64,000 nt of DNA from a virus, in IMG/VR virus record IMGVR_UViG_3300042455_001086, positions 186,001-250,000 of that record; one strand, written 5' to 3'. The position numbers and the translations under genes are program-made. Shown here one piece after another: positions 1 to 64,000 of this stretch. The first letter of the stretch is position 1, and each line of letters starts with the position of its first letter. The notes beneath the pieces were generated by a model. The model ran no database searches and had not been told where the DNA came from. It saw only the letters and a list, made by a program, of their open reading frames with translations.

Positions 1-1524
1 TAATTCTTGATTATAAGTTCCACCTGAAATTAAACTATATTGTTTATCAAAATCATCTATACTTATTTTTTGATCCGCAACATAGATATATTCATTAAAT
101 TCAACTAAAGCTTCTGGTGCTCCAATTAACCTAAGTAAAATTTCAATGGATTTTCTTGTTCCCTTTGATTTAAAAAGATATGCCGAATTTAATATTAAGT
201 TCCTATAATATTGGTAATTTAATTCTTCTGGTGTTTGTCCAATCCCAACACCGGAAAATTGATTTGACCCGTTTGAAAATACAGAATCCAATAAATTTTG
301 TTCTGTAATTGGTGAAATATTTGTATTCCACCCCAATGTTTGAGCAAGATTTTTTAATAATTGTGATGGTATATCATTTTTTACAATATAATGGACATTA
401 TTCATATTTGGTAATGCCAATATGAATTTCATAGATTCATCAAAACTCCTACCATATATTTGTAGGACTTTTTCCATTTTTTGATCATCAGTATCAAATT
501 CTTTAAACGCCCCAGTTGTTAAAAACCTTGAAACAAGATTGGTTCTATATCTATCCAAACTTGTGGCAAATTCATTTAATTGTGTTAGATAAGCATCAAA
601 AGATGATGATGTGATGTCTAGGTTCCAAACACCGTTTTTTGGAAATGTTAAATTTTGATTTGTAAGATAATATGTTCCATCTTCATCTTCAACCGATATA
701 ACAAATTTTGCGGTATATTGTGGGACAGAACTCCTATCAAGTAAAAATTTTTCAACTTCATCAAAATCTTCATTAAAAACCTTTGAAACATAATAATCAC
801 TTGGTCTTACTACAATTTGTTGAAATGATGTTTGGTTCCCGGAAAAAGGATTCCCTTCTACCGATAATTCAAGAACTGTTGAATTTGAACTAGTTGGTGA
901 AAACCCAATTATTTTATATGGACTATCATCAACATAAACAACATAGCTCTGGAAATTTTTTGTAAAATTTCTTAATGGTGATACAACAACATCACTTACT
1001 TCAAGATTTCTTGTTGCGTTTGTGGTATAATCAATATCAAATGGATTTCTTATTACAGTTAAAGGAATTTCAAAGTTTGTAATATCTTCAACTTGGTCAT
1101 ATACGATATTCTGTGCAGTTTGATTTGTCGTAAAATCACCAGCAATTGATAATGCTTCAAGTCCTGCTGGAAAGAAGTTAATTATATTTGTAATTGACGC
1201 TGATACTCTTTTTACTAATGAACCATAAAGAGTAAAATTTGTTACTTGTGATAAATCAAAATTTGGATAAACTCTAAAATTATTTGCTTGTATTAACCTT
1301 GATTGTGTTACACTTTCAATATTTAATGTATCCAAATTTATTGGGTCAGAAAATGTCCCAATATTAAAATTCCTATTTTGTTTTTCGTTAAGATTTTCGG
1401 TAAATTCAAAATTACCTTGGGTAAAACCTCCCCCATCAACAAGTTGGAATCCTACCAAATTGTCTGAAAATGTTCCAGCGCCAGATGCTGTTTGTGGGGG
1501 ACATGTATATTTCTTTAAAGCCAT
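1..1524 (-). CDS. Baseplate/tail protein, 3' end outside window
   Basis: The frame is open from the ATG at 1524 to the window edge (508 codons visible, no stop), so the C-terminus is missing. The ATG overlaps the TAA of the upstream gene (TAATG), which indicates translational coupling in the tail operon. The late part reads SAYLFKSKGTRKSIEILLRL, then IGAPE; the 'KGT.rai..ll...G' pattern resembles the helical part of P2 gpI-like tail proteins. This match is from memory and weak. No enzyme motif or membrane segment is visible. I infer a baseplate-periphery or fibre-connector structural role from position, next to gp6/gp25-like genes. Confidence 0.75.
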   Translation of the reverse strand, partial: MALKKYTCPPQTASGAGTFSDNLVGFQLVDGGGFTQGNFEFTENLNEKQNRNFNIGTFSDPINLDTLNIESVTQSRLIQANNFRVYPNFDLSQVTNFTLYGSLVKRVSASITNIINFFPAGLEALSIAGDFTTNQTAQNIVYDQVEDITNFEIPLTVIRNPFDIDYTTNATRNLEVSDVVVSPLRNFTKNFQSYVVYVDDSPYKIIGFSPTSSNSTVLELSVEGNPFSGNQTSFQQIVVRPSDYYVSKVFNEDFDEVEKFLLDRSSVPQYTAKFVISVEDEDGTYYLTNQNLTFPKNGVWNLDITSSSFDAYLTQLNEFATSLDRYRTNLVSRFLTTGAFKEFDTDDQKMEKVLQIYGRSFDESMKFILALPNMNNVHYIVKNDIPSQLLKNLAQTLGWNTNISPITEQNLLDSVFSNGSNQFSGVGIGQTPEELNYQYYRNLILNSAYLFKSKGTRKSIEILLRLIGAPEALVEFNEYIYVADQKISIDDFDKQYSLISGGTYNQEL

Positions 1525-2429
1525 TATCCAGTTATGTTATTGAAAGCTTTGCTAAAATCAATATTATTACCTCTATCCTGTCTTACTTCATAAAGTAAAT
1601 TATTAAATTGATCTCTAATTTCGTATAAGTTGTATTGTTTGTAGATGTTGTTTCCACTATCGTAAATTGTGTAAATACCATCATCCATAGATTTAGTTTG
1701 ATTACCATAAAGAGCAATTGCAAGTGTAGAAATATCCTGATCCACAATTTCAATTTCAGTTGTGATTGGATTAAAATAGGTATTTGTTATAATAATATTT
1801 TGGTTTGGTTGTCCGATAAATGGTGTTGCGTTTGGTTTATTTGTTGGTGATGACGATGGTGATAATGTGCAAAAAAGTAAGTTTGAAGTTCCTTCAACAT
1901 AGATATATCTAATTGATTTTTGACTTGTATTTGTCAAATTTTGAACCACTGGCTCACAATAAAAAGATGATGTAATAATCCTAAAGAAGTTGGGAATTTT
2001 ACTACCATCAGAGTTTAAATATTCAACTCTAAATCCAACAAGTCCTTGATTTACAAATTTATTTCTAAATTGTTGTGGAACATTATTTAAATCAATAACA
2101 ATCCCCTTAACATTAGGAAGTGCAGATAAAATACCACAATCAGTAATTGTTGTTCTAATTTCGGCTGGTCTAATATAAAGTGTATAAATACCAAGTTTAT
2201 TAAACTGATCCGCCGGTAATTTTAAATTGTAAAGACCACCAAGAACCTCGTTGTTTGCCCCACCAGTATTGGCGTTATTGAAATATGGTCTTAATATTGT
2301 CTTAGCGTCAAGTTTTGTCAATACAAAATTATCAGTCAAATCTCTACTTGGGGTATAATTTAATATTACCTCAACATCGTCGGGACTGACATCCGCACTT
2401 CTTATTACTCCATAGGATCCGGTAGCCAC
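1524..2429 (-). CDS. Tail/baseplate structural protein, unknown family
   Basis: 301-residue protein with a GTG start (residues 2-6 ATGSY); no in-frame ATG precedes it, and a TATTTAT element lies 34 nt upstream. The composition (many Asn, Thr, Ile; few charged residues, beta-rich look) is typical of phage tail structural proteins. I recognise no domain. It is followed without gap by the partial gene at 1-1524 (TAATG overlap) and preceded by a PKD-containing protein. A role in the distal tail or baseplate is inferred from the operon only. Confidence 0.7.
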   Translation of the reverse strand: MATGSYGVIRSADVSPDDVEVILNYTPSRDLTDNFVLTKLDAKTILRPYFNNANTGGANNEVLGGLYNLKLPADQFNKLGIYTLYIRPAEIRTTITDCGILSALPNVKGIVIDLNNVPQQFRNKFVNQGLVGFRVEYLNSDGSKIPNFFRIITSSFYCEPVVQNLTNTSQKSIRYIYVEGTSNLLFCTLSPSSSPTNKPNATPFIGQPNQNIIITNTYFNPITTEIEIVDQDISTLAIALYGNQTKSMDDGIYTIYDSGNNIYKQYNLYEIRDQFNNLLYEVRQDRGNNIDFSKAFNNITG

Positions 2430-2463
2430 TTTTTATGTTTTATAAATTTATTGTTCTTTTGTT

Positions 2464-2470
2464 ATAAATA
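2464..2470 (-). promoter_or_regulatory. TATTTAT element
   Basis: Reads TATTTAT on the coding strand, 34 nt before the GTG at 2429, in a 42-nt intergenic gap. Confidence 0.4.
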
Positions 2471-2471
2471 C

Positions 2472-3647
2472 TTATGCAGTATCTTTTTTGACTTTGAAAA
2501 ATCCATATCCGTATTTTTCTAAATCACCAACATTATCAACCTCACCTATTCTCTCAATATACTCCAAAACAGCCTGTTTTCCTCGTTCAACAAATACATT
2601 TGTTTGGACTTCCGGTTGATCTATCACATTCAATAAGCCTTCATTTTTTGTAAGTGCCGACATAACAAGGTCGTCTTGTCTAAATCCAGAAGAATATGTG
2701 ACATATAAGGTATAGTCCTCAAAGTCATAATAGTCAATATTGTTTATCGTATATGATATATATGTGTTTGATGGATCCGGTCCCCAAACTGTTCCAACAC
2801 AACCGGTTGTTCCGGTTACTTGGGTGCCAATCTTGTATTTACCAGCAAACAACATATCTTTTGGACCATATTGTGCCAAATCGTTAATTGACGATTCAGT
2901 AAATCCACTGATAATAAAAGGAACTGAAGTATAATTACTACTATAAAAATCTGATAAATTTGTATTTGAATCACCACTAAAAATATAATCATAACTTATT
3001 GGTGTTCCAGACCAACTTCCCCCAGCCGGAAAAAATACAGCATTACCATTTGGGTTCGGTATTGTTATTTGTGTTACTGGAACTTTAATTGTTTTTTGGA
3101 CAACCGAAACACCCCAAGGTGAGTTAGCTGTCATTGTAATTGTATATGTTCCATTTGATGCCGGGTATGTATGTGTTATTGGTCCGGCCGATGTTAATGT
3201 GATTTCTGGTGTTCCATCACCCCAATTTAATTTATATGTTATAAGACCAAGAAATTTAATCATCTCTTGTTCTGATGTGTTATAAAAAATATAATTATAT
3301 GGGTTTAATGTGTTTGCTGTAAAAATAAAATTATTGATTACTTCTTTTTGTAGAACAGCCCCATCAAATGTTGAGTAATATCCAATATCAACAGCAGATT
3401 GTGTAAATAAAATAGGTATTGTTAATCCTGTGAGTAAAGATGTTCCATTTGTTCCACCAGATAAAAGATCTCGCATTGATAGATAAAGTCCTGTTGTTCC
3501 GGTAATTGTATTCTCGGTTGTTGCAGTAATAAAACAACAATTGTCAATATCATATATTACTTCGGTTCCTGCGGTATATGGAATATTTACCAAATCCGAA
3601 AGTATATTTTCTGGTGATATTTTAAAATAATATTTTTGTTCTTCCAT
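2472..3647 (-). CDS. Tail structural protein with PKD-like domain
   Basis: 391 residues. Around residues 140-195 the sequence reads KLNWGDGTPEITLTSAG, then THTYPASNGTYTITMTA: the WGDG and HTY..nGtYtItmta signatures of a PKD (polycystic kidney disease) beta-sandwich domain. Such domains are common in surface-exposed adhesion and carbohydrate-contact modules of tail proteins. The C-terminal ~60 residues are charged and helical (QAVLEYIERIGEVDNVGDLE) and may be the docking part. The ATG overlaps the stop of the upstream gene (TAATG at 3645-3649). Function beyond 'tail/baseplate protein' is inference. Confidence 0.75.
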   Translation of the reverse strand: MEEQKYYFKISPENILSDLVNIPYTAGTEVIYDIDNCCFITATTENTITGTTGLYLSMRDLLSGGTNGTSLLTGLTIPILFTQSAVDIGYYSTFDGAVLQKEVINNFIFTANTLNPYNYIFYNTSEQEMIKFLGLITYKLNWGDGTPEITLTSAGPITHTYPASNGTYTITMTANSPWGVSVVQKTIKVPVTQITIPNPNGNAVFFPAGGSWSGTPISYDYIFSGDSNTNLSDFYSSNYTSVPFIISGFTESSINDLAQYGPKDMLFAGKYKIGTQVTGTTGCVGTVWGPDPSNTYISYTINNIDYYDFEDYTLYVTYSSGFRQDDLVMSALTKNEGLLNVIDQPEVQTNVFVERGKQAVLEYIERIGEVDNVGDLEKYGYGFFKVKKDTA

Positions 3648-4456
3648 TATGGATTTACATATTCATACCATTTTATCGGATTTGGAGTATCTCCAACCCT
3701 CGTGTTTGTTGAGGTTTCAAAAACCTCATATGTTTTTGTGTTATAGTTCAAATTAACTTTATAGTAAAAATAATCGCTACCCAAGAAATTAAATCTTGAT
3801 GGTAAGATTTGTGGTTGGACTTTATTTGTCATTGTCGCATAAACCCCTCGTCTTCCATTAAAGAATTTTGCTGACATATAAAACTCATTAATGTTTATAA
3901 AATCTCTTTTTCTTAACCAATAAATAAAAAACCCTTCCTTATCTCCAATATAATCCAAGGCAAATTTTGGTTTCTTAATATCAACATTTGGTAATAATGA
4001 TGAAAGTGAAACACTTTCGGTCTGGCCTTGTTGAACCGGTAATATTATTGAGAAATACAAAGTTTGCGTTTTGTCTTCCGGTGTGTCATAAAAATCCAAC
4101 TTAAAGAACGACTTTGTGAATGGTTTTGTAAAATAATAAATATCTGAAGGTGTAAATCCTTGATTTTGATATGATATATCCCAATTGGAGATTGTTAATG
4201 TGCTTGCGGTTATTGGTTGCGAATTATCAAAAAATGAAAACTCATAATTTATTTCTGTTGATTGATTTAAAAATTGATTATGTGTAAATCTTAATGTTTC
4301 AAAATCATTGGCAATCCCAATAACTTCCTTTACCATCTTTTTTTGATATTCTTCAATACTATCATCCCTACCCATAAAATCCCAATTTAATTCAACGGGA
4401 ACATTAACATACTTGTTAGTATCTGGAAGAACAATTTTTATTTTATTCACACTCAT
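3647..4456 (-). CDS. Tail/baseplate protein, unknown family
   Basis: 269 residues, ATG start at 4456, overlapping the 3' end of the upstream gene by 14 nt and touching the next gene by TAATG, so it is translated within a tight cluster. The N-terminal half is charged and helical (residues 34-55 contain DDSIEEYQKKMVKEVIGIAN); the rest is beta-rich. No catalytic motif, signal peptide or membrane segment. I do not recognise the family; tail assignment rests on the operon. Confidence 0.7.
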   Translation of the reverse strand: MSVNKIKIVLPDTNKYVNVPVELNWDFMGRDDSIEEYQKKMVKEVIGIANDFETLRFTHNQFLNQSTEINYEFSFFDNSQPITASTLTISNWDISYQNQGFTPSDIYYFTKPFTKSFFKLDFYDTPEDKTQTLYFSIILPVQQGQTESVSLSSLLPNVDIKKPKFALDYIGDKEGFFIYWLRKRDFININEFYMSAKFFNGRRGVYATMTNKVQPQILPSRFNFLGSDYFYYKVNLNYNTKTYEVFETSTNTRVGDTPNPIKWYEYVNP

Positions 4457-6179
4457 CTTCGGTAGGTGTTACAATTTCATTTATGTTTTGTAGGTTAATA
4501 CCTTCTGGATAAACTCTAAATATATAATTAGCGTATGGATAATGTTTTCCGTTCAAAAATGGATAATCCACACCAATATCTGATGTGTCAATAAAGCCAT
4601 AAGTATAAATGTCTCTCCACCTAAAACTATTTGATAAATCCGAATAGTAAGCATAATCCGGAACACCTAAAACACCGTCTCTTGGTGCTTCCTCAATATA
4701 ATCAGAAAATACTCTAATTGTTAATGCTGAATGTGGTCTATAATAATACCCAAGTGGATTTGTTGATGGTGAATCTGATGGAACTTCAAAGAAAGTACCG
4801 TTAAATGTTATTTTATGGTTAATTTCTGATATAACCCTTTCATTTTGTTCATAATCATTCCATTCACAATATGAACCATCAATAACATCACCAACATTTA
4901 AATCGCCATTATAATAAAATGGACCTTCAGGTGGTAATGTTGATGAGTTATATTGTAATTGTGGAATACCTGTTGATGATAATGGATTTGTTTGATCCCA
5001 CCAACTATTTGGTAGGTTATTAACCAATGGAGCATTAAAATCAAAACCTTGTTTTAGATTTTTGGTCCAACCAAAATACCCTTTCCAAATTGTTGTAAAG
5101 TGTAATTCTGTTATTGGTCTTTTTTGATTATCTCTCAATGAGTTAATGTCAATATCACAATTAAACGAAAGTGTATAACTTTGATTTCCTTCTTTTATTG
5201 ATGTTCTTTCAACACCATCTGGTGTAATTACGGCTTTTTCAAGTTTTGATTTTGACCTAAAATTATTAAGTTCAAACCCAGCCTTAACCAATACCGCACA
5301 ATCAGCATTTGTTAAAACTTTATGTTTTCTTACATAATATTTTGAGGTTGTTTCTTTGATATTCTCATTATTTATTATTCTCTTAAAACTACCAATTGTT
5401 CCAGTTTGGAATGTGGTTCCGGTATAACCAACATTATCAATATTAAATATGTATAAATCACTACCATATCCAACATCACCAATACTACTTACTTGAAATA
5501 TACTATTCCCATTGTAGCTAAATGGTAATTTTACATACTCACCAGATTGTAGTCCGTGTTTTACCGGACATTTAAACGATATTTCATTTTGGTTTTGATC
5601 CGTACCAACTGAAATCCTAAATGGTAGTCCGTCATTTGCTGTCCAATACCAAGATGTTTGAGTTTGGGGATCAATAGCGTATAATGGTTTATTGTAGTCA
5701 TTATCATAGACATATGTTATATAATGTGACCAGTTATATGTGCTAGCACTTTTGTTAATAAAAGTTAAATGGTTATTTGGTGGTTTGGTATAACCAACGG
5801 TGTTGTTGTCAGTTCTTATTAAATCAAATTCAAAATATTGGGGATAGCCCTGCCAAGGAATATTTGGATTTGTAATTTGGGAAACTTTATTTTTTATTGC
5901 ATTTGTATAATAAAGATTGTTTCTAAATGGTGCATAAGTTGTTTTCCCAATAAACTCATTTTGAAATATAAAAGAATATTTACAACTTGGTCTAAATACT
6001 GTTGATGATTGTCGTTCTTCGTCAAAAACAGTTTGTAAGCTTAAATCAACATTTCTGTCAAATTCAATAATTTCTTTTTGATTACCATTCAAACTGACAT
6101 CCAATGACAAATTAGTATCTTGTGATGATTTAAATCTTTCACTTCCTAATACTATTGTTGTTGTATTATCTATTCCCAT
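4443..6179 (-). CDS. Tail/baseplate structural protein, unknown family
   Basis: 578 residues starting MGIDNTTTIVLG. Composition is rich in Asn, Tyr, Thr and aromatic residues, with regular short beta-like segments, as in phage baseplate or fibre-attachment proteins. It overlaps both neighbours: its ATG overlaps the TAA of the 1776-residue protein upstream, and its 3' end overlaps the following gene by 14 nt. No recognisable domain or catalytic residues. Confidence 0.7.
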   Translation of the reverse strand: MGIDNTTTIVLGSERFKSSQDTNLSLDVSLNGNQKEIIEFDRNVDLSLQTVFDEERQSSTVFRPSCKYSFIFQNEFIGKTTYAPFRNNLYYTNAIKNKVSQITNPNIPWQGYPQYFEFDLIRTDNNTVGYTKPPNNHLTFINKSASTYNWSHYITYVYDNDYNKPLYAIDPQTQTSWYWTANDGLPFRISVGTDQNQNEISFKCPVKHGLQSGEYVKLPFSYNGNSIFQVSSIGDVGYGSDLYIFNIDNVGYTGTTFQTGTIGSFKRIINNENIKETTSKYYVRKHKVLTNADCAVLVKAGFELNNFRSKSKLEKAVITPDGVERTSIKEGNQSYTLSFNCDIDINSLRDNQKRPITELHFTTIWKGYFGWTKNLKQGFDFNAPLVNNLPNSWWDQTNPLSSTGIPQLQYNSSTLPPEGPFYYNGDLNVGDVIDGSYCEWNDYEQNERVISEINHKITFNGTFFEVPSDSPSTNPLGYYYRPHSALTIRVFSDYIEEAPRDGVLGVPDYAYYSDLSNSFRWRDIYTYGFIDTSDIGVDYPFLNGKHYPYANYIFRVYPEGINLQNINEIVTPTEDECE

Positions 6180-9100
6180 TAGTCTTCCTCTGTTTCTAAA
6201 TATGTTTTTATGAACCGATTTAGTGCTGTTTTACCATTTTTTAAACCAAAGTAGAAATGATTTGGCCCACCAACTAAAAATGGTGTTGAAGTCCCACCAT
6301 TTGGTTCTGGTGTTAAGGTTCCGGTAAAACTATAAAATGGTGTAAAATTGGTTATAAAACCTAAATTTATCGCTGGCGAAGTTGATGTTGGTGTTGTAAA
6401 ATAATCTCCAGAACTTGCATCAAATTGTTGATATTTCTTTTTATAAAATGGTGAAGTTGTGTACCAATTGTTGGTTTCATTACCAAAAATACTTGTATTT
6501 GAATTTAATTTCCACTTATAATTAGGGACTTCTTGTGTTGATTGGTATCCATAATAATCTTGTAATAGTGGTGAAATATTATATATTGAAACACCGGGAC
6601 TTACCGCTCTTCTATTTTTATATTGTTGTTCATTTAAATCATAAAAAATACCAAAAACAGGTTTTCCAGATGTATCTTCACCAAGATAAATTTGATTATC
6701 CGGATAATTCCCACTTATAAATGGATTTATTTCATATTCAGAATTTATAGAAAATGATTGTGCAAAATCACCATCAATTCTGTCCCCTTCTCTTGAAAAG
6801 AACTGATTAACTGAGGCGTCCCCAACACTAAGTAATTGTTGTGCCCAAGTAGAATTTAATAATCTAGAAACAATACCTAATTGTAACAAATCTGAATTAT
6901 CATTATATGTGCTACTTTTTATGGTGTTAATTAAATATTCACCAGAAAAAGTTGGGTTTGCACATATTTCAGCAATAAACTCATCTCTATTACCCAAATC
7001 CATAATTGTTGTTGGAAATAGTATTTGTTTTTCATTTTGTGACTTGTCTGATTGTGGTGCTGGTAATAAACCTGGTAATGCAGAAGTTGGTGCTGGTGGT
7101 AATGCACCAATAAAATTGGTTCCATCCCATGGGGAGCTTCTATAATAGAAATTATTACTTATATCGTTAAAAATAATAATATCATTACAATATTCATAAT
7201 TAGTTACTTGTCCTGTTATATTAAATATTGTTCCTTTATTAAATGTTGGCATATATAATACACCATTTATCCAATTGTTTTGGAACATATGACTAAATAC
7301 ACCACGACATGCGGCAAAATTTATTCTAAACCTTGCAGACCATTCTAAAAATAATTTTATGTCGTCGTCAATACTAGATATATATGGTTTGTTTAATAGA
7401 TAATAGCAACCACCCTTTACTTTATCATCTTTTGAACATTCTTGATTTATACCAAAATTAACACCAGAACCAGTATAACATTTTAACTCAACTAACCCAT
7501 TACAACTTAAAGATTCCACAATTGATGTTCCAATCGCACCAGAATAATCTAAATCTTGTGATACTCCGGTTGAATCTGGACTTGTGGATGTTGTTGAAAG
7601 TGGTGCCGATAATATACCCTCATTTGGTATTTTGTATATTGCAAAACTATTATTTTGGTGTAGTGCAAAACTTGTATTTGGATTACCAACAGATCCTTCA
7701 CTATTCGTTGATGTTGGTAGTCTATCACTTCTCATAATAATACCTTGTGGGTTATTAAAATTAACACCTGGTAGTGTAGAATATGTGTGATAACCAGGTG
7801 AATATAACCACCAATAAACAGGACTCCGATCGTAATCACCACCAATAAATCGATCAGATCTTAATCTTGGACTTATTAAAAATGAACCACCACCAACATA
7901 GTAAGATTCTAATGGAGATATTAAATCATTACCTGCTGTATTTTGTGGTCCTGTTGAATCTGTGAGTTGATCATCTTGACGATTATTTGGGTTTGACAGT
8001 GAATTTCTAAAAGGTAGCATTAGGTTATATACCTTGAAGTCTCCACCAAACGAAAGGTTTTGATTAAGTCTATTTGTTGTTGGTACAATAAGATTATTTA
8101 AATTTAAATTTGTTGCTAATCCTAAATCTGGTCTATAATTACCAGGTAAATTAGAATTATTCCTATCTGTTGATAAATAATAATATGGTAATTTTGAGTT
8201 TGTATTCGTATATTGAGAGAACAACATAGTGTCTGGAGTAAAGGTAAATGATGGATAATAATTTTTTCTATCCGTTGGTGAAACACTTGGTGAATTATCA
8301 TTAGTATTATGTTCAATTGGTTTTAACCCATCAGAATAACCTCTAATTGGATAATTTAATTTAAATTTACCTGAAACTTGGACTTGGTTATGATTTGAAT
8401 AACCAAATATTCGACCTAAACCATATGTTATATTTTGTTTTTCAGTGTAAGGATCCACACCTCTAACTAATACCAAAATACTTAACTGGTCCCACTGTTG
8501 GCATTGTGTAAATAAAGAAGACCAACTTTGGGTATAATCATCGTTTCCATCAAATTGTTCATAATTATATCTTATTCTATGTAAAAGATATTCACTTGGA
8601 AAAGAACCTCTTGTTAAGTTACTTTTATTTAAAAATTCCTGAGTTGTCATCCCAGTCACTACTTGGAAATATTCAATATCACTAACAAATTTATAATTTG
8701 TTTTTGTATTCCCTGTTTGTATGATTTGTATTGTTGTTGATAAACTATTATTAGGATTATTAGGATTAGCATACCAAATTGTTTTTGATATTGTTGTTCC
8801 GGTTGTTGTTGTACCAGTTATAGATGAAGTTCCAAATTCATTTGTTATTGTTCCACCAGTTGAGTCTGTTAATCCTGTTAATCTTATTAAGTCTGGTGAT
8901 AATGCTGGATTTTGAAATGTTAATAAATCTCCGGATTGGAATTCTGATGTCATTCCAACATCACAAAGTAAAATAACGATTTGGTCTTTAAAATTTGGTG
9001 ACCCATTAACACTTGTTGTAATTTGATTAATACCACCAATACTTGATGAGGCACTATCAAAATATTTATCCCTCAAATTAAATGAATTTAATTTTTGTGG

Positions 9101-11509
9101 CCAAGGTTCTGTAACAGGATAACCGAATTCATCCCTACGACGATTACAATCTTCGTTTCTTGTTATAAAAGATCTTGAACCTCTTCTCCAAGAAACTGCA
9201 GGATCGTCAACACCAGAAAAAATTTGATTATAACTATTTGTCGCTTCTAATGTTACACTAGTTGGGCACTCATCCTCATACAACTTATTTAAATATGGAT
9301 TTCTATTATAATTTGCCGTATCTCTACCACATTGGTAATTTGTTGATGTACTAATATTAGCTAATTTTGAAAAATTACCTTCGCCTGTTCCAGATGCAAA
9401 ACTTTCAACTTCATCAAAATCTGATCCCCTATCTTCACACGGACAAGCATCACAATCTGGATATGAAATCATAGGTAATGCAATTTTTGAGAACCCTTTT
9501 TTTGCTATAATTTTTGGTGCTATTTTTATTAAAAAAAAGGCTAATATTGCTGAATAAATCACAATAGCTAAAAGATTACCAATTAACTGACCTAGAGCAA
9601 AGGGTACGGCACCTGCAACATTACTCGCCGCTTGTATTATTAGATAAGTTAGTAATAATGGGATGAATATTACAATAACCCATTTAAAAATTGGCCAAAT
9701 TGCCGCAATAAAATGTGCTAAAGATATTAGAATTATTATTGGAAATTTTAAAATAAACAATAATATACTTACGACAAACTCAATAAAATCAAAATTTCTT
9801 TGTAGGTCATTTACTGGAAATTTATTATTTTCACTCTGACAAGCTCTATTTGTTATTTCTTTTATACCCAAATGTCTTGATCTTCCTTTACCATTTTTAT
9901 ATCTATCAATAAACGAACTTACAGTATATACTTTATTATAATTAAATTCATAAAAAGTATCTTCACAATCAATTGCCGATTGTTTATCCGCATAATCATC
10001 CCAATCCAAACTAAAGGCGTATGATTTTAACACTTCAAAATAATTTTGTGGTAAAAAAGTAATATTAAATGTCTGTGATTGTGTGTCATCAATTGGGTTT
10101 GAGATAAACTGAATTGTGTCGCCAGCGGTAACCGGTATTGATGTTGTATCACCAAAATATGGTTGTCCGTTTATTATAACTGTTAAATTTGATGAATTTA
10201 TTGTATCTTCAAGTAAATAACCACCAGTCCCAACTACTGGTATTGTTGATCCTGTTACAGTTCCAGCTGGTAATGTTACTGTTACTTGAGACGCTGAATT
10301 AGGATTAAATGGGTCGTTCCCAGATGATGTCCATCCGTGTTCTTTTATATTTGGGACAAGAAAATTACCTCTTAAAAAATCATTTTGAATTCCTTGTTCG
10401 TTTTGCCATTTGATTTTAAATCTATATTTTCCTTTAGTTGGTATTCCTTTTTTAGGGTCGTTTGAAATGACTTGTTGTCCAAACTCATTTGTTATAACAT
10501 AATTAATATTCATAGGAATATTAATCATCCATGTTCCATTCTCATCAATTAATTTTCCACCCTCTTCAAATTTAAATTCTTCCAATGCTGGATTTCCGTT
10601 GTTGTCAGTAAAAATTGTTTGCCTAATTGCCAATATTTGTCCAGGACCTGCAATTAAATCACACATATTACCAGTATCATTTTTTGGTTTGCAATTTCTT
10701 TTAATCGCATCTTCATTTGTTGTCGAAACAATTGAACCCATAAAAACCGCTGTTGGTTCAATTTTAATATTTGCTTCGGCCGTTAAATCAAAATCAACTC
10801 TTGTAATACCAAATTGACAAATATCAACATCACCCCAAAATGGTGAAACTTCAACAACTCTATTTAAAGTTTTAATTTGTGGTAATTCACTTAGGTTTGA
10901 AGACGATTTAAATCTATTCCCATTTACTTGTGACGGACTAGCAACACCGGCGTCGATTAAATCTTGTGGTGATAATGAAAAACAACCAATGTCCGATAAA
11001 TCAACATCCATTACCAATGTTTGAGTTCCGGTTGGAACGCCAAATATCATAAAGTCACCACTATCATTTGTCTTTACCGAAAACTTATAATACTTATCAT
11101 ACACTTCAATATATGATTGATCTAGTAAAACTTCTTGTCTTGTTGGGAATGTTCCTGTTGCGGCATGAACCGAATAAGATGGGTCTTTTGGTAATAAATT
11201 ATATCTATAACCTTCTTCATTTAAGTCTGATAAATTTTTATATGGATATAACTCAGAGATTATTGGATTTGTTTCATCCTCTTGTGTTAATGGAACGAAA
11301 ACAGATACTTTAGCGTTTGGAACCCCAAAACCACCATTTACCAATACCCTACCAACAACAACACCATAGTCAGAACAAACTCTTGTATAAATGTCAGATT
11401 CATTTATTTTTAGTGAAAGTATCTCTAACTGGTCAAAATCTTGTTCTAACTTGACATTTATGTATTTGTCTTGACCAATTTCGGTTCTTATTCTATATGA
11501 TTTGGGCAT
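6179..11509 (-). CDS. Giant baseplate/tail protein with membrane segments
   Basis: 1776 residues, ATG at 11509, TATTTAT element 17 nt upstream. Residues ~50-165 look like a carboxypeptidase-regulatory (prealbumin-like) beta domain: GRVLVNGGFGVPNAKVSVF, later GDFMIFGVPTGTQTL. At ~573-665 there is a long hydrophobic stretch (for example VVSILLFILKFPIIILISLA and AIVIYSAILAFFLIKI) that would form about four membrane helices. It is followed by a Cys cluster (DCDACPCED, ~688). The remaining ~1100 residues are Asn/Ser/Thr-rich beta-type sequence. It sits directly after the gp6-like wedge gene, so I infer a baseplate or tail-tip component, possibly one that meets the host membrane. The membrane segments are seen directly; their role is inference. 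Confidence 0.75.
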   Translation of the reverse strand: MPKSYRIRTEIGQDKYINVKLEQDFDQLEILSLKINESDIYTRVCSDYGVVVGRVLVNGGFGVPNAKVSVFVPLTQEDETNPIISELYPYKNLSDLNEEGYRYNLLPKDPSYSVHAATGTFPTRQEVLLDQSYIEVYDKYYKFSVKTNDSGDFMIFGVPTGTQTLVMDVDLSDIGCFSLSPQDLIDAGVASPSQVNGNRFKSSSNLSELPQIKTLNRVVEVSPFWGDVDICQFGITRVDFDLTAEANIKIEPTAVFMGSIVSTTNEDAIKRNCKPKNDTGNMCDLIAGPGQILAIRQTIFTDNNGNPALEEFKFEEGGKLIDENGTWMINIPMNINYVITNEFGQQVISNDPKKGIPTKGKYRFKIKWQNEQGIQNDFLRGNFLVPNIKEHGWTSSGNDPFNPNSASQVTVTLPAGTVTGSTIPVVGTGGYLLEDTINSSNLTVIINGQPYFGDTTSIPVTAGDTIQFISNPIDDTQSQTFNITFLPQNYFEVLKSYAFSLDWDDYADKQSAIDCEDTFYEFNYNKVYTVSSFIDRYKNGKGRSRHLGIKEITNRACQSENNKFPVNDLQRNFDFIEFVVSILLFILKFPIIILISLAHFIAAIWPIFKWVIVIFIPLLLTYLIIQAASNVAGAVPFALGQLIGNLLAIVIYSAILAFFLIKIAPKIIAKKGFSKIALPMISYPDCDACPCEDRGSDFDEVESFASGTGEGNFSKLANISTSTNYQCGRDTANYNRNPYLNKLYEDECPTSVTLEATNSYNQIFSGVDDPAVSWRRGSRSFITRNEDCNRRRDEFGYPVTEPWPQKLNSFNLRDKYFDSASSSIGGINQITTSVNGSPNFKDQIVILLCDVGMTSEFQSGDLLTFQNPALSPDLIRLTGLTDSTGGTITNEFGTSSITGTTTTGTTISKTIWYANPNNPNNSLSTTIQIIQTGNTKTNYKFVSDIEYFQVVTGMTTQEFLNKSNLTRGSFPSEYLLHRIRYNYEQFDGNDDYTQSWSSLFTQCQQWDQLSILVLVRGVDPYTEKQNITYGLGRIFGYSNHNQVQVSGKFKLNYPIRGYSDGLKPIEHNTNDNSPSVSPTDRKNYYPSFTFTPDTMLFSQYTNTNSKLPYYYLSTDRNNSNLPGNYRPDLGLATNLNLNNLIVPTTNRLNQNLSFGGDFKVYNLMLPFRNSLSNPNNRQDDQLTDSTGPQNTAGNDLISPLESYYVGGGSFLISPRLRSDRFIGGDYDRSPVYWWLYSPGYHTYSTLPGVNFNNPQGIIMRSDRLPTSTNSEGSVGNPNTSFALHQNNSFAIYKIPNEGILSAPLSTTSTSPDSTGVSQDLDYSGAIGTSIVESLSCNGLVELKCYTGSGVNFGINQECSKDDKVKGGCYYLLNKPYISSIDDDIKLFLEWSARFRINFAACRGVFSHMFQNNWINGVLYMPTFNKGTIFNITGQVTNYEYCNDIIIFNDISNNFYYRSSPWDGTNFIGALPPAPTSALPGLLPAPQSDKSQNEKQILFPTTIMDLGNRDEFIAEICANPTFSGEYLINTIKSSTYNDNSDLLQLGIVSRLLNSTWAQQLLSVGDASVNQFFSREGDRIDGDFAQSFSINSEYEINPFISGNYPDNQIYLGEDTSGKPVFGIFYDLNEQQYKNRRAVSPGVSIYNISPLLQDYYGYQSTQEVPNYKWKLNSNTSIFGNETNNWYTTSPFYKKKYQQFDASSGDYFTTPTSTSPAINLGFITNFTPFYSFTGTLTPEPNGGTSTPFLVGGPNHFYFGLKNGKTALNRFIKTYLETEED

Positions 11510-11526
11510 TAAATTCTACTTTTTTG

Positions 11527-11533
11527 ATAAATA
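11527..11533 (-). promoter_or_regulatory. TATTTAT element
   Basis: 17 nt upstream of the giant tail gene ATG (11509), within a 74-nt AT-rich gap that otherwise shows only a weak A/T hairpin. Confidence 0.4.
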
Positions 11534-11583
11534 GTTTATTTCCTATTTTAGAAAAATAAGATTAAAACCCAATAAATAAATTA

Positions 11584-13422
11584 TTATGAAAAATTCACGG
11601 TTTTTAGATTAATTACCCTAACATTAATATCTTTGTTTGGGAATCTAATTTGATAAATCTGTGTTGGTTCGGCAAAAATTGTGTCGTTAATTAACTGAAT
11701 TTGTTTTGTTGCCGCATCAGAATATCTTTGTGATGTTTGATTTGATGAATATTGACCCCCAACTTTATTGTAGAATCTAATATCTGAAATACTAACAATA
11801 CCATTTTCGTTTTGAATAATTCTTCTCAATTCTGATACATTAACATTTTGACCCAATTGTCTTGTTGTAGGGCTAAAGAATGTTGTAACCAAATTAATGA
11901 GTTTAGACACAAGCGCACCTTGGTTTTGTGTCGCATCCAAAACAACATCAACATCAATAGATAAATCAATCGGATTTGCACTTTCAATGGAAATATAATC
12001 ATTTATCATTCTATAATTTGAAAGATAATTGGCGACATTATTTTTTAATGTGTTTGATATTGTGTCAGTTAAATTACCACTAGCGTCAAATGACAACATT
12101 TTAATTTTAATCTTATTATTTTCTTCTGTGATTGATACTTTTGCTGGAGCTCCAAATTGTGATGGCATTGTTCTAATTAATGACTCATAATCGTTAATCG
12201 TTGTTGCTCTATTTTGTGCCGCAAAGTTAAACGAAACCATTTGTCTAACATCTTCTGTTGTTGGTGCGTTTGCACCCCCAATAGCTGCCGTCACATTATT
12301 ACATCTCAATGTGTTAATTACACTTCTATTTACACTTTCAGATGGACCATTAACAAAAAATGAAACAGTACCAATTTGTGTTATAACATTTGCACCAAGA
12401 TTTGATGCTTGTCCGCCACCAATTCTATATTGAATAAACAAAGTAGAGTTTGACTTTAATGCCGAACCCAATGCTAAATTATTTGAATACTTATTCAAAT
12501 CAAAAGAATTTCCGGTTCTTGCAAATTCTCTTAATTGTTCTTCAGCCGAAATGTTTCCACCACCAAATGTCATTTTTAAATAACCTTCCGGAGTATATTC
12601 CGATATGAATTTTGTATTTGTTGTAACATATTTACCAACTTTAATTCCAGGTTGGTCTGATACTTTTGTTGGGTCTTCAATAAACACCCTATCTTCAGCG
12701 AGAGCTTTTACTTCATACCATCTATTATCAAGACCTAAAAATTCTTGTGGTTCTGGAATATTAGTATATTGTGTTCCGTCTTTTAAAATAACACTTGTAA
12801 TACCCAAAACATTTTTTTCTGGTAAAAATAATTCAAAATAAGGTTTTACATCATTTGGTGTAATTACTCTTTTGAATACTTTGGTAATACCATTTACAAC
12901 AACTTCTCTTTTTGTAATTGTATAATTTAATAACTTTCCGTTTGCATCAAAATTTGGTATTTTTAATCTATTTGGTGATCCTTCAGCATTAATTGGTGAT
13001 GCAAAGTCAATATCATATACGGTCTCAAATGGTTGTCCCGCTCCGGACGCTTGTGATCCTCTTCTTAAAACACCACAGTATCTTAAATCTTCCTTATCAC
13101 CAAAAGCCGGAACTGTGATTGAAAAATCAACTAATGCAACTGATGGTCTTTGTCCTGGTATTTTTAATCCATAAGTTCTTGCTATATTGTAAATTGATGA
13201 TTTTTGTTGTGCGTATTGTAATACGGTTTCTTGAATACTCCTATCTATTTGGAAATGTAGATTGTCCGTTACTGCCGCATTTAAGTCCATAAGAACAGAA
13301 AACACCCCAGCATCATTGAAATTCTGAATAAGGTCTGGGTAATAAGTTCTTGTAAAATTAATTAACTCAGTTCTTATAGTCTGGAAGTCTCTAGCTGTGT
13401 ATGATATTTTCTTTTCCGCCAT
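11584..13422 (-). CDS. Baseplate wedge protein, gp6/gpJ-like
   Basis: 612 residues. The N-terminus (ISYTARDFQTIRTELINFTR, then YYPDLIQNFNDAGVFSVLMD) is the signature of the T4 gp6 / phage baseplate J family: 'ft.rDf..ir..li...k..yPd..sdf..s..g..l.dl.A...d.l.fqiDr...E'. The middle and C-terminal parts contain the GGANAPTTEDVRQMVSFNFA region and the RTMPSQFGAPAKVSI region typical of baseplate J. The wedge protein connects the hub to the tail-fibre periphery. It is placed 4 nt downstream of the gp25-like gene, the usual wedge-gene pairing. Length is close to T4 gp6 (~660). Confidence 0.9.
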   Translation of the reverse strand: MAEKKISYTARDFQTIRTELINFTRTYYPDLIQNFNDAGVFSVLMDLNAAVTDNLHFQIDRSIQETVLQYAQQKSSIYNIARTYGLKIPGQRPSVALVDFSITVPAFGDKEDLRYCGVLRRGSQASGAGQPFETVYDIDFASPINAEGSPNRLKIPNFDANGKLLNYTITKREVVVNGITKVFKRVITPNDVKPYFELFLPEKNVLGITSVILKDGTQYTNIPEPQEFLGLDNRWYEVKALAEDRVFIEDPTKVSDQPGIKVGKYVTTNTKFISEYTPEGYLKMTFGGGNISAEEQLREFARTGNSFDLNKYSNNLALGSALKSNSTLFIQYRIGGGQASNLGANVITQIGTVSFFVNGPSESVNRSVINTLRCNNVTAAIGGANAPTTEDVRQMVSFNFAAQNRATTINDYESLIRTMPSQFGAPAKVSITEENNKIKIKMLSFDASGNLTDTISNTLKNNVANYLSNYRMINDYISIESANPIDLSIDVDVVLDATQNQGALVSKLINLVTTFFSPTTRQLGQNVNVSELRRIIQNENGIVSISDIRFYNKVGGQYSSNQTSQRYSDAATKQIQLINDTIFAEPTQIYQIRFPNKDINVRVINLKTVNFS

Positions 13423-13426
13423 ACTA

Positions 13427-13885
13427 TTAAATATTGATTATAACAAAATCAGTTGACTCAAATGCTTGATTTGTTACTCTATAATTTATTTTTATTTTCG
13501 CTGTATGCTCTTTTTCTCCAATACCTTGGACTGTGTATTCTCGTTCTCCTTGTGAATTAACAAATGTTCCTTTATTTTCTTCACCATCTGAAGCATCTTT
13601 AACTTCAATACTTAAAATTTGTAATCCAGGAATATATCTTTCAACCGAATCTCTAATCTCAGCTTCAATATCTGAAAATGTTGGTCCGTCAAGTGGTTCA
13701 AAAATATATTCATATAATCTTGTTCCAAAATCTGGAAGATAATACCTAGTTCCTTTTCTTGTTAATAACAAATGAACTAAATTGCTTCTTATTTCTTCAT
13801 CACCATTATCAGATAAATCCAAGTATCTACCATTAAAAGATTCTCTAAAAGGAAAATTTATTCCGTATGTGACTCCATTTGCCAT
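13427..13885 (-). CDS. Baseplate wedge protein, gp25-like
   Basis: 152 residues from the ATG at 13885 (MANGVTYGINFPF); an in-frame TTG two codons earlier is less likely. The block SNLVHLLLTRKGTRYYLPDF followed by GTRLYEYIFEPL is the diagnostic core of the GPW/gp25 family ('i...i..il.T..G.r.~.pdfGs.l....fep'). gp25 is the small lysozyme-fold wedge component that helps trigger sheath contraction. It sits immediately upstream of the gp6-like gene, as expected. A TATTTAT element lies only 5 nt before the ATG. Confidence 0.93.
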   Translation of the reverse strand: MANGVTYGINFPFRESFNGRYLDLSDNGDEEIRSNLVHLLLTRKGTRYYLPDFGTRLYEYIFEPLDGPTFSDIEAEIRDSVERYIPGLQILSIEVKDASDGEENKGTFVNSQGEREYTVQGIGEKEHTAKIKINYRVTNQAFESTDFVIINI

Positions 13886-13890
13886 ATCCA

Positions 13891-13897
13891 ATAAATA
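13891..13897 (-). promoter_or_regulatory. TATTTAT element
   Basis: 5 nt from the gp25 ATG; if it acts as a promoter core the message would be almost leaderless. Confidence 0.35.
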
Positions 13898-13921
13898 TAA
13901 GGGTTGGTTATTTTATATAAA

Positions 13922-13950
13922 CAAAAAAAATCACCGATTTCTCAGTGATT
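13922..13950 (-). terminator. Rho-independent terminator
   Basis: On the minus strand AATCAC(T)GA / GAAA / TC(G)GTGATT forms a stem with one mismatch, followed by a run of eight T. It overlaps the stop codon of the DUF5522-like gene and separates the replication block from the gp25/gp6 tail cluster. Confidence 0.75.
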
Positions 13951-14161
13951 CTTTTAAATTTGTATTACCTTTTTGGTAAAGTGGCTCATATGGGCAGTGT
14001 CTGCAATTGGATCCACAACATTTCCCTCTCTTTATATGGAATGATTCGGTCATAACTATATTACCGTTTTCATCTTTATAAAAGTCAGGTTCAGGAGATT
14101 TTTTTGTCGTCTCCTGAACATATAACTGTTGTATCCAATCTTTTGATGCACTTACTGTCAT
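13931..14161 (-). CDS. DUF5522-type small Cys-rich protein
   Basis: 76 residues. The C-terminal part DFYKDENGNIVMTESFHI, then KRGKCCGSNCRHCPYEP matches the DUF5522 pattern (D.Y....G..VfT..yH..RG.CC...CrHCPY), a short family I know from Bacteroidota genomes. The CC...C..C cysteines probably bind a metal or cluster; no reaction is known. The extra N-terminal ~25 residues are not part of that core. It follows a possible 26-codon gene and the ribonucleotide reductase, so it may be co-transcribed with it. Probably acquired from a host; that is inference. Confidence 0.8.
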   Translation of the reverse strand: MTVSASKDWIQQLYVQETTKKSPEPDFYKDENGNIVMTESFHIKRGKCCGSNCRHCPYEPLYQKGNTNLKESLRNR

Positions 14162-14162
14162 T

Positions 14163-14243
14163 TTAATTTTTTTTTCTTAAATTATAGAACGCTAGTAATA
14201 CTTGATATGTTAGTGTTACATCATTTCCCCAAGTCACTTTCAT
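14163..14243 (-). CDS. Possible 26-residue protein
   Basis: ATG at 14243 lies 2 nt after the stop of nrdJ, and its TAA ends 1 nt before the ATG of the DUF5522-like gene. The predicted peptide begins MKVTWGNDVTLTYQVLLAFY and ends in basic residues. The precise fit between two genes with tight spacing supports translation. There is no homology that I recognise and the size makes chance possible. Confidence 0.4.
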   Translation of the reverse strand: MKVTWGNDVTLTYQVLLAFYNLRKKN

Positions 14244-14245
14244 AA

Positions 14246-16105
14246 TTAAACAATTTCGCAACCTGATGCGCCACAAGCTATTTCTCCGCTTAGGTCGGTA
14301 TTATCTTGCAACTCAATTACTTTTGTAAGATCAACATTTGTTAATGTTTTAATCAAACTTTCATATTCTTCTTGTGTGCAATCTTGAAACGGAGCCTGTG
14401 TGTAAGTGCCTCCGTTGAAGGGCAGGACTGATAGGCCATTGTAATATTTTCTATTTTTCCACATCCAATCACCAACTAAATCCCACTCATCTTCTTTAAT
14501 TGAAACTGTTGCCGATACATTGTGTGTATTTTGTCCTGTTCTGTGTCCAGATTTAACCCACTCTTGTGATACTTTTTTCACTCGTTCCAACATTTGGAAT
14601 ACTGATTCATATCTCAAAATTGACCCTTCTGGTGCTCTTTGTGGAATTGTAATTACTGCAGTGTCGTGTGGACGGAAATATTCGTCTTCAACTAATTCCG
14701 GGTGATTGATTGCAAGGTATGAATAAATTGCTTCATTTTTTCCAACTCTAATTCTTCTTAAATAGAAGTCATTATGCCAAGCGTGAATACCAGATGAAGT
14801 TCCCAATACAAGTGATGATGTTCCAGATGGTTTAACTGTTGTTGTTCTAGCAGCTTTGTTAATACCAATTAATCCGGCAACTCTTTCGTTTTCTTCTTTA
14901 ACAGCTTGAGCGGCCGCTTTCATATCATAACCCAATACAACTCCAGAACCGATTCCTGTCATTCCAACACCAATAAGTGCGTCTTTTTCAGTTGTTCTTT
15001 TCCAAACATCTCTCAAGTAATGAAAGTCTGTATATCCAGCTTGTAATGTTCCAATAAATGCAGCACCTTTAACTCTTTTTTCAAAATCTTCTTGTGATTC
15101 AATATCTGAAGCATTCACCTCACACAAGTTACAGAATTGGTATGGACGAAGTGCGATTTCGCAACATGGATTCGTCCCCCAGTCCTTATCATTTGATAAA
15201 TAAATTCCAGGTTCTCCGGCTCCAGAAAGCTCAATTCTTTTCCACAAGTCCATAAAATACTCTTGTGTTACTTTATGTCTTAATAATACAGCTGAGTTGT
15301 TTGCTCTACCTCTTTGTGGGTTTGATTCCCACCAATTTCCTGACTTACAAGAAATCATTTCATCATCATCAGCTGAGAATAATGAAATAAGTGCAGCTCT
15401 TCTAATACCACCAGCAAGCACGGCATCAGCAATATGGCATACGATGTCGTGAGTTTCAATTGGTGTTAATTTATCACCATCATTTTTGTTTTCCAATACT
15501 TTTGTAATATTATGAATACAATCTTTTAATGGTTGAGGTCCCGGTGCTTTTCCACCAGAAGTCACAAGTAATGCTCCTTTTTGACGAATATCTGAAAAAT
15601 CAAATACCGGTGTTGATGATTTTGAACCCAAATAAGATTCCATTAATACTTTAATTGCGTCAGCCCAACCTTCAATTGAGTCTCCAATCAAATATCTTCT
15701 TGTTCTTGCTGGATTTGGTTTTTTAATTTCTGGTAGTTTATCCACATGGTGTTTTTGAACTGAAAACCCAACTCCAGTTCCACCTAAAAGTAAGAACATT
15801 GTTTCGGAGAATGCGTCAGTGTGATCAATCGGTAGATAAGCACAGTTATAAACTCTATTTGGTGAGATTTCAATTGGTTTTCCGCCGAATTGTAATGATC
15901 TCATAGATGGAAGAATTTTTTTATCATATACCATTTTATATACTTCTTCAATCTCATCTTTAATATGTGGGTATTTTTTCTGGTGCATTTCTTTGTTTCT
16001 TGTCACCAGTTCTTCCCACGTCTCCCTTCTATTTAATTCAGGGACAAATTTGGCGTATTTCATATACACCGTAATATCGCTCAATATTTTTTGTGAAATA
16101 TCCAT
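14246..16105 (-). CDS. nrdJ: Class II ribonucleoside-triphosphate reductase (B12-dependent)
   Basis: 619 residues, close to monomeric adenosylcobalamin-dependent reductases of the Lactobacillus leichmannii type. It makes deoxyribonucleotides for phage replication. Visible catalytic set: redox Cys88 (VYNCAYLP), thiyl-radical Cys314 and Glu316 in TNPCCEIALRP, partner Cys325 (PYQFCNL), and the C-terminal reducing pair Cys611/Cys616 (CGASGC, same spacing as in the family). Position 315 is Cys instead of the Gly usual in NPCGEI. The loop GGTGVGFSVQ (108-117) is part of the substrate/effector region. Lack of an NrdB-like partner nearby agrees with class II. Located just downstream of the helicase gene. 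Confidence 0.93.
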   Translation of the reverse strand: MDISQKILSDITVYMKYAKFVPELNRRETWEELVTRNKEMHQKKYPHIKDEIEEVYKMVYDKKILPSMRSLQFGGKPIEISPNRVYNCAYLPIDHTDAFSETMFLLLGGTGVGFSVQKHHVDKLPEIKKPNPARTRRYLIGDSIEGWADAIKVLMESYLGSKSSTPVFDFSDIRQKGALLVTSGGKAPGPQPLKDCIHNITKVLENKNDGDKLTPIETHDIVCHIADAVLAGGIRRAALISLFSADDDEMISCKSGNWWESNPQRGRANNSAVLLRHKVTQEYFMDLWKRIELSGAGEPGIYLSNDKDWGTNPCCEIALRPYQFCNLCEVNASDIESQEDFEKRVKGAAFIGTLQAGYTDFHYLRDVWKRTTEKDALIGVGMTGIGSGVVLGYDMKAAAQAVKEENERVAGLIGINKAARTTTVKPSGTSSLVLGTSSGIHAWHNDFYLRRIRVGKNEAIYSYLAINHPELVEDEYFRPHDTAVITIPQRAPEGSILRYESVFQMLERVKKVSQEWVKSGHRTGQNTHNVSATVSIKEDEWDLVGDWMWKNRKYYNGLSVLPFNGGTYTQAPFQDCTQEEYESLIKTLTNVDLTKVIELQDNTDLSGEIACGASGCEIV

Positions 16106-16130
16106 TTTTTACAAATTTAATTATTTTTAT

Positions 16131-17510
16131 TTAAGATTTTTGTTCTTTTTGTTGTCTTTTTTCTAACAATTCTTTAACCCGTTGTCTTTGTCTTTCTTCT
16201 TTTTGTTCTTCAAGACCAAGGAATGTAGTTGTAGATTCAGTATCAATTTCAATCATAGCATTATCAAACTTGCAATTTTCAAACACCACACCATCATCCC
16301 CAATACGAGACTTGGTAATTGCAATTGTGGCCAATTTCATTTCTTTTTGTTGTAATGTCTTTGCTACCGAAATAATAACATGTCCTACTTGTGCTTTCTT
16401 AATCGAACCACCCATTTGGTCTGTTGTTACAACTTCGGATGAGATTGACGATCTATTTCCTTGGGTTGCCGTCCAGCCTACAATATTTAACTCATGACAC
16501 ATAGCTTCGAACCCTCTCATTACTGAACCCTCACTCTTCCATTCATCACCAAGGTTTTTGTCCGGAACAATACAATCAATGTAATCTAAAACAACCATAT
16601 CTATTTTATTACCATCAGCAATCATCTTTCTGATTTCATTTTTAATTTGTAACATAGTTACTGTATCTGATGGTAATTTTTTCAAATCCAAAGTGTTTTC
16701 CATTGTTTCCTCAATTTCTTTTGCTTTTTTCGTTACCTCATCTCTTTTTTCTGACAATTCGTCAGGGTGAATCTTGGTCCAGAGTGTAAAATGTTTTCTC
16801 TGAATCACTTTTGGGTTGTCTTCAAAAAAGATTTGTAAGACATTAAATCCTAGGTTAAATGCGTGGTTTGAAATCTTTGTAAGAATGGTTGATTTTCCCA
16901 CTCCGGTAGGGGCAAGGATTACACCAATTTCACCTTTTGCTAGTCCTCCCTTTAACAATCTGTCAATACCTGGTATTCCCATCGGAATTGGGTGTCGGTA
17001 ATCATCTTCTAATACTTGGTCTATGTTTGAAAAAACACTCATTGTTGATGTATCTTTTGAACCAACCAATAATGCTTCTCTAACCATTTCTTCAAGTGTG
17101 TCATAATTTTCAAACTCACCACCATCAATGATTTTTTGAGCTTTCTTCATTACTTTCTGTAATTCTTGTTGCTTACAGAATTTTAATGCTTTTTCTTGGA
17201 CGAAATCGGCCCCATCAATAGGTGCAGACTTGATTTTCTTAATTGTGTCAAGGACAACTTTAACTGCGGTTTCTTGTTGTAGTTCGGATTTTGCGACTTG
17301 TTCTAATGTATCAAAAGAAGGTGTGTGGTCATATTTTTTATAATACTCCTTAACCATTTGAATAATGATTTTAAAGTATTTGTTTTCAAAATAACTATTC
17401 TCAATTACATCCATAATTGAATGTGAAAAGTCTTTATCTAAAATAATTTGATTAAGTAATTGAATTTGAAAATTGTTTCCAAGATACTCAAAGTTTTTGT
17501 TCGTCGCCAT
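16131..17510 (-). CDS. Replicative DNA helicase, DnaB/T4 gp41-like
   Basis: 459 residues. An N-terminal helical domain (1-~150) precedes a RecA-like motor. Walker A is APTGVGKST (~200); Walker B-type sequence is DMVVLDYIDCI. The region MGIPGIDRLLKGGLAKGEIG is the usual DnaB/gp41 lead into Walker A. It unwinds DNA 5'-3' as a hexamer on the lagging strand. Its ATG has the best ribosome-binding site in the window (AGGAGG at 17519-17524, 8 nt away). The C-terminal tail is charged coiled-coil (EEQKEERQRQRVKELLEKRQ). No primase gene is visible in the window. Confidence 0.92.
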   Translation of the reverse strand: MATNKNFEYLGNNFQIQLLNQIILDKDFSHSIMDVIENSYFENKYFKIIIQMVKEYYKKYDHTPSFDTLEQVAKSELQQETAVKVVLDTIKKIKSAPIDGADFVQEKALKFCKQQELQKVMKKAQKIIDGGEFENYDTLEEMVREALLVGSKDTSTMSVFSNIDQVLEDDYRHPIPMGIPGIDRLLKGGLAKGEIGVILAPTGVGKSTILTKISNHAFNLGFNVLQIFFEDNPKVIQRKHFTLWTKIHPDELSEKRDEVTKKAKEIEETMENTLDLKKLPSDTVTMLQIKNEIRKMIADGNKIDMVVLDYIDCIVPDKNLGDEWKSEGSVMRGFEAMCHELNIVGWTATQGNRSSISSEVVTTDQMGGSIKKAQVGHVIISVAKTLQQKEMKLATIAITKSRIGDDGVVFENCKFDNAMIEIDTESTTTFLGLEEQKEERQRQRVKELLEKRQQKEQKS

Positions 17511-17518
17511 AATTTTTT

Positions 17519-17541
17519 CCTCCTATCAGTAATGATAAATA
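17519..17541 (-). promoter_or_regulatory. Strong Shine-Dalgarno plus TATTTAT element
   Basis: AGGAGG (17519-17524) is an exceptional consensus ribosome-binding site for this window, 8 nt before the helicase ATG. TATTTAT (17535-17541) lies 24 nt before the ATG. Confidence 0.55.
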
Positions 17542-17544
17542 CTA

Positions 17545-17994
17545 CTAGTTTTGAATAAATTGTGGATAAAAATAATTAAAATTTTTACCTGAAAAAATGT
17601 CAGTTAGTTCACCTAATATTGTTTTTAGCTTTGGGCGTAGGTCTACGGTGTATCTGACCTTTGGTGGGTATGGTTTTGCATCAAATATCCTATGACAAAT
17701 TGTCATATTTTCTACCTTAATATAAAGGTTAAAATTTTCGTCACCCTCGGTAATTGATGTATTTAACACATCTGGGTTTTCAAAAATTTCATACTGATTA
17801 TCCAACATATAGACAATAGATCTCATCTTCAAATTATATTGAAGTTCATTACAAAACGACTTAATATAATCATAAAACTCTTCTGATTTATGTGCGGTTT
17901 TATTAAACCCTTTCACATTAAAAAATCTTTGAACTACGATGTTTTCATTACACATTAACAAAAATTCAACTTTTGTTATATCCTGATCTCTCAT
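17545..17994 (-). CDS. Hypothetical protein in replication block
   Basis: 149 residues, not recognised. Mixed alpha/beta sequence with several aromatic and Cys residues (MCNENIVVQRFF, FCNELQYNL, MTICHRIF) but no motif pair suggesting zinc binding. It lies 4 nt after the exonuclease gene and 34 nt before the helicase gene, so a role in DNA replication or its control is possible by context only. Confidence 0.7.
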   Translation of the reverse strand: MRDQDITKVEFLLMCNENIVVQRFFNVKGFNKTAHKSEEFYDYIKSFCNELQYNLKMRSIVYMLDNQYEIFENPDVLNTSITEGDENFNLYIKVENMTICHRIFDAKPYPPKVRYTVDLRPKLKTILGELTDIFSGKNFNYFYPQFIQN

Positions 17995-17998
17995 TTTT

Positions 17999-19015
17999 TT
18001 AATTTTTTGTTTTGTTTCTAAAATTTGTTTTTTCTTTTCTTGATAGTTTTAAAAATGGTTTTAAAAAATTTACCCAAGCGTCATCACCTTTTGGTAGAAA
18101 TTTAAAGAATCCGTCGTCCATCATCATTCTAATTAAGTTTCTATGTCCTCTTCCGTCTGGATCCAACGATTCCGAGTAATATAACCTAACCAATTCTTTT
18201 CCTTCCACTGAAATTAGTGGGTTAGCTAAATCCACTAATTTTTCGTTGATTGTGAAAAACTCTTTTCCAAATATTCCCTCTTTGGTTTTTCCACTAAGTA
18301 AATTTTGTAAAGCAACATTTCCTTTTTGTTCCGAAAGTAATGTTTTTGCCTTTGTTAAAATATCGGTATATTTTAACTCCGTATCAAGTATCTCCGGAAA
18401 AAATTTTAGGAATGTTTTTTCACCCAAATAAAATATACCATCAATATTATCCGAACTATCACCAGTTAATATTTTGTAAGTTTTAACATTATAGTGTGGT
18501 ATTTCGGATTCATAAATTTTAATCCCATCACCATTCTTATAATATCTTTTTTGTTGGGGTGAATATATACTTACCTTATCTGAAATAAGTTGTGTTAGAT
18601 CTCTATCAGATGAAAATATTGTTTTTTCTTCATCTTCAGAAATTTGACAATAATAAGCTATTAAATCGTCGGCCTCCGATTGTTCCACTTCCAATTGTCT
18701 AACAAACATTTCTTCAAGGTATTGTTTTACTCTGTTTTTTTGAGTAGTAAAAGATTGTTCTTTATAATCATCATCAACCTTTTGTTTTCTATTTAATTTA
18801 TACTTTGGGTATATAGTTCTTCTCTGTGATGATCCGGTTTCACTATCCCAACAAACAACAATTTTATTGTAATTGTTTTCTTCTAAAAATTTTCTTAAAG
18901 TGTTTAGAAAATGCCAAGTTCCACCAACATGTTCTCCATTGTTAAAGAAGTCTCTAACACCATGCACGCCTATCTTTAATAGGTTGTTACCATCGACCAA
19001 TAAGGTTTTAGTCAT
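17999..19015 (-). CDS. 5'-3' exonuclease, T4 RNase H-like
   Basis: 338 residues from the ATG at 19015, which opens with MTKTLLVDGNNLLKIGVHGV; the VDGNN(L) motif is the first acidic metal site of the PIN/FEN nuclease family. Later acidic motifs: VVCWDSETGSSQRR, EVEQSEADDLIAYY, FSSDRDLTQL and the H3TH-like LTGDSSDNIDGIFYLGEKT. The longer frame to 19111 was rejected because it lies inside the methyltransferase and precedes the conserved start. The protein removes RNA primers and flaps. The ATG overlaps the 3' end of the methyltransferase gene by 8 nt. Confidence 0.9.
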   Translation of the reverse strand: MTKTLLVDGNNLLKIGVHGVRDFFNNGEHVGGTWHFLNTLRKFLEENNYNKIVVCWDSETGSSQRRTIYPKYKLNRKQKVDDDYKEQSFTTQKNRVKQYLEEMFVRQLEVEQSEADDLIAYYCQISEDEEKTIFSSDRDLTQLISDKVSIYSPQQKRYYKNGDGIKIYESEIPHYNVKTYKILTGDSSDNIDGIFYLGEKTFLKFFPEILDTELKYTDILTKAKTLLSEQKGNVALQNLLSGKTKEGIFGKEFFTINEKLVDLANPLISVEGKELVRLYYSESLDPDGRGHRNLIRMMMDDGFFKFLPKGDDAWVNFLKPFLKLSRKEKTNFRNKTKN

Positions 19016-21092
19016 TAATTTCTTCGTTAAGTGGGTTTGACAATATTGGTTCTTCTTTTGTAATATAGTCGGATAAAAACTCTGTAAATATAGCTTCCAT
19101 AACAGGGACACAAATTGAGTTTCCGGCTAGTGCGACATGTGCTGTATTAGACAATGAGGTTGTAAGTAATAAATCAATATCTTGTTCTTTAACACCCATA
19201 AATCTATACCCTTCTCTTGCTGTAATAGTTCTCACTCTACCATCTTCTGTTAGAATTTGTGGTGATCCACTTGTTGTTAAAGTTGGGGAACACCCATCAA
19301 CAGAATAAATTCTTCTTGCCTGATCGTAGCTAATGTCATCTCTTCTACCGATTAATTTACAGATTGTGTGTTTTTTTGGTTGATGTGGTGTAAATTGACA
19401 ATTAACAATCAGATTTGGATTAAAGTTTTCTTCAATGAACGGTCTCATAGGAATTCGTTCTTTTTTGTGATTATCCACATTCATCATTTTTTCTTTAACC
19501 TCATCAATACTACTATTAAGAACGGATACCATAAAAACTCTTTCTCTATTTTGGGGACATCCGAAATCAGCACCATTCAATACTCTCCAGAAAGAACTAT
19601 ACCCAAGTCCTCTTAAAAAATAGATATGTTTTTGAAAATTATCAATGTGATTTTTTGATATTAGGTTTTTAACATTTTCCATCAAAAGATACTTTGGTCT
19701 ATTGGTACTTAATAATCTTTCAACTTCAAATAGTAATCCACTCCTTGTACCTTCTTTAATTCCTTTTTGAATTCCAGAAATTGAAATGTCCTGACAATTA
19801 TGGGCGATACAACCATTTGCTGTGAATGAATGGTCTTCATCTACTTCAATATCATAAACAAATTCAGTATTATTTGTATTAATAATACCTTTAATTGGTG
19901 TCCAAATAAAACCATTATCAAAAAAAGATTTTTTATTTTTACTTTGGTTTAAATCAAAAGCAATTGTGTAACTATCTCTTTGATTAACATATCTACCATC
20001 AATAATGTATTTATCTTTATTTTTTGTTTTATAAATAGAATAAGGTACATTATAACATTTTGCAATACATTGTCCAATACCATAAATTAATTCACGACTT
20101 ACACTTATAATTCTTTGTCTTGTTGAATTTTGATAAAAGCTTCCATCCGCGGAAAAATAACCCTGGATAAATGATGTCAAAAGATTTCTAGGTAAATCAA
20201 AAATTGTATTAGTCAATTTCTTACCGTGAGCATACTTCCCAAATTGTTGGACAAATAAACCAATTTCTTTTTTTGGTAAATGTATCTTATATGTTGATCC
20301 ATCTCTAACAACTGTCGCATTAATTTTCAATCTTTCCAATCTTTCACTAATTTCTTGTAATTCAGAATCATTTTTATTTGTACAACAAATTATTATACCT
20401 CCTTGGTGTCTCATCCAGCCATCACCAATATATCTTCCAATTAACCACCAAAAATCATTATTATCCATATATTTTGATAATTCATTTTTGTGTCTAGTTT
20501 TTCTACCGTCACCCCATTTAAAATCAATCCCATCCCACTTTGGTATAATACTATTTTGATTTATTGCAACACCAAAATAATCATTACTTGTCAAGTCCTT
20601 ACATTCTTTCCAATAAGGCTCTGTTAAATTATTTTTATCTCCATCAATTTTACTAACAACATAAAATCTGTGGTTTTCAGTTGTTTTTAATTCGTCAAAT
20701 ATTGGTGATTTAACACTCCAAATTTCTTTTTTACCTTGATCAAATTTGTTTGTAACTTTTTTATATGTGTTAGTATGTGTCAAAACCAAATCATCAATTT
20801 CAACATCAACAATATTTTTATACCCAGTATCTGTCAATACTAATGTATCTTTTGTAAAACAAGGAAATGAATAGGTTAATAAATCACATTGTGGTAATGT
20901 GTTTTCATTAACCATTCTTATGTCACCAAGATTACCGTGAGTTGTTGTGTGTAACGCATTATAACACTCATTCGCTTGTTTGAAATTATCACAGTTAGCA
21001 ACACTTTCATAATCCACACCAATGTATTTAAGTGCCAACTCTTGGGTTCCGTATCCGGAAAATAACGATACTACTTTTAATTTACTATTCAT
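19008..21092 (-). CDS. C5 cytosine DNA methyltransferase with intein
   Basis: 694-residue precursor. Extein 1 (1-77) carries motif I (VVSLFSGYGTQELAL) and ends LLTYSFP; extein 2 (433-694) begins CQDISISG, giving PCQ (motif IV) after splicing. Further motifs: MENV (VI), QNRERVF (VIII), GNSICVPV (X). Spliced length would be 339 residues, normal for M.HhaI-type enzymes. Residues 78-432 are an intein (separate entry). The mature enzyme would methylate cytosine at C5, probably to protect phage DNA from host restriction; the recognition sequence cannot be read. It lies between uvsX and the exonuclease gene in the replication block. Confidence 0.93.
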   Translation of the reverse strand: MNSKLKVVSLFSGYGTQELALKYIGVDYESVANCDNFKQANECYNALHTTTHGNLGDIRMVNENTLPQCDLLTYSFPCFTKDTLVLTDTGYKNIVDVEIDDLVLTHTNTYKKVTNKFDQGKKEIWSVKSPIFDELKTTENHRFYVVSKIDGDKNNLTEPYWKECKDLTSNDYFGVAINQNSIIPKWDGIDFKWGDGRKTRHKNELSKYMDNNDFWWLIGRYIGDGWMRHQGGIIICCTNKNDSELQEISERLERLKINATVVRDGSTYKIHLPKKEIGLFVQQFGKYAHGKKLTNTIFDLPRNLLTSFIQGYFSADGSFYQNSTRQRIISVSRELIYGIGQCIAKCYNVPYSIYKTKNKDKYIIDGRYVNQRDSYTIAFDLNQSKNKKSFFDNGFIWTPIKGIINTNNTEFVYDIEVDEDHSFTANGCIAHNCQDISISGIQKGIKEGTRSGLLFEVERLLSTNRPKYLLMENVKNLISKNHIDNFQKHIYFLRGLGYSSFWRVLNGADFGCPQNRERVFMVSVLNSSIDEVKEKMMNVDNHKKERIPMRPFIEENFNPNLIVNCQFTPHQPKKHTICKLIGRRDDISYDQARRIYSVDGCSPTLTTSGSPQILTEDGRVRTITAREGYRFMGVKEQDIDLLLTTSLSNTAHVALAGNSICVPVMEAIFTEFLSDYITKEEPILSNPLNEEIND
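19797..20861 (-). mobile_element. Intein with LAGLIDADG homing endonuclease
   Basis: 355 residues (78-432 of the precursor). Block A begins Cys78 (CFTKDTLVLT). Block B has TENH with T138 and H141. Block F is FVYDIEVDEDHSFTANG. Block G ends Ala-His-Asn (H431, N432) before Cys433. All residues needed for splicing are present. The endonuclease has both LAGLIDADG helices: LIGRYIGDG (217-225, Asp224) and FIQGYFSADG (308-317, Asp316), so homing activity looks intact. The insertion is exactly before the catalytic Cys of the methyltransferase. Confidence 0.93.
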
Positions 21093-21121
21093 TTGTTTTT
21101 TTTTATAAAAATATAAATTTT

Positions 21122-22111
21122 TTACTCATCATCAAAATCGTCTGATACACTTTCAGTTAATGAAAAGTCATTACCACCCATTTTTACTGTCCAATAATCT
21201 GAAAACTCTTTTTTATATGTATCTAATGATTCTTTTGTGTCAGATATGTATCCGTTATGAACCGTAATAATCTTACCATCTTTAAACCCAAGACCATTTA
21301 TGTGATTTTTTAGTATTGATATTTTTGTTCGTATTGCAAATGATATTTTTCTACCATTTTTTGTTGCGTCAATATGACTAATTCCAGATTTTTTCTGATT
21401 ACCAAAAAGGAATATTAAACTACTAGCCAACCAAATTGCTTCACCACCCTTACTTTTAATTTCAGGCTGACCGAATGGGTTGTCTGGAAGGAGAACCCAA
21501 GGTTGATTAACCACGACCAATGTGTTATAATATGGGTAATCTTCTTTTTTTGATTTTGAAATTCTTGAGTGTAGTCCCATACCGACTTTATCTGCTAATA
21601 CTTTTGCTGTGTGCATTCCGCCACCCTTACCCTCGTATGTCATTTGACATGGTATGGATCCAATTGAATCGAAACAAAACACAATACTATAGGGAATGTC
21701 TCCTTTTTCTTGAGCGTCAAGAATTTCATTCATAAAATCAGTAGCTTGTTCTAAATAATCAAATGAATCATTAAATATAAACATCCCTTCCCATTCACCA
21801 TCTGCATTTTTTTCCGCCTGTAATCCTAACTCAACTGCGTGGTCCCAATTCCACTTTTTTTCCGTAATTATAAAAACTGGTAAATGTCCTTTTCTTTGGG
21901 CGTCAGCGGCCGTCAAAATCATTGCTGTTGTTTTTCCAGCGTTACTATGACCCAAAAGCATCGAAATCCCACCCATTACAGGTCCTGGTAACCCACACGC
22001 TTCCATAAATGCTTCACCACAATTATAAAACGCTTCTGGTTTATATTTTGTTTTACTTGAGAACTTCGCTTTGATGTCCTCAAACTTAAATTCTTTTTTT
22101 CTTATTGCCAT
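21122..22111 (-). CDS. uvsX: UvsX/RecA-like recombinase
   Basis: 329 residues from ATG at 22111 (MAIRKKEFKFED). An extended frame to 22165 is rejected because it crosses the terminator hairpin after the SSB gene. Walker A is GHSNAGKTT (54-62); the second strand motif is IVFCFDSIGSIP. The C-terminus is acidic (DDFDDE), as in RecA-family proteins that interact with SSB. It catalyses strand exchange for recombination-dependent replication and repair. It lies between the SSB gene and the intein-bearing methyltransferase. Confidence 0.92.
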   Translation of the reverse strand: MAIRKKEFKFEDIKAKFSSKTKYKPEAFYNCGEAFMEACGLPGPVMGGISMLLGHSNAGKTTAMILTAADAQRKGHLPVFIITEKKWNWDHAVELGLQAEKNADGEWEGMFIFNDSFDYLEQATDFMNEILDAQEKGDIPYSIVFCFDSIGSIPCQMTYEGKGGGMHTAKVLADKVGMGLHSRISKSKKEDYPYYNTLVVVNQPWVLLPDNPFGQPEIKSKGGEAIWLASSLIFLFGNQKKSGISHIDATKNGRKISFAIRTKISILKNHINGLGFKDGKIITVHNGYISDTKESLDTYKKEFSDYWTVKMGGNDFSLTESVSDDFDDE

Positions 22112-22136
22112 AAAATCTTTTTTTAAAAATATAAGA

Positions 22137-22173
22137 AAATATGGGTGCATTGTATATAAACACACCCATATTT
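22137..22173 (-). terminator. Terminator after SSB gene
   Basis: Minus strand AAATATGGGTG and CACCCATATTT form a long stem around a 15-nt loop, followed by T-rich sequence (TCTTATATTTTT). It lies 12 nt after the SSB stop and before the uvsX ATG. Confidence 0.65.
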
Positions 22174-22184
22174 ATTTTTAATAT

Positions 22185-23051
22185 TTAGAATGGTAATTCC
22201 TCGTCGATGTCGTCATCAGCTTGTGGGTCAAGAACTTTAACTTCTTCTTTAGTTTTTGAACCTCCAATAGTTACTTCACTTTCTTCGGTATTTGAGAAAA
22301 TATACTTTCCTGCGTCAGAATCCCATCTTGGTGTTTCACCACGAGCAATTGCTTCAAGGTATTCTGTTGGTTTTTTAGAATAAACATCTTCCCAGGTTAG
22401 TTCATCTTCAATCCAACTTGTCATTGTTTCATCATCTTCGTGAACCGGAGATGGATCATCATACATAACCGTTTGGATTACGGTGTAGAACGCACCTTTT
22501 GGTGTTTTTGCCTTTGTTAATTCAAGGATAAGGTCTCTTCCTTTTTCAGCGTCAGCAACATCACCTTTTGCTTTGTAAATTGGAATGATTTTATCAAAAA
22601 TTCCTTCTTGCTTGTAATTGTGTTTAAATCTCCAGAATTTAGGGCCATCTTGTTCGTTGTCACGATCAATTACTTTAACAATATAAAACTTACGAGGTTT
22701 GTATTGTTTTGCAAGTTCTTTGTCTGATTCTTTACCAGTTGACATAAGAACATCATAAACTTCACTCAATGGTGAACGCTCATTGTCATTTTTTGCTGGG
22801 TCATAAAACTTCTGCCATTTACCATCAACCAAGATTTCGTGAAACCATACTTCTTTGAATGGTGAAGATCCGTCTGGTGTAGGAAGGATTCGGATTCTTT
22901 TTTGTGCTTGCTTTTCGTTGTCTTTAAGTATCGCAGCAAAATACTTTTTCATTCTTTCTTCTTGAGACATCTTTGCAGTGGAAGAAGAACCACTTTGTTT
23001 TGAGCTTTCATACTGAGCCAAAACCGCATCTAAAACATTGTTTGTCGCCAT
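22185..23051 (-). CDS. Single-stranded DNA-binding protein, gp32-like
   Basis: 288 residues. The order resembles T4 gp32: a basic, Ser-rich N-terminal arm (SSKQSGSSSTAKMSQEERMK), a central core (KRIRILPTPDGSSPFKEVWFH, RKFYIVKVIDRDNEQDGPKF) and an acidic C-terminal tail ending DDDIDEELPF, the partner-binding tip typical of SSBs. The zinc ligands of T4 gp32 are not seen. It coats ssDNA during replication and recombination; the adjacent uvsX gene supports this. Its message has its own terminator. Confidence 0.85.
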   Translation of the reverse strand: MATNNVLDAVLAQYESSKQSGSSSTAKMSQEERMKKYFAAILKDNEKQAQKRIRILPTPDGSSPFKEVWFHEILVDGKWQKFYDPAKNDNERSPLSEVYDVLMSTGKESDKELAKQYKPRKFYIVKVIDRDNEQDGPKFWRFKHNYKQEGIFDKIIPIYKAKGDVADAEKGRDLILELTKAKTPKGAFYTVIQTVMYDDPSPVHEDDETMTSWIEDELTWEDVYSKKPTEYLEAIARGETPRWDSDAGKYIFSNTEESEVTIGGSKTKEEVKVLDPQADDDIDEELPF

Positions 23052-23121
23052 ATATATTATTTATTAAAGTTTTATAATAGAAAGTATAATTAAAATTTGT
23101 GTCGCAGTCAATAAGTTAAAA

Positions 23122-23158
23122 TTAAAAAAATGAGAGGGACTTAAATGTCCCTCTCAAA
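23122..23158 (-). terminator. Strong rho-independent terminator
   Basis: GAGAGGGAC (23132-23140) and GTCCCTCTC (23147-23155) form a perfect 9-bp stem with a 6-nt loop. On the minus strand it is followed by a T run. It ends the transcription unit of the gene at 23162-23848, insulating SSB from the tail genes. Confidence 0.88.
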
Positions 23159-23161
23159 ATA

Positions 23162-23848
23162 TCACATCATATCTTTTTCGTCTTGATCGTATTCTTCAAA
23201 AGAATCTTCAATCTCATTTGAAGAATATTGTTTAACATCGTCAACTGTTAATTCGTATTCTTTTCCGGTTTTTTCAAATTCTTGTTCTTTATCTGTAAAA
23301 AAATCAGACAACTTTTGATTAAATGGTCCTGAATCTAAAGTTCTCAATTCTAACTTTTCTTTATTTGTTTTAGGTCTCATTTTTTCAATTTTAGTTTCTA
23401 AACCATCAATCTTTGTGACCAATTGATCCATTTCTGATAATTTATCTTCTAATGATTTTAGTTGGCCAAATAATTGGTCAAAATATTCATCTTGTTTATC
23501 TTTAATTGAGTTCTGTGTATCAACAAGATCTGTTATTTCTAATTCTTCTTTTTCTGATTTTCCTTCATCATCTACAACTTCAACCTCATCATCAGCTTCA
23601 ACATCAACTGGAGCCGCTGGTGCTGGTGGTATCGTAGCCGCTGGGTCTGCTGGTGCTACTGCTGGATCTACTGGAGCTGCAGTTGGGTCTGCTGGTGCTG
23701 CCATAGGATCTACTGGGGCTGCCATAGGGTCTGCTGGTGGTGCTCCCGCTGCCGCCGGATCTGCCATAGGATCTTCTTGTTCAACAATATATTGATTGAT
23801 TTTTTTAAATCTTTTAATTTCTTCTAATATTTTAGTATCAATACCCAT
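23162..23848 (-). CDS. Pro/Ala-linker and coiled-coil protein
   Basis: 228 residues. A short helical N-terminus (ILEEIKRFKKINQYIVEQED) is followed by a low-complexity linker (~27-80) built of repeated units such as DPMAAPVDPMAAPADPTAAP. Next come an acidic patch (EADDEVEVVDDEGKSEKEE), a coiled coil (~110-160, DEYFDQLFGQLKSLEDKLSE) and an acidic C-terminus. No enzyme motif. The last gene of the tail cluster before a strong terminator, it may be a structural or scaffold-type protein; function unknown. Confidence 0.75.
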   Translation of the reverse strand: MGIDTKILEEIKRFKKINQYIVEQEDPMADPAAAGAPPADPMAAPVDPMAAPADPTAAPVDPAVAPADPAATIPPAPAAPVDVEADDEVEVVDDEGKSEKEELEITDLVDTQNSIKDKQDEYFDQLFGQLKSLEDKLSEMDQLVTKIDGLETKIEKMRPKTNKEKLELRTLDSGPFNQKLSDFFTDKEQEFEKTGKEYELTVDDVKQYSSNEIEDSFEEYDQDEKDMM

Positions 23849-23850
23849 TT

Positions 23851-24078
23851 CTATCCGTTTAATAATGTTTTTATTCCTGTAGTTGTTTCAACTTGGATTT
23901 TTTTATTTGTTCTCATTGTATTATCAACTCTTTCAATAAGACCATCTTTTTCTTTAACGACATAACAATCTCCAGTATCTAAATCACATACTTGTTTCAT
24001 TCCGTTACCCAATTCTTTTTCTGACATTCTGGTATTTTTACCCAAATAATTGTCTAATATTAATTTAGTATTATTCAT
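23851..24078 (-). CDS. Small hypothetical protein
   Basis: 75 residues, ATG at 24078 with a TATTTAT element 12 nt upstream; its stop is 2 nt before the next ATG. It contains DLDTGDCYVVKEKDGLIERV, a beta-hairpin-like stretch. Not recognised. Position between the giant hub gene and the coiled-coil protein suggests a minor virion or assembly protein. Confidence 0.65.
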   Translation of the reverse strand: MNNTKLILDNYLGKNTRMSEKELGNGMKQVCDLDTGDCYVVKEKDGLIERVDNTMRTNKKIQVETTTGIKTLLNG

Positions 24079-24090
24079 ATTTTTTTTATT

Positions 24091-24097
24091 ATAAATA
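24091..24097 (-). promoter_or_regulatory. TATTTAT element
   Basis: 12 nt upstream of the ATG at 24078, in the 41-nt gap after the hub gene. Confidence 0.4.
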
Positions 24098-24119
24098 TCT
24101 TATATTTTAAAAAAAACTA

Positions 24120-27100
24120 TTAACTATTCACTGAATTAAATAAATCATTAGCTTTTTCTAACGCATTTTCCAATTTTTTCTTATCTTGTTCGGTTAATTT
24201 GTCATAGACATTACCATTTCTAATTACAGGCCAAGAAGAAACATAAATTTTAATTATGTTTTGTGGTGATTTATCGCTCAAAAAACTCTTTAATATAGCT
24301 GGTGATTTTGATATTACAAAATCAAGATATTTTGCCGTAGAAGTAAATTTTACCATTGGTATATCTTTAATTGTTCCTCTATTCACACAATAATAATTTT
24401 TATCAACAAATGAAATAAATTCAGGACCATAGGTTTGATCTAATGAAACTGAAGAAAAATTATTATCATAAGCTTTAAAATTATTTCCACTACCAGAATC
24501 CATATGAATTAAAATAAATAACAATTGTCTTAAACGAACTTCTTCTTCTGATTGTGCTTTATAACCATTAGCCCTTACTTTATCTCGCAATAAGACATTA
24601 AATTCTTTTGCTGCTATTGTTATTAAACTTGGATTTGCGACATTTGTAAATCCTTGGTAATTAGGGTTTAGTTTTGAAGAGCAATTTTGATTTGTTGTTA
24701 GTGTGTCTTTTTCAGAAACGGTGGAAATAACATTGTTTAATTGTGTAATTACATTTCCACTTGATGATGTTTGAGCAATTTCTTTTTTCTGTAACTGATC
24801 TTTCAATTTATCAATTATTTTAAAACTTAACGCCTGAATAAAATTATCTACTTTTGGTAAATCATAGAACGGTTGTCTTGTCCCTGTGATACTTGTTTTA
24901 AAATCACCCTCACTTATACTATGTGATATTTTTGTAATCATATATGGTCCACTAAACATCGGAACATTTCTTAAATTAAAATACATCATTGGTTGCATTA
25001 AAGCATTACCCATCATATCAAGTGTGCATTCATAACTTCTATTTTTATATATATTGTATAGTGATACACTTTGGGAACCAGTTCCTCTATTTCTACTAGA
25101 GTTCGCCATTTGGTTTATCATTTCGAGTGATTCCGCTGTTGGTTTTCCAACACTTTGTTGTAAATTGATTTGATAAAATATCTGTTGATTTTGATTACTA
25201 AAATCAACATTGAAACCACAAACCTTATTTGATTTATCCCAATTTGTCTTATTTAATTGATTTTCAAGTAATGGATTGTCACTAGCTCTCCTTAAATCAA
25301 ATGCGTCGTCTCTAAATTTATAATCCGCATTATCATTCATCGCAAGGTGATTACTTGGGACACTTTTATAATAACACAAATATTTTGGTGATGTATTTCG
25401 ATAATCAACATTTAAGAATGTTCCCCACATTGAGCTTGCAAATTCTGTGGTTCCTTCTGGTTGTGGAACTGGATTTTTGACAACTTCTTGTGCATTATAA
25501 AAATTACTATAAGCGGGAAGTGGGAAGAAACCAAAATTATTATCAACTAAAATTGTTTTAATCAAATTTTCCATTTTATTGTTTGGTAATGATGTTTCTA
25601 TCAAATCTTTAATTTTAAAAATATCACAAAGAACTTTCTGTCCAACATCTCTACAAGCCCTATCAAATAATAGAATGTCCTCAAACAATGTTTTTGTTTT
25701 AAGGTCAAGACCAGAAATCCAAGTATCATTTAATGATTTGAAAGAATCCCATAGTTCATCCCTACTTTGATCACCAACTAATGGCGCTTTTTGATCTGGA
25801 TTTTGTTTTACAATTGAAACATCTGGTAATTCATTTCGTATTCCAGTCATTAAATCATTTATCACATTTGTGAGATACAACTCACAAGTATCTATATATG
25901 TGTTCATAAGTGTAAAAAACTTTGACACATTCATTGTTGGATCTAATAATTTTTGTGTCGCATATAATTTAATTATTGGTGCAAAATCTTTTACATTTTT
26001 TTGTGAAAACTGAACATTCATATCAACAAAGAAATCTGTTATATATGAACCATTATCACTATATTTTAATTCTGGTATTTCAGAAAAACCAACATAATAC
26101 TCTAAATCTTTCCAAGTTTCTGGATATGCCGCTTTTGATTGTGCTAAAGTAACTGTTCCTCCGGATGTTGGTAAAAACCCTGCCATACTTTGGTTATATC
26201 CTTGATATGATATTGGTTCTTCAATAAATTTTGTTGAAAATGTATAAAATAATCTTTTATCAAACATCGTTGGGTTTCCAAATCTAAACACCGTGTCATA
26301 AGTCATTAAACTATTAAATAATGATTGAAAATTTAAATTTTGTTTTGTTATAACCTCATCAATTAACCCTTCGGTCCCAATTGAAGTTGGTTTTTCAATC
26401 TTCATTAATAACCTCATAAAATACTGAAAGTTTTTTATTGCTATTTCAGTTTCAGTTTCTTCACCTTCTTCAGCGGCAATTACTGTTTTGTAATCATATA
26501 TTGATCTACTATAATTTAAAAACTCCTCTTCAAACGCATCTAAAACTTTTGTTTCAAATGTTGTAAAAATTTCAGATATTTTAGTGTATTTTGATTTATC
26601 TCCACTTATTGAGAAATTTTCTTGTATTTTTTTATCATTAAAAATTTGTTTCAAATATGAGTCTGGGTCTGGTATTTGTAATTTACCATTATCAAAATAT
26701 CCGTAATTTGGCGCACCCCAGAACATTCTAGCGGAACCATTAAATACCGCAGTGTTTCCGGTGATTTCTAGTTTTAAACTTCCATTTTTGAAACACTCAT
26801 CCCCAACTTGATTTTTTACATTACCAAAAGATGGTAATACATAATATTTATCTTCGTTTGTGAATTTTGATAATACAGACCAAGGTGTTAGGTTTAAATT
26901 TCTATTTGGGTTATTTGGGTCAAAACCAGTTGTCTTTATAATTTTAGAATTTATGTTTGTTGTTAATACCAATTTTTTATTATCAATTAAAGTTTGGACT
27001 TCAGCTTGACCATACCCAGATGTTTGTGAGTTGGTTACAAAAAAATCGGCAGGTGTTGACACAAAAAATGTTGCACCAGAATAATTTTGTGGTGTATCTA

Positions 27101-30100
27101 TTGTATAAACCAAATTAGGGTTTGAGCTTCCGGTTATTTTAGAAACTATTTTAGTCCCTGGTATGATATTAGGGCCTGCAATTGTTGCATTAACATCTAA
27201 TGTTCCACCAGTTATAAAAGTAAGTTCAAGTGTTGTTCCAGATATATTACAAGTTCCGTTTATTTTATCTAAATTTTGAGATGGTGTGATTTGATAAATC
27301 CCAGGTCCCCCGGTTGCACCACTTAATTGTGATACAATTGTTGTATCTAAATCTATACTAGGGCCAGATAGTTTATATCCGGGGGTTAATGTATTGTCAT
27401 TTACCGTATATACAACCATTGTATTATTAAACACATCACAGGTTCCGTTTAATTGTGTAGATCCACTAAACAATTTTAAACCTTGTAAAAATACATTCAT
27501 ATCATCAATAAGTTTTGGATAAAACCCTGTATTAACATATGTTGTGTATGCTCCAGTTCCAAAATTTTGACTTAAAACAATATTTCGTTGTGTCCCATCA
27601 ATACTTAAATTGTATGTTTTTGTTGTTGCAGAATTTACCGGATCATAATTTGATAAATAATTAAAATCTTTCCAAGAATTATCCAATATGTCTTTTCCTT
27701 CTCTATTCCAAGTTTTATATCTGTGCCAAATTGACCCATATTTTAATATCCAAACATAAGGTAATTTATGAACCCCACCAAACTTTTTAAGTGTTGATAC
27801 AATATAATCCAAATCTTCGGAAGCGTCCTTTGTTTTAAATCTTTCTCTCAATGTCGCAATTGGTAAGCTATTAATAAAAAGATATGCTGCCGCCTTATAT
27901 GGACTTAAATCATTTGACTTATATCTAAAGTTAAACACACCATTTTGTATTGCATTTATAAAATATGGTGTATTCATTATTGATGTTGTTTGATTTTCAC
28001 TCAAATAACCATTATATCCTGAATAATTTATATTCCCTTCGGTTATGAACTGATTTTCAAATTTTCTATTATTATAAAATTCTTTAAGGTTTGAATTTAT
28101 CGTTTGATTAAAAATGTCTGGGGTATAATTAAAATTTGTAATAGGTCTTTTTGTATCTGTCGTATCATCACTTTTAAAGTTTGTAATTGTTTTTTGTATT
28201 GTATTATAGTGTAGTATTTTATTTGTATTAAAAATCTCATTAACACCATTTATTCCATTACCATTTGCCAAATAATTTTTACACCAATCAAGATTTGTAA
28301 TTGGATACATATCCGTAAAATCAAACTGATTACTATATGTTTTAACCTGAATATAGTCTTCAATTTTACTTTGTTGTGTTGCTGAAACATTTGGTTGTGA
28401 TGATGGACTTAACAATATGTTTTTGTTAAATAACTGAAATGGTGTGTTTGTTTTATTTTTTATGTATGGTGTAACAAATTCACCTCGTATAAATTTTTGC
28501 CAACTTTCTCCTTCACCTTGATTTGAAATGTGTCTTAAAAATGTCTGATAATTATTTCCATCAATTAGATATTGTTTTAATTTTTTAATTAAAAATGGAT
28601 TATCGCTACCCAATGCCTTCAAAGCATTTATTTTTTCATTTTCAGATTCTACCAAATAAACGCTTGATTGATAACCATCAACTCTACTTAATTTAGAAAA
28701 GAATGTATTAACCATAACCCTTTCATAAATTTCATAATAAAATTTTACTTCTTCTTTGTTTTGGAAAACTTCATTAGATACAGGGAAATCAATAGCATTT
28801 AAACTCAATCTCAAAGGTTGTTGTTCTGAATTATTTGAATCACCCAAATCTGGTTCTGGTGCTTCCCTTTCAATAAAACCTTTAATATATTCTTCAACAA
28901 ATTCAACCTCCGGCCATAATTCCGGAATATACGCTTTTGTAATTGATGATAGTTTTGGATCACCTGGATATTTTAATGCAAACTTTTCTTGTGAATCATC
29001 ACCTTGATTTTCCAAAATAATTTGTGGCCAAGGATAAATTGGTTCTGTTGCTTGTTGTGCGTTTTTAACATCAACACTTTGTGCTGTTGTTGTTCCAAAT
29101 ACGGAAGCTCTCCTATATGGATCATCTCTTACTTCCCATGCGGCATTATGAACATCATCCATTAATCTTAAAAATGCTTCACCTTGAGCAAAGAAAACGG
29201 CAAGTATGTTTCTAACGGTTGGTTTAAAACCAATACCACTATCTTTTCTAGCTAATTGTTCAGCTAAATTATCTGTAATTTGTTTTTCAATTTCAGTTCT
29301 TAAAGTTGTAACTTCTTTAGCCGCTTGGTTACAAATATCGTTAAATGTTCCTTTTCCATCAAAAACAAAATATTGACTTGTTGGTATTTCAAGTGATTTG
29401 GCAAGTGCAAATTCTTGAACTAAAGTTCCACCAGTTGTCGTTTTACCATAAGCCTCATTAAACGATTTAGTAAAATCAACATCATTAACGGTTATTGTTT
29501 TGTAAAATTTATCTATTGTAACATTCACCGGAACCTGACTTTTTGTTTGTTTTCCCCCAACAGTATAACTTCCGTTTTTACCAGCAACACTATTTGATTC
29601 TAGTCTTTTTGTAAAATCTTTTATTATACCATCCAATTCTGTTATTGCATCAGTTTTTTTCTGAGCTGTATCATAATCTTTTTTGAATGTGAAAACTTTT
29701 GTATTATCGGTTAATACTAATGGAAATTTGAAATCCATATATGTTCTATACCAAGAACTACCATCAAAGAATACTTTCTTTTGGAATTCTGTAAGTAATG
29801 TTTGAAAATTTTCAAGTTCGGTTAATGATCCTAGATTTTCTTTTGTAAATTTTTCTAAAATATCTTTTATAAAAGTATCTAACTTACTTTTAAGTTGAAA
29901 CAAACTGTATTCTGGAAAATCATCATCAATTAAACCTTTTGATTTATATTCCGAATATAATTCTTTCATTTTTTGATACCCTCTTGATACAGCAACTGGT
30001 TTTACATTATCAGAAGCTTGTTTTGATACACCATTTGTTGGTGTTGGACTACCTTGTGATACTTGTCCGGTGTTTACAAATGAATTATACATATGAGGAA

Positions 30101-30845
30101 CTGCCAACATATGTCCCCAATTTATATAGGACATTACACCATATTTATATCCATATAATTTCAAAGTTATTTTAAAATTTCCAGATGTACCGTCAAATGT
30201 TGAGTTGAATGTTTGCAACATTAAGGGCATTCTTACCGCTTTCCCATAATAACCCTTTAATGTTAAATAAAATATTGGGTATGGTAATTGGAAAAAAGCA
30301 GCATATGGTGAATTATTACCACCCTCAAATAAACCTCTACCTTTAACATCTTCTAATTGAATTGTTACTTGTGGATAAAAATTAGTATCAATTGCAACTT
30401 CAATACCCTTAATACCCAATAGTCCATTATCAACAGCACCAGGTGTTCCGTTTGAGTATAGTGATTGTGTTATATAATAATCATCGGATTTTTTTGGGTT
30501 TTTAACCGCATTTAGTTTAGGTTGATTTACACCCTCACCCTTAATCGCACCCTTACCTGTAATCTCATCAGTCCAGTTATTATTTAAAAATGTTTTAAAA
30601 CCCGGATTTAAAAAGTTTATTTTTCCAACAGAAATTGTTCTTACATTATCATTCAATGGAGCACCAATAGCAAGTTTTGTTCTAGGCACAACACTACATT
30701 CAAGGTTAGCATACATAACCAAGTTTTCTTGCTTAACTAACCTATCTCTTACTTTACCATCTTGATCTATTACTTTATTTGGGTCTATAAGGGATATGTT
30801 GTCGTAATCAAATTCTACTAAAATATTTTCTCCATTATCTACCAT
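24120..30845 (-). CDS. Giant baseplate hub-like protein
   Basis: 2241 residues. Early region: VAIDTNFYPQVTIQLEDVKG and PYPIFYLTLKGYYGKAVRMP, resembling hub beta-barrel segments. Residues ~1128-1255 hold two copies of a repeat known from phage adhesins (pattern 'GTC.isG..l.v....G.l.~g..i.Gp.I.pGT.I.s..tG..g.Y.i..sQn'). Residues ~1940-1985 (TLDMMGNALMQPMMYFNLRN, then MFSGPYMITKISHSISEG) follow the pattern of gp27/VgrG/gpD-type hub domains ('G...l.p...~.l.nvp.fsG.Y.It...H.i..g.f.T'). It overlaps the LysM gene upstream by 11 nt. I infer it forms or surrounds the central hub; homologous assignment is moderate. Confidence 0.75.
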   Translation of the reverse strand: MVDNGENILVEFDYDNISLIDPNKVIDQDGKVRDRLVKQENLVMYANLECSVVPRTKLAIGAPLNDNVRTISVGKINFLNPGFKTFLNNNWTDEITGKGAIKGEGVNQPKLNAVKNPKKSDDYYITQSLYSNGTPGAVDNGLLGIKGIEVAIDTNFYPQVTIQLEDVKGRGLFEGGNNSPYAAFFQLPYPIFYLTLKGYYGKAVRMPLMLQTFNSTFDGTSGNFKITLKLYGYKYGVMSYINWGHMLAVPHMYNSFVNTGQVSQGSPTPTNGVSKQASDNVKPVAVSRGYQKMKELYSEYKSKGLIDDDFPEYSLFQLKSKLDTFIKDILEKFTKENLGSLTELENFQTLLTEFQKKVFFDGSSWYRTYMDFKFPLVLTDNTKVFTFKKDYDTAQKKTDAITELDGIIKDFTKRLESNSVAGKNGSYTVGGKQTKSQVPVNVTIDKFYKTITVNDVDFTKSFNEAYGKTTTGGTLVQEFALAKSLEIPTSQYFVFDGKGTFNDICNQAAKEVTTLRTEIEKQITDNLAEQLARKDSGIGFKPTVRNILAVFFAQGEAFLRLMDDVHNAAWEVRDDPYRRASVFGTTTAQSVDVKNAQQATEPIYPWPQIILENQGDDSQEKFALKYPGDPKLSSITKAYIPELWPEVEFVEEYIKGFIEREAPEPDLGDSNNSEQQPLRLSLNAIDFPVSNEVFQNKEEVKFYYEIYERVMVNTFFSKLSRVDGYQSSVYLVESENEKINALKALGSDNPFLIKKLKQYLIDGNNYQTFLRHISNQGEGESWQKFIRGEFVTPYIKNKTNTPFQLFNKNILLSPSSQPNVSATQQSKIEDYIQVKTYSNQFDFTDMYPITNLDWCKNYLANGNGINGVNEIFNTNKILHYNTIQKTITNFKSDDTTDTKRPITNFNYTPDIFNQTINSNLKEFYNNRKFENQFITEGNINYSGYNGYLSENQTTSIMNTPYFINAIQNGVFNFRYKSNDLSPYKAAAYLFINSLPIATLRERFKTKDASEDLDYIVSTLKKFGGVHKLPYVWILKYGSIWHRYKTWNREGKDILDNSWKDFNYLSNYDPVNSATTKTYNLSIDGTQRNIVLSQNFGTGAYTTYVNTGFYPKLIDDMNVFLQGLKLFSGSTQLNGTCDVFNNTMVVYTVNDNTLTPGYKLSGPSIDLDTTIVSQLSGATGGPGIYQITPSQNLDKINGTCNISGTTLELTFITGGTLDVNATIAGPNIIPGTKIVSKITGSSNPNLVYTIDTPQNYSGATFFVSTPADFFVTNSQTSGYGQAEVQTLIDNKKLVLTTNINSKIIKTTGFDPNNPNRNLNLTPWSVLSKFTNEDKYYVLPSFGNVKNQVGDECFKNGSLKLEITGNTAVFNGSARMFWGAPNYGYFDNGKLQIPDPDSYLKQIFNDKKIQENFSISGDKSKYTKISEIFTTFETKVLDAFEEEFLNYSRSIYDYKTVIAAEEGEETETEIAIKNFQYFMRLLMKIEKPTSIGTEGLIDEVITKQNLNFQSLFNSLMTYDTVFRFGNPTMFDKRLFYTFSTKFIEEPISYQGYNQSMAGFLPTSGGTVTLAQSKAAYPETWKDLEYYVGFSEIPELKYSDNGSYITDFFVDMNVQFSQKNVKDFAPIIKLYATQKLLDPTMNVSKFFTLMNTYIDTCELYLTNVINDLMTGIRNELPDVSIVKQNPDQKAPLVGDQSRDELWDSFKSLNDTWISGLDLKTKTLFEDILLFDRACRDVGQKVLCDIFKIKDLIETSLPNNKMENLIKTILVDNNFGFFPLPAYSNFYNAQEVVKNPVPQPEGTTEFASSMWGTFLNVDYRNTSPKYLCYYKSVPSNHLAMNDNADYKFRDDAFDLRRASDNPLLENQLNKTNWDKSNKVCGFNVDFSNQNQQIFYQINLQQSVGKPTAESLEMINQMANSSRNRGTGSQSVSLYNIYKNRSYECTLDMMGNALMQPMMYFNLRNVPMFSGPYMITKISHSISEGDFKTSITGTRQPFYDLPKVDNFIQALSFKIIDKLKDQLQKKEIAQTSSSGNVITQLNNVISTVSEKDTLTTNQNCSSKLNPNYQGFTNVANPSLITIAAKEFNVLLRDKVRANGYKAQSEEEVRLRQLLFILIHMDSGSGNNFKAYDNNFSSVSLDQTYGPEFISFVDKNYYCVNRGTIKDIPMVKFTSTAKYLDFVISKSPAILKSFLSDKSPQNIIKIYVSSWPVIRNGNVYDKLTEQDKKKLENALEKANDLFNSVNS

Positions 30846-31158
30846 AATAAAAGAAATGGTTGTTTAATTCGTTATTATAATCTTGTAATGATGTTAGTAA
30901 AGGAAATGGAATTGTCAATATTGCACCATCTGGGATACTCCACTCGGATCCTGAATATTGGGGGTTTGCTTGTTGTATTAACCAACCAAAAAAAGGTGTT
31001 CCATAAAATTGGAAAGATATTTTATCAAGTCTTGATTGCCCAACAATATAAATGTAATTTTTATCTGTTGCTTTTGTTGGTAGGCTAATATATGGGACAA
31101 CTTGTTGTTCTCCATTTACCAAAAATTGACTATATCTGTTGTAATATTGTAGATTCAT
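30835..31158 (-). CDS. LysM-like baseplate protein, gp53-like
   Basis: 107 residues. The core DKISFQFYGTPFFGWLIQQA followed by NPQYSGSEWSIPDGAILTIP is a LysM fold signature (D.Is...yG....w.i..aN.......I..G..l.IP), as in T4 gp53 and other baseplate LysM proteins. These bind other baseplate subunits rather than necessarily peptidoglycan. Located between two giant baseplate genes, with overlaps of 11 nt (downstream) and a 1-nt gap (upstream). Confidence 0.82.
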   Translation of the reverse strand: MNLQYYNRYSQFLVNGEQQVVPYISLPTKATDKNYIYIVGQSRLDKISFQFYGTPFFGWLIQQANPQYSGSEWSIPDGAILTIPFPLLTSLQDYNNELNNHFFYYGR

Positions 31159-31159
31159 C

Positions 31160-34100
31160 TTAATTAAATTTTACTTTTCCATCAAATGTTTTAAAATCAT
31201 TATTTAGATTTTGTGTCGAATATAAATCGACAATTCTATTATTTTGTTGGCTTGAACCACTTGTCGTTGAGGTATAGTTAAAAATATATTTGTCGGTTTC
31301 GTTTAATGGTGATTCTATTAATGATTTATATTTTTCATCGTCTTTTATTTTAGTATAGGAATCAATAATTTTTTGTGTATAACCATTAAATAATGTAACA
31401 CAAATAGTTATTGCTTTATCTAATTCTTTACTAATTATATCTTTATTTGTGAAAACCTGACTATTCAAAATAAATTCTTTAAGTGAATTTCTTTTAGATT
31501 CACTAAAGAAGGTTTGTGCCATAATCTGATAAAATCTATTTGTTGCATAGTCTTCATCTGTTGTTCCAACACCATTTGTCCAAGTAGCACCAGGAGTCCT
31601 AAAGGTATTATCTCTAAATAGAGCGTCAGATGGATTATAATGATCTTTAGCTAAAAATAAAAATTTATCTTGTTGTATAATATTTGTTGGTTCTTCAAAA
31701 AATGTTTTGTGTTTATCTTCAATTTTTTTATAGTTGTTTTTCAACAATGTAAATATATCAATTGGTGTTGTTTCGGCGGATAAATTATACGCAACCGGTT
31801 TATTTTCCGAATTTAATGAACCATCGGTTTTTGTTAAAATTAGGTTAAGTTTTCTAATATTCTGAATATAGTCTTGCTGGACATTTATAAGATTTGAAAT
31901 ATCGTTATTAAGATTTATTGAAAAATCTGACTGCATTGCTTCAATACTTTGAATTAGTCTTCTTTCAATTTCCTTTTTTTCTGAGTTTTTCAAATTAATA
32001 CTTTTGTCAATCTCTTCCATAAATGGATCTCTTCTTTTTTTAACATCTGAAATTGTTTCACTAAATAATTTATCAACCTTATTTTCTATTTTACTTGGTT
32101 TTCCATATATAGGTAAAGTTGATGAGGTTCCATATTCATCAAATTTACCTTCACTAAAATTTCTTTCATAGAATAATAAATAAACAATCCCAACATTAAA
32201 ATTTTTAGATAGGGTTATATGAGTATCAATTACAGTATCAAAATATTCTTTTGTTTTATTCCAAGTTTCATTTAATTGTTTTGTATAATCAATTTGTGTT
32301 TCGGATAAAATTGTTCCAATTGTATTTCCACCTTTTTTCGGTTGTATGTTTTCAACCTCGGCTGTTGTCACCGGTGGTTGTTGTGATAATATTTTCTCAA
32401 CAACATATTTGTCTCTAGCACTAACATCTTCAGTTGCTGTTGCTCTTTCATCATAAATTTCAGTATTTGCATAAAAATTAAATGAAAGTGCATTTTGTAA
32501 TTCCTCAACAGGTTGTTTTAATCCGTGACCACCAATAAAGTCAAAACCTAATGTAACTTTAACTATCATAGGTTGAACACCAATTCCTTCTGGATTTAAA
32601 TCATATTTAGCTTCTTCATATGCAAATGATAAGTTGCTAGGAACTATTTTACTATGGTAAAAATCCCCAACTCTTAATACTAAAATTGGTGGAGCACCAA
32701 ATGCTGTATTTAAAGCATCATTATATTTTGGTCTTCCATCGGCACCAATAATTGGTATTGTTTGTCCAGGTCTAACACATTGATTTAAAAATGTTAATCT
32801 ACCATTTAAACCTTCAGGTGTCATTGAATGGAAGGCCGGATTAAAATATTTAATCTTGTCTTTTAATGATTGAAAAATCATTGGGTCGGATTGTTTTAAC
32901 ACCTCAAAATAATCACATTCTGAAAATAAAGTTCTTAAAACTTTTTTAGATATACCATCTTTTATTTTTTGTTCTACCGTTATGTTTGGTGATGGTTTGA
33001 CTGTTTGTGCCGGATTAGTTTGAACATTTTCAACAACTTTCTTTTTTTCATCATTTTGTGGATCTGGCTCTTTATTTCCACCACCACCTTCTTTTTTTAC
33101 AGGTTCTTTTGCTTTAATGTTTTTAATCGTAACTCTTCTACAAGCCATAGCGGGTATTGAATATATCTCAGCAGCAGATGTAGTCTTATATGTGTTTCCA
33201 ACTTTTATATTCAAATTTGCATTACAATTTACACTATCTGATAATACACCTTGTTCACCAGACCCAACAACTGTAGGTCCACTTACCGCTTCGGCACTTG
33301 ATTTTGGTATCACAATTTCCTCACCTCTTGGATCTCCCTTTATAATAAGTTTTTTATTTGTGACATAGTCTTCAAAAGACTTACCATTTTTATCTTGTTG
33401 TTTTTTAAACCATTGAATTACTGAATCAATTCTTCTTTCTGATAATGTTTTATTATATGCTGGTGTTTGTACGGCTGATGCTGAACCAACCAAATCTATT
33501 GATACTTCACCACCATTTAATAAAATTTCACCAATTTTAGTTAAAAGATCACCTTTAATTTTATTGAAATTACCTTCAACAACTTGTGTAAAAAAGTTTG
33601 GAATACCAGCTTTACTCCATTCTTTATATGTTGTCCCTTCTTTGGTGTATGTAATTGCTGGTGCCGATGTATCATATTTACCTTTATTTCCGATATACCC
33701 ATCATACCAACTATCATATGGTTGGCTGGCGGTTTTACTCCAACTACCTTTACATTCAGGACAATCATTATCAAAATAAAATCCGTAGTTAATAAATTCA
33801 TCTAATGGAATATCTTTTATTGTGTCTGTTGTATTTTCTTTAGTTTTTGAACCACCACCGGTAGTAGCATTATCAGCACCAGTTGCATTGTTTTTTGCTT
33901 TATCTTCTTCTTCTGGTTTTTTTGGGATTTCAAAAGCAACTTGTCCTAATTCTTCTGATGTTAATCTTGGATTATTTAGGATTTGTTGATAGGTAAATAA
34001 ATCTCTTGTTGGAATTGTATTAAATTTAATACCTAATTCGTATAAATCATATTTTACACATCCAGCAAAAAAAGAATTAAGTATTGAGTCGACCAATTCT

Positions 34101-36211
34101 GGGTCAGCCTTTTTTAATTGTTTTTGGACAATTGTATTCATTACGGCTGGGTGATCCACAATTATTTTCCAGCTTAAACTTCCTTTTCTTGTTGTGTTTT
34201 TATATGTGTATATTGGTTCTGGTCTCCCTAAAAAAGATGTCTTATTAAATTCTGGCGAACTATCATCAGAAAATGTTAAATCGTAAGGTGGGAACCACAT
34301 AATTCTACCACCATTCGGTCCTCTTTCACAAACTGGTAAATCATCATATGTGAATCCAGGTCTATCTGATGTTCTCCAAGCAAGATTCTCAATTGAGAAC
34401 ATATATTTTTTTACTTTATTATCAACAATATTCGTTGATCCAGGATTTTTAAGTGGTGCAATATTCAAGTTGTATGTATTATCAAATATTGAATAAGAAA
34501 ACCCTCTACCTGTTTTTGTTATACCATCTGATTTTTGTAAATCGGCATAAGTGTAATATGGCGTATCTTTTGTAAAAACTCTACAATATTCAATCCCAAC
34601 TGAAGTATTGTCAGCATTGTCTTTGTAGGATAATACTTGTGAGCCTTTTGTTAGTTCTTTGTATCCATCATTAAATACTTTTGATACTTGGTTGATTGCG
34701 TTTCCAACATGTTTTAGTCTTGATAAACCGGTAACTTTGTCGGCAGATTCAACTAGTCTTTGTGTGTCGTCCAATATTGATCCTTCTTTGAAGGGAATCG
34801 TTGTTGATTGGTAACCTTGGTAATCTGCTCGTATTGTCTCAAATTGTTGATCTAAAGATGTTACTTTACCATTACGACCTTGTTTAAAACCTGCGTTGTC
34901 TTTATATTTCGGTGATGTCCAAACAAATTGTCCGGATATACCACCCCCATCACTAAGTGATTTACCCTTTAAACCATTTAATAATTTACTTTCATTTCCT
35001 TCATATAAAATACCCAATTCTTGTGGTCCATAAACAATTGTGTTAATTTGTTTTCCACCTGGTCCTACTGGTATTTGATTTGCTGGTGAGTCAATCTGTG
35101 ATGGTTCGGCTTCAGGGCTTCCAACATAATAACCACCAGTATTTGGTTTGTTTGGGTCTAAAATTCTATCAAGACCAGTTGTAATACTTTGTAATGGTCC
35201 TCTTACATATTTTGGTCTATATTTATTATAATCAAGAGATGAAAATAAAATTGATCTTTGTCCATTTCCGGTATTGGCAACAAATGTTTCTGAAGGATTT
35301 CTAAAAACATCAAGTATTGGTCCTAATAAACCACCAGTAACACCATTTACAACATTTAATGCTTTTTCAAGTTTTGGTGCTTGGAAATTAATGTCGTTAA
35401 AATAATCACCTGGGATTGTTGATGTTGGAAAATAAGTTCCTGATAATCTTAAACCAAATTCAACGGCAGCTTCAACTGGACTTTCAGATTGTGTTATTGT
35501 CCAGTTTTTATCAATAAAGGGTTCTTTACCTGCAGCAACCAAACTAGCACTAAAAGGATCTTCTAAAGAATCTAAATTTAATCTACCAATTGTTTTCTTT
35601 TTAAGTTGATCGGCAATTCTCTCCTCAAACGCACTCTTTAATTGTTGTGCTCCCAATCTAGCAAGGTATGTATCTTGAGATAATGAACCATTAGATCCAG
35701 ATGGATTTTGATTAAAAATTAAATCATATGTCTTATAAGTTGAAGCAACAAAGGATGATGGATCCCAATATGGTTGATAAAGTTTTGGATTTCCAACAAC
35801 ATCAGTAATTACCACTAAATCGGAATAACCACCTTGAGGTCCATAAATATTTTGAACATATGCCGCATCAATAAAAAATTCATTAATTAAGTCAAGAGTG
35901 GTGTCGTTTGGATCATAAGGTCCCGAATTTGAATCAACAGGATATGGTGACCCTGGTATTGAGTATTTTCCATTAAAACCACCTTCTGGTCCATATTCGT
36001 TTAATGGATATAATGTATTTGCAAATTGATTTGTGGATATTAAAGTATCTGATGAATCAATTACACTTGTTACTGTTAAATTTGTTTCATAATTTACATT
36101 AGTTGATGGGCTTGAGAATACACCTGGAACCGTATATGGTTTTAAGTTTCTAGCAATCAATTGATTTCTAAAACTTGATGAATTTGCAAACGACAATAAA
36201 CTTTCAGCCAT
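31160..36211 (-). CDS. Giant baseplate protein with OmpA-like domain
   Basis: 1683 residues, ATG at 36211. Residues ~890-960 contain VSIDLVGSASAVQTPAYNKT followed by LSERRIDSVIQWFKKQ, the 'v.l.G.as......yN..LSerRa.~V..~l' pattern of OmpA/MotB C-terminal peptidoglycan-binding domains. A low-complexity linker rich in Lys, Asn, Gly (NNATGADNATTGGGSKTKEN) lies at ~775. Around 1170-1240 is a conserved-looking domain (APPILVLRVGDFYHSKIVPS). The last 350 residues are helical. It follows the tape measure gene, where hub and tube-initiator proteins are usually encoded. I infer a baseplate/tube-initiation role with possible cell wall contact. Confidence 0.78.
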   Translation of the reverse strand: MAESLLSFANSSSFRNQLIARNLKPYTVPGVFSSPSTNVNYETNLTVTSVIDSSDTLISTNQFANTLYPLNEYGPEGGFNGKYSIPGSPYPVDSNSGPYDPNDTTLDLINEFFIDAAYVQNIYGPQGGYSDLVVITDVVGNPKLYQPYWDPSSFVASTYKTYDLIFNQNPSGSNGSLSQDTYLARLGAQQLKSAFEERIADQLKKKTIGRLNLDSLEDPFSASLVAAGKEPFIDKNWTITQSESPVEAAVEFGLRLSGTYFPTSTIPGDYFNDINFQAPKLEKALNVVNGVTGGLLGPILDVFRNPSETFVANTGNGQRSILFSSLDYNKYRPKYVRGPLQSITTGLDRILDPNKPNTGGYYVGSPEAEPSQIDSPANQIPVGPGGKQINTIVYGPQELGILYEGNESKLLNGLKGKSLSDGGGISGQFVWTSPKYKDNAGFKQGRNGKVTSLDQQFETIRADYQGYQSTTIPFKEGSILDDTQRLVESADKVTGLSRLKHVGNAINQVSKVFNDGYKELTKGSQVLSYKDNADNTSVGIEYCRVFTKDTPYYTYADLQKSDGITKTGRGFSYSIFDNTYNLNIAPLKNPGSTNIVDNKVKKYMFSIENLAWRTSDRPGFTYDDLPVCERGPNGGRIMWFPPYDLTFSDDSSPEFNKTSFLGRPEPIYTYKNTTRKGSLSWKIIVDHPAVMNTIVQKQLKKADPELVDSILNSFFAGCVKYDLYELGIKFNTIPTRDLFTYQQILNNPRLTSEELGQVAFEIPKKPEEEDKAKNNATGADNATTGGGSKTKENTTDTIKDIPLDEFINYGFYFDNDCPECKGSWSKTASQPYDSWYDGYIGNKGKYDTSAPAITYTKEGTTYKEWSKAGIPNFFTQVVEGNFNKIKGDLLTKIGEILLNGGEVSIDLVGSASAVQTPAYNKTLSERRIDSVIQWFKKQQDKNGKSFEDYVTNKKLIIKGDPRGEEIVIPKSSAEAVSGPTVVGSGEQGVLSDSVNCNANLNIKVGNTYKTTSAAEIYSIPAMACRRVTIKNIKAKEPVKKEGGGGNKEPDPQNDEKKKVVENVQTNPAQTVKPSPNITVEQKIKDGISKKVLRTLFSECDYFEVLKQSDPMIFQSLKDKIKYFNPAFHSMTPEGLNGRLTFLNQCVRPGQTIPIIGADGRPKYNDALNTAFGAPPILVLRVGDFYHSKIVPSNLSFAYEEAKYDLNPEGIGVQPMIVKVTLGFDFIGGHGLKQPVEELQNALSFNFYANTEIYDERATATEDVSARDKYVVEKILSQQPPVTTAEVENIQPKKGGNTIGTILSETQIDYTKQLNETWNKTKEYFDTVIDTHITLSKNFNVGIVYLLFYERNFSEGKFDEYGTSSTLPIYGKPSKIENKVDKLFSETISDVKKRRDPFMEEIDKSINLKNSEKKEIERRLIQSIEAMQSDFSINLNNDISNLINVQQDYIQNIRKLNLILTKTDGSLNSENKPVAYNLSAETTPIDIFTLLKNNYKKIEDKHKTFFEEPTNIIQQDKFLFLAKDHYNPSDALFRDNTFRTPGATWTNGVGTTDEDYATNRFYQIMAQTFFSESKRNSLKEFILNSQVFTNKDIISKELDKAITICVTLFNGYTQKIIDSYTKIKDDEKYKSLIESPLNETDKYIFNYTSTTSGSSQQNNRIVDLYSTQNLNNDFKTFDGKVKFN

Positions 36212-36224
36212 ATCCTATTTTAAA

Positions 36225-36231
36225 ATAAATA
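36225..36231 (-). promoter_or_regulatory. TATTTAT element
   Basis: 13 nt upstream of the ATG at 36211; a short AGGA also precedes the ATG. Confidence 0.4.
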
Positions 36232-36261
36232 CAAAAAAAATTGATTTTATAACTCAAAATA

Positions 36262-38256
36262 TTAAATACCGCTAGTTACTTTTTTAATACCTGCATCAAG
36301 TTCTAATAAATTTTTTGGGTCGTTTTTTAATTTATCTATTATCACATTATATAATTCTGGTGGAGCATTTTTTAAAGAACCATCTGAATTTGTAATATCA
36401 ATTTTTTGTTGAACATTAAAATTTTGATCTGTTTTGGTTTCCAGAAGTGTTGTAGCTTTACTGACAAATTCTTTAATTTGTGTTATATAACTTGTGCTAA
36501 CTTCAGACTCGGTAATTGGTTGAAGTCCACCAATACCACCATATATTCCAGATACTCTTGCAGCACCTTGTTTAATACCACTTTCAGCTCCTTCTAATGC
36601 ACCCATAGTCAAACCAAAAACTCTACTCATTAAATTTTTTGGTATATCATTTAGTGTGTCCGATATTCTTGTAATATTTTCAGAAGAAAGACCACCTTCT
36701 GTGAATAAAGAAACTATAGAACTTTCAACTGGTGATGTAATATCAGTGACAGCACCTCTCACATCTTTAGTTTTTACTTTACCATATAGGTTTTCCATTG
36801 CAGATTCTCTAATAGCCAAGTTAGCTTCAGCTGCTCTTTGTAATGTTCCAGAACTTGCAACACCCATTCTTGCGGATAATTCAGTACCTTTCAAAATACC
36901 TTCAATTCTTTCTTGGACGGAAAGCTGATCTCTTGCAATTTCTTCAGCTGATTTATTTTGATTCGCTTGTTCTTTTTTTAGTTCTTCTAACTGATTAGCC
37001 GTTAAATCCTCAACCGCAACTTCTTTTTTCTCACCTGTCTCATCTGTAATCTGAACAACAGCTCTACCGTCTTTCATTTGAGACATATTAGCAATTAACA
37101 TTCTATCTTCTTCACTAGCCGCAAAACTTGGAAATCTAATTTGTTTTAATTTCATATCCAAATCAGAACTTTTGATTGCCATACCTGCCAACTCGTCGGC
37201 ACTCATACCAAGTTCTTTTGCAACTTCTCTTAATTGTAATTTAGCACCTGGTAAAATTTCAAATCCGGTTCCATCCGCTTTCAACCTTGTAAATTGTTGT
37301 GCAACCTTGGTCATTTCATCTTGGAGTTTTGCTGGGTCGTTAAGAGCCATATCCATAGCTGATAGTGGATCTAATAATTCTGTTGATGTTACACCTAATC
37401 TTTGTAATGCTGAAGTAAATTCAATTGCTGATTCTGGATTTAATAATGAATCCGCTTTTGCGAAAACTTTTTCCATATTAACACCAAGCATTGCTGATTG
37501 TGCTTGCATTTTTGCCAACCCTTGGACTCCGTTTTCAAAATTAAACAAATTAAGTTGTTTTAAATTTCCAACAACTCCGGCTGTAACTTCTTTAACATTA
37601 ACACCAACACTTTTAGCATAATTTGCAACATCGGCCATTTCATCACCAACACTTGATAGTTGTGTTCCTACACTTGAAAACTCTTTGACTAAACTTCCAA
37701 CATCAACACCGGCAAATTTGGATGTCGCGGCCAATTCTACTATGGTTTCATTAGCGATTGATGCGTTTGTTTTAAGTGCGTTTGGAATTTGTATTAATTT
37801 GTCTATTCCCTCACTTGTTGTAAAACCTAATTTTACCATTTCTGGTAAAGTATCGGCTATTGTGGATTTCAACTCACCGGCTCTTGCTCGACCAAGACCC
37901 ATTGTGTTGGCAAGTTTTTGTGACTCAATAATTAACGCATTAACATCATTTTTTACTGTTTCTAAACTAGTAAATGGTGCTGTCGCTCTACCAAGACCTT
38001 CACCTAAATCACTAACAATCCCTGAAAAATCTAAAGCACCTGCCGCTTTATCTGATGGCGTATCACTAACGGTAATTGTTGATGGAGAACTTTTTAATTC
38101 TGTTTTTTCTTTCTTGTTTTCAGCATCCGCCATACCTTGTTTATATGCGGCCTCAACGGCTTTTTTCTGGTCGGAAGATAAATCATTAACAGATTTAATT
38201 GTTGATCCAAAAATACCTTGTGCAAGTTTTAATAATAAACTATCAGTAAGACCCAT
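36262..38256 (-). CDS. Tail tape measure-like protein
   Basis: 664 residues, largely helical with Ala-rich segments and few Cys, for example the stretch GEGLGRATAPFTSLETVKND and the repeated 'LGV.s.el..pL..~d.aLnDpa' region; these features resemble tape measure proteins that set tail length and are ejected. It lies directly downstream of the probable frameshifting tail assembly chaperone, the canonical position for a tape measure gene. No membrane helix is obvious and no peptidase motif. Identification is by position and composition. Two long plus-strand open frames across it (37172-37621, 37685-38341) are shadows. Confidence 0.75.
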   Translation of the reverse strand: MGLTDSLLLKLAQGIFGSTIKSVNDLSSDQKKAVEAAYKQGMADAENKKEKTELKSSPSTITVSDTPSDKAAGALDFSGIVSDLGEGLGRATAPFTSLETVKNDVNALIIESQKLANTMGLGRARAGELKSTIADTLPEMVKLGFTTSEGIDKLIQIPNALKTNASIANETIVELAATSKFAGVDVGSLVKEFSSVGTQLSSVGDEMADVANYAKSVGVNVKEVTAGVVGNLKQLNLFNFENGVQGLAKMQAQSAMLGVNMEKVFAKADSLLNPESAIEFTSALQRLGVTSTELLDPLSAMDMALNDPAKLQDEMTKVAQQFTRLKADGTGFEILPGAKLQLREVAKELGMSADELAGMAIKSSDLDMKLKQIRFPSFAASEEDRMLIANMSQMKDGRAVVQITDETGEKKEVAVEDLTANQLEELKKEQANQNKSAEEIARDQLSVQERIEGILKGTELSARMGVASSGTLQRAAEANLAIRESAMENLYGKVKTKDVRGAVTDITSPVESSIVSLFTEGGLSSENITRISDTLNDIPKNLMSRVFGLTMGALEGAESGIKQGAARVSGIYGGIGGLQPITESEVSTSYITQIKEFVSKATTLLETKTDQNFNVQQKIDITNSDGSLKNAPPELYNVIIDKLKNDPKNLLELDAGIKKVTSGI

Positions 38257-38270
38257 ATTAACTTTTTACA

Positions 38271-38277
38271 ATAAATA
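38271..38277 (-). promoter_or_regulatory. TATTTAT element
   Basis: 14 nt before the tape measure ATG (38256), in the 26-nt gap after the frameshift extension. Confidence 0.4.
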
Positions 38278-38282
38278 CTTTT

Positions 38283-38444
38283 TTATTGATTTTTTGGTGG
38301 TTGCAAATCTTCCAACAGCTTTTCTACAAGATATTTTCTAACATATGTTGGGATTGACAAAAATTCATTATATTGCATATGTATGTATTTTGCAAGATAA
38401 AAATATTCGTCCAATAAGAATTTTGAGTATTTAGAAGAAAGGCC
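38283..38444 (-). CDS. Frameshift extension of tail assembly chaperone
   Basis: 53 codons in the +1 frame relative to the 38431-39195 gene, ending with TAA just before the tape measure gene. The peptide (GLSSKYSKFLLDEYFYLAKY, then helix-rich sequence ending QPPKNQ) is amphipathic and protein-like. It has no start codon before an internal ATG at about residue 23. The most economical reading is +1 ribosomal frameshifting at TTT-TTT-CGG (38443-38451): the last TTT (38446-38448) can slip to TTC with the same tRNA-Phe while a rare CGG waits. The fusion would be 303 residues. Confidence 0.65.
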   Translation of the reverse strand, partial: GLSSKYSKFLLDEYFYLAKYIHMQYNEFLSIPTYVRKYLVEKLLEDLQPPKNQ

Positions 38445-39195
38445 GAAAAAATTCCACCCCAAAGGCGATATTTACATCTACCTTTTCTCCTGACGGGGCT
38501 ATAACAGTTCTTTTAAGATCCAATCTTGGTTCATTTTCTTTCATAAAGGATCTAATAAATTTAGAATCTCTAATCGGCATATTTTGGATGAAGGTAGAAA
38601 TCTTATTTTGGTCTTTATCCCCATTTAATTCAACAATCATTTTTGACAACCTTGTGGTGACAATTGGTGCATTATATCCAACTGGATATAGATCAACAAT
38701 TTTATCAATTTCCATTGTGTCAATTAAACTTAGTAATTTTAATTTGACATGAGCACCAGAAGTTGGTAATACAACTTCAAATAAACCTTCGCTATTTGGT
38801 TGAACTTTTGGTTGAATGATGTTCAACTCATCAAGCATAATTGAGGCTTCAAACGATTTTCCTGTTTTTGGGTCATTTACAACAATGTTATATTCCGGAC
38901 CAAATGATGTGTTTCTCAAAAATAAAAGAACGGCCTCAACATCACCCTCTAATAATTCTTCTGGTCTTATATCTCTTTCGTATAATTTATTTCTTAACAA
39001 AGGAATAATAATTGTTTCCTTTATTGTTTTTGTTCCGTCAATATTTACCAAGATATTTTCATCACTAGCAGTTAAATAACCAACTTTAACTGATTTCTTT
39101 TTTGATGTATAGAAAATACCATTTGATGGTAGTTGGACAATATCGTGTGGTAAATTAAAATCCATTTGTCCGTATGTTACTAAATCTTGATCCAT
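38431..39195 (-). CDS. Tail assembly chaperone / gp26-like protein
   Basis: 254 residues. The N-terminal block (FNLPHDIVQLPSNGIFYTSK, then LRNKLYERDIRPEELLEGDV and AVLLFLRNTSFGPEYNIVV) follows the 'LPS.G..Y......v......e..l......iL..~l.......L..gD...ll..~R..~yG' pattern of T4 gp26-like / tail assembly chaperone proteins. These bind the tape measure during tube polymerisation. The position between tube and tape measure genes is where long-tailed phages place the chaperone, often with a frameshift (lambda G/GT). The zero frame ends FRPFF-stop; an alternative +1 product is described separately. Confidence 0.75.
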   Translation of the reverse strand: MDQDLVTYGQMDFNLPHDIVQLPSNGIFYTSKKKSVKVGYLTASDENILVNIDGTKTIKETIIIPLLRNKLYERDIRPEELLEGDVEAVLLFLRNTSFGPEYNIVVNDPKTGKSFEASIMLDELNIIQPKVQPNSEGLFEVVLPTSGAHVKLKLLSLIDTMEIDKIVDLYPVGYNAPIVTTRLSKMIVELNGDKDQNKISTFIQNMPIRDSKFIRSFMKENEPRLDLKRTVIAPSGEKVDVNIAFGVEFFRPFF

Positions 39196-39230
39196 AGTTT
39201 TTTTTATTAAAAAATAAACGAATACTTGAT

Positions 39231-40814
39231 TTAATCAATAGTTAATTCCCAACGAATATTTCCACAATCATATATCCTATAAATTTTTCTATCAAACATA
39301 ATTTGTTTTTCTGTTTTATCTTTATCATAACCCTCTTTCACCAGATTTGATTTATTAAAATTAAATCTATAATGTCTTTTATCACCAATTACATACCAAT
39401 AATTTGGTTTTGATTGTGAAATCATTTTAAAATTTAATTTCTCATACATTTTACCGTCAAAAATTCTAACATCAGAATATGATATTAACTTTTCTGGTTT
39501 ATATGTTGAAACAAAAGACTTTAATAATTTCGATGCCGATCCAATAACATTTGTGTTTATCTTATTACAAAATCTATTTAATTCCCATTCATCTTTTTTT
39601 CCTCCCATAATAATTCTACCTCTTGAAAATGTCATAAGTGATATTAATTCATCATTATGATATAGTCCTAGTTTTACACTTGAATTAACATTTCCCTGGA
39701 TGTGGTTTTCATCTAAAAACTTTTTAGATTCTGGTGTTGATACTTCTTTTATAATACACTTTCTAGCATATATCTTATTTTCACTAATGTTAAGTTTATT
39801 TTTTATAATTGATTTTACAATCTCTTTTTTATATATCCATTCGTCTTCAAAAATATGAACTAAACCAATTCCAAGATTATTACATTTAATCGTCTTTTCC
39901 AAATGATAATTTGGTGATTTAAATAATTCATTATGCCAATATAGACCATTGAACTCAAACCCCATTTTATACTCCGGAATAAATAAATCGACTTCAGCTT
40001 TTGAATTAGGTAATTTATAATTTGTTATGTGTGTGATATTAATCTCGGTTAAAAACTTGGAAATTTCTTCTTCATAACCACTCCTCTGACTAAAACCAAG
40101 CGGGTTACAATTTAAACAACATTCATAATTTCTTTTATGTCGTTCATACAGTAATTGTTTGGGAAGTTCGGATTCATTTTTACAAGTCGGACAAAAAATA
40201 ATAACCGAACCTTTTTTAACTTCCTTAAAACTAATATCTGGATATAAATTTTTAAAATCATTAATTAGTTTGTTTTTGTAATTATTTGATTTTGCATAAT
40301 TATCAACCCCATATTTTAACTCACAAGTTCTTTTTTGTTTATCAACATTATTGTAACTACTATTACCATAATTTATTTCTTTGGTTTTTTTACCCTTTTC
40401 AATATTATTGTAATTTTCATTACCGTATTTTTTTAATTTGGTTTCTTTTTGTTTTTTTATGAAATCATTATGTTGAGTGTAGAAATCAACACCATACTTT
40501 TTATTGAAAGTTTTCTTTTGTCTATTAATTAATTCGTCCTTTGAATTATTTGCACAAGTTAAGGAACAGAAATCACCGTATGGTTTATCAAATCTATTTC
40601 TAAATTTTATTTCATTGCCGCAAGATACGCATTTTGGTCTTTGTGTTAAATTATGAAAATAAAAATATATTTTTTCTTTAAAGGTTATATTGTCTTGGAT
40701 ATTTTTTGAATATTCAACTATTTTTGAATATAATTCTGGTTCATTATTATTTAACCATTTTTCATTGGTTTTATAACCAGATTTATTATTAGTTGTAAAA
40801 AAAGAAAAATCCAT
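39231..40814 (-). CDS. VSR-like homing endonuclease, copy 1
   Basis: 527 residues. Order: N-terminal helical part; Cys-rich finger (CVSCGNEIKF, FCSLTCANNS, ~60-90); at least four repeats of the form 'KYGv.n...........K.T' (~105-175); a second CPTC...CCLNC finger; then a nuclease core with SKAEVDLFIPEYKMGFEFNG, LYWHNE and VHIFEDEW (~265-335). The E..D...(E)fnG.yWH...H..K arrangement resembles VSR-fold EDxHD homing endonucleases (I-Bth0305I type). The C-terminal ~200 residues (FLDENHIQGN, SKLLKSF, YWYV, IYDCG) form a conserved domain shared by all three copies. Inserted between tube and chaperone genes. Confidence 0.82.
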   Translation of the reverse strand: MDFSFFTTNNKSGYKTNEKWLNNNEPELYSKIVEYSKNIQDNITFKEKIYFYFHNLTQRPKCVSCGNEIKFRNRFDKPYGDFCSLTCANNSKDELINRQKKTFNKKYGVDFYTQHNDFIKKQKETKLKKYGNENYNNIEKGKKTKEINYGNSSYNNVDKQKRTCELKYGVDNYAKSNNYKNKLINDFKNLYPDISFKEVKKGSVIIFCPTCKNESELPKQLLYERHKRNYECCLNCNPLGFSQRSGYEEEISKFLTEINITHITNYKLPNSKAEVDLFIPEYKMGFEFNGLYWHNELFKSPNYHLEKTIKCNNLGIGLVHIFEDEWIYKKEIVKSIIKNKLNISENKIYARKCIIKEVSTPESKKFLDENHIQGNVNSSVKLGLYHNDELISLMTFSRGRIIMGGKKDEWELNRFCNKINTNVIGSASKLLKSFVSTYKPEKLISYSDVRIFDGKMYEKLNFKMISQSKPNYWYVIGDKRHYRFNFNKSNLVKEGYDKDKTEKQIMFDRKIYRIYDCGNIRWELTID

Positions 40815-40830
40815 ACATTTACTATTTCTA

Positions 40831-40837
40831 ATAAATA
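40831..40837 (-). promoter_or_regulatory. TATTTAT element
   Basis: 16 nt upstream of the ATG of endonuclease copy 1 (40814), in the 62-nt gap after the tube gene. Confidence 0.4.
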
Positions 40838-40876
40838 TATGGATTTATATTTTGGTTGTAAAGGGTGTGTAAAAAA

Positions 40877-41365
40877 CTAATAAACTAAGATACAACGATC
40901 CATAACAATCGTGGAAGATATTGTTGAAACCTCATCTCCACCATATTTTAAAGATCCCCCATCGTATCCGGTAAGCCAAGCACCTTCAAGAATCCATTTT
41001 TCAACAACAACTCCTGTTGGATCTAACATTTCAAGATCAACATTTTTCTTATATCCAGCGGCATAACCCATACGACCAGTTACAGATTCAGCACAAGTTC
41101 TAATCCATTCCATAATAGCTTGTGTTGCAGACGGTCCGATTGGATCTCTAAATACAACAGGAAGTGATTCCCAATTAAATTTACCAGCAACATAAACCTC
41201 AGTATTTAAGAATGGGATTGGAACTGAATTTATTTTTAATTTTGGTCGTGATGTGCTTTCAACATACCATTCATTTATCCCCAAAGAAGAAGGGAATCTC
41301 AAGATCCACCTATTATTACGTTTAGGTTCGTAAGGGATAGGCATTTTCATTAATAAATCAGCCAT
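40877..41365 (-). CDS. Tail tube protein, gp19-like
   Basis: 162 residues, equal to T4 gp19 (163). The N-terminus KRNNRWILRFPSSLGINEWY and middle GKFNWESLPVVFRDPIGPSA match the T4-like tube family ('r.n.f...fp.......~~....rP......v.~p......v.g...w..i...f.d........i..W'). It polymerises into the inner tube through which DNA passes. It is flanked on both sides by homing endonuclease genes, one on each strand. Confidence 0.93.
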   Translation of the reverse strand: MADLLMKMPIPYEPKRNNRWILRFPSSLGINEWYVESTSRPKLKINSVPIPFLNTEVYVAGKFNWESLPVVFRDPIGPSATQAIMEWIRTCAESVTGRMGYAAGYKKNVDLEMLDPTGVVVEKWILEGAWLTGYDGGSLKYGGDEVSTISSTIVMDRCILVY

Positions 41366-41449
41366 TTTTTTGTTTTTTTTAATATTTATGTTTATATTTG
41401 TAAATTATATTATTTACATTACTCATAAATATCTTATAAAGTAAAAAAA
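41366..41449. promoter_or_regulatory. Divergent control region
   Basis: 84-nt gap between divergent tube and endonuclease genes. It holds one TATTTAT per strand: plus strand 41384-41390 (59 nt before the ATG at 41450) and minus strand 41425-41431 (59 nt before the ATG at 41365). The symmetry supports the element acting directionally. Confidence 0.5.
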
Positions 41450-43066
41450 ATGGATTTACTTAAATTTTTTATAGAAAATAATAATAGTGGTGCAAAAACT
41501 AAAGAATCTTTTTTAAAAAAAAATTATCCAGAGTTATATTTTGAAATAATTAACTACAATAACAACGATTTAATTGATTTACCCTTTAAACAAAAAATAT
41601 GGCACTACATCAATAAAATCCAAAATATACCAAAATGTCAGAATTGTGGTAATAATTTGAAATTTAAAAAATCATTAACTGAAGGTTATGGTTTATATTG
41701 TTCCGTTTTATGTGCCAACAAATGTGGAATAAGAAAAACAAAAATCAAAGAAACAAATATTGTTAAATACGGTGGAAACGCACCAATTTGTTCTGATGAT
41801 GTTAAAAATAAAATAAAAGAAAGTTTTATTAGATCATTTGGTGTTGATAATGTTTTTAAAGATAAAGAATATATAAAATCAAAAACAATAGAAAAACACA
41901 ATGTTGATCATATATCAAAACTTGATTCAACCAAAGAAAAAATAAAAAACACAAACCAAACTAAATACGGTGTTTCAACTCCTTTAGTTTTACCAGAAAT
42001 TAGACAAGTTGGGTTTGATAAAAAAACTGAATGGTTTTATTCTAAATATGAAAATTTAAATGTTATTGGTTATACCGGAAAAACAATTGAAATAAAATGT
42101 GATAAATGTAATCAACCTTATTTAATTGAGAGGTCTTTGCTGTCTTATAGATTTGAAAATGACATAAACCCTTGTATTTTGTGTAATCCAATAAATGATT
42201 TAAAATCATTTAAAGAAAAACAAATCTGTGAATTTTTAGATGAACATAATATTAAATATGTTGAAAATGACCGCAATATTCTTAAAGGTCAAGAATTAGA
42301 TATTTTTATACCAGAACATAATATTGCCATTGAATTTGACGGTTTGTTTTGGCATTCAGATAAATTTAAAGACAAACAATATCATAGTTTAAAAACAAAT
42401 GAATGTAAAAAACTAGGTATTAGAGTGGTTCATATTTTTGAAGATGAATGGGATAATAAAAAAGAAATTGTAAAAAGTAGAATTAAAACATTATTAGGTC
42501 TTACTAGTGTTCGTGTTTTTGCTAGAAATTGTGAAGTAAAATATGTCGACACACAAACAAAAACAAAATTCTTGGAAGAAAACCATATCCAGGGCTCAGT
42601 TGGTAGTAAATTTAATTTAGGTTTATATTACAATTCAAATTTAATATCTATAATGACATTTGGTAAAAAAAGATTAAATCTTGGATATAAAAAAACAGAA
42701 AACAATGAATATGAATTACTTCGTTTTTGTAATAAACTAAACCACATTGTTGTTGGGGGTGCGTCTAAGCTACTTAAAAGGTTTATCGTTGATCAATCAC
42801 CAAAAGAAATTATAAGTTATGCTGATAAGAGGTGGAGTAATGGTAATTTATATGAGAAGTTGAACTTTTCTTTTGTAAAAGAAACAACACCGAATTATTA
42901 CTATGTCGTTAATAAAAAAAGAGAATCAAGATTCAAATACAGAAAAGATGTTTTGGTTGATTTGGGATATGATTCAAATAAAAGTGAATTTGAGATAATG
43001 GAAGAAAGAGGTATTCCAAAAATTTATGATTGTGGAAATCTATTATACAAAAAATCCCTAAAGTAA
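41450..43066 (+). CDS. VSR-like homing endonuclease, copy 2
   Basis: 538 residues, plus strand inside a minus-strand tail operon. Same architecture as the copy at 39231: finger (CQNCGNNLKF, YCSVLCANKCG), KYG-type repeats (~110-190), second finger (CDKCN, CILCNPIND), nuclease core KGQELDIFIPEHNIAIEFDG, LFWHSDKFKDKQYHSLKT and VHIFEDEWDNKKEIVKSRIK, then the shared C-terminal domain (FLEENHIQGS, GGASKLLKRF, ISYADKRWS, KIYDCGN). The reversed orientation and its own terminator indicate independent mobility. It separates the tube gene from the HAD gene. Confidence 0.83.
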   Translation: MDLLKFFIENNNSGAKTKESFLKKNYPELYFEIINYNNNDLIDLPFKQKIWHYINKIQNIPKCQNCGNNLKFKKSLTEGYGLYCSVLCANKCGIRKTKIKETNIVKYGGNAPICSDDVKNKIKESFIRSFGVDNVFKDKEYIKSKTIEKHNVDHISKLDSTKEKIKNTNQTKYGVSTPLVLPEIRQVGFDKKTEWFYSKYENLNVIGYTGKTIEIKCDKCNQPYLIERSLLSYRFENDINPCILCNPINDLKSFKEKQICEFLDEHNIKYVENDRNILKGQELDIFIPEHNIAIEFDGLFWHSDKFKDKQYHSLKTNECKKLGIRVVHIFEDEWDNKKEIVKSRIKTLLGLTSVRVFARNCEVKYVDTQTKTKFLEENHIQGSVGSKFNLGLYYNSNLISIMTFGKKRLNLGYKKTENNEYELLRFCNKLNHIVVGGASKLLKRFIVDQSPKEIISYADKRWSNGNLYEKLNFSFVKETTPNYYYVVNKKRESRFKYRKDVLVDLGYDSNKSEFEIMEERGIPKIYDCGNLLYKKSLK

Positions 43067-43090
43067 AATTTAGGGATTTTAAAAATTTTT
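43051..43090. terminator. Bidirectional terminator
   Basis: AAAATCCCTAAA (43051-43062) pairs with TTTAGGGATTTT (43069-43080) around a 6-nt loop, with T runs on both sides (plus strand 43086-43090; minus strand TTTTTT). It serves the convergent genes 41450-43066 and 43147-43980, and overlaps the stop of the former. Confidence 0.85.
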
Positions 43091-43146
43091 CTATTTACTT
43101 TGGATTATTTTTGAGTATTCATATATTATATATAACTTAATATATT

Positions 43147-43980
43147 TTAATATTTAGTTTTCTTTCCTCCTGCTGTTAAATAAGTTTGTAATATATTATC
43201 TTTCTTTTTATCAAAATGACTTTTCATCTTTTCTACATTTCTTACATCATCATCTGAAAAACCAATAAATGGTGTAAAATAATTTGAAATTTTATTTTTC
43301 ATAAATGCTTTTTTCTGTAATCTATGTGATAATAGTTTTACATATCTAACGAACTCTTCCATAGCATCAATTTTTCCTTGCTCCGGATTCGTTGCCGAAC
43401 CTTCACCAAATGATACCGGGTGGAATCTACACATATCTAAATATATATCTACAAGTTCATCATCCGTTAAATCTTCTTCATCTGCAAGGTCTCTATATTT
43501 TTTAAGATTTTTAACTAATTCAGATTTACTTAAACCGTGTTTATTTGAATTAATTAATCTATGAACCGCTTCCTTTAAAATTGAAGGTGTATGCCCTCTA
43601 GCTGTGACGATTGCAAAGATTGAACCATTATTTATTGCTTCCACAAAATCAGACCACGCTGGTCCTGTTGGAGCTTTCATTGCATCAGTTAAGAACTTAT
43701 TATCTCCAGTCACTCTAAAGTCTCTAAATGGATCTTCATCAAAACCAACAATTGTATTTCCTTTATAGTTAAAGGGTTCTTTTCCGATTTCAGTTCTATA
43801 CTCAGCAAAATCTTCTGTCGACATACCAACTGGTTTTCCATTATCATCCTTCAGATAAATTTTTGTCGGCATAAACATCAAATTATCATCCCAATCAAAA
43901 GCATAATATTTCATTGTTGGTGATGAGGTTTCATCAATTATTTCATTGATTAATTTTTTTATGTATTTTTTCTGATTCAT
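43147..43980 (-). CDS. HAD-superfamily phosphatase-like protein
   Basis: 277 residues. HAD motif I is YYAFDWDDNLMF (D.D.n), motif II AIVTARGHTP, and motif IV GFSDDDVRNVEKM; these are the nucleophile, Thr/Ser and metal-binding acidic positions of Mg-dependent phosphotransferases. The substrate is not evident; polynucleotide 3'-phosphatase or nucleotidase activity is possible. The N-terminal segment KKYIKKLINEIIDETSS is a short amphipathic helix outside the HAD fold. It lies inside the tail operon between sheath and tube genes, which is unusual for an enzyme. Confidence 0.8.
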   Translation of the reverse strand: MNQKKYIKKLINEIIDETSSPTMKYYAFDWDDNLMFMPTKIYLKDDNGKPVGMSTEDFAEYRTEIGKEPFNYKGNTIVGFDEDPFRDFRVTGDNKFLTDAMKAPTGPAWSDFVEAINNGSIFAIVTARGHTPSILKEAVHRLINSNKHGLSKSELVKNLKKYRDLADEEDLTDDELVDIYLDMCRFHPVSFGEGSATNPEQGKIDAMEEFVRYVKLLSHRLQKKAFMKNKISNYFTPFIGFSDDDVRNVEKMKSHFDKKKDNILQTYLTAGGKKTKY

Positions 43981-43984
43981 AACA

Positions 43985-43991
43985 ATAAATA
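43985..43991 (-). promoter_or_regulatory. TATTTAT element
   Basis: 4 nt before the HAD gene ATG (43980), next to a terminator on the upstream side; would give a nearly leaderless message. Confidence 0.38.
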
Positions 43992-44001
43992 TTGATTATA
44001 A

Positions 44002-44030
44002 TAAAAAAAGGGAGAACTTGTCTCCCTTTT
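44002..44030 (-). terminator. Terminator after endonuclease copy 3
   Basis: On the minus strand AAAGGGAGA / CAAGT / TCTCCCTTT is a perfect 9-bp stem followed by a T run. It lies just beyond the stop at 44034. Confidence 0.87.
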
Positions 44031-44033
44031 CCT

Positions 44034-45557
44034 TTAATTTATTTTCAATTCAAATTTTAACGAACCACAATCCCATATCCTATCATATTTTTTTAATTTC
44101 ATAATTTCCCATTCTGTTAATTCTTTATTGTAACCTTCTTTGACTAAAACATCTTTCCTAAACGAAAATCTATGTGATCTATTTAAATATCTTTCTGTGT
44201 TTATATACCAATAATTTGGTGGTGTTTGTTTTACGAAATTAAAACCATTTTTAAAATACACAGTTTTTGTTTGATCTAAACCAGACCATCGAATATCAGC
44301 AAATGTTTCTATTTTAGATGGATTATATTTTTTAATGAAGTTCTTTAATAGTTTAGAAAATCCACCAATAATTGTTAAATTAATTTTATTACAAAATCTA
44401 ACTAACTCATATTCTGAATTATCCCTATTATCATTACCTAATGATTTTCTTTTTTTTCCAAATGTCATAACAGAAACTAATTCATCATTATAAAATAGAC
44501 CAAATCTAACCTTATCTATCGAATTTCCTTGTAAATGGTTATTTGTTAAAAACAATGAGGATTCTTTTTTTGGAATTTCTTTTATTTCACATTTTCTGGC
44601 GAAAATTTTATTACTCAATTCTAATTTATTTTTTAATTTTGACAACACAATATCTTTCTTTAATAAGATTTCATCTTCATAAAATTGAATGAGGGTGATT
44701 CCTTTATCATAACAAAGTTTTGTTTTATCAATATGATAATTTTTTGTTTTTTCACCACTTATTTCAGAATGGTAATAATTACCATTAACCTCAATTCCAA
44801 TATTATAATCCGGTAAATAAATATCTATTTCTCTACCATTTAGTATTTTTCTATCACCATCAATATGTTTAACACCTATACTATTTAGATAATCTTTAAT
44901 TATTTGTTCCAGTTTTGAATTTTTAATAATTGGGTAACACTTACGACATATCGGAATTTTACCAGAACCTAAAATTGTGCTACTAAAGATATTGTCACAT
45001 TTACAACATTTAAACATATAAGGTTGTGATGTTTTACCACTTTTATTAGCCACATATGTATCTAATATCTCAAGATTATTTTCATTTAATTTTGGTAGTA
45101 AATTTAATAAATGTTTATCTCTCAATGTTGATTTTAATTTGTCGACAAATTCCGGAACTAACATTGGGGATTTAACTCCGTATTTTTTCATAAAAATACT
45201 CTCATACGACTCTTTGAATTCTTTTGTTTTAAACAAACTATCAACCCCATATTTTTGACGGAGTGTGTTCTTCGATTTGCCTAACCGATATTCAATATGT
45301 TTAGGATTTGAGTTCCATAATATTCTACATTCTTCCGAACATATTTTTTTCTGATGTTTCTTCCTTTCTTCAAATTCTTTACCACATTGAACGCAAGTTC
45401 TTATTTCTCTAACATTAGAGTCTTTCGTCTTACCAAGTAATTTATTCTTTCTAGCGTAGTTAAAATAACAACTTCTATCACAAAATTTCTTATCTCTGTG
45501 TTTAAAATCAGTAATAAATGATTTATTACAAGATAAACATTCTAATTCAACTTTCAT
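44034..45557 (-). CDS. VSR-like homing endonuclease, copy 3
   Basis: 507 residues from the ATG at 45557 (MKVELECLSCNKSF); a frame open to 45638 was rejected because the finger starts here and a TATTTAT element lies at 45598. Two adjacent Cys fingers (CLSCNKSFI...FCDRSCYFNYA and CVQCGKEFEE...CSEECRILW), KYGV-type repeats, a third finger (CCKCDN...CRKC), then the nuclease core NGREIDIYLPDYNIGIEVNG, YYHSE and TLIQFYEDEILLKKDI, and the shared C-terminal domain (FLTNNHLQGN, GGFSKLLKNF, RIWDCG). More divergent than the other two copies. Located between sheath and HAD genes. Confidence 0.83.
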   Translation of the reverse strand: MKVELECLSCNKSFITDFKHRDKKFCDRSCYFNYARKNKLLGKTKDSNVREIRTCVQCGKEFEERKKHQKKICSEECRILWNSNPKHIEYRLGKSKNTLRQKYGVDSLFKTKEFKESYESIFMKKYGVKSPMLVPEFVDKLKSTLRDKHLLNLLPKLNENNLEILDTYVANKSGKTSQPYMFKCCKCDNIFSSTILGSGKIPICRKCYPIIKNSKLEQIIKDYLNSIGVKHIDGDRKILNGREIDIYLPDYNIGIEVNGNYYHSEISGEKTKNYHIDKTKLCYDKGITLIQFYEDEILLKKDIVLSKLKNKLELSNKIFARKCEIKEIPKKESSLFLTNNHLQGNSIDKVRFGLFYNDELVSVMTFGKKRKSLGNDNRDNSEYELVRFCNKINLTIIGGFSKLLKNFIKKYNPSKIETFADIRWSGLDQTKTVYFKNGFNFVKQTPPNYWYINTERYLNRSHRFSFRKDVLVKEGYNKELTEWEIMKLKKYDRIWDCGSLKFELKIN

Positions 45558-45597
45558 CGGTAAAATATATTTAATAGTTATGAGTATGTCTCTACAA

Positions 45598-45604
45598 ATA
45601 AATA
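45598..45604 (-). promoter_or_regulatory. TATTTAT element
   Basis: 40 nt upstream of the start chosen for endonuclease copy 3 (45557), just after the sheath terminator. Confidence 0.4.
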
Positions 45605-45617
45605 TACGAAGATAATA

Positions 45618-45657
45618 TAAAAAAACAAAATCCCCCAAAAAAAATTTGAGGGATTTT
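45618..45657 (-). terminator. Terminator after tail sheath gene
   Basis: AAAATCCC and GGGATTTT pair, extended by C-G and three A-T pairs after one mismatch. On the minus strand a T7 run follows. It lies 24 nt beyond the sheath stop. Confidence 0.8.
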
Positions 45658-45680
45658 ACTTTTAATCTATTTTGTTTTCA

Positions 45681-48600
45681 CTAAATATTATCAAAAGATG
45701 CACCAGTTGGTGTAATATAGAAGGTAATATCTATAAATTCTAACGAACGAGTTGGTTTAATATAGATTTTACCAGTCAATTGATTTCTATCTAAATCAGC
45801 AGTATCACTTGACACCTCAACTCGGAAATCATATAGACCTCTATCTCTTCTAATAGCATCCAAGATTGGATTAACCGCATTCAAGAAATCTTGTCTTACT
45901 TGTTCATCATTTTGGTCAAACAACAATCTTACAGAAACCGCTGAAATTAACTTACGAGCTTGTAATAACAATCTTCTCACATTAATTCTATCAAGTGCGG
46001 ATTCTCTAACTTGAAGGGTTTTGTTACCCCAGATTACAGTTCCAACATCAGCAAATGTTGCAATTGGGTTGATTCTACCAACATAAAGAACATCTCTATC
46101 TTCTTGAGTTAATTTCTTACGAGCTTTAACCGCATTTACAATACCACGAGTATAACCAGCTGCCGCAAACCAAGGGAATGCAATATTATCTGTAAGTGCC
46201 AAGTTTCTTGTAACCTCAGCCGTTGCTGGGATGTAAATTTGTGTATTATTTACAGTATCTCTTGTTAATACCCAAGGATAATATGTTGCAGTATAGTTAG
46301 AATCAATTCCAGTTTCTTCCAAATTATCAACAGCTTCTTGTGGATAAATTAAATTATCACCTTCAGTTGTTGATGCTACAAACATATTATAGTCTGGTGT
46401 TGTTGTAATGTATAATGAATCCGCTCTATCATTCTCAATCATATCAATAGTAGCTTCAACTAAATCACTATTATTTACATAATCAATCCCTGGTGATACA
46501 AATACATTAATATTAACAGCTTCAGGATTAGCAAATGTTCTAATACCAAGTAAATACGCGTAGTAATCGGTGTTTGCATAATCCATAGTCTGGTCACCAA
46601 CGGCAATTTGTTTAAATGCACCCCATCCTTTAGCAGTTGGGTATCTGTCTGACACACAAGCACCATTTAAGAATCCTTGACGACCTAATACAAATCTATC
46701 ACCATTTGTTCTATATTCTCTATAAATATCCCAACCATCAAATCCACCATTAACAAATAAAGTGAATTTTCTTGAGAATAATCTGTAATATGGACTATCT
46801 GGACTTGTAGGTTCAGAAGAGAATGCGGCCGCACCTACATAATATTTAGGAGTTCCACTTGTTGCAAATGCACTTGAAATTGTAATTCCACTTGCAAATT
46901 GATCCATATGGAAACCTTTCGTTTTGTATGACCATTCACCACCTTCCAAATCACAAGTTGAGATAGGTGCTCTTTTTCCTTTATATTCAAAGAAACTTGT
47001 GTCAAAACCAATATTACTTGACATACCAAGGTAAGTTTTTCTAATATTGTCACCAGAAGTTCTAATTGCATCATCAGCACCTGAAGCCAAACCAAATGGT
47101 GGGTTATATATTACTTCACCTGGGAAATCATATTTGGTCTTATAAACTGGGAATGGAGATTTAACACCAACATATTCTCTAAATACATAACCGTCAAATC
47201 CACAAGGAAGTGCATCAACTGGCGCATCTTCGTTCATTTCAACCATAATGTATTTAGAATTCATTTCAAATTCACCGTCTAATGTTCCGATTTTTTTAGC
47301 AATAAAGTTATTTTGTGATGGATCCATAGAACAGTTTGTAAATTTCTCAATAACAACCGGATTTGAATCAACATCAAAATAATCCCTAACTAATACATCA
47401 AATGTTCTATTAGCAAATGAGATATTGATAATTGAGATTTTAACCTCACTATTTGCGGAATTACCATCAGAAATAGTGTAGAACTTGAATAAGTTAAATG
47501 TTTTCGTACCTCTCAATTCTGATACAACCCAAGGAGATGATGGCGATTGGAATTTTTCTAAATACCAACCGATTGTATTTGGATCTTCACTTTGAGCCGA
47601 ATCAAGGGCTGTAAGTTCAGCACTTAAACCTCTGATATAACCTTTTCTCCAACCATAATTTAATAACGCTTGGAATCTTTCTTCCAAGAATAATGGAGTT
47701 GATGTTCTTGGTTTCCCAAAGTTAGTTCCACCAAATACTTTTGCGATATATTGTGAATCTGATTGACTAAACGATGTTTCAAAAATAAAGTTAGTTCCAG
47801 AATCGTTTGTTACATTTACAGCAAATGGTAAATATGGGTTTTTAAGAACTCCAGAATATTGACCTGACATATTAAGAGTAACATTTGAAATATCAGAAAC
47901 TTCAAATACTGGATTATTTTCATCTGAATATGTTGCAATACCTCTTGATCTTAATGTTGCAACAACCAAATCGTCATAATCTGTATATGTCACACCAGAA
48001 TAATAATATAGTGTTCCTACTAACATACCTTCAAAACATCTAACATTTACTGGTATTGGAGTTGGTGCCGGTGTAGTAGTTGGAGTTGGTGTAATACAAG
48101 GATTTGTAGGTGTTGGTGTAGGTGTTGCACTCGGAGTAGGTGTAGGTGTCGGTACAATTGGGAAAACTTCAGTTAAACCAGACACAAATGTGTAGAATGA
48201 AAACCCTGAATATAATCCATTATTTGTATTATTAAATAAAGCATAATACCAAGCATCATTAAATGGTGATGTATAATCCGTTAAATCACTTGATGGTGAT
48301 GGAACATTAAATACATTTGTTTCAGCTGAATAACCAAGACTAACTAAACTATCATAGTCATCACCCCAAATTGAACCATAGTAGTTAATATTTCTAGTTT
48401 GAGCTGTAAGTGGATCTCCATTATCTGTAATAATATTAAAGATTTGATCTCTAATGTTAGTATCAAGTGTTGAAATTGAACCATCAAAGTTTTCGTATTG
48501 TTGTAATAAGAATTCATTGGTTAATGGACTAGGTAATGAGTCATATATGATACTATCTTCAGAATTAGTGCAAGCTGTAAATGGAACCATAAATGTAATT

Positions 48601-49034
48601 GCACTTGGTATAACACAAATAGTATCACACACATTATTCGGATCTGTTATTGCACTAAGACATAAGAAATCAACTGTTTTAGGATCAACATTTGCTTTGG
48701 TTACGATAGACCAAGATGGACCAGCGTCATAACCGGATAAACCCAATATTCTTGTAACAAATAATTGGTTTGATTGTTGTAAATATGCTTTTGCGATATA
48801 AGACGCTTCATATTTAGGAATTTGTGTATTCACAAATTTTTCTGGTGAAGTTCCACCAAAGTAGGTTTGGAATTCATCATAGTTTCTAATAAAAATTGGT
48901 TCAAAAGCAGGACCCTTTAAAGTCTCTCCTGCAATACCCAAAGTTGTAACACCAACACTTTGTGCAACAAAGCTTAGATCAACTTCTGAAGTATAAACCC
49001 CTGGTGAAACAAATATTTTACTGTTAGTTGCCAT
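45681..49034 (-). CDS. Tail sheath protein, enlarged gp18-like
   Basis: 1117 residues versus about 660 in T4 gp18. The N-terminus (FVSPGVYTSEVDLSFVAQSV, GIAGETLKGPAFEP) and C-terminus (NPIATFADVGTVIWGNKTLQ, RINVRRLLLQARKLI, KPTRSLEFIDITF) are classic sheath. The middle carries large extra domains and a Pro-Thr linker (~290-328; units such as TPTPTPSATPTPTPT) bounded by Cys residues. The core forms the contractile sheath around the tube; the inserted region probably makes external decorations. A TATTTAT element is 34 nt upstream. Downstream terminator and endonuclease insertion separate it from the tube gene. Confidence 0.93.
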   Translation of the reverse strand: MATNSKIFVSPGVYTSEVDLSFVAQSVGVTTLGIAGETLKGPAFEPIFIRNYDEFQTYFGGTSPEKFVNTQIPKYEASYIAKAYLQQSNQLFVTRILGLSGYDAGPSWSIVTKANVDPKTVDFLCLSAITDPNNVCDTICVIPSAITFMVPFTACTNSEDSIIYDSLPSPLTNEFLLQQYENFDGSISTLDTNIRDQIFNIITDNGDPLTAQTRNINYYGSIWGDDYDSLVSLGYSAETNVFNVPSPSSDLTDYTSPFNDAWYYALFNNTNNGLYSGFSFYTFVSGLTEVFPIVPTPTPTPSATPTPTPTNPCITPTPTTTPAPTPIPVNVRCFEGMLVGTLYYYSGVTYTDYDDLVVATLRSRGIATYSDENNPVFEVSDISNVTLNMSGQYSGVLKNPYLPFAVNVTNDSGTNFIFETSFSQSDSQYIAKVFGGTNFGKPRTSTPLFLEERFQALLNYGWRKGYIRGLSAELTALDSAQSEDPNTIGWYLEKFQSPSSPWVVSELRGTKTFNLFKFYTISDGNSANSEVKISIINISFANRTFDVLVRDYFDVDSNPVVIEKFTNCSMDPSQNNFIAKKIGTLDGEFEMNSKYIMVEMNEDAPVDALPCGFDGYVFREYVGVKSPFPVYKTKYDFPGEVIYNPPFGLASGADDAIRTSGDNIRKTYLGMSSNIGFDTSFFEYKGKRAPISTCDLEGGEWSYKTKGFHMDQFASGITISSAFATSGTPKYYVGAAAFSSEPTSPDSPYYRLFSRKFTLFVNGGFDGWDIYREYRTNGDRFVLGRQGFLNGACVSDRYPTAKGWGAFKQIAVGDQTMDYANTDYYAYLLGIRTFANPEAVNINVFVSPGIDYVNNSDLVEATIDMIENDRADSLYITTTPDYNMFVASTTEGDNLIYPQEAVDNLEETGIDSNYTATYYPWVLTRDTVNNTQIYIPATAEVTRNLALTDNIAFPWFAAAGYTRGIVNAVKARKKLTQEDRDVLYVGRINPIATFADVGTVIWGNKTLQVRESALDRINVRRLLLQARKLISAVSVRLLFDQNDEQVRQDFLNAVNPILDAIRRDRGLYDFRVEVSSDTADLDRNQLTGKIYIKPTRSLEFIDITFYITPTGASFDNI

Positions 49035-49068
49035 AGATTTTAAATTTTATGTTTTAATTTATTTTACT

Positions 49069-49075
49069 ATAAATA
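49069..49075 (-). promoter_or_regulatory. TATTTAT element
   Basis: 34 nt upstream of the sheath ATG (49034). Confidence 0.42.
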
Positions 49076-49111
49076 TTGTGTTTTTTAGCAAAAACTTTAC
49101 TTACATAAAAC

Positions 49112-49118
49112 TATTTAT
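49112..49118 (+). promoter_or_regulatory. TATTTAT element
   Basis: Plus strand, 36 nt before the ATG of the small RHH protein (49155); divergent from the sheath element at 49069-49075. Confidence 0.38.
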
Positions 49119-49154
49119 ATTTTGGTGAGAATTTTTTCTACCTTTTTTCTACCT

Positions 49155-49319
49155 ATGGAACAAAACAATAAAAAAATTAAAAATTTAAAGATTGATAAGG
49201 ATGTTCATAACATCTTAAAAAAGTATTGTGATAAAAGAGGTTTAAAAATGTATAAATTTCTTGAGGGACTCATCATTGAAAAGTGTAAAGAAAAAAGAGA
49301 TATATATGGTGAAGATTAA
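49155..49319 (+). CDS. Small ribbon-helix-helix-like DNA-binding protein
   Basis: 54 residues from ATG 49155 (MEQNNKKIKNLKID); an earlier GTG/ATG frame to 49122 is possible but hydrophobic and less likely. The pattern KNLKIDKDVHNILKKYCDKR then GLKMYKFLEGLIIEK fits a ribbon-helix-helix (Arc/CopG-type) repressor: a beta strand with alternating polar residues followed by two helices. It lies alone on the plus strand between sheath and tail terminator genes and its stop overlaps the convergent gene by 4 nt. It may regulate nearby late genes (inference). Confidence 0.62.
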   Translation: MEQNNKKIKNLKIDKDVHNILKKYCDKRGLKMYKFLEGLIIEKCKEKRDIYGED

Positions 49320-50356
49320 ATTAATTCTTGTGTAAAAACAATTTCAGCATCTTTTGAGTTGTCATACTTTGTTATAACAATTCTTAATGTATCTCCGGTG
49401 TTAATTTGTATTTCACTCAGGCTATTACCATAATAATCATCATTTATAAAAGCTTGATATTCATCAACATTATTGTTTGCTGATAATTTAAGATTTACGG
49501 TATATTCAAAGGTATTAACTGACACCAAATTTCCTATTTTATATTTTGGATTATAGGTTGAAACAATTTGAGGTTGTTCTTTTTTTTGTTTTTTTCTTTT
49601 TACTCCGGTTTCAGTCTCATACATTTGAAAAGTTCTTGTAATTGCCGGTCTAATTTCAAATTCATCTTCATCCATTAAAAATCCTTGTAATGTGAATTCA
49701 TATTTTTGAAGATACACTTTTCTTTTTTCCAAATCCATAACCGATTCATCTTGGATATTACCCATAATAATTGGAATATAATGCCCTTTGATTACCTGGT
49801 ATGCTTGTTTTGAGGCAAACTTTGTAAGAACAATTTGGTTAAATTTATTTAACTCTCTCATTCTATTACACACAATAATTACAGTATATTTAATATCAAC
49901 TGGTATTGGTTGTGGTATTTTATAAATGTCAAAACCATTTCTTTGTCCATCCCAGGTTGGAACCTTGGCATAATAATATTGTCTTCTTTCCGGAATATTG
50001 AGTGTCATTAAAGAGGGGTTGTTTCCGTATGTTACTTCTGGCGACCTAACAACGGCAATAAATGGGGGTTCAACATTTTTATCAATGTTTTGGAAGTCCC
50101 AAGTTTCAGTAAATTGAGCCCAGTTTTGTGTTGTAATTAAAATATCAATCATAGGAACGGTATTACCCTCGACAACACATTTCAGTTCATCACGAACAAA
50201 ATCCAAAAACCCTCTATCCAAATCTGGATGTAATAACGATTTTGGTAGATATGTCCCATCTTGAGAAATCATATCAGCAATCTCGTGTCTTCTTGGGAGA
50301 AGAGTTTTCTTATCTATAAGGTCAATATTTTTTTTAATTTTTTTTGGTAGTCCCAT
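49316..50356 (-). CDS. Tail terminator/sheath stabiliser-like protein (gp15-like)
   Basis: 346 residues from ATG 50356 (MGLPKKIKKNIDLIDKKTLL); a longer frame to 50398 overlaps the neck gene and is rejected. The middle part (TVPMIDILITTQNWAQFTET, PVDIKYTVIIVCNRMRELNK, PIIMGNIQDESVMDLEKRKV) has the beta-strand and DEF pattern of T4-like tail completion proteins. It lies directly after the neck gene and before sheath, matching the T4 order 13-14-15-18-19. Assignment to gp15 is by position and pattern, moderate confidence. Confidence 0.68.
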   Translation of the reverse strand: MGLPKKIKKNIDLIDKKTLLPRRHEIADMISQDGTYLPKSLLHPDLDRGFLDFVRDELKCVVEGNTVPMIDILITTQNWAQFTETWDFQNIDKNVEPPFIAVVRSPEVTYGNNPSLMTLNIPERRQYYYAKVPTWDGQRNGFDIYKIPQPIPVDIKYTVIIVCNRMRELNKFNQIVLTKFASKQAYQVIKGHYIPIIMGNIQDESVMDLEKRKVYLQKYEFTLQGFLMDEDEFEIRPAITRTFQMYETETGVKRKKQKKEQPQIVSTYNPKYKIGNLVSVNTFEYTVNLKLSANNNVDEYQAFINDDYYGNSLSEIQINTGDTLRIVITKYDNSKDAEIVFTQELI

Positions 50357-50357
50357 A

Positions 50358-50875
50358 TTATAATCCTCTAAATTCGTTAGGTCCAACTGGTGCGGCAATA
50401 ATAGTTCTATAAAATGGACGGTAACCTTTATATGTGTGTTTTATATCAGATGTAACACGACCATCATTCACAACCGTGTAGTATCGAACAAAACTTTCTG
50501 TATCATAATACCCAATATAATCTCCAAAATCGATATCAACATCTAAATCTTCGAGAGTTTTTAAATAAACAGACATTGTAATATTTCCAGGTTCAAGTTG
50601 GTCCATTTTGGTTGATCCCATAAATTTATTTTCAGGTGTCGCAATTCCAACATAAGCGTTAAATTCAACTGGAGGTAAAAATTTAATACCATCTGAAACT
50701 GTTTCACCATAAACATCATCGGTTTTGGTTTTGTTTTTATCGACACGATATAAAACACAGGTATAGTTCATATCACCGATTAACCATTCCATCCCAAGGC
50801 CCACCTCTAAAAAAAAAAATCTTCTTCTCCGAAGAACTTACCAAGCCTTGTTATGGGCACTCTATTATTTGACAT
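50358..50875 (-). CDS. Neck protein, gp14-like, with apparent frameshift
   Basis: The downstream frame (50358-50804) lacks a convincing start, its first codon being GTG. The sequence before it encodes MSNNRVPITRLGKFFGEEDF from ATG 50875, in another frame, ending at TAG right after an 11-T run (50809-50819). One extra T, or a -1 slip on the T run, joins the frames as ...EEDFFFLEVGLGMEWLIGD. The combined N-terminus matches a neck protein family as I recall it (RVPITRLG.FFGEE.F...~~.G.E~l.GDMN~t.vLYRVDr). Either an assembly error in the homopolymer or real slippage. The protein would join head and tail. Confidence 0.72.
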
Positions 50876-51110
50876 ATAAGTTATGTTTTTTTACAAATTT
50901 AAATATAATTTTATTACTACATCCATAAATATTACCTATCTGAACATAGTTTAGTCCATTTATTAAATGGTTTTTTATTTCATCAACCACTAAATTATAA
51001 ATATTAGATTTTGGTTTATATATTTCATATTGTCTTAAATTTTTATTAATTGTGTTTATAGCACAATTAAATAAATTACTAATTTCTTTTATAGTTTTAT
51101 TTTTTATAAT
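50865..51110 (-). pseudogene. Detached HTH domain of GIY-YIG endonuclease
   Basis: About 80 codons with no ATG: two helix-turn-helix-like units (KTIKEISNLFNCAINTINKN and EIKNHLINGLNYVQIGNIYG). GIY-YIG homing endonucleases usually carry such HTH or NUMOD units after the catalytic domain, so this is probably the C-terminal half of the gene at 51118-51564, separated from it by the TnpB-like right end. An alternative TTG start at 51125 exists. The stop (50865) overlaps the beginning of the neck gene. Confidence 0.6.
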
Positions 51111-51112
51111 AT

Positions 51113-51258
51113 GTGAACTACCCAACCACTAAAGATGGTTGGGCTTCAGGACTCGTAGACTCACCTAATGGTAACGCCTCCTCCTGTTTTTGTTTAATGT
51201 CCGATTCTATTCTATAACCAGACAATATGTTTATTCCTTGTTTCAGGATGTTTTTACC
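51113..51258 (-). mobile_element. IS200/IS605 TnpB tail and right end, omega-RNA-like
   Basis: Minus strand. Codons 103-148 of the GIY-YIG frame encode GKNILKQGINILSG, then SDIKQKQEEALPLGES and EAQPSLVVG, which I recognise as the C-terminal end of IS605-type TnpB proteins. The 3' part forms CCCAACCA/TGGTTGGG (51121-51143, 7-nt loop) flanked by CTAC/GTAG and GTGA/TCAC pairs and ends GTAGTTCAC: the typical right-end hairpin of IS200/IS605 elements, also the 3' scaffold of omega RNA. Local GC is clearly higher than in the flanks. The RuvC nuclease part of TnpB is absent. Recognition is from memory, without a search. Confidence 0.72.
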
Positions 51259-51564
51259 TAATATTGGATTTATATTACCACCATCAGCAAGGTTAAATAA
51301 ATCAAAATTTAATTGTCTATATTTTGAAATTTCGTCTATTTCAGCTTGTAATAAATCATCATATGATTTACATTCTTTTATTTGTCTAATTATTGGTCTT
51401 TTATTTTCATTTTTTAAATCATTAAACCAAGATGCGATAAATTGATTTGTTGGTGATTTTAAATGACCGTTTAATCTTCTTTGTAGTCCATTTTTTGTTA
51501 TACCAATATACTTTAATTCGTTAGTGTCTGGACAAAATAAACCATATAATTCAAACCTATTCAT
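51118..51564 (-). CDS. GIY-YIG endonuclease fused to TnpB C-terminal tail
   Basis: 148 residues. Residues 1-~97 are a complete GIY-YIG domain: YGLFCPDTNELKYIGITKNG (motif YGL-YIG), Arg29/30 in LQRRLNGH, metal-binding Glu75 in LLQAEIDEIS and Asn91 in FNLADGG. Residues ~103-148 do not look like a GIY-YIG linker but like a TnpB tail (see 51113-51258). The ATG has a TATTTAT element 5 nt upstream. Homing endonuclease activity is plausible since the catalytic residues are intact, but the usual DNA-binding half is cut off and lies at 50865-51110. Confidence 0.85.
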   Translation of the reverse strand: MNRFELYGLFCPDTNELKYIGITKNGLQRRLNGHLKSPTNQFIASWFNDLKNENKRPIIRQIKECKSYDDLLQAEIDEISKYRQLNFDLFNLADGGNINPILGKNILKQGINILSGYRIESDIKQKQEEALPLGESTSPEAQPSLVVG

Positions 51565-51569
51565 TATTG

Positions 51570-51576
51570 ATAAATA
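51570..51576 (-). promoter_or_regulatory. TATTTAT element
   Basis: 5 nt before the GIY-YIG ATG (51564), divergent from the helicase element at 51595. Confidence 0.38.
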
Positions 51577-51594
51577 TCATTTTATGATTATTTT

Positions 51595-51601
51595 TATTTA
51601 T
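51595..51601 (+). promoter_or_regulatory. TATTTAT element
   Basis: Plus strand, 11 nt before the TTG start of the helicase gene (51613). Confidence 0.38.
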
Positions 51602-51612
51602 ATCTTGGAATT

Positions 51613-53373
51613 TTGGAAATACAAAAAAAACTGATAGAACATAAAGCCCTTGATTTATTGGACTCATATAGTGGGGCCAATAACCATATTCTATATATGA
51701 AGACCAAAAAAGAAACTAATAAAAAGTTTTATCCAACAAGAACTCAAGCCGAATATGTTGTAACTTATTTTGATACAAAACCAAAGGTTGCAAGAAAGTG
51801 GGTTGAACTGGATCCATACTTTGCAAAGAAGTTTGCACAAGAAAGATATTTGTTTGAAACGCCAGAAAAAGTCTATATTGAAAAGCTACTTGTTGAAAAA
51901 GATAAATCATATCATATCTGGGGTAAATTTTTTGAAAAAGACAGTTTGTCCGAATTTTGGGTGCCCAAGTCGTCCCTTATTAAATCACAAACGGTAGATG
52001 ATATTGTTATTGATTATTCTAAATACGAACATAGACCTCCACTATCACACCAGAAAGAAGCAATAGAAAAACTTACAAAATCTAGAAGATTTATTTTAGC
52101 TGATGACATGGGCGTCGGAAAGACATGTTCCACAATTATCGCAGCACTTGAGACCAACACAAAAAAAATTTTGGTAGTTTGTCCTGCGTCACTTAAAATA
52201 AATTGGCAACGAGAATTTAACATATATACCAATCGTAGTATTTTTATTGCTGAAGGAAAAAAATTCTCAACGGAACACGATATTGTAATTGTTAATTATG
52301 ATATTTTAAAGAACTTTTATGATATTAAAAACCCAAGTGATTCGCCAATTGGTCAAACTAACTTTGATTTAATCATATTGGATGAAGCTCATATGGTAAG
52401 TAATAGTCAAGCTGCTAGAACAAAAATAATTAATAGTTTTACAAAAAAAGCCAAATATTTGTGGTTATTAACGGGAACACCAATGACAAACAGACCAATC
52501 AACTATTATAATTTATTAAATTTGATTGAAAGTCCGGTTGCACAAAACTGGATGGCGTATGCTATTCGTTATTGTCAAGGATTTCAGTTTAGAGCTGGCA
52601 ATCGAAAAATATGGAATGTAACCGGAGCATCAAATCTGGAAGAATTAAGAGAAAGAACATCAAAACAAATTTTAAGAAGATTAAAAGAAGATGTTTTGGA
52701 TTTACCGGATAAGATTATTACACCCGTATATTTAAGAACATCATCAAAAGAATATAAAGATTTAATGGGTGAATATTATGAATGGTTAGAAAATAAAAAA
52801 GAAGAATCCTCTTCTCTTACCGTTCAGTTCTCAAAACTTATGAAAGTAAGAAAAGTAATTGCAAATGAAAAAGTAAAAGAAACAATTGAATTTGCTCAAA
52901 ATATTATAGACCAAGGAAAAAAAGTAATAATATTTACAAACTTCACAGATACACTTCAACTTATCCATAATCATTTTGGTAAAGAATCGGTATATCTTGA
53001 TGGTAGTTGTAATAAAGTCCAAAGACAATACGCTGTAGATCAATTCCAAGAAAATGAAAAAATTAAAGTGTTTGTTGGAAACTTAAAAGCCGCCGGTGTT
53101 GGACTTACATTAACTTCAGCCGAAGTTGTAATAATGAACGATTTATCATTTGTTCCCGCAGAACACGCACAAGCTGAAGATAGGGCATATCGTTACGGTC
53201 AAAAAAATAATGTATTAGTTTATTACCCAGTGTTTATTAATACAATTGAAGGTACGATATATGATATTCTAAATAAAAAGAAAAAAATTATCGGAACCGT
53301 AATGGGTGATGAGGTCCAAGATACTGGTGATGTTGTGGAAGAAATTTTGAATCTTATAAATAAAAGACCTTAA
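51613..53373 (+). CDS. SNF2-family helicase (SMARCAL1/UvsW-like role)
   Basis: 586 residues with a probable TTG start at 51613; the first ATG (51697) would remove 28 residues of conserved-looking sequence (KALDLLDSYSGANNHILYMK). Motifs of superfamily 2 SNF2 enzymes: Q-type region YEHRPPLSHQKEAIEKL, Walker A ADDMGVGKTCS, DEAH box LIILDEAHM, motif III LLTGTPMTN, motif V LKAAGVGLTLTSA, motif VI QAEDRAYRYGQ. Likely a DNA translocase for fork remodelling or recombination, a role UvsW plays in T4. First gene of a plus-strand cluster that continues with virion-type genes. Confidence 0.88.
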   Translation: MEIQKKLIEHKALDLLDSYSGANNHILYMKTKKETNKKFYPTRTQAEYVVTYFDTKPKVARKWVELDPYFAKKFAQERYLFETPEKVYIEKLLVEKDKSYHIWGKFFEKDSLSEFWVPKSSLIKSQTVDDIVIDYSKYEHRPPLSHQKEAIEKLTKSRRFILADDMGVGKTCSTIIAALETNTKKILVVCPASLKINWQREFNIYTNRSIFIAEGKKFSTEHDIVIVNYDILKNFYDIKNPSDSPIGQTNFDLIILDEAHMVSNSQAARTKIINSFTKKAKYLWLLTGTPMTNRPINYYNLLNLIESPVAQNWMAYAIRYCQGFQFRAGNRKIWNVTGASNLEELRERTSKQILRRLKEDVLDLPDKIITPVYLRTSSKEYKDLMGEYYEWLENKKEESSSLTVQFSKLMKVRKVIANEKVKETIEFAQNIIDQGKKVIIFTNFTDTLQLIHNHFGKESVYLDGSCNKVQRQYAVDQFQENEKIKVFVGNLKAAGVGLTLTSAEVVIMNDLSFVPAEHAQAEDRAYRYGQKNNVLVYYPVFINTIEGTIYDILNKKKKIIGTVMGDEVQDTGDVVEEILNLINKRP

Positions 53374-53392
53374 TTTCTTTTAAACTTATTGG

Positions 53393-53399
53393 TATTTAT
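53393..53399 (+). promoter_or_regulatory. TATTTAT element
   Basis: 5 nt before the ATG of the metallopeptidase-SOD gene (53405), in a 31-nt gap. Confidence 0.38.
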
Positions 53400-53404
53400 A
53401 AATA

Positions 53405-55504
53405 ATGAAACTTACTGTAAAACATATTGATTCTGGTCTTGACCCACAAGACAAGAAAATGTATAACGATTTTATTAAATTTATAAATTCAAAATATCCA
53501 GTCAATAAAGAACTCGAAATTTTATTTCTTGGTGAGAAAAATGGACATATGTCCACTGGGTCTCAAAATATGAACGGAGTTATTAAAGTCTTATCCAAAA
53601 ATAGATTGAACCGTGATATAATGAGAACTCTAGCACACGAATGGGTTCATGCGCATCAAAGATTTGTTTTAGGTAGAGAAAGAGGTCCGGACATTGGTGG
53701 TCAAAATGAAGATGAAGCAAATGCTTTCGCTGGACAATTAATTAAAATGTTTGAAAAAGAATATCCAGACTATAATGAACTTGTTTTTGAACATTCAAAA
53801 CCATTAATAAAAAAACTTGATCTTTTAAAAGAAGAAATTCTTAAAACAGAAAAACAAAATTTACATAAAGAATTTATTACTGAAATGAAAAAAATTGGTA
53901 TTGAAAAATTACCATATTCATATTCGGCTATGAAACAATTTGTTGATCCTAAAACAATGGACATTCATTACAACAAACATTATAAAGGTTATGTTAAAAA
54001 ATTAAACGCCGCATTATCAAACAAAAAAGGTGAAATGGAACTTGAGGATATTGTTAAGTCCATATCAAAATTTGACACAAAAGTAAGAAACAATGCTGGT
54101 GGGGCTTTTAACCATGCTTTATTTTGGAAAATGTTGTCACCAAAAAAACAAAAACCAAGCAAATCAATTTTAGAAAAAATTAAAAAAGATTTTGGAAATT
54201 TAAAAAAATTAAAAGATGAATTTAATTTAATTGCCAAAGATGGTTTTGGTTCTGGTTGGGCTTGGTTAATTCTTACAAAAAATAATAAATTAAAAATAAC
54301 TTTTACACCAAACCAAGATAATCCATTGATGGATGTTGTCAAAGGTGGTGGTTTTCCGTTACTAGGACTTGATCTTTGGGAACATGCTTATTATTTAAAA
54401 TATCAAAACAAAAGAGACGAATATATAAATAATTTTTGGAACTATATAAATTGGGATTTTGTTAATGATTTATATGAAACGAAATCAAAAAAGAAATTAA
54501 ACGAATCATTAAGAAAAATTATTGTTGAAAATGATACTATGGATTATGATTTAAAAAAGGCAATGAGTCGTGAATTACAAAAAATCAGACTTATACCCTT
54601 GGATGCCGAATCCGCATCAGAAGCAATTAAAAACATCATAACTGCCGAAACTTCAAGAGGTAATATTGATTTTAATAGAACACTTGAAGGTCTTATGTCG
54701 CTTAATTTGAGTAATGTATCAGAAAGATCAAAATATAGATTTAATAATTATTTTCAAAGATTTGTAAAAAGTAAGTCAAGAGGTCTTGATTTTGAAGGTA
54801 TGGTGGCCGGATTTTTAAATGGTGATCTAGCAACAAGTAATGTTTCACCATTCGATGTCTCAACACCAGCTGGTGATAAAATTTCTTGTAAAATCGTTAG
54901 AAGTCAAAAAGAACGAATAACACTTAAAAGTATTAAAGAAACATTGGGTCAATATTTAGCCAACTATTCTGGTTCTGAAGAAAACAAACAAGAATTGTTA
55001 AAGATGAGCCAACAACCAAATTTTCTTAGATTATTGGTAAATCACGAAAATCAAGATTTGAAAAATCAAGCCGAAGATATATTGGAATTTTTACTTACAG
55101 ACATCACCGGGTTGTTGGTTGGTATCCCAAATGAAACAAAAGTTGGAATTGATTTATATTATTATGATAAAAATAAAATTATTGATCTTGTTAAAACACC
55201 TGGGTTATTAAATGCCGGAAGATCACCAGAAGCACAAACAATATCATTATCAACAAAAATACTTAGTGGTGATAAAACTATGTCTGGATTTATTCAGTTT
55301 CCAGTTTTAACAATGGATGATTATCAATCTTTTTTAATTGGTGATGAAAAAACAAAAGAAGTTTTAAATTTATTTAATCAACTTGGAAACAAATACGGTG
55401 TTCCAAGACTTGGAGACAATTTACCACAAGACATTATTATAGGTTTATCTAAAAATGAAAGATTCAAGTTAGATCTTAAAAAATTGGTAAATCCAATAAG
55501 GTAA
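53405..55504 (+). CDS. Metallopeptidase-superoxide dismutase fusion protein
   Basis: 699 residues, three parts. (1) 1-~150: zinc peptidase-like domain with HEWVH (78-82) and a later NEDEANAFA (Glu104 as possible third ligand). (2) ~165-358: complete Fe/Mn superoxide dismutase, from LPYSYSAMKQFV through MDIHYNKHYKGY, FNHALFW and PLLGLDLWEHAYYLKY; the four metal ligands map to His188, His237, Asp323 and His327, and Tyr196 matches the active-site Tyr. (3) ~365-699: after a helix SLRKIIVEND, an unrecognised domain with FDVSTPAGDKISCKIVRSQK. Flanked by a helicase and a neck protein gene. SOD activity is likely; why a phage protein carries it is unknown. Confidence 0.88.
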   Translation: MKLTVKHIDSGLDPQDKKMYNDFIKFINSKYPVNKELEILFLGEKNGHMSTGSQNMNGVIKVLSKNRLNRDIMRTLAHEWVHAHQRFVLGRERGPDIGGQNEDEANAFAGQLIKMFEKEYPDYNELVFEHSKPLIKKLDLLKEEILKTEKQNLHKEFITEMKKIGIEKLPYSYSAMKQFVDPKTMDIHYNKHYKGYVKKLNAALSNKKGEMELEDIVKSISKFDTKVRNNAGGAFNHALFWKMLSPKKQKPSKSILEKIKKDFGNLKKLKDEFNLIAKDGFGSGWAWLILTKNNKLKITFTPNQDNPLMDVVKGGGFPLLGLDLWEHAYYLKYQNKRDEYINNFWNYINWDFVNDLYETKSKKKLNESLRKIIVENDTMDYDLKKAMSRELQKIRLIPLDAESASEAIKNIITAETSRGNIDFNRTLEGLMSLNLSNVSERSKYRFNNYFQRFVKSKSRGLDFEGMVAGFLNGDLATSNVSPFDVSTPAGDKISCKIVRSQKERITLKSIKETLGQYLANYSGSEENKQELLKMSQQPNFLRLLVNHENQDLKNQAEDILEFLLTDITGLLVGIPNETKVGIDLYYYDKNKIIDLVKTPGLLNAGRSPEAQTISLSTKILSGDKTMSGFIQFPVLTMDDYQSFLIGDEKTKEVLNLFNQLGNKYGVPRLGDNLPQDIIIGLSKNERFKLDLKKLVNPIR

Positions 55505-55511
55505 TATTTAT
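55505..55511 (+). promoter_or_regulatory. TATTTAT element
   Basis: 13 nt before the ATG of the neck gene (55525); begins at the stop codon of the previous gene. Confidence 0.38.
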
Positions 55512-55524
55512 ATAAAAAAGAACT

Positions 55525-56649
55525 ATGGCAATTATATCTGAACCAGGAAGGAGCGACCTTTATAAAAAAGTAAGACATTTACTTGGTGCCCCTTTAAGAA
55601 GTGTTGAATTGGAAGACGAACAAATGGATACTCTTCTTGAATTTTCAATTGACGAATATTCACAATATGTTCAAGATTGGTTAATTGAATCTCAATGGTC
55701 AGCATTAAATAATTTAAACCTTGATACACAATCTTTATCCAGAGCTTTCACAACAAGAAGTTTGGATTATGAAACAAGATATACTTACGCATACTCAAAA
55801 ATTGTTGGTCTTCAAGCCGGCGGTGATTGGGTATTGAAAAAAGATTATATTCAGTTGGTTAAAGGACAACAAATTTATGAAATTCCGGCAAATAGAGAAT
55901 TAAATGAGATGTTGTGGTTCACGCCACCAGAAATGAATAACTTACTTTTTGATCCTTGGGCATTTGGTGGTATTGCTGGTGGTGGTATTTCAGGACCAGC
56001 AGGTTATGCTCAAGTTGGTAATTTATCTGGTAGTTACTTTTTAATGCCAGCATTTGATATGTTATTGAGAATGCAAGAAATAAATATTCAAAAAAGAATT
56101 ATCGCTGGTGAATTAACATATAGAGTAACAGCATTACCAGATGGTAAGAAAGCGGTTCATTTGATGAACACACCAGGTGGTAAATTTGACTTCGGTAATT
56201 CAACATTAATGAAAGGAAAAGTTTGGTATTGGTATTATGATGTTGGTCCGGAAGATAGAGATAAATGTTTAAAGGATAATCCAGATATTATCAAATTACC
56301 ATCTGATGTTCCATTTGACAAAATGAGTTGGCACGACTTAAACAATCCGGCACAAATCTGGGTTAGAAGGTGGTTTATAGCATATTGCAAAGAAACACTT
56401 TCAAAGGTTCGTGGTAAATTTAGTGGTAATTTAAAAACACCAGATGGTGATTTACAACTGGAATGGCAAACACTAGCGACAGAAGCTAAAGATGAAAAGA
56501 CAAAATTGATAGATGAATTAATTGGTGCTGAAGGTCGATTAACTAGGTTAAAACCAGAAAAAGTAATAGAAAGAGACGCATTAATTGCCGAAAACTTAAA
56601 TAAATCCCTAAAATTTAGGGCGATGCCAAGACAAATATATGTGATATGA
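55525..56649 (+). CDS. Neck/head-completion protein, gp13-like
   Basis: 374 residues. The N-terminal part DLYKKVRHLLGAPLRSVELE, then QMDTLLEFSIDEYSQYVQDW is the charged helical start typical of T4-like neck gp13 proteins, followed by LKKDYIQLVKGQQIYEIPAN and a Gly-rich loop (FGGIAGGGISGPAGYAQVG). The segment WVRRWFIAYCKETLSKVRGK near the C-terminus is also characteristic. Such proteins close the filled head and dock the tail. Other neck/tail genes of the set lie on the opposite strand at 49316-50875, so the cluster has been broken by inversion or insertion. Overlaps the next gene by 4 nt (ATGA). Confidence 0.72.
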   Translation: MAIISEPGRSDLYKKVRHLLGAPLRSVELEDEQMDTLLEFSIDEYSQYVQDWLIESQWSALNNLNLDTQSLSRAFTTRSLDYETRYTYAYSKIVGLQAGGDWVLKKDYIQLVKGQQIYEIPANRELNEMLWFTPPEMNNLLFDPWAFGGIAGGGISGPAGYAQVGNLSGSYFLMPAFDMLLRMQEINIQKRIIAGELTYRVTALPDGKKAVHLMNTPGGKFDFGNSTLMKGKVWYWYYDVGPEDRDKCLKDNPDIIKLPSDVPFDKMSWHDLNNPAQIWVRRWFIAYCKETLSKVRGKFSGNLKTPDGDLQLEWQTLATEAKDEKTKLIDELIGAEGRLTRLKPEKVIERDALIAENLNKSLKFRAMPRQIYVI

Positions 56650-57017
56650 TAAAGGTTGAAAATTTAACACCCAGAAAAAATGTTGTTAGATACCAAACAC
56701 AAACAGTTGTTGAACCGAAAGTGGTCATTGAAACCCCAAAGGAGGTTTGTAAAGTAATTTCTGAAACACAATATGTAACAAATGATGAAACTTTTTTAAT
56801 TGTAAAAGAAGTTGATTATTCTGAAGTTACTTTAAATTCTAATATATCTACAAAAATTACAATAAAATCATTAACAAGTGTTTTAGTTAAATCAGATGTT
56901 GGTTCTATTGACGAAGAATGGGATGAACTCCTTTTAGAAAAAGGAGCTTGTGTTCAATTCCAATTTGTTGAGGGTAACTGGTATGTTAAAGCAAGTGATG
57001 GTCTAAAGATGGGTTAG
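56646..57017 (+). CDS. Small putative virion protein
   Basis: 123 residues, translationally coupled to the neck gene (ATGA overlap). The sequence is beta-rich with conserved-looking pieces [20 protein letters not shown] and [20 protein letters not shown], reminiscent of small tail or neck decoration proteins. I do not recognise a family. It converges with, and its stop overlaps, the truncated HNH gene. Confidence 0.65.
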
Positions 57018-57175
57018 ATTATCTTTGATCCTTTACTCAAATTTTCTTTAGCCCATAGTGGTTGTAGATTTGTGTAATGACAAAGCTTGTAAATTTCTTC
57101 TTCGTTTTTTGCCGATGATAGTGGTATTATGTGGTCAATATGCCAACCATAAAATCCATAATTATCCCAAAACAT
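57014..57175 (-). pseudogene. Truncated HNH endonuclease
   Basis: 53 residues: [20 protein letters not shown] followed by [18 protein letters not shown], the complete catalytic beta-beta-alpha-metal core of phage HNH homing endonucleases (H-DH..P, N, N...K). The usual 80-100 N-terminal residues are missing and replaced by the overlapping RHH gene. Too short to bind DNA as a normal homing enzyme, so probably a relic. ATG at 57175 lies within the RHH gene. Confidence 0.65.
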
Positions 57176-57308
57176 ACTCTCTAACTAATCTTTCAATTAA
57201 TGTTGAGACCTTGTGACCGTCATCTTTTATTTTTTGATAAAGTTTAGGATCTAAACTTATACCAAATTTTATTTTTTTATCTTCTTGGTTAATTTTTGGT
57301 CTCCCCAT
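57162..57308 (-). CDS. Small ribbon-helix-helix-like protein
   Basis: 48 residues: [20 protein letters not shown], then [20 protein letters not shown]. The strand-helix-helix pattern with SxLIExLV fits an RHH (CopG/Arc) transcription factor. A TATTTAT element lies 3 nt upstream. It overlaps the HNH remnant by 14 nt in another frame and lies 47 nt from the end of the DNA polymerase gene. A regulator of phage genes or of the endonuclease remnant is possible; function not shown. Confidence 0.6.
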
Positions 57309-57311
57309 AAT

Positions 57312-57318
57312 ATAAATA
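57312..57318 (-). promoter_or_regulatory. TATTTAT element
   Basis: 3 nt before the RHH gene ATG (57308), after the DNA polymerase stop. Confidence 0.35.
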
Positions 57319-57355
57319 TCTGTCAGTTTATTAAAGTTTCACTTTTATTAAAAAA

Positions 57356-60148
57356 TTATGAAATAAATTTTTGCATATATGGATCAACATTATCATACAT
57401 ATGATATGGTGAAATGCCAACTTTTTCCCAGAATACAACCTCATCATCCGACATTTCCATAACATCCTCTAATTTATCCTGATCTTTTTCATCAAAAGGA
57501 ACACCATTTATTAACTCACATTGGTCTTTAGTAAAAAATGGTCTATCTTCCGGATTTTTAACCAATAAACCATTTCTAACTTCCTCTTTAAAACAAACAA
57601 GTAATGGTTCCACTCTTTTATTAAATGTCGCAATTGCTCTTTGGATATTATAATCACCAGTAAGTCCTGGGTTACTTTCTAATTCTTTGGGGTCAATTCT
57701 ATAACAATTAAGTTGTATAACTGATCCCACTATATCTGGATTAACTTTTGAATTTGAGAAAAAAGTTTTTAGTTGTTCTTCATTCCACCCTTTCTTTGGT
57801 TGATTTACTTTCTGAACATCTCCGTGTGATGCTTTTGTTCCGTTATTCACATAATAAATTACATCACCAAGACTAACATTAAGGCCTTCTTTAATTACAA
57901 GTTCCATATGTGCTTGTCTTGACATTTCAGCCCCAGCTTTTGTTTTGGTTTTACTTCTTTTGATGTAATCATCAATGGTTTGTTTAATCTTTGCCTTGTT
58001 TGCAATATCCATCAAAGGAATCTTTTGGTCAAATATTTTTTGTAGATATTCGTAATACCATTCAACAAACCCTTGTCCATCACCATTAAGTAAAAGTTTA
58101 ATTCCTTTGTCCAAAAACAATTCAATATATTTTGGCATCTTTTTAGATTTAATCGAATTTCCCGTAAGTTTAACCTTACCTTTATCCGTTAATAAAGCAT
58201 AGTTCTTACGAGCAAGGTTTATACACGCTGGCCAACAGCCGTCTATATCTAAGCCCATCTTTCCACGCATACACATATCATTAAATTCCGCAACATCAGC
58301 GTCAGCACCAAGATATTCTTTACCTTCCTTTACCAACCAGTTAAGACCTTTACCAATATATTTTTTGTTTTCCATTCCTTCTGGTGTTATAAAATTAATA
58401 CCATCAGTATCTAAAATTGTTATTTGATACCCCCTTTCAGTAAAAAAATGAATCATCATTCTTAAATATTGTCTTCCAGTGGTAGTAATCATTTCACCCT
58501 TGTCCATATCACCCCAAGGAAATACTTGTGGTGCTGACAAAGCACCAAAAAGTGAATTGATAAATATTTTTACGGGTAATTGGAAATTATCATATTTTTG
58601 TGAAATTTTCTTATCTTTTGTTTTCCACTCGGCGGATAGATTCTTATACATAATACGAGTATCCCTAAAATAAGATAATAAACCTTTCATTACACCAGTT
58701 ATATCCGATTCTGGGAATACATCGTGTGTTAATTGTATTGATGGATATAGTGATGAGTAGTCAAGTTTTAATACATCCTTTGAGTATCCAGTTTTAAGTA
58801 ATCTTGACAATCCACCAACAAAGTTTCTTTTTTCTTTTTTTGCTGGAATTGCAAGACCATTCTTATACGACCAGGCAAGCATTACAAGTTTCCAGATTGT
58901 GGCGGTTCCCATCGTTGAAACCCTCTCATATGTTGTTGGAAGAAGTGATGCAAGAAGAAAAGATCCTTGGTTGAACTCTTCATCAACAAGTAAAGTTTCT
59001 TCCAAGTCATCGTCCAAGTAACGCTCCACAATATCATCACCGGTTGTTTGAATATAAATGTCAGTTCTTCTTGAACATACCTCATCTATTTTTTCATCAA
59101 TACCAACTTTCTTATATTTTCCGTTTTCAATGTTTAACCAGTATAGGTTTTTTTCCTTGTATAAAGAACCAATCTTGTCGTGGTCAATATACACACGATC
59201 ACTAGCTTCAGCATCAATAAATTTTGTGATGTATTTAAGTCCGGCTTCTTTGATTGAGGAATTAATTGCTTGAGCTCTACGAACTGAATGTATGATGTCA
59301 ATAATGTTATAACCCCACATTTGAGTTTGGGTAAAACTCTCAACTTCGTTTCCTAATTTTAATATTGATTCTTTTTGTGTGATTGATCTTTCACCGTGAA
59401 GTGACTTTGCAACTTTCTTTATATCAAGATTTAAAATCTTACATCTTTCATAAATCCAGTACCAGTCAAAGTTTGCTGAGTTATACCCAGAAATAATTGA
59501 TGGTTTTATTTCATCTATAATTTTAAAGAACTCAACAATACCTTTTCTTTCTTCGTCATCAGTTGAACACTCAATTACTTTACTATAACCCTTATTTGTT
59601 TTAATCCCAATCATAAAGATTCTCCCATCTCTAGGTTCTAGAGATGTGGTCTCAAGGTCAAATACAAGTCGCGTGATGTCGTTGTAGTCTTCAAATCCTT
59701 TGAATAATCTCTTTTCTTTTGAGACTAAGAATTGTTCTGTTGGTGTAAGCATTAAGAATTTATCTCTTACCTTTTCACCCCATGGATCAATTCCACCATC
59801 TCTAAAAAATTGTGTAAGTGCTCTATATCCTTTTAAAGATTTAACAAGGAATGTTAAACCGTTTTCTAATTGTTCATTTCCGTCTGTTCTTAATTTTTCT
59901 ATAATAATACCATACTTGGTCATCGCTTCTTTTTGTAAAGCCTTTGATCCTTGGTAAAAGTTTAACCCTCTTAAATCACCAACCCAAGCAAATGCAATTA
60001 AGCTATCTCTTACAATTGATTTTCCTTTTCCCGGTATTTCTTTGATTTTATAAATGTGGTCTTTTTGATAATCAAACTCTATTGCCACAATGTGTTCTTC
60101 TGGGTCGTTTCCTTCTAGAAACGATTTAATTTCTTCTGCTGTAATCAT
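57356..60148 (-). CDS. DNA polymerase, family B, T4 gp43-like
   Basis: 930 residues (T4 gp43: 898). 3'-5' exonuclease: Exo I LVFDLETTSLEPRDG, Exo II ISGYNSANFDWYWI. Polymerase: motif A KLDYSSLYPSIQLT (~462), motif B KIFINSLFGALSA (~528), motif C TILDTDGINF (~577), where the usual YxDTDS is LDTDG. It replicates the phage genome together with the helicase, SSB and UvsX genes found elsewhere in the window. The ATG lies after a 109-nt leader containing a TATTTAT element (57 nt away) and a small hairpin at 60175-60191. Confidence 0.94.
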   Translation of the reverse strand: MITAEEIKSFLEGNDPEEHIVAIEFDYQKDHIYKIKEIPGKGKSIVRDSLIAFAWVGDLRGLNFYQGSKALQKEAMTKYGIIIEKLRTDGNEQLENGLTFLVKSLKGYRALTQFFRDGGIDPWGEKVRDKFLMLTPTEQFLVSKEKRLFKGFEDYNDITRLVFDLETTSLEPRDGRIFMIGIKTNKGYSKVIECSTDDEERKGIVEFFKIIDEIKPSIISGYNSANFDWYWIYERCKILNLDIKKVAKSLHGERSITQKESILKLGNEVESFTQTQMWGYNIIDIIHSVRRAQAINSSIKEAGLKYITKFIDAEASDRVYIDHDKIGSLYKEKNLYWLNIENGKYKKVGIDEKIDEVCSRRTDIYIQTTGDDIVERYLDDDLEETLLVDEEFNQGSFLLASLLPTTYERVSTMGTATIWKLVMLAWSYKNGLAIPAKKEKRNFVGGLSRLLKTGYSKDVLKLDYSSLYPSIQLTHDVFPESDITGVMKGLLSYFRDTRIMYKNLSAEWKTKDKKISQKYDNFQLPVKIFINSLFGALSAPQVFPWGDMDKGEMITTTGRQYLRMMIHFFTERGYQITILDTDGINFITPEGMENKKYIGKGLNWLVKEGKEYLGADADVAEFNDMCMRGKMGLDIDGCWPACINLARKNYALLTDKGKVKLTGNSIKSKKMPKYIELFLDKGIKLLLNGDGQGFVEWYYEYLQKIFDQKIPLMDIANKAKIKQTIDDYIKRSKTKTKAGAEMSRQAHMELVIKEGLNVSLGDVIYYVNNGTKASHGDVQKVNQPKKGWNEEQLKTFFSNSKVNPDIVGSVIQLNCYRIDPKELESNPGLTGDYNIQRAIATFNKRVEPLLVCFKEEVRNGLLVKNPEDRPFFTKDQCELINGVPFDEKDQDKLEDVMEMSDDEVVFWEKVGISPYHMYDNVDPYMQKFIS

Positions 60149-60174
60149 AATATATTTTTGAGTGGTTCATTTGC

Positions 60175-60191
60175 TGTCGTGTCAAACGACA
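60175..60191 (-). promoter_or_regulatory. Hairpin in DNA polymerase leader
   Basis: TGTCGT / 5-nt loop / ACGACA: perfect 6-bp stem, 26 nt before the polymerase ATG and inside its predicted leader. T4 gp43 represses its own translation by binding a leader hairpin; this could be the counterpart (inference). No T run follows, so it is not a terminator. Confidence 0.45.
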
Positions 60192-60205
60192 TTTACCTTA
60201 CCCCA

Positions 60206-60212
60206 ATAAATA
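60206..60212 (-). promoter_or_regulatory. TATTTAT element
   Basis: 57 nt before the DNA polymerase ATG; would give a leader containing the hairpin at 60175-60191. Confidence 0.38.
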
Positions 60213-60257
60213 TATTGGATTGGTTGTGTATTGTCAAATAAAAAATTTAATATATAT

Positions 60258-61838
60258 TTATGAATGTGTTATAATCCAGTTATATGGGGATCCGGTTAAA
60301 AAATTTCTTGCGGCAATTCCATCGTAACCACCTGAACTAGCATCTGGTGCGCCGTTTGTTCCCCCTATTTTTAAATTAATATTTGACCATCCGGTCGGAT
60401 TGTAAGTAGCGTTTCCACTAAAATCGACCAAAATGTGGTTTACATCAGAAGATGACATATTATTATCATATAATCCAATAATAGGTCTCCCTTGTGTTGC
60501 CCCTGATATTAATGTGGCTCCTGATAATGGTTTAAAATCAACATAATCTAAATTACAGTCAAACATTCTAAAAGCCGAGAACGAATCGTTATTACTAGTA
60601 TTTCTAAAAAAAGTATTGACGTTAGGAAAAATAACATTAGTTAAATTATCATTACCGCTAACTTGGATATACCCTGTCGAAGCGGAGCTTGACCCACCTA
60701 ATTTTGTTAAATTTGTTAAATTCAAATTTCCGGTTAGGTTACAATTATTAGCCAAATAAGACGTAAAATTTTGTGATGATTGTGTATGCGTTATATTTGT
60801 TAAACCGGTATTATTATATATCGAAAAATTACCACCCAAACCTGATAATGGTGTTAAATCTAAATTTCCTGTTAAATTACAAGAATGCACAGAATAATTA
60901 CTAAAATTTTGTGATGATTGTGTATGTGTAATACCAGTTAAATTGGAATTAGAATGAGCTTGAAAATTACCACCCAATCCTGATAATGGTGTTAAATCTA
61001 AATTTCCTGTTAAATTACAAGAATACACAGAATAAGACGTAAAATTTCGTGATGATTGTGTATGTGTAATACCAGTTAAATTGGGATTACTATAAGATCT
61101 AAAATCACCACCCAAACCTGATAATGGCGTTAAATCTAAATTTCCTGTTAGGTTACAATTATTAGCCCAATATCTTGTAAAATTTTGTGATGATGGTGAA
61201 TGTGTAATACCAGTTAAGTTTAAGTTATTATTAACATAAAATTCACCTCCCAAACCAGATAATGGTGTTAAATCTAAATTTCCTGTTAAATTACAAGAAT
61301 ACACAGAATAAGACGTAAAATTTCGTGATGATTGTGTATGTGTAATACCAGTTAAATTGGAATTATTCTGAGTTTGAAAATCGCCACCCAAACCTGATAA
61401 TGGTGTTAAATCTAAATTTCCTGTTAAATTACAAGAATACACAGAATAAGTACTAAAATTTTGTGATGATGATGAATGTGTTATTCCTGTCAATCTTGGG
61501 TTATTTGAAACAATAAAAACCCCACCCAAACCTAATAATGGTGTTAAATCTAATTTACCATATATGTTATCATTAAATAAATTAAATCCATTAATGTTAC
61601 TAAAACTATTACCTCTCATTTGAATGGTTCTAATTTCTGTGTCAGCAGAAAACCCACTATATGTGATTGAATTTCCGGCTGTTTGTGTAATATTTGTCCC
61701 ATTATTAAGTTTCCAAGAAACCCTTCTTGAACCACTACTAAATGTAACATCCGGATCAAATGATGTTGTTGACCCACTTTTTTGAAATGTCAGTACTTGA
61801 CCTATATTATTTCTTGATGTAAATTGTTGCCTACTCAT
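60258..61838 (-). CDS. Repeat-rich adhesin/tail fibre-like protein
   Basis: 526 residues. Residues ~95-390 consist of seven 46-residue units with core CNLTGNLDLTPLSGLGG and connecting LTGITHTQSSQNF; five are nearly identical and the first and last are divergent. Periodic N, L and hydrophobic positions resemble leucine-rich or BspA-like solenoids. The N-terminus (QQFTSRNNIGQVLTFQKSGS) may attach to the virion. It follows a tail fibre gene with a 9-nt gap, so a receptor-binding or host-surface role is likely. DNA repeats are listed separately. Confidence 0.75.
   Translation of the reverse strand: MSRQQFTSRNNIGQVLTFQKSGSTTSFDPDVTFSSGSRRVSWKLNNGTNITQTAGNSITYSGFSADTEIRTIQMRGNSFSNINGFNLFNDNIYGKLDLTPLLGLGGVFIVSNNPRLTGITHSSSSQNFSTYSVYSCNLTGNLDLTPLSGLGGDFQTQNNSNLTGITHTQSSRNFTSYSVYSCNLTGNLDLTPLSGLGGEFYVNNNLNLTGITHSPSSQNFTRYWANNCNLTGNLDLTPLSGLGGDFRSYSNPNLTGITHTQSSRNFTSYSVYSCNLTGNLDLTPLSGLGGNFQAHSNSNLTGITHTQSSQNFSNYSVHSCNLTGNLDLTPLSGLGGNFSIYNNTGLTNITHTQSSQNFTSYLANNCNLTGNLNLTNLTKLGGSSSASTGYIQVSGNDNLTNVIFPNVNTFFRNTSNNDSFSAFRMFDCNLDYVDFKPLSGATLISGATQGRPIIGLYDNNMSSSDVNHILVDFSGNATYNPTGWSNINLKIGGTNGAPDASSGGYDGIAARNFLTGSPYNWIITHS
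60715..61560 (-). repeat. Tandem 138-bp coding repeats
   Basis: Seven tandem units of 138 bp encode the 46-residue protein repeats of the 60258-61838 gene. The middle five share almost identical blocks, for example the segment encoding GNLDLTPLSGLGG, while the intervening 8-10 codons vary. Such repeats allow copy-number change by recombination. Confidence 0.85.
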
Positions 61839-61847
61839 AATTAAATT

Positions 61848-62747
61848 TTAGGCATAGTCATTACCAACTGTCCAATACATTGTTGTTCCGTTGTATGTAA
61901 ATGTTATTATATCGGTAGCATTTGCATTTGATGTCAATATTATACCACCACCTCCGTTTGCAACACTATGTGTTACCACACCACCATTAACATTACCTAA
62001 ACTTAATGTTCTTCCACCAACAGCGTCTTGTGTGACAATTAAAGTCCCGTATTCGCCATTTCTTACATTTGTTAATGTTAATGTTGTGTTTGCTGTCAAT
62101 GTTACTTGATAATTTGTGCTAACACCAGAAACATTCCAGTTGAATGAAGTTCCGGTTGAACCGATGTTGGTATATGAACTAATTGGTGTCCCAGTAACCG
62201 ATATTGTGAAGTTTCCATTAGTTCCACTTATTGCAATATTATTACCAGGAGTTAAACCACTAATTGGTAAATTTTGATATGTTGTAGCACTTATTGTTGT
62301 AGCTGTTAAACCTTGTAAAGAAGTATTACCAGTTACAGTTAAGTTTCCATTAACATTTAATGTATTTGCACTTAGTCCACCAGTAAAATTCGTTTCACCA
62401 CTTACAGTTCCACCAGTAAATGATGTTCCGGTTGATCCTGTGAAATTAACACCAAAGTTAGGATATGTTCCAGTAATACTTAAATTGGTTCCTCCACTAA
62501 TACTTACAACCTGATCTGGACTTGTATTTGTTATTGTAAAGTTAGGATATGTTCCTCCAGTTAATATTCCAGTTCCTCCAGATATTGATACTGTATTTCC
62601 GGAATTTATATATGTTTTTAAGTTTGTAATTGTTGTTTGACTTGTTGTTCCACTCAAAACCGTGTAATTTACAATTGGTAATATATCTGTTGGTGTATAT
62701 TGTACACTACTAACAGAAGGTAATTGTGATATTTTTTTATTTGCCAT
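61848..62747 (-). CDS. Tail fibre protein
   Basis: 299 residues. The N-terminus MANKKISQLPSVSSVQYTPT, then ILPIVNYTVLSGTTSQTTIT is a common start of Bacteroidota phage tail fibre and virion proteins ('kisqLp.......~D.lpiv....t.k.t...l..~~'). Most of the remainder is Gly/Thr/Asn repeats (SGGTNLSITGTYPNFGV; TANTLNVNGNLTVTGNTSLQ) as in trimeric beta-structured fibres. The C-terminal ~80 residues (ATDIITFTYNGTTMYWTVGN) resemble a fibre tip. Receptor recognition is inferred. TATTTAT 11 nt upstream. Confidence 0.82.
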   Translation of the reverse strand: MANKKISQLPSVSSVQYTPTDILPIVNYTVLSGTTSQTTITNLKTYINSGNTVSISGGTGILTGGTYPNFTITNTSPDQVVSISGGTNLSITGTYPNFGVNFTGSTGTSFTGGTVSGETNFTGGLSANTLNVNGNLTVTGNTSLQGLTATTISATTYQNLPISGLTPGNNIAISGTNGNFTISVTGTPISSYTNIGSTGTSFNWNVSGVSTNYQVTLTANTTLTLTNVRNGEYGTLIVTQDAVGGRTLSLGNVNGGVVTHSVANGGGGIILTSNANATDIITFTYNGTTMYWTVGNDYA

Positions 62748-62758
62748 AATTTTTTTTT

Positions 62759-62765
62759 ATAAATA
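62759..62765 (-). promoter_or_regulatory. TATTTAT element
   Basis: 11 nt before the tail fibre ATG (62747). Confidence 0.38.
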
Positions 62766-62772
62766 CTTGTTT

Positions 62773-63900
62773 TTATGAAGATATTTCTGTCGCAAAGCAA
62801 ATTTCTCCTTTTTCTCTAATTAATCTTTCCATATCATTGAAGGAAATATAAGCTGTGCCATTTATACCCCAACTTCTACCCCAACTATTTTTCATTCTAA
62901 ATATTCTTTTTCTTGTGTCAACACCATTTATCACATAGGCATGACCTCCAAGTAAAGGACCACCAATTCTTATATTTCCATTTCTATCTGGAAAGAACAT
63001 ATTTCTATACCAATTTGTCCCAACCACTACCGGTCCAATATTTAAAACAGAATCAATTAATGTTTGAAGTGTATAACCCCAATAATAATTTCTTACCTTA
63101 CCTACTTGTTGTAGATATTTTACACCACCCCTTACCGAAGTTCCATTATAGTTTTCACCTGGCCATTCATCAAGTTTTTGAGCGTTTTCATAAATTATTT
63201 TAGGTTGAATGATTGGCGCAACACCTGGTTGTCCAATTGGACCGTCTTCCAACCAATGAGCCCAAGAAAAACCAACACAATGCGGTGTATTTCCTTGATT
63301 TCCCCACCATCCATTATCATCCCAATATCTTGATGTTATTGTCACCCTTGATCTTGATGAGGTTAAAAGGTGGTTTTCAATTAAATAATTATTATCCCGT
63401 TCATCTGGCTTATGTGTTCTACCAAGTGGAAATTCTGTTTCGACAACTGTTGTTGTTGCTGTTACTGGAATAACTGGTGTTGAAACACAACAAGGAAATT
63501 CTGAAACATAACAACTTTCATATGGTAAATCATCACCTATAAAACTTTCTTGGATATTAATATATAATTTTTCTCTTATCGGTAAAATTAAAACACCCTC
63601 GTTCTCGGTTCTAAATAAAAACTGACCTTCAAATCTCCCAACCTTATTTGTGTCTTTTGACTGGAATTGGTAATAAACATAATACTCAACCGGAGCATTT
63701 GGATCCGTAAATTCTTTTTTTGTGAAACCAGCCGGCCTTGTCACTATTTTTGGAATTCCGGTTTCAACATCTGACATTGAAAAGAATATTGCTGATTCCT
63801 CAATGAAATTCATAAAACTATTGTAGTCACTTCTACCGTCTTTTACCACTTGAATTTTTAACAATGGTAATGTTGCGTTCTTTTTAATATAAAATTCCAT
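62773..63900 (-). CDS. Virion protein with papain-like cysteine protease domain
   Basis: 375 residues. The first ~130 residues (FYIKKNATLPLLKIQVVKDG, FFSMSDVETGIPKI) resemble the N-terminal beta domain of BppU-like and other phage baseplate proteins. From ~165 a C1A-like peptidase domain follows: NQGNTPHCVGFSWAHWLEDG (oxyanion Gln and nucleophile Cys ~207), GGHAYVINGVD (His ~317) and RMKNSWGRSWGING (Asn ~335), so the catalytic triad is complete. There is no signal peptide. It heads the fibre operon; cleavage of host surface proteins or of virion proteins is possible. Confidence 0.85.
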   Translation of the reverse strand: MEFYIKKNATLPLLKIQVVKDGRSDYNSFMNFIEESAIFFSMSDVETGIPKIVTRPAGFTKKEFTDPNAPVEYYVYYQFQSKDTNKVGRFEGQFLFRTENEGVLILPIREKLYINIQESFIGDDLPYESCYVSEFPCCVSTPVIPVTATTTVVETEFPLGRTHKPDERDNNYLIENHLLTSSRSRVTITSRYWDDNGWWGNQGNTPHCVGFSWAHWLEDGPIGQPGVAPIIQPKIIYENAQKLDEWPGENYNGTSVRGGVKYLQQVGKVRNYYWGYTLQTLIDSVLNIGPVVVGTNWYRNMFFPDRNGNIRIGGPLLGGHAYVINGVDTRKRIFRMKNSWGRSWGINGTAYISFNDMERLIREKGEICFATEISS

Positions 63901-63914
63901 TTATTGTTTTTACA

Positions 63915-63921
63915 ATAAATA
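63915..63921 (-). promoter_or_regulatory. TATTTAT element
   Basis: 14 nt before the ATG at 63900. Confidence 0.38.
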
Positions 63922-63930
63922 TTAGTTTTC

Positions 63931-64000
63931 CTATAATATAATTTCTTCTTTACATTTTTTTAATGCACATTCTATTACTTGGTGCATATCATAGTATTTA
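63931..64000 (-). CDS. C-terminal end of an unknown gene
   Basis: The last 22 codons of a minus-strand gene enter from the right edge: KYYDMHQVIECALKKCKEEI, then IL and TAG at 63931. Too short to identify; the frame is inferred from amphipathic sequence and fit before the promoter-like element at 63915. Confidence 0.45.
   Translation of the reverse strand, partial: KYYDMHQVIECALKKCKEEIIL

Follow-up and report, generated by a model that had tools for sequence, protein, structure and literature searches.

An intein within a cytosine methyltransferase gene

The window analysed here is a stretch of 64,000 nucleotides, running from base 186001 to base 250000 in the record of an uncultivated virus (257 kb). 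It includes a co-directional replication block coding for a gp32-like ssDNA-binding protein, a protein with a weak RecA/UvsX-like match, a DNA methyltransferase, a 5'-3' exonuclease and a DnaB-like helicase. The methyltransferase ORF matches the PF00145 (DNA_methylase) profile with E=1.9e-53 in two separate stretches, the second of which starts at residue 433, or profile position 71. Motif I, a Pro-Cys pair divided between residues 77 and 433, an ENV motif and the C-terminal motifs are all recognizable, and together with the profile match these place the protein among the C5 cytosine methyltransferases. A match to PHROG 36001 (residues 4-526) likewise spans both parts.

Table 1. Positions within the window of the methyltransferase gene, its intein and their conserved elements.
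Feature	Positions	Strand	Evidence
C5 cytosine DNA methyltransferase gene, intein-interrupted, 694 aa	19008..21092	(-)	ORF 21092..19008, PF00145
N-extein, residues 1-77, ending ...LTYSFP; holds SAM-binding motif I	20862..21092	(-)	Two-part PF00145 match; uninterrupted in intein-free relatives
Methyltransferase motif I, SLFSGYGTQELAL, residues 9-21	21030..21068	(-)	Sequence; invariant in alignments A1 and A2
Full-length intein, 355 aa, residues 78-432, CFTKD...GCIAHN	19797..20861	(-)	PF14890, intein_Cterm, intein-free relatives, alignments
Intein Cys1, residue 78, first splicing nucleophile	20859..20861	(-)	Unchanged in every aligned intein allele
Block B T-x-x-H, TENH, residues 138-141	20670..20681	(-)	T, N and H invariant in 8/8 alleles (A3)
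First LAGLIDADG motif, LIGRYIGDG, residues 217-225	20418..20444	(-)	LAGLIDADG_3 in two stretches; GRYIGDG invariant
Second LAGLIDADG motif, IQGYFSADG, residues 309-317	20142..20168	(-)	PF14528 strongest at 306-363; SADG invariant
Block F, VYDIEVDEDHSF, residues 412-423	19824..19859	(-)	intein_Cterm, eight-allele alignment
Block G and junction, NGCIAHN|C, residues 426-433	19794..19817	(-)	NCBIfam intein_Cterm E=1.3e-9
Cys433, intein +1 residue and, after splicing, catalytic cysteine of motif IV (PCQD)	19794..19796	(-)	PF00145 resumption; M.MpeI/HhaI alignment
C-extein, residues 433-694, motif IV onward, ENV at 472-474	19011..19796	(-)	PF00145, PDB comparison

The residues between the two stretches match PF14890 (Intein_splicing; E=8.5e-13, 48.8 bits against a cut-off of 35.8), with the match ending at residue 432, as well as PF14528 (LAGLIDADG_3; E=4.3e-12) and, at residues 411-433, the NCBIfam model intein_Cterm (38 bits against 15.6). 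Three further models score below their cut-offs, namely intein_Nterm at residues 78-145 (E=0.0023, 18.9 bits against a curated 24.5), Hint_2, and LAGLIDADG_2 at residues 221-278. Given the domain E-values and the existence of 62 intein-free relatives in which the junction is continuous, chance is excluded as a source of this arrangement. A preliminary description of this DNA had placed an intein in the catalytic Pro-Cys motif of a C5 methyltransferase, to be checked by Hint and LAGLIDADG profile searches, and that observation is confirmed. Its coordinates also prove exact to the base, since codon 78 occupies 20861..20859 and codon 432 occupies 19799..19797 on the minus strand.

All of the residues characteristic of a class-1 intein are present (C78, T138-x-x-H141, H431-N432 and C433) and are invariant in the aligned alleles. 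Eight aligned intein alleles, which share 65-92% identity with that of the window, all retain Cys1, the T-x-N-H signature, the aspartates of both LAGLIDADG motifs, block F and the penultimate His, and every allele ends in Asn. Two motifs that each keep an acidic residue in eight of eight divergent alleles place the element in the LAGLIDADG family, and the earlier impression that both motifs are intact holds.

The motif IV cysteine is the established catalytic nucleophile of C5 methyltransferases. When the extein is compared with PDB entries, ...SFPC and CQDIS jointly align on Cys135 of M.MpeI and Cys81 of M.HhaI, and therefore residue 433 is the catalytic cysteine. The identity of the intein, its boundaries and the proposal that its +1 Cys is the catalytic residue are thus supported. 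M.MpeI and M.HhaI, neither of which has an intein, match the extein best in both sequence and fold, and the predicted structure of one intein-free orthologue (L021; pLDDT 73.5) finds M.MpeI as its best PDB match (4dkj, E=2.2e-23). Because identity in the fold match is only 27-29%, the CpG specificity of M.MpeI should not be assumed for the phage protein. Similarly, the CpG observed/expected ratio of the window (0.63) does not disclose a target, as GpC is also low (0.72). An AlphaFold2 model of the intein-bearing precursor, built from an 11-sequence alignment, reached a mean pLDDT of 41 and a pTM of 0.31; it offered no structural support and was set aside. The same genome encodes a second C5 methyltransferase outside the window, an intein-free protein of 277 aa with the motif GGSPCRGFS (L003 1021..1854 (-), G000:C1 ~160.4-161.3 kb).

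Intein-free alleles and signs of movement

Intein-free alleles, which the preliminary description had proposed to seek in related phages, are carried by 62 close relatives among viral contigs. Each encodes an uninterrupted enzyme of about 340 aa in which S[FY]PCQD(I/V)S continues across the junction, such that the intein is absent exactly and in frame, a pattern by which class-1 inteins are recognized. The first scan of viral contigs gave 17 intein-bearing relatives (two of them ending at a contig end), and a scan with the intein only added four contigs and one further allele, bringing the intein-bearing contigs to 21. The gene neighbourhood is identical in the two classes, and both kinds of allele occur in contigs of one metagenome, for instance 3300043466 (L005, L077) and 3300044695 (L009, L055, L078). 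The DNA at the junction is well conserved among intein-free alleles, ranking 86 of 789 entropy windows, and is not the top stretch of the gene. When bacterial and archaeal genome contigs were scanned with the intein, a search that reaches close relatives only, no relative was found, and nothing in the phage collection closely matches the region at the DNA level.

On a tree built from extein DNA only, the intein label changes seven times, with at least six changes forced by starred branches; gains are indistinguishable from losses in this count, and the intein has been gained or lost repeatedly. It has also been transferred between diverged exteins. The window and contig L008 are 75.3% identical in extein DNA (dS 1.55) and 91.9% identical in intein DNA (dS 0.26), with an abrupt shift in identity at both junctions. 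An intein more alike than its extein is the signature of homing, and together with the label changes it indirectly supports movement into intein-free alleles. Median dN/dS is 0.10 in Hint-N, 0.11 in the extein and 0.19 in the endonuclease region, which shows that the endonuclease region, too, is under purifying selection.

A further comparison involves L082, which is empty, and L014/L015, which carry the intein. These are 97% alike across most of the N-extein, then differ at 13 sites in the 60 bases upstream of the junction and at none in the 212 bases downstream. We read this pattern as a probable one-sided conversion tract, while noting that other recombination patches in the same genes urge caution; general recombination is evidently common here and could partly account for the distribution of alleles. 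Taken together, the tree, the dS contrast, the putative conversion tract and the dN/dS values point to an active or recently active homing intein. We are highly confident in describing this element as a class-1, LAGLIDADG-bearing and still mobile intein at the catalytic Pro-Cys bond of an orphan phage C5 cytosine methyltransferase.

An alternative is that the intein splices but no longer moves, its endonuclease being inactive and its alleles inherited vertically. There is precedent at this very site, because the intein of phage Yoloswag has apparently lost its LAGLIDADG aspartates (WWLCGHWVSNGT and FIYGFQSRCAS). However, both aspartates are invariant in the intein family of the window, and the constraint on the endonuclease region, the excess likeness of the window and L008 inteins over their exteins and the number of label changes on the tree all run against loss of mobility, which we consider unlikely.

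Predicted splicing and its consequences for the enzyme

We infer that splicing occurs in vivo and yields an enzyme that methylates a particular target sequence. The gene would be expressed as a single precursor in which the Hint domain shifts the N-extein to Cys78 and then to Cys433. Cyclization of Asn432 would then release the intein, leaving a mature enzyme of 339 aa with the sequence SFPCQDIS. These steps follow the standard class-1 splicing chemistry summarized in PMC8616854. Cys433 would be used twice, as the acceptor nucleophile in splicing and then as the DNA methylation nucleophile that attacks cytosine. With motif I in the N-extein and motif IV in the C-extein, 355 residues apart in the precursor, methylation before splicing is unlikely, and the methyltransferase can soundly be expected to be inactive until splicing.

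Because the splicing and catalytic nucleophile are one residue, loss or blockage of splicing would cost the phage the enzyme. Imprecise deletion of the intein would be selected against, which makes this a clean case for intein persistence at active sites. During co-infection, the endonuclease would be expected to cleave an intein-free allele at the conserved catalytic-motif codons, after which repair would introduce a copy of the intein. Its target would be DNA coding for a catalytic motif, which the host gene can hardly alter. Pro at the -1 position is unfavourable for the first splicing step in several model inteins, and it is invariant at this junction; efficient splicing is thus not a given.

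The mobile intein proposed here might instead be retained for the benefit of the phage, with conditional splicing timing methylation during infection. Activity depends on splicing for any active-site intein, and two papers describe conditional splicing in other hosts such as DnaB (PMC7360933, PMC6195587). Most close relatives nevertheless have the gene in an unchanged neighbourhood but without the intein. The intein is thus dispensable, and its occurrence follows the pattern of a selfish element; we see little prospect for a regulatory switch. That the intein has decayed, with splicing lost and the gene dead, is very improbable, for although the -1 Pro may slow splicing, the splicing residues are all conserved in diverged alleles, the frame is open, and extein and intein both evolve under purifying selection.

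The same insertion site in other phages

Deposited proteins that we read carry an insertion at the P|C site (the bar marks the junction) in phages Nyseid, B22, Yoloswag, SNUABM_23 and fHe-Yen9-02 and gut phage MT835477, and also in P1 isolate OP279344, Mannheimia phage 587AP2 and EBPR siphovirus 2; in Pseudomonas phage Lana, an intein occupies the equivalent position, with SPD|C. The insertion site is already present in databases and hence is not new there. The view that a C5 methyltransferase is an unusual intein host consequently stands for the literature searched and fails for deposited phages, many of which have an intein at the same site. No paper on a C5-methyltransferase intein was found in that literature, which lacked most subscription journals, and we therefore do not claim priority of report.

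A search with the intein only matched 109 records in the phage collection, 48 of them from Erwinia phages; among the matches listed, annotations include methyltransferase or methylase, hypothetical protein, ribonucleotide reductase and a few others. The same search matched 128 plasmid records and, among the matches listed, these are annotated as either Dam-family or cytosine methyltransferases, in line with expectation for P1 Dmt. N6/N4 DNA methylases belong to an unrelated methyltransferase family that is not known to have a catalytic cysteine. The methylase inteins found in the literature searched, which likewise reside in phage DNA methyltransferases, are those of mycobacteriophage N6/N4 enzymes (PMC5050341) and of an actinophage methylase family (PMC9957025).

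A close counterpart is Dmt of the P1 group (RCS47, vB_EcoM-Ro157c2YLVW, OP279344), which also has a LAGLIDADG intein at the catalytic P|C bond of a C5 methyltransferase domain (GTP|C...VHN|CQAFS) and for which intein-free alleles exist in reference P1 and P7. It differs in that its intein is 341 aa long and ~26% identical to that of the window, and in that the host protein is fused with an adenine methyltransferase. When the flanks of the 1023-nt RCS47 intein are joined, the resulting 2265 nt align with reference P1 dmt with 26 mismatches and no gap, and the P1 and P7 dmt pairs have equal lengths after such joining. With these natural plus/minus pairs, both homing and splicing-gated methylation can be tested directly in laboratory E. 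coli. The window intein is, in this respect, a cleanly testable example of an already known kind of element. The inteins of the plus/minus dmt alleles (L092, L128, L129, L130) are unannotated. Between P7 and OP279344, the 150 bases on each side of the junction contain 17 differing sites upstream and 11 downstream, with none from +1 to +22.

The same motif IV bond is interrupted in PHROG 36001 and the Erwinia/Yersinia jumbo phages (Yoloswag, the SNUABM series, fHe-Yen9-02), and in Lactobacillus phage Nyseid, Propionibacterium phage B22 and MT835477. These jumbo phages, Nyseid, B22 and MT835477 have inteins with only ~20-31% identity to that of the window, and the LAGLIDADG motifs of the Erwinia phage inteins are apparently degenerate. 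In Mannheimia phage 587AP2, the intein-bearing methyltransferase is split into overlapping ORFs gp35 and gp34 (L091 1264..3100); this copy looks broken because of the split and because its C-extein no longer follows the usual motif immediately after HN|CQ.

The closest intein in the phage collection is that of NrdD (class III ribonucleotide reductase) in Lactococcus phages 949/AM4/P1048, with 33% full-length identity, a little more than the 31% of the nearest P|C-site intein, although it occupies another host gene and site (QRV|C...VKN|CGYL). The backbone of a cross-host intein tree is poorly supported, with long branches meeting, and therefore we do not claim a single origin of the P|C-site inteins, which may reflect shared ancestry or repeated invasion. 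We tentatively suggest that, in phages of unrelated hosts, inteins have landed time and again at the motif IV catalytic cysteine of C5 methyltransferases, and that the Pro-Cys of pyrimidine-C5-methylating enzymes, including the thymidylate synthase of Aeromonas phage PS1, repeatedly supplies the +1 residue. If so, such inteins would form a class apparently not described before. The PS1 enzyme, annotated plainly as thymidylate synthase, has its intein at the apparent catalytic Pro-Cys (LTP|C...THN|CHFSF; L127 781..3039 (+)).

Other inteins occur in the same phage, outside the window. The terminase large subunit contains a LAGLIDADG intein (YILG|C...THN|CDVSRGD; L002 559..3564 (-), G000:C1 ~20.4-21.4 kb), and an ORF of 1343 aa has two more intein splicing domains with HNH-type endonuclease matches (L121 1..2736 (-), G000:C1 16.6-18.1 kb). 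Counting that of the methyltransferase, this brings the inteins of the phage to at least four. Elsewhere in viral contigs, ribonucleotide reductase ORFs (L118, L119) contain apparently three inteins each.

Follow-up and report, generated by a model that had tools for sequence, protein, structure and literature searches.

A very probable IS605 deletion scar in a phage homing endonuclease gene, and IS605-like units carrying a GIY-YIG nuclease in place of tnpB

Described systems closest to the locus

IS200/IS605 transposons that carry TnpB and an omega RNA, such as ISDra2 and its relatives (PMC8612924, PMC10278001), have a hairpin at the right end and a tnpB 3' end that overlaps the RNA scaffold, and they insert 3' of a short T-rich target. 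Phages also harbor free-standing GIY-YIG homing endonucleases of the I-TevI type (PHROG 314). Protein nucleases occur in the Mariner elements of large algal viruses, whose 3' part is occupied by a GIY-YIG or restriction-type nuclease (Bao and Jurka 2013, PMC3627910, the Fanzor paper), and IStrons (PMC4227781) join an IS605-type element to a second selfish element, a group I intron. Few subscription papers were covered by the literature searched, which yielded no account of IS605 elements with a homing endonuclease in the position of TnpB.

The window analyzed here is a stretch of 64,000 nucleotides, covering bases 186001-250000 in the 257,166-bp virus record of a large tailed phage (a tail sheath protein is present). 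One of its genes resembles both of the first two systems and departs from both. Like the ISDra2 type, it has the right-end hairpin, a tnpB 3' end overlapping the scaffold and an insertion 3' of a short T-rich sequence, but the left end, tnpA, the target and most of tnpB are missing and 145 bp are left. The corresponding gene of a related phage contig (L003, IMGVR_UViG_3300008267_001961) shares GIY-YIG, NUMOD3, zinc-finger and HTH parts with the I-TevI-like enzymes, whereas in the window the enzyme breaks off after codon 103 and a TnpB tail forms the end of the protein. The arrangement also differs from that of the Mariner elements. Insertion scars and I-TevI-like genes are already known and ordinary, and the novelty attaches not to the window locus but to a lineage of units in other phages, described below.

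Structure and origin of the fused gene

The fused ORF (51118-51564, minus strand) encodes 148 residues, of which residues 7-84 match the GIY-YIG domain (PF01541, E=1.4e-5). Positions Y7, Y19-I20-G21, E75 and N91 are invariant in alignment A3, and the catalytic positions are retained in the window ORF. This part (51256..51564, minus) corresponds to approximately codons 1-103 of the original homing endonuclease gene, because the join to TnpB sits at the GTAAAA hexamer at 51252-51257. The last 45 residues, KNILKQGINILSGYRIESDIKQKQEEALPLGESTSPEAQPSLVVG, continue in frame as a TnpB C-terminus, and the intact 398-aa TnpB proteins encoded by L005-L009 finish with the same stretch. At the DNA level, 51113-51257 is identical to the 3' ends of the intact tnpB genes at 141 of 146 positions in L005 (97%) and 139 of 145 in L009 (96%). 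These identities show the tail to be true TnpB sequence rather than a fortuitous likeness. The first-pass annotation of this DNA, made from the letters alone, had described an intact GIY-YIG domain running in frame into the end of a TnpB protein and had let that reading depend on a match to TnpB C-termini; with the domain match and the 97% identity of the last 45 codons to L005, the description holds.

The same DNA constitutes an IS605 3' end (51113..51257, minus), comprising the last tnpB codons, the right end and an omega-RNA-like scaffold. The right-end hairpin CCCAACCATCTTTAGTGGTTGGG followed by TAGTTCAC (51121..51143, minus) is identical to that of the intact elements L005-L009, and a similar hairpin plus GTAGTTCAC terminates the other listed elements; both the hairpin and the end GTAGTTCAC lie where the annotation had placed them. 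The predicted fold of the 146-nt stretch has an energy of -44.4 kcal/mol, compared with -28.0 for shuffled sequences (z=-4.35), and compensatory changes are present in 12 of the 30 predicted pairs among 14 related right ends, in agreement with the proposed right end and scaffold. A covariance model built from such ends (R1) matches the window at 51105-51262 with 180.6 bits, a match that holds by construction because the window sequence is included in the model, and it also finds L034, L044, L166, L213, L140 and L144, none of which was in the training set, at 74-151 bits. An Rfam scan of 50500-52000 returned no omega-RNA family match and only chance matches under the gathering scores.

As a member of the IS200/IS605 or OMEGA (TnpB-omegaRNA) systems, the locus is partial: it has the right end with hairpin, the tnpB 3' end and the scaffold fold, and lacks the left-end palindrome, TnpA (Y1), TnpB and with it the RNA-binding RuvC nuclease. 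The RuvC/TNB core of TnpB is missing at the locus, as the annotation had noted, and no PF01797, PF01385 or PF07282 match above cut-off was found in the 257-kb record (G000). The left-end pattern is absent across the whole record, no second IS605 that could serve as donor was found within this genome, and the DNA upstream of the GIY-YIG gene stays colinear with L003. As an I-TevI-like homing endonuclease, the window protein possesses the GIY-YIG catalytic domain, while NUMOD3, zinc finger and HTH are not in the same protein, being deleted or out of frame; the cut-off HTH end of the original enzyme lies at 50865..51112 (minus), out of frame with the GIY-YIG part and with 96% DNA identity to L003. 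The genome of the window phage contains three more GIY-YIG genes (G000:C1:121414-121638, 50894-51112 and 12781-12909, all minus). The window also encodes, at 53405-55504 on the plus strand, a phage protein of 699 aa whose middle part is a complete Fe/Mn superoxide dismutase (PF00081, PF02777 E=6e-38).

In L003 the gene is uninterrupted, encodes a 324-aa I-TevI-like homing endonuclease and has the same neighbors as in the window, which supplies the comparison with a phage lacking the insert that the annotation had suggested. The L003 protein contains a GIY-YIG domain, two NUMOD3 motifs and an I-TevI-type zinc finger match (below the curated cut-off), its C-terminal region matches the end of other phage endonuclease families, and it resembles the I-TevI DNA-binding domain in PDB (1i3j, E=4e-5). 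Window and L003 share 95% of their DNA positions as far as the left junction and 96% from the right junction onward, and a further contig, L004, is colinear with the window on both sides at lower identity than L003. A blastn search of the locus against annotated phages gave no match.

The insertion point lies in L003 between GATTTAT and ATATTTTAAAA, and in L004 between GACTTAT and ATATTGTAAAA. On the window/L003 comparison, the junction of right end and host gene falls at 51112..51113, from which a putative guide, ATATTATAAAAAATAAAACT, would start going down; this stretch is where the interrupted gene resumes (ATATTTTAAAAAATAAAACT in L003, with TTTAT just before it). In a census of left ends in viral contigs, covering dozens of elements, TTTAT stands just 5' of nearly every element and is thus the target of this IS family. 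The deletion junction emerges from a three-way comparison of window, L003 and L005: the hexamer GTAAAA (51252..51257, minus) is common to the host gene (TTAGGTAAAACACAT in L003) and to tnpB (AAGTAAAAACATCC in L005), and the window reads TTAGGTAAAAACATCC. The annotation had also proposed to look for the junction in related phages; it was not found in diverged phages, and only in L002, a second IMG/VR record with the same junction that shows 100% identity to the window across 8,444 bp and may share one sampling site with the window record.

We are highly confident that the GIY-YIG/TnpB fusion is the deletion scar of an IS605 element in a homing endonuclease gene, which was the first of two options in the annotation (an internally deleted IS605 scar splitting a GIY-YIG/HTH homing gene) and is borne out by the L003 allele, the TTTAT target and the GTAAAA microhomology. 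The ancestor would have been a free-standing I-TevI-like homing endonuclease gene of this phage lineage, with GIY-YIG, NUMOD3, zinc finger and HTH, which an IS200/IS605 element carrying tnpB would have entered just 3' of TTTAT. Two GTAAAA hexamers, at host codon 103-105 and approximately 145 bp from the right end of the element, would later have bounded a deletion that took approximately 0.4 kb out of the host gene together with the target, the left end and most of tnpB. The join would have been in frame by chance, such that the GIY-YIG domain ends with the TnpB tail and a stop codon and the HTH follows out of frame. One insertion and one microhomology deletion explain the locus on the sequences compared, and the intermediate with the full element is only inferred because no phage with a full IS605 still inside the host gene was found. 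Taken alone, the window locus is an ordinary scar, yet an unusually clean one, in which the uninterrupted allele, the insertion point with its target, the microhomology and the loss of TnpB and left end are all visible, while the order of events and the loss of activity would follow from them. The scar is incapable of transposition because its left end is gone, and homing has probably been lost because the DNA-binding part is gone from the scarred protein.

Other readings of the fused gene

The locus probably does nothing, although the open ORF and the intact scaffold fold leave some room for a retained use. One such use, which we consider unlikely, is that the scar serves as a source of guide RNA in trans, with TnpB from a second element, located in the host or in a phage infecting the same cell, processing its transcript. 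The resulting guide would direct the cutting of the uninterrupted allele at the TTTAT/ATATT... boundary and so favor the scar-bearing phage, and the scar itself would be spared because no TTTAT adjoins its guide match. The 145 nt of retained scaffold with its intact fold would fit this reading, as would the empty allele, in which TTTAT occurs along with a match of 20 nt that contains one mismatch, and the TnpB-less mini-elements of phages, which at the sites listed mostly retain approximately 100-190 nt of the same end. An independent internal-deletion derivative of IS605 (L010:3842-4140; same coordinates in L011) also has its right breakpoint within approximately 10 bp of that in the window. 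However, the window record is without TnpB, and this sole similar breakpoint likewise lies at a microhomology, so that its likeness is explained by chance.

It is also rather improbable that the truncated GIY-YIG protein, ending in TnpB-derived residues, has itself been retained as a functional nuclease. The frame is open, the catalytic positions are retained, and the GIY part has few nonsynonymous changes relative to L003 (dN 0.008, dS 0.137), but the low dN mainly reflects the time before the scar: the window branch carries four synonymous and two nonsynonymous changes in this part, too few to judge selection on the scarred ORF. Moreover, the NUMOD3, zinc-finger and HTH parts, which bind the target in I-TevI-like enzymes, are gone, and outside the identical contig no relative has the tail at this junction.

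An assembly chimera is very improbable: the record is metagenomic, but the second record L002 matches it with zero mismatches over those 8,444 bp, and the microhomology junction with host sequence matching on both sides fits a biological deletion. The second option of the annotation, a GIY-YIG nuclease guided by an omega-like RNA with which it would share one transcript, is scarcely credible at this locus, since the arrangement comes from a local deletion confined to the window phage (the junction recurs only in the identical L002), the TnpB body is missing, and the persisting lineage of GIY-YIG elements (L060 and L061, below) has lost most of the scaffold. Of the two-option interpretation, the scar stands and the RNA-using nuclease is unsupported at this locus. 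Nor does the window locus belong with GIY-YIG elements such as L060, a possibility rejected because a left end is missing and the DNA upstream follows the uninterrupted allele colinearly.

IS605-like units with protein nucleases in other phages

Searches for right and left ends in viral contigs yielded at least 154 distinct right-end sites; all counts are lower bounds, and the comparison loci drawn from these contigs are metagenomic. Among them, the broader idea behind the annotation, that GIY-YIG nucleases and IS605 ends may form one element, finds its counterpart in two unrelated phage contigs, at L060:2861-3726 (a 35.9-kb contig, L046/L060; G007) and L061:2865-3723 (a 246.8-kb contig, G016). 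Both are units of approximately 860 bp in which TTTAT is followed by a left-end palindrome (GAGCGTAAAAC...GATGTAAGCGAC), a GIY-YIG-NUMOD3 homing endonuclease and the right-end hairpin. Their proteins are 77% identical and their DNA is 78% identical over 867 bp, with the homology ending at the IS ends and the flanks unrelated; besides the unit, the sole other stretch common to the two contigs is a 42-bp right end. With both ends, TTTAT, these homology limits and the unrelated flanks, they qualify as IS605-like elements with GIY-YIG in the place of tnpB. The left-end stem shows matched changes on both sides between the two units, and purifying selection acts on the nuclease (dN 0.147, dS 1.08; dN/dS ~0.14).

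The L060 gene resembles the window ORF in reading in frame into the final TnpB codons, where it terminates, whereas the L061 gene stops before them, and the protein tail is therefore not needed. Of the scaffold, 62 nt of the tnpB 3' end are left in these units. A TnpB element with similar ends lies approximately 4 kb from the unit in both contigs; the neighboring element in G016 has TnpA and TnpB, and that in G007 has TnpB and no TnpA. In the IS605 element of the L061 genome, two passenger ORFs are located between tnpA and tnpB (L322:8816-9831). A genome-collection scan for relatives of the GIY-YIG element protein gave no close one among the matches listed, only partial matches (27-51%), and the 13-kb surroundings of L061 had no near match in annotated phages.

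Other nucleases are associated with these ends in several ways. An EndoVII-like nuclease of 189 aa (PHROG 1035, E=1e-19) lies between IS605 left and right ends in a unit of 931 bp (L199 7437-8368, equivalent to L323:4552-5482; reverse/minus); only two weak partial relatives of it were found, and no empty site was found for L060, L061 or L199. At L192:3289-5793, tnpA and a nearly full tnpB accompany a GIY-YIG gene whose frame continues into a second TnpB tail. A DUF1064/endonuclease-I-like nuclease interrupts tnpB before its conserved KNxMKNH region (L188:8448-10332; L016:1-1155), and in L252 a GIY-YIG gene immediately precedes the final portion of tnpB. In L223 a left end precedes a NUMOD3-containing homing endonuclease of PHROG 314, which is truncated where the contig ends; a search for relatives of this protein returned only its own contig. 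In L271 a homing endonuclease ends at the right end, with no left end seen. Some of these nucleases may have invaded tnpB rather than replaced it.

The retained scaffold separates these units from the TnpB-less mini-elements, which measure 220-340 bp and have both ends and an omega-RNA-like scaffold (L044:1-267; L140:119-446, minus; L144:12246-12476, minus). The tnpB 3' end is retained over 96 nt in L199 and 59 nt in L271, compared with mostly ~100-190 nt in the mini-elements, and R1 scores are 21-47 bits in nuclease-replaced units versus 57-184 in the mini-elements, in both cases for the sites listed. Thus, the scaffold is mostly kept in TnpB-less mini-elements and lost in most nuclease-replaced units.

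Collectively, we think it fairly probable that in these units a protein homing endonuclease, of the GIY-YIG kind in L060 and L061 and EndoVII-like in L199, took the place of TnpB, with most of the scaffold lost and the hairpin ends kept, that the units spread via TnpA in trans, and that the nuclease takes over copy retention; they would combine transposition with homing. The nearest parallel is the algal-virus Mariner with its GIY-YIG protein in the 3' portion (PMC3627910), which resembles L060, L061 and L199 in placing a protein nuclease in a transposon family also able to carry a TnpB-family protein, but belongs to eukaryotic-virus transposons rather than IS605. IStrons differ in that their partner is the intron and not a homing endonuclease replacing TnpB. 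L060, L061 and L199 suggest that TnpB and protein homing endonucleases have interchangeable roles in IS605 transposons and render this testable, and such interchangeability would directly support, by comparison, the view of TnpB as a homing-like retention nuclease. The keeping of the scaffold in mini-elements and its loss in most nuclease-replaced units predicts which of them still rely on TnpB in trans.

Follow-up and report, generated by a model that had tools for sequence, protein, structure and literature searches.

The gene studied here lies in a 64,000-nucleotide stretch of DNA (hereafter the window), taken from a virus record of 257,166 bases, in which it spans positions 186001-250000. 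Its product consists of a peptidase-like domain, a leader-like linker, a superoxide dismutase (SOD), a second leader-like linker and a C-terminal domain that we call type A (Table 1). An initial annotation had placed the open reading frame where we find it and had described SOD lying between a peptidase-like and an unrecognized domain of a single phage protein; domain searches and alignments upheld both points. The gene sits between genes for a DNA helicase and a neck protein. The neck gene lay directly 3′ of the SOD gene in 67 of the 71 loci in which this could be tested, and in the other 4 about 1.4 kb separated the two; free genes of the B type described below fill this gap at L027-L029. 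A PADLOC search gave no match.

Table 1. Features of the SOD gene and its neighbors (positions are those of the window; a slash marks a candidate cut site)
Feature	Residues	Position	Strand	Basis or remark
DNA helicase (phrog_62), upstream neighbor		51613..53373	+	Kept in most loci
Whole open reading frame	699 aa	53405..55504	+	
Putative zincin-like metallopeptidase domain	1-130	53405..53794	+	34-sequence alignment
HEWVH (H78-E79-W80-V81-H82)	78-82	53636..53650	+	34-sequence alignment
Linker 1, L-K-E(143)/E-I-L	131-165	53795..53899	+	[LI]xE in 111/111 relatives
Fe/Mn superoxide dismutase, Mn-type	166-358	53900..54478	+	Pfam, PDB, ligand alignment, NCBIfam
Metal ligand His188	188	53966..53968	+	Alignment of 84 sequences
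Metal ligand His237	237	54113..54115	+	Alignment of 84 sequences
Metal ligand Asp323	323	54371..54373	+	Alignment of 84 sequences
Metal ligand His327	327	54383..54385	+	Alignment of 84 sequences
Internal leader-like segment KKLNESLRKIIVEND	363-377	54491..54535	+	Possible cleavage at LNE(367)/S and IVE(375)/N
Type A C-terminal module	379-699	54539..55501	+	16-sequence alignment; free copies with leaders also occur
Neck gene, head-tail adaptor Ad2 (phrog_211), downstream neighbor		55525..56649	+	Conserved

Elsewhere in the window, a 694-aa open reading frame (19008-21092, minus strand) resembles DNA cytosine methyltransferases and seems to contain an intein (CFTKDTLVLTDTGYKNIVDVEIDD ... ANGCIAHNC). 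Three related open reading frames of about 530 aa (39231-40814, minus; 41450-43066, plus; 44034-45638, minus) look like Vsr/EDxHD-like endonucleases; they surround the tail tube and sheath genes and are probably mobile homing endonucleases. The frame at 60258-61838 (minus) is built of repeated LTGNLDLTPLSGLGG-type units, which are leucine-rich-repeat-like, and the structural-looking product of 62773-63900 (minus) has a C-terminal papain-like cysteine peptidase domain (NTPHCVGFSWAHWLED ... GHAYVINGVD ... NSWG).

Both Pfam halves of an Fe/Mn SOD were recognized far above their cut-offs: Sod_Fe_N (PF00081) at residues 166-245 (3.6e-20; 72.6 bits versus a cut-off of 27) and Sod_Fe_C (PF02777) at residues 251-355 (5.8e-38; 129.5 bits versus 20.9). 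The top PDB match of the region was 5a9g, a manganese SOD (residues 151-363; E = 1.2e-64), and the NCBIfam model for the manganese type scored the domain higher than that for the iron type (186.9 versus 141.5 bits). Across 84 aligned relatives the metal ligands, three His and one Asp, were invariant apart from one end gap. The second-shell residue Tyr196 was found in 83 of the 84; the dimer-interface motif WEHxYY was present, with E326 and Y330 in every sequence. The annotation had numbered the ligands and Tyr196 exactly, and its claim of a complete SOD agrees with the Pfam, PDB and alignment results. With dN/dS values of 0.07 to 0.13 (Nei-Gojobori, against four relatives), the SOD domain is intact and under purifying selection. 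It is an Fe/Mn SOD on every sequence feature and presumably an active enzyme.

The HExxH residues of the N-terminal domain (H78, E79 and H82), together with a downstream EDEA motif, were invariant in 34 N-terminal domains, so the peptidase-like domain that had been noticed around HEWVH is real. The longer motif NEDEANA holds a candidate Glu for a third metal ligand. Family matches to this domain were solely subthreshold (M78, SprT-like, M76, DUF4344 and DUF6055), a profile of it found nothing significant among PDB sequences, and no relative was detected in 84,980 bacterial and archaeal genomes at the sensitivity used. We therefore call it a putative zincin. The C-terminal module had been listed as unrecognized, and it matched no Pfam, PHROG or PDB family, profile search included. 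Its 16-sequence alignment has the motif pattern FE..PFDV..SCK, by which it is faintly reminiscent of PD-(D/E)XK nucleases.

Relatives of the SOD protein are encoded on at least 195 viral contigs, many of them full-length, and the 81 loci that we examined include full-length versions from many samples with 58 to 100% identity. The annotation had named an assembly chimera as one finding that would overturn it. This distribution of the fusion, together with the invariant ligands and purifying selection, effectively rules out, as far as sequence can, both a chimera and a dead SOD. The statement that phage-encoded SOD is uncommon stands among isolates, where a few stand-alone SODs occur (Fe/Mn SOD-like genes of the PA5oct/MIJ3 group and Vibrio phage 2.275.O), and does not stand in this clade. 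The phage SODs formed one long-stemmed clade (support 100/99), set among mostly Bacteroidota sequences, in a tree that also included 45 bacterial SODs. Their closest cellular relatives were mostly SODs of Bacteroidota, at 46 to 57% identity, and, when major capsid proteins are compared, the nearest isolates include a Flavobacterium phage at about 41%. A Bacteroidota host is therefore likely for the SOD-carrying phages, and the phage studied here is probably a large phage of freshwater Bacteroidota bacteria. The phage SODs that lack the peptidase domain (those of G006, L225 and L212) fell outside the remaining ones, which suggests that fusion to the peptidase domain is derived, in a tree whose root is not fixed.

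What follows the SOD differs among relatives. Some proteins, of about 366 aa, have nothing after it, and the rest carry one of at least four kinds of tail: A, as in the window protein; B/G, which are mutually related and about 120 to 150 aa long; E, with a clearer PD-(D/E)XK-like motif (GQD..QVK); and F. Modules also occur in series, as SOD-G-E or SOD-E-A. When the tail label was mapped on a quick SOD tree, 12 parsimony changes were required versus a minimum of 5, which indicates that tails were exchanged repeatedly. Judged from these sequences, the region C-terminal to the SOD is a module that can be exchanged and has been swapped again and again.

The same modules are found outside the SOD gene. 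In G002, the SOD tail KPLNES-ISLKEKLLGLIKKVG (ISLKEKLLG) is of kind B, which this genome also encodes as several free proteins starting MKIIITESQYKLIKEN-VSLKEKLLGLIKKVG (VSLKEKLLG), and some of the free copies adjoin the SOD gene. Kind G is found free as MKIIITES-SRDRLVLKWLNKEFGDLT, kind A is found free after a leader ending in ILNE, and kind F occurs in non-SOD proteins behind LKESKLNIILTE. In L225 and L212, the order is SOD-E-A and each part is preceded by a leader. Both proteins have the homolog of linker 1 as their N-terminal leader (in L225, MERAANLLKEIILTKEDILSE), and INITENMNSTIIITKEQAQIMNFLISE, which separates E from A in L225, retains a Met at the would-be start of a free gene. Another chain built in this way is encoded at L295 (1114-4134, plus strand), a 1,007-aa module F relative without SOD. 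Its order is an N-terminal hydrophobic domain (LETM1-like?), ILTED, a second HExxH peptidase-like domain, ILTEDQ and module F.

The constancy of the neck gene next door might suggest that the protein is a structural element of the neck or tail and has an SOD built into it. We consider this very improbable, given that the SOD protein matches no structural-protein family, that its tail is freely exchanged or absent, unlike a structural part, and that its upstream neighbor encodes a helicase.

Tails of every kind join the SOD at a common motif. Among 60 distinct tailed relatives, which are mutually related and do not represent 60 independent events, [LIVM]xE was found no more than 22 aa after the SOD in all 60 and [LI]xE[SN] in 52, across every tail kind. 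Random interior windows of 22 aa contained these patterns in 32% and 4% of cases, respectively; [LI]xE by itself was common, at 23%. Tail-less relatives end just before the junction motif and are followed by the neck gene. We scored leader likeness with a weight matrix built from 61 leaders, using flanking positions only, against 2,260 interior [LI]xE sites. LNE367/S fell at the 99.5th percentile and E375 was unremarkable (51st); the linker 1 site at E143 fell at the 92.8th. Twenty of 25 class A junctions exceeded the 95th percentile, compared with 7% of control windows. Junctions of kinds E, F and G retained the core motif, and leader likeness in their flanks was slight or absent.

The leaders themselves are found throughout the genome. 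A strict form of the motif, [LI][TNQ]E[SAN], occurred in the first 30 aa of 25 of the 294 predicted proteins of this phage, 6.7-fold over protein interiors, and was similarly enriched at the N-terminus in G006 (7.3-fold) and G002 (4.7-fold). The control motif [LI]xD was not enriched there (0.7 to 0.8). Examples are MNLQESIRRILREE, from a cluster of neighboring genes, MKKIIRLTESDLTRIVKRVINE and MKIIITESQ. The isolate Flavobacterium phage immuto has the leader motif in 6 proteins, 7.7-fold in the same direction but a number too small to carry weight; the prohead protease of this isolate has ...LLTES near the N-terminus. By analogy, these leaders may target proteins to the capsid. The cluster just mentioned lies outside the window, at genome positions 83916-91473 (L086), and consists of small neighboring genes with near-identical N-termini (MNLQESIRRILREE) and differing bodies; the gene at 87190-88128 has a second, internal copy of MNLQESIRRILREE at residue 201 and is a candidate two-cargo fusion. 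Inside the window, an open reading frame for a HAD-like phosphatase (43147-43980, minus strand) also opens with the leader pattern (MNQKKYIKKLINEIIDE).

Since the junction sites of the SOD gene resemble the leaders of dozens of other phage proteins, packaging in the virion, as proposed by the annotation, is plausible. The neck neighbor to which that proposal appealed gives no basis for it, though conserved. The term polyprotein, which the annotation also used, seems apt, given a prohead-protease-like [LI]xE site at the SOD/tail junction and, less strongly, at the peptidase/SOD junction. The N-terminus of the 699-aa protein, MKLTVKHIDSGL, has no leader ending in L/I-x-E; the leader-like segments are internal. 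This is the main point in favor of another account, in which the product is an intracellular multidomain enzyme whose auxiliary SOD protects the cell during phage replication, with neither packaging nor cutting. An intact and conserved SOD, the stand-alone SODs of other large phages and the many tail-less forms of the gene would all suit such an enzyme. We nevertheless think it rather unlikely, because it leaves unexplained why all kinds of tail join at an [LI]xE motif common to dozens of N-terminal leaders.

A candidate protease for such sites is at hand. The genome encodes a head maturation protease of the gp21 type (phrog_207; E = 5.6e-43; genome positions 11778-12506), as well as a portal protein and a major head protein of the T4 type (phrog_138). 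In three genomes, the capsid protein carries LINE/A near residue 60. T4, taken as a control, has MKTYQEFIAE/A and INELLRE/S, and its gp23 has LTE/A at residue 65. The T4 targeting sequence is N-terminal and 10 to 20 residues long. As described in PMC9026906, T4 gp21 cleaves after L/I-X-E, the first 10 residues of IPIII are enough for packaging, and foreign proteins fused to the leader (CTS) are packaged and delivered. From the gp21-type protease and the capsid LINE/A site, we would expect the prohead-type protease of this phage to accept LNE/S. Among the other head genes seen, the portal open reading frame of L082, which lies outside the window (14400-18422, minus strand; 1,340 aa), has HNH endonuclease matches at residues 115-371, a pattern expected of an intein or a homing insertion.

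These matches also bear on the idea that the motif does another job, such as tagging proteins for a partner of host or phage origin, and that multicopy tails recombine into the SOD gene as fusions that are tolerated rather than functional. Kinds B and G are indeed multicopy and adjoin the SOD gene, and tail swaps have been frequent, as the parsimony count indicates. Yet purifying selection acts on the class A tail (dN/dS 0.07 to 0.37), and the motif is the same as the one at which the T4 protease cuts and as the site in the capsid protein itself. We regard tolerated fusion as distinctly unlikely.

The reading that we favor, with a probability of roughly one-half, is that the gene encodes a head precursor polyprotein that is loaded into the prohead, cut into separate enzymes and delivered with the DNA. 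The [LI]xE leader-like segments between the domains would draw the precursor into the prohead core, where the T4-type prohead protease would cleave it after Glu. The peptidase, the manganese-type SOD and the cargo (possibly a nuclease), by now separate domains, would then stay in the mature head and enter the cell with the phage DNA, and the delivered SOD would lower superoxide during early infection. Its role may be to counter a host oxidative response or to protect the phage's own machinery. Targeting, cleavage, packaging, delivery, enzyme activity and benefit are all predictions drawn from sequence and from the T4 analogy. Several points tell against the head-polyprotein reading: an internal leader may not target, that of T4 being N-terminal; [LI]xE by itself is a common pattern; and the flanks bear weak likeness to leaders in tail kinds E, F and G and reach only the 92.8th percentile at junction 1. 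The broader proposition, that a clade of large, probably Bacteroidota-infecting phages packs enzymes into its heads as polyproteins, in which internal targeting and cut segments link a peptidase-like domain, an SOD and interchangeable cargo modules so that several enzymes come from one precursor, and swaps cargo by recombination at the cut site, is tentative, and we put it slightly short of even odds.

If true, this would be a natural multienzyme delivery precursor, a cuttable chain of head cargo with a site for cargo exchange, and the entry of a phage-borne SOD at infection would become testable. A sequence rule would also then predict the injected proteins of a large group of uncultured phages; in three genomes, about 25 proteins per genome have the strict motif, and their function is mostly unknown. 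Phage SODs as such are already known. Our literature searches found no account of such a fusion, of the exchangeable tails or of internal leaders, which is weak evidence given that few subscription papers were covered.

Compared with bacterial Mn-type SODs (PDB 5a9g and 6gsc), the phage SOD has the same two domains, all of the metal ligands and the second-shell residues, but it is embedded in a longer protein and belongs to its own long-stemmed clade. The stand-alone phage SODs of the PA5oct/MIJ3 group and Vibrio phage 2.275.O are about 30% identical, single-domain and set in another gene context. In the giant phages phiKZ and SPN3US, many head proteins are likewise cut at a short motif before delivery as ejection proteins (PMC5694885). 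The motif there is SXE in phiKZ and AXE in SPN3US, the propeptides are long, and the passages of PMC5694885 considered here describe no comparable string of enzymes. For T4, the passages of PMC9026906 considered here mention no SOD or such enzyme chain and no targeting from an internal position. We rejected filing the SOD protein as a T4-type CTS-tagged internal head protein, because an N-terminal leader was looked for and is absent from it. What it has in common with the system of T4 IPI-III and Alt is the [LI]xE motif, a gp21-type protease, a gp23-type capsid protein and many N-terminal leaders. In the T4 internal proteins, however, the leader is N-terminal, whereas in the SOD protein the leader-like segment is internal and lies between the enzymes of a multidomain chain whose cargo is exchangeable.
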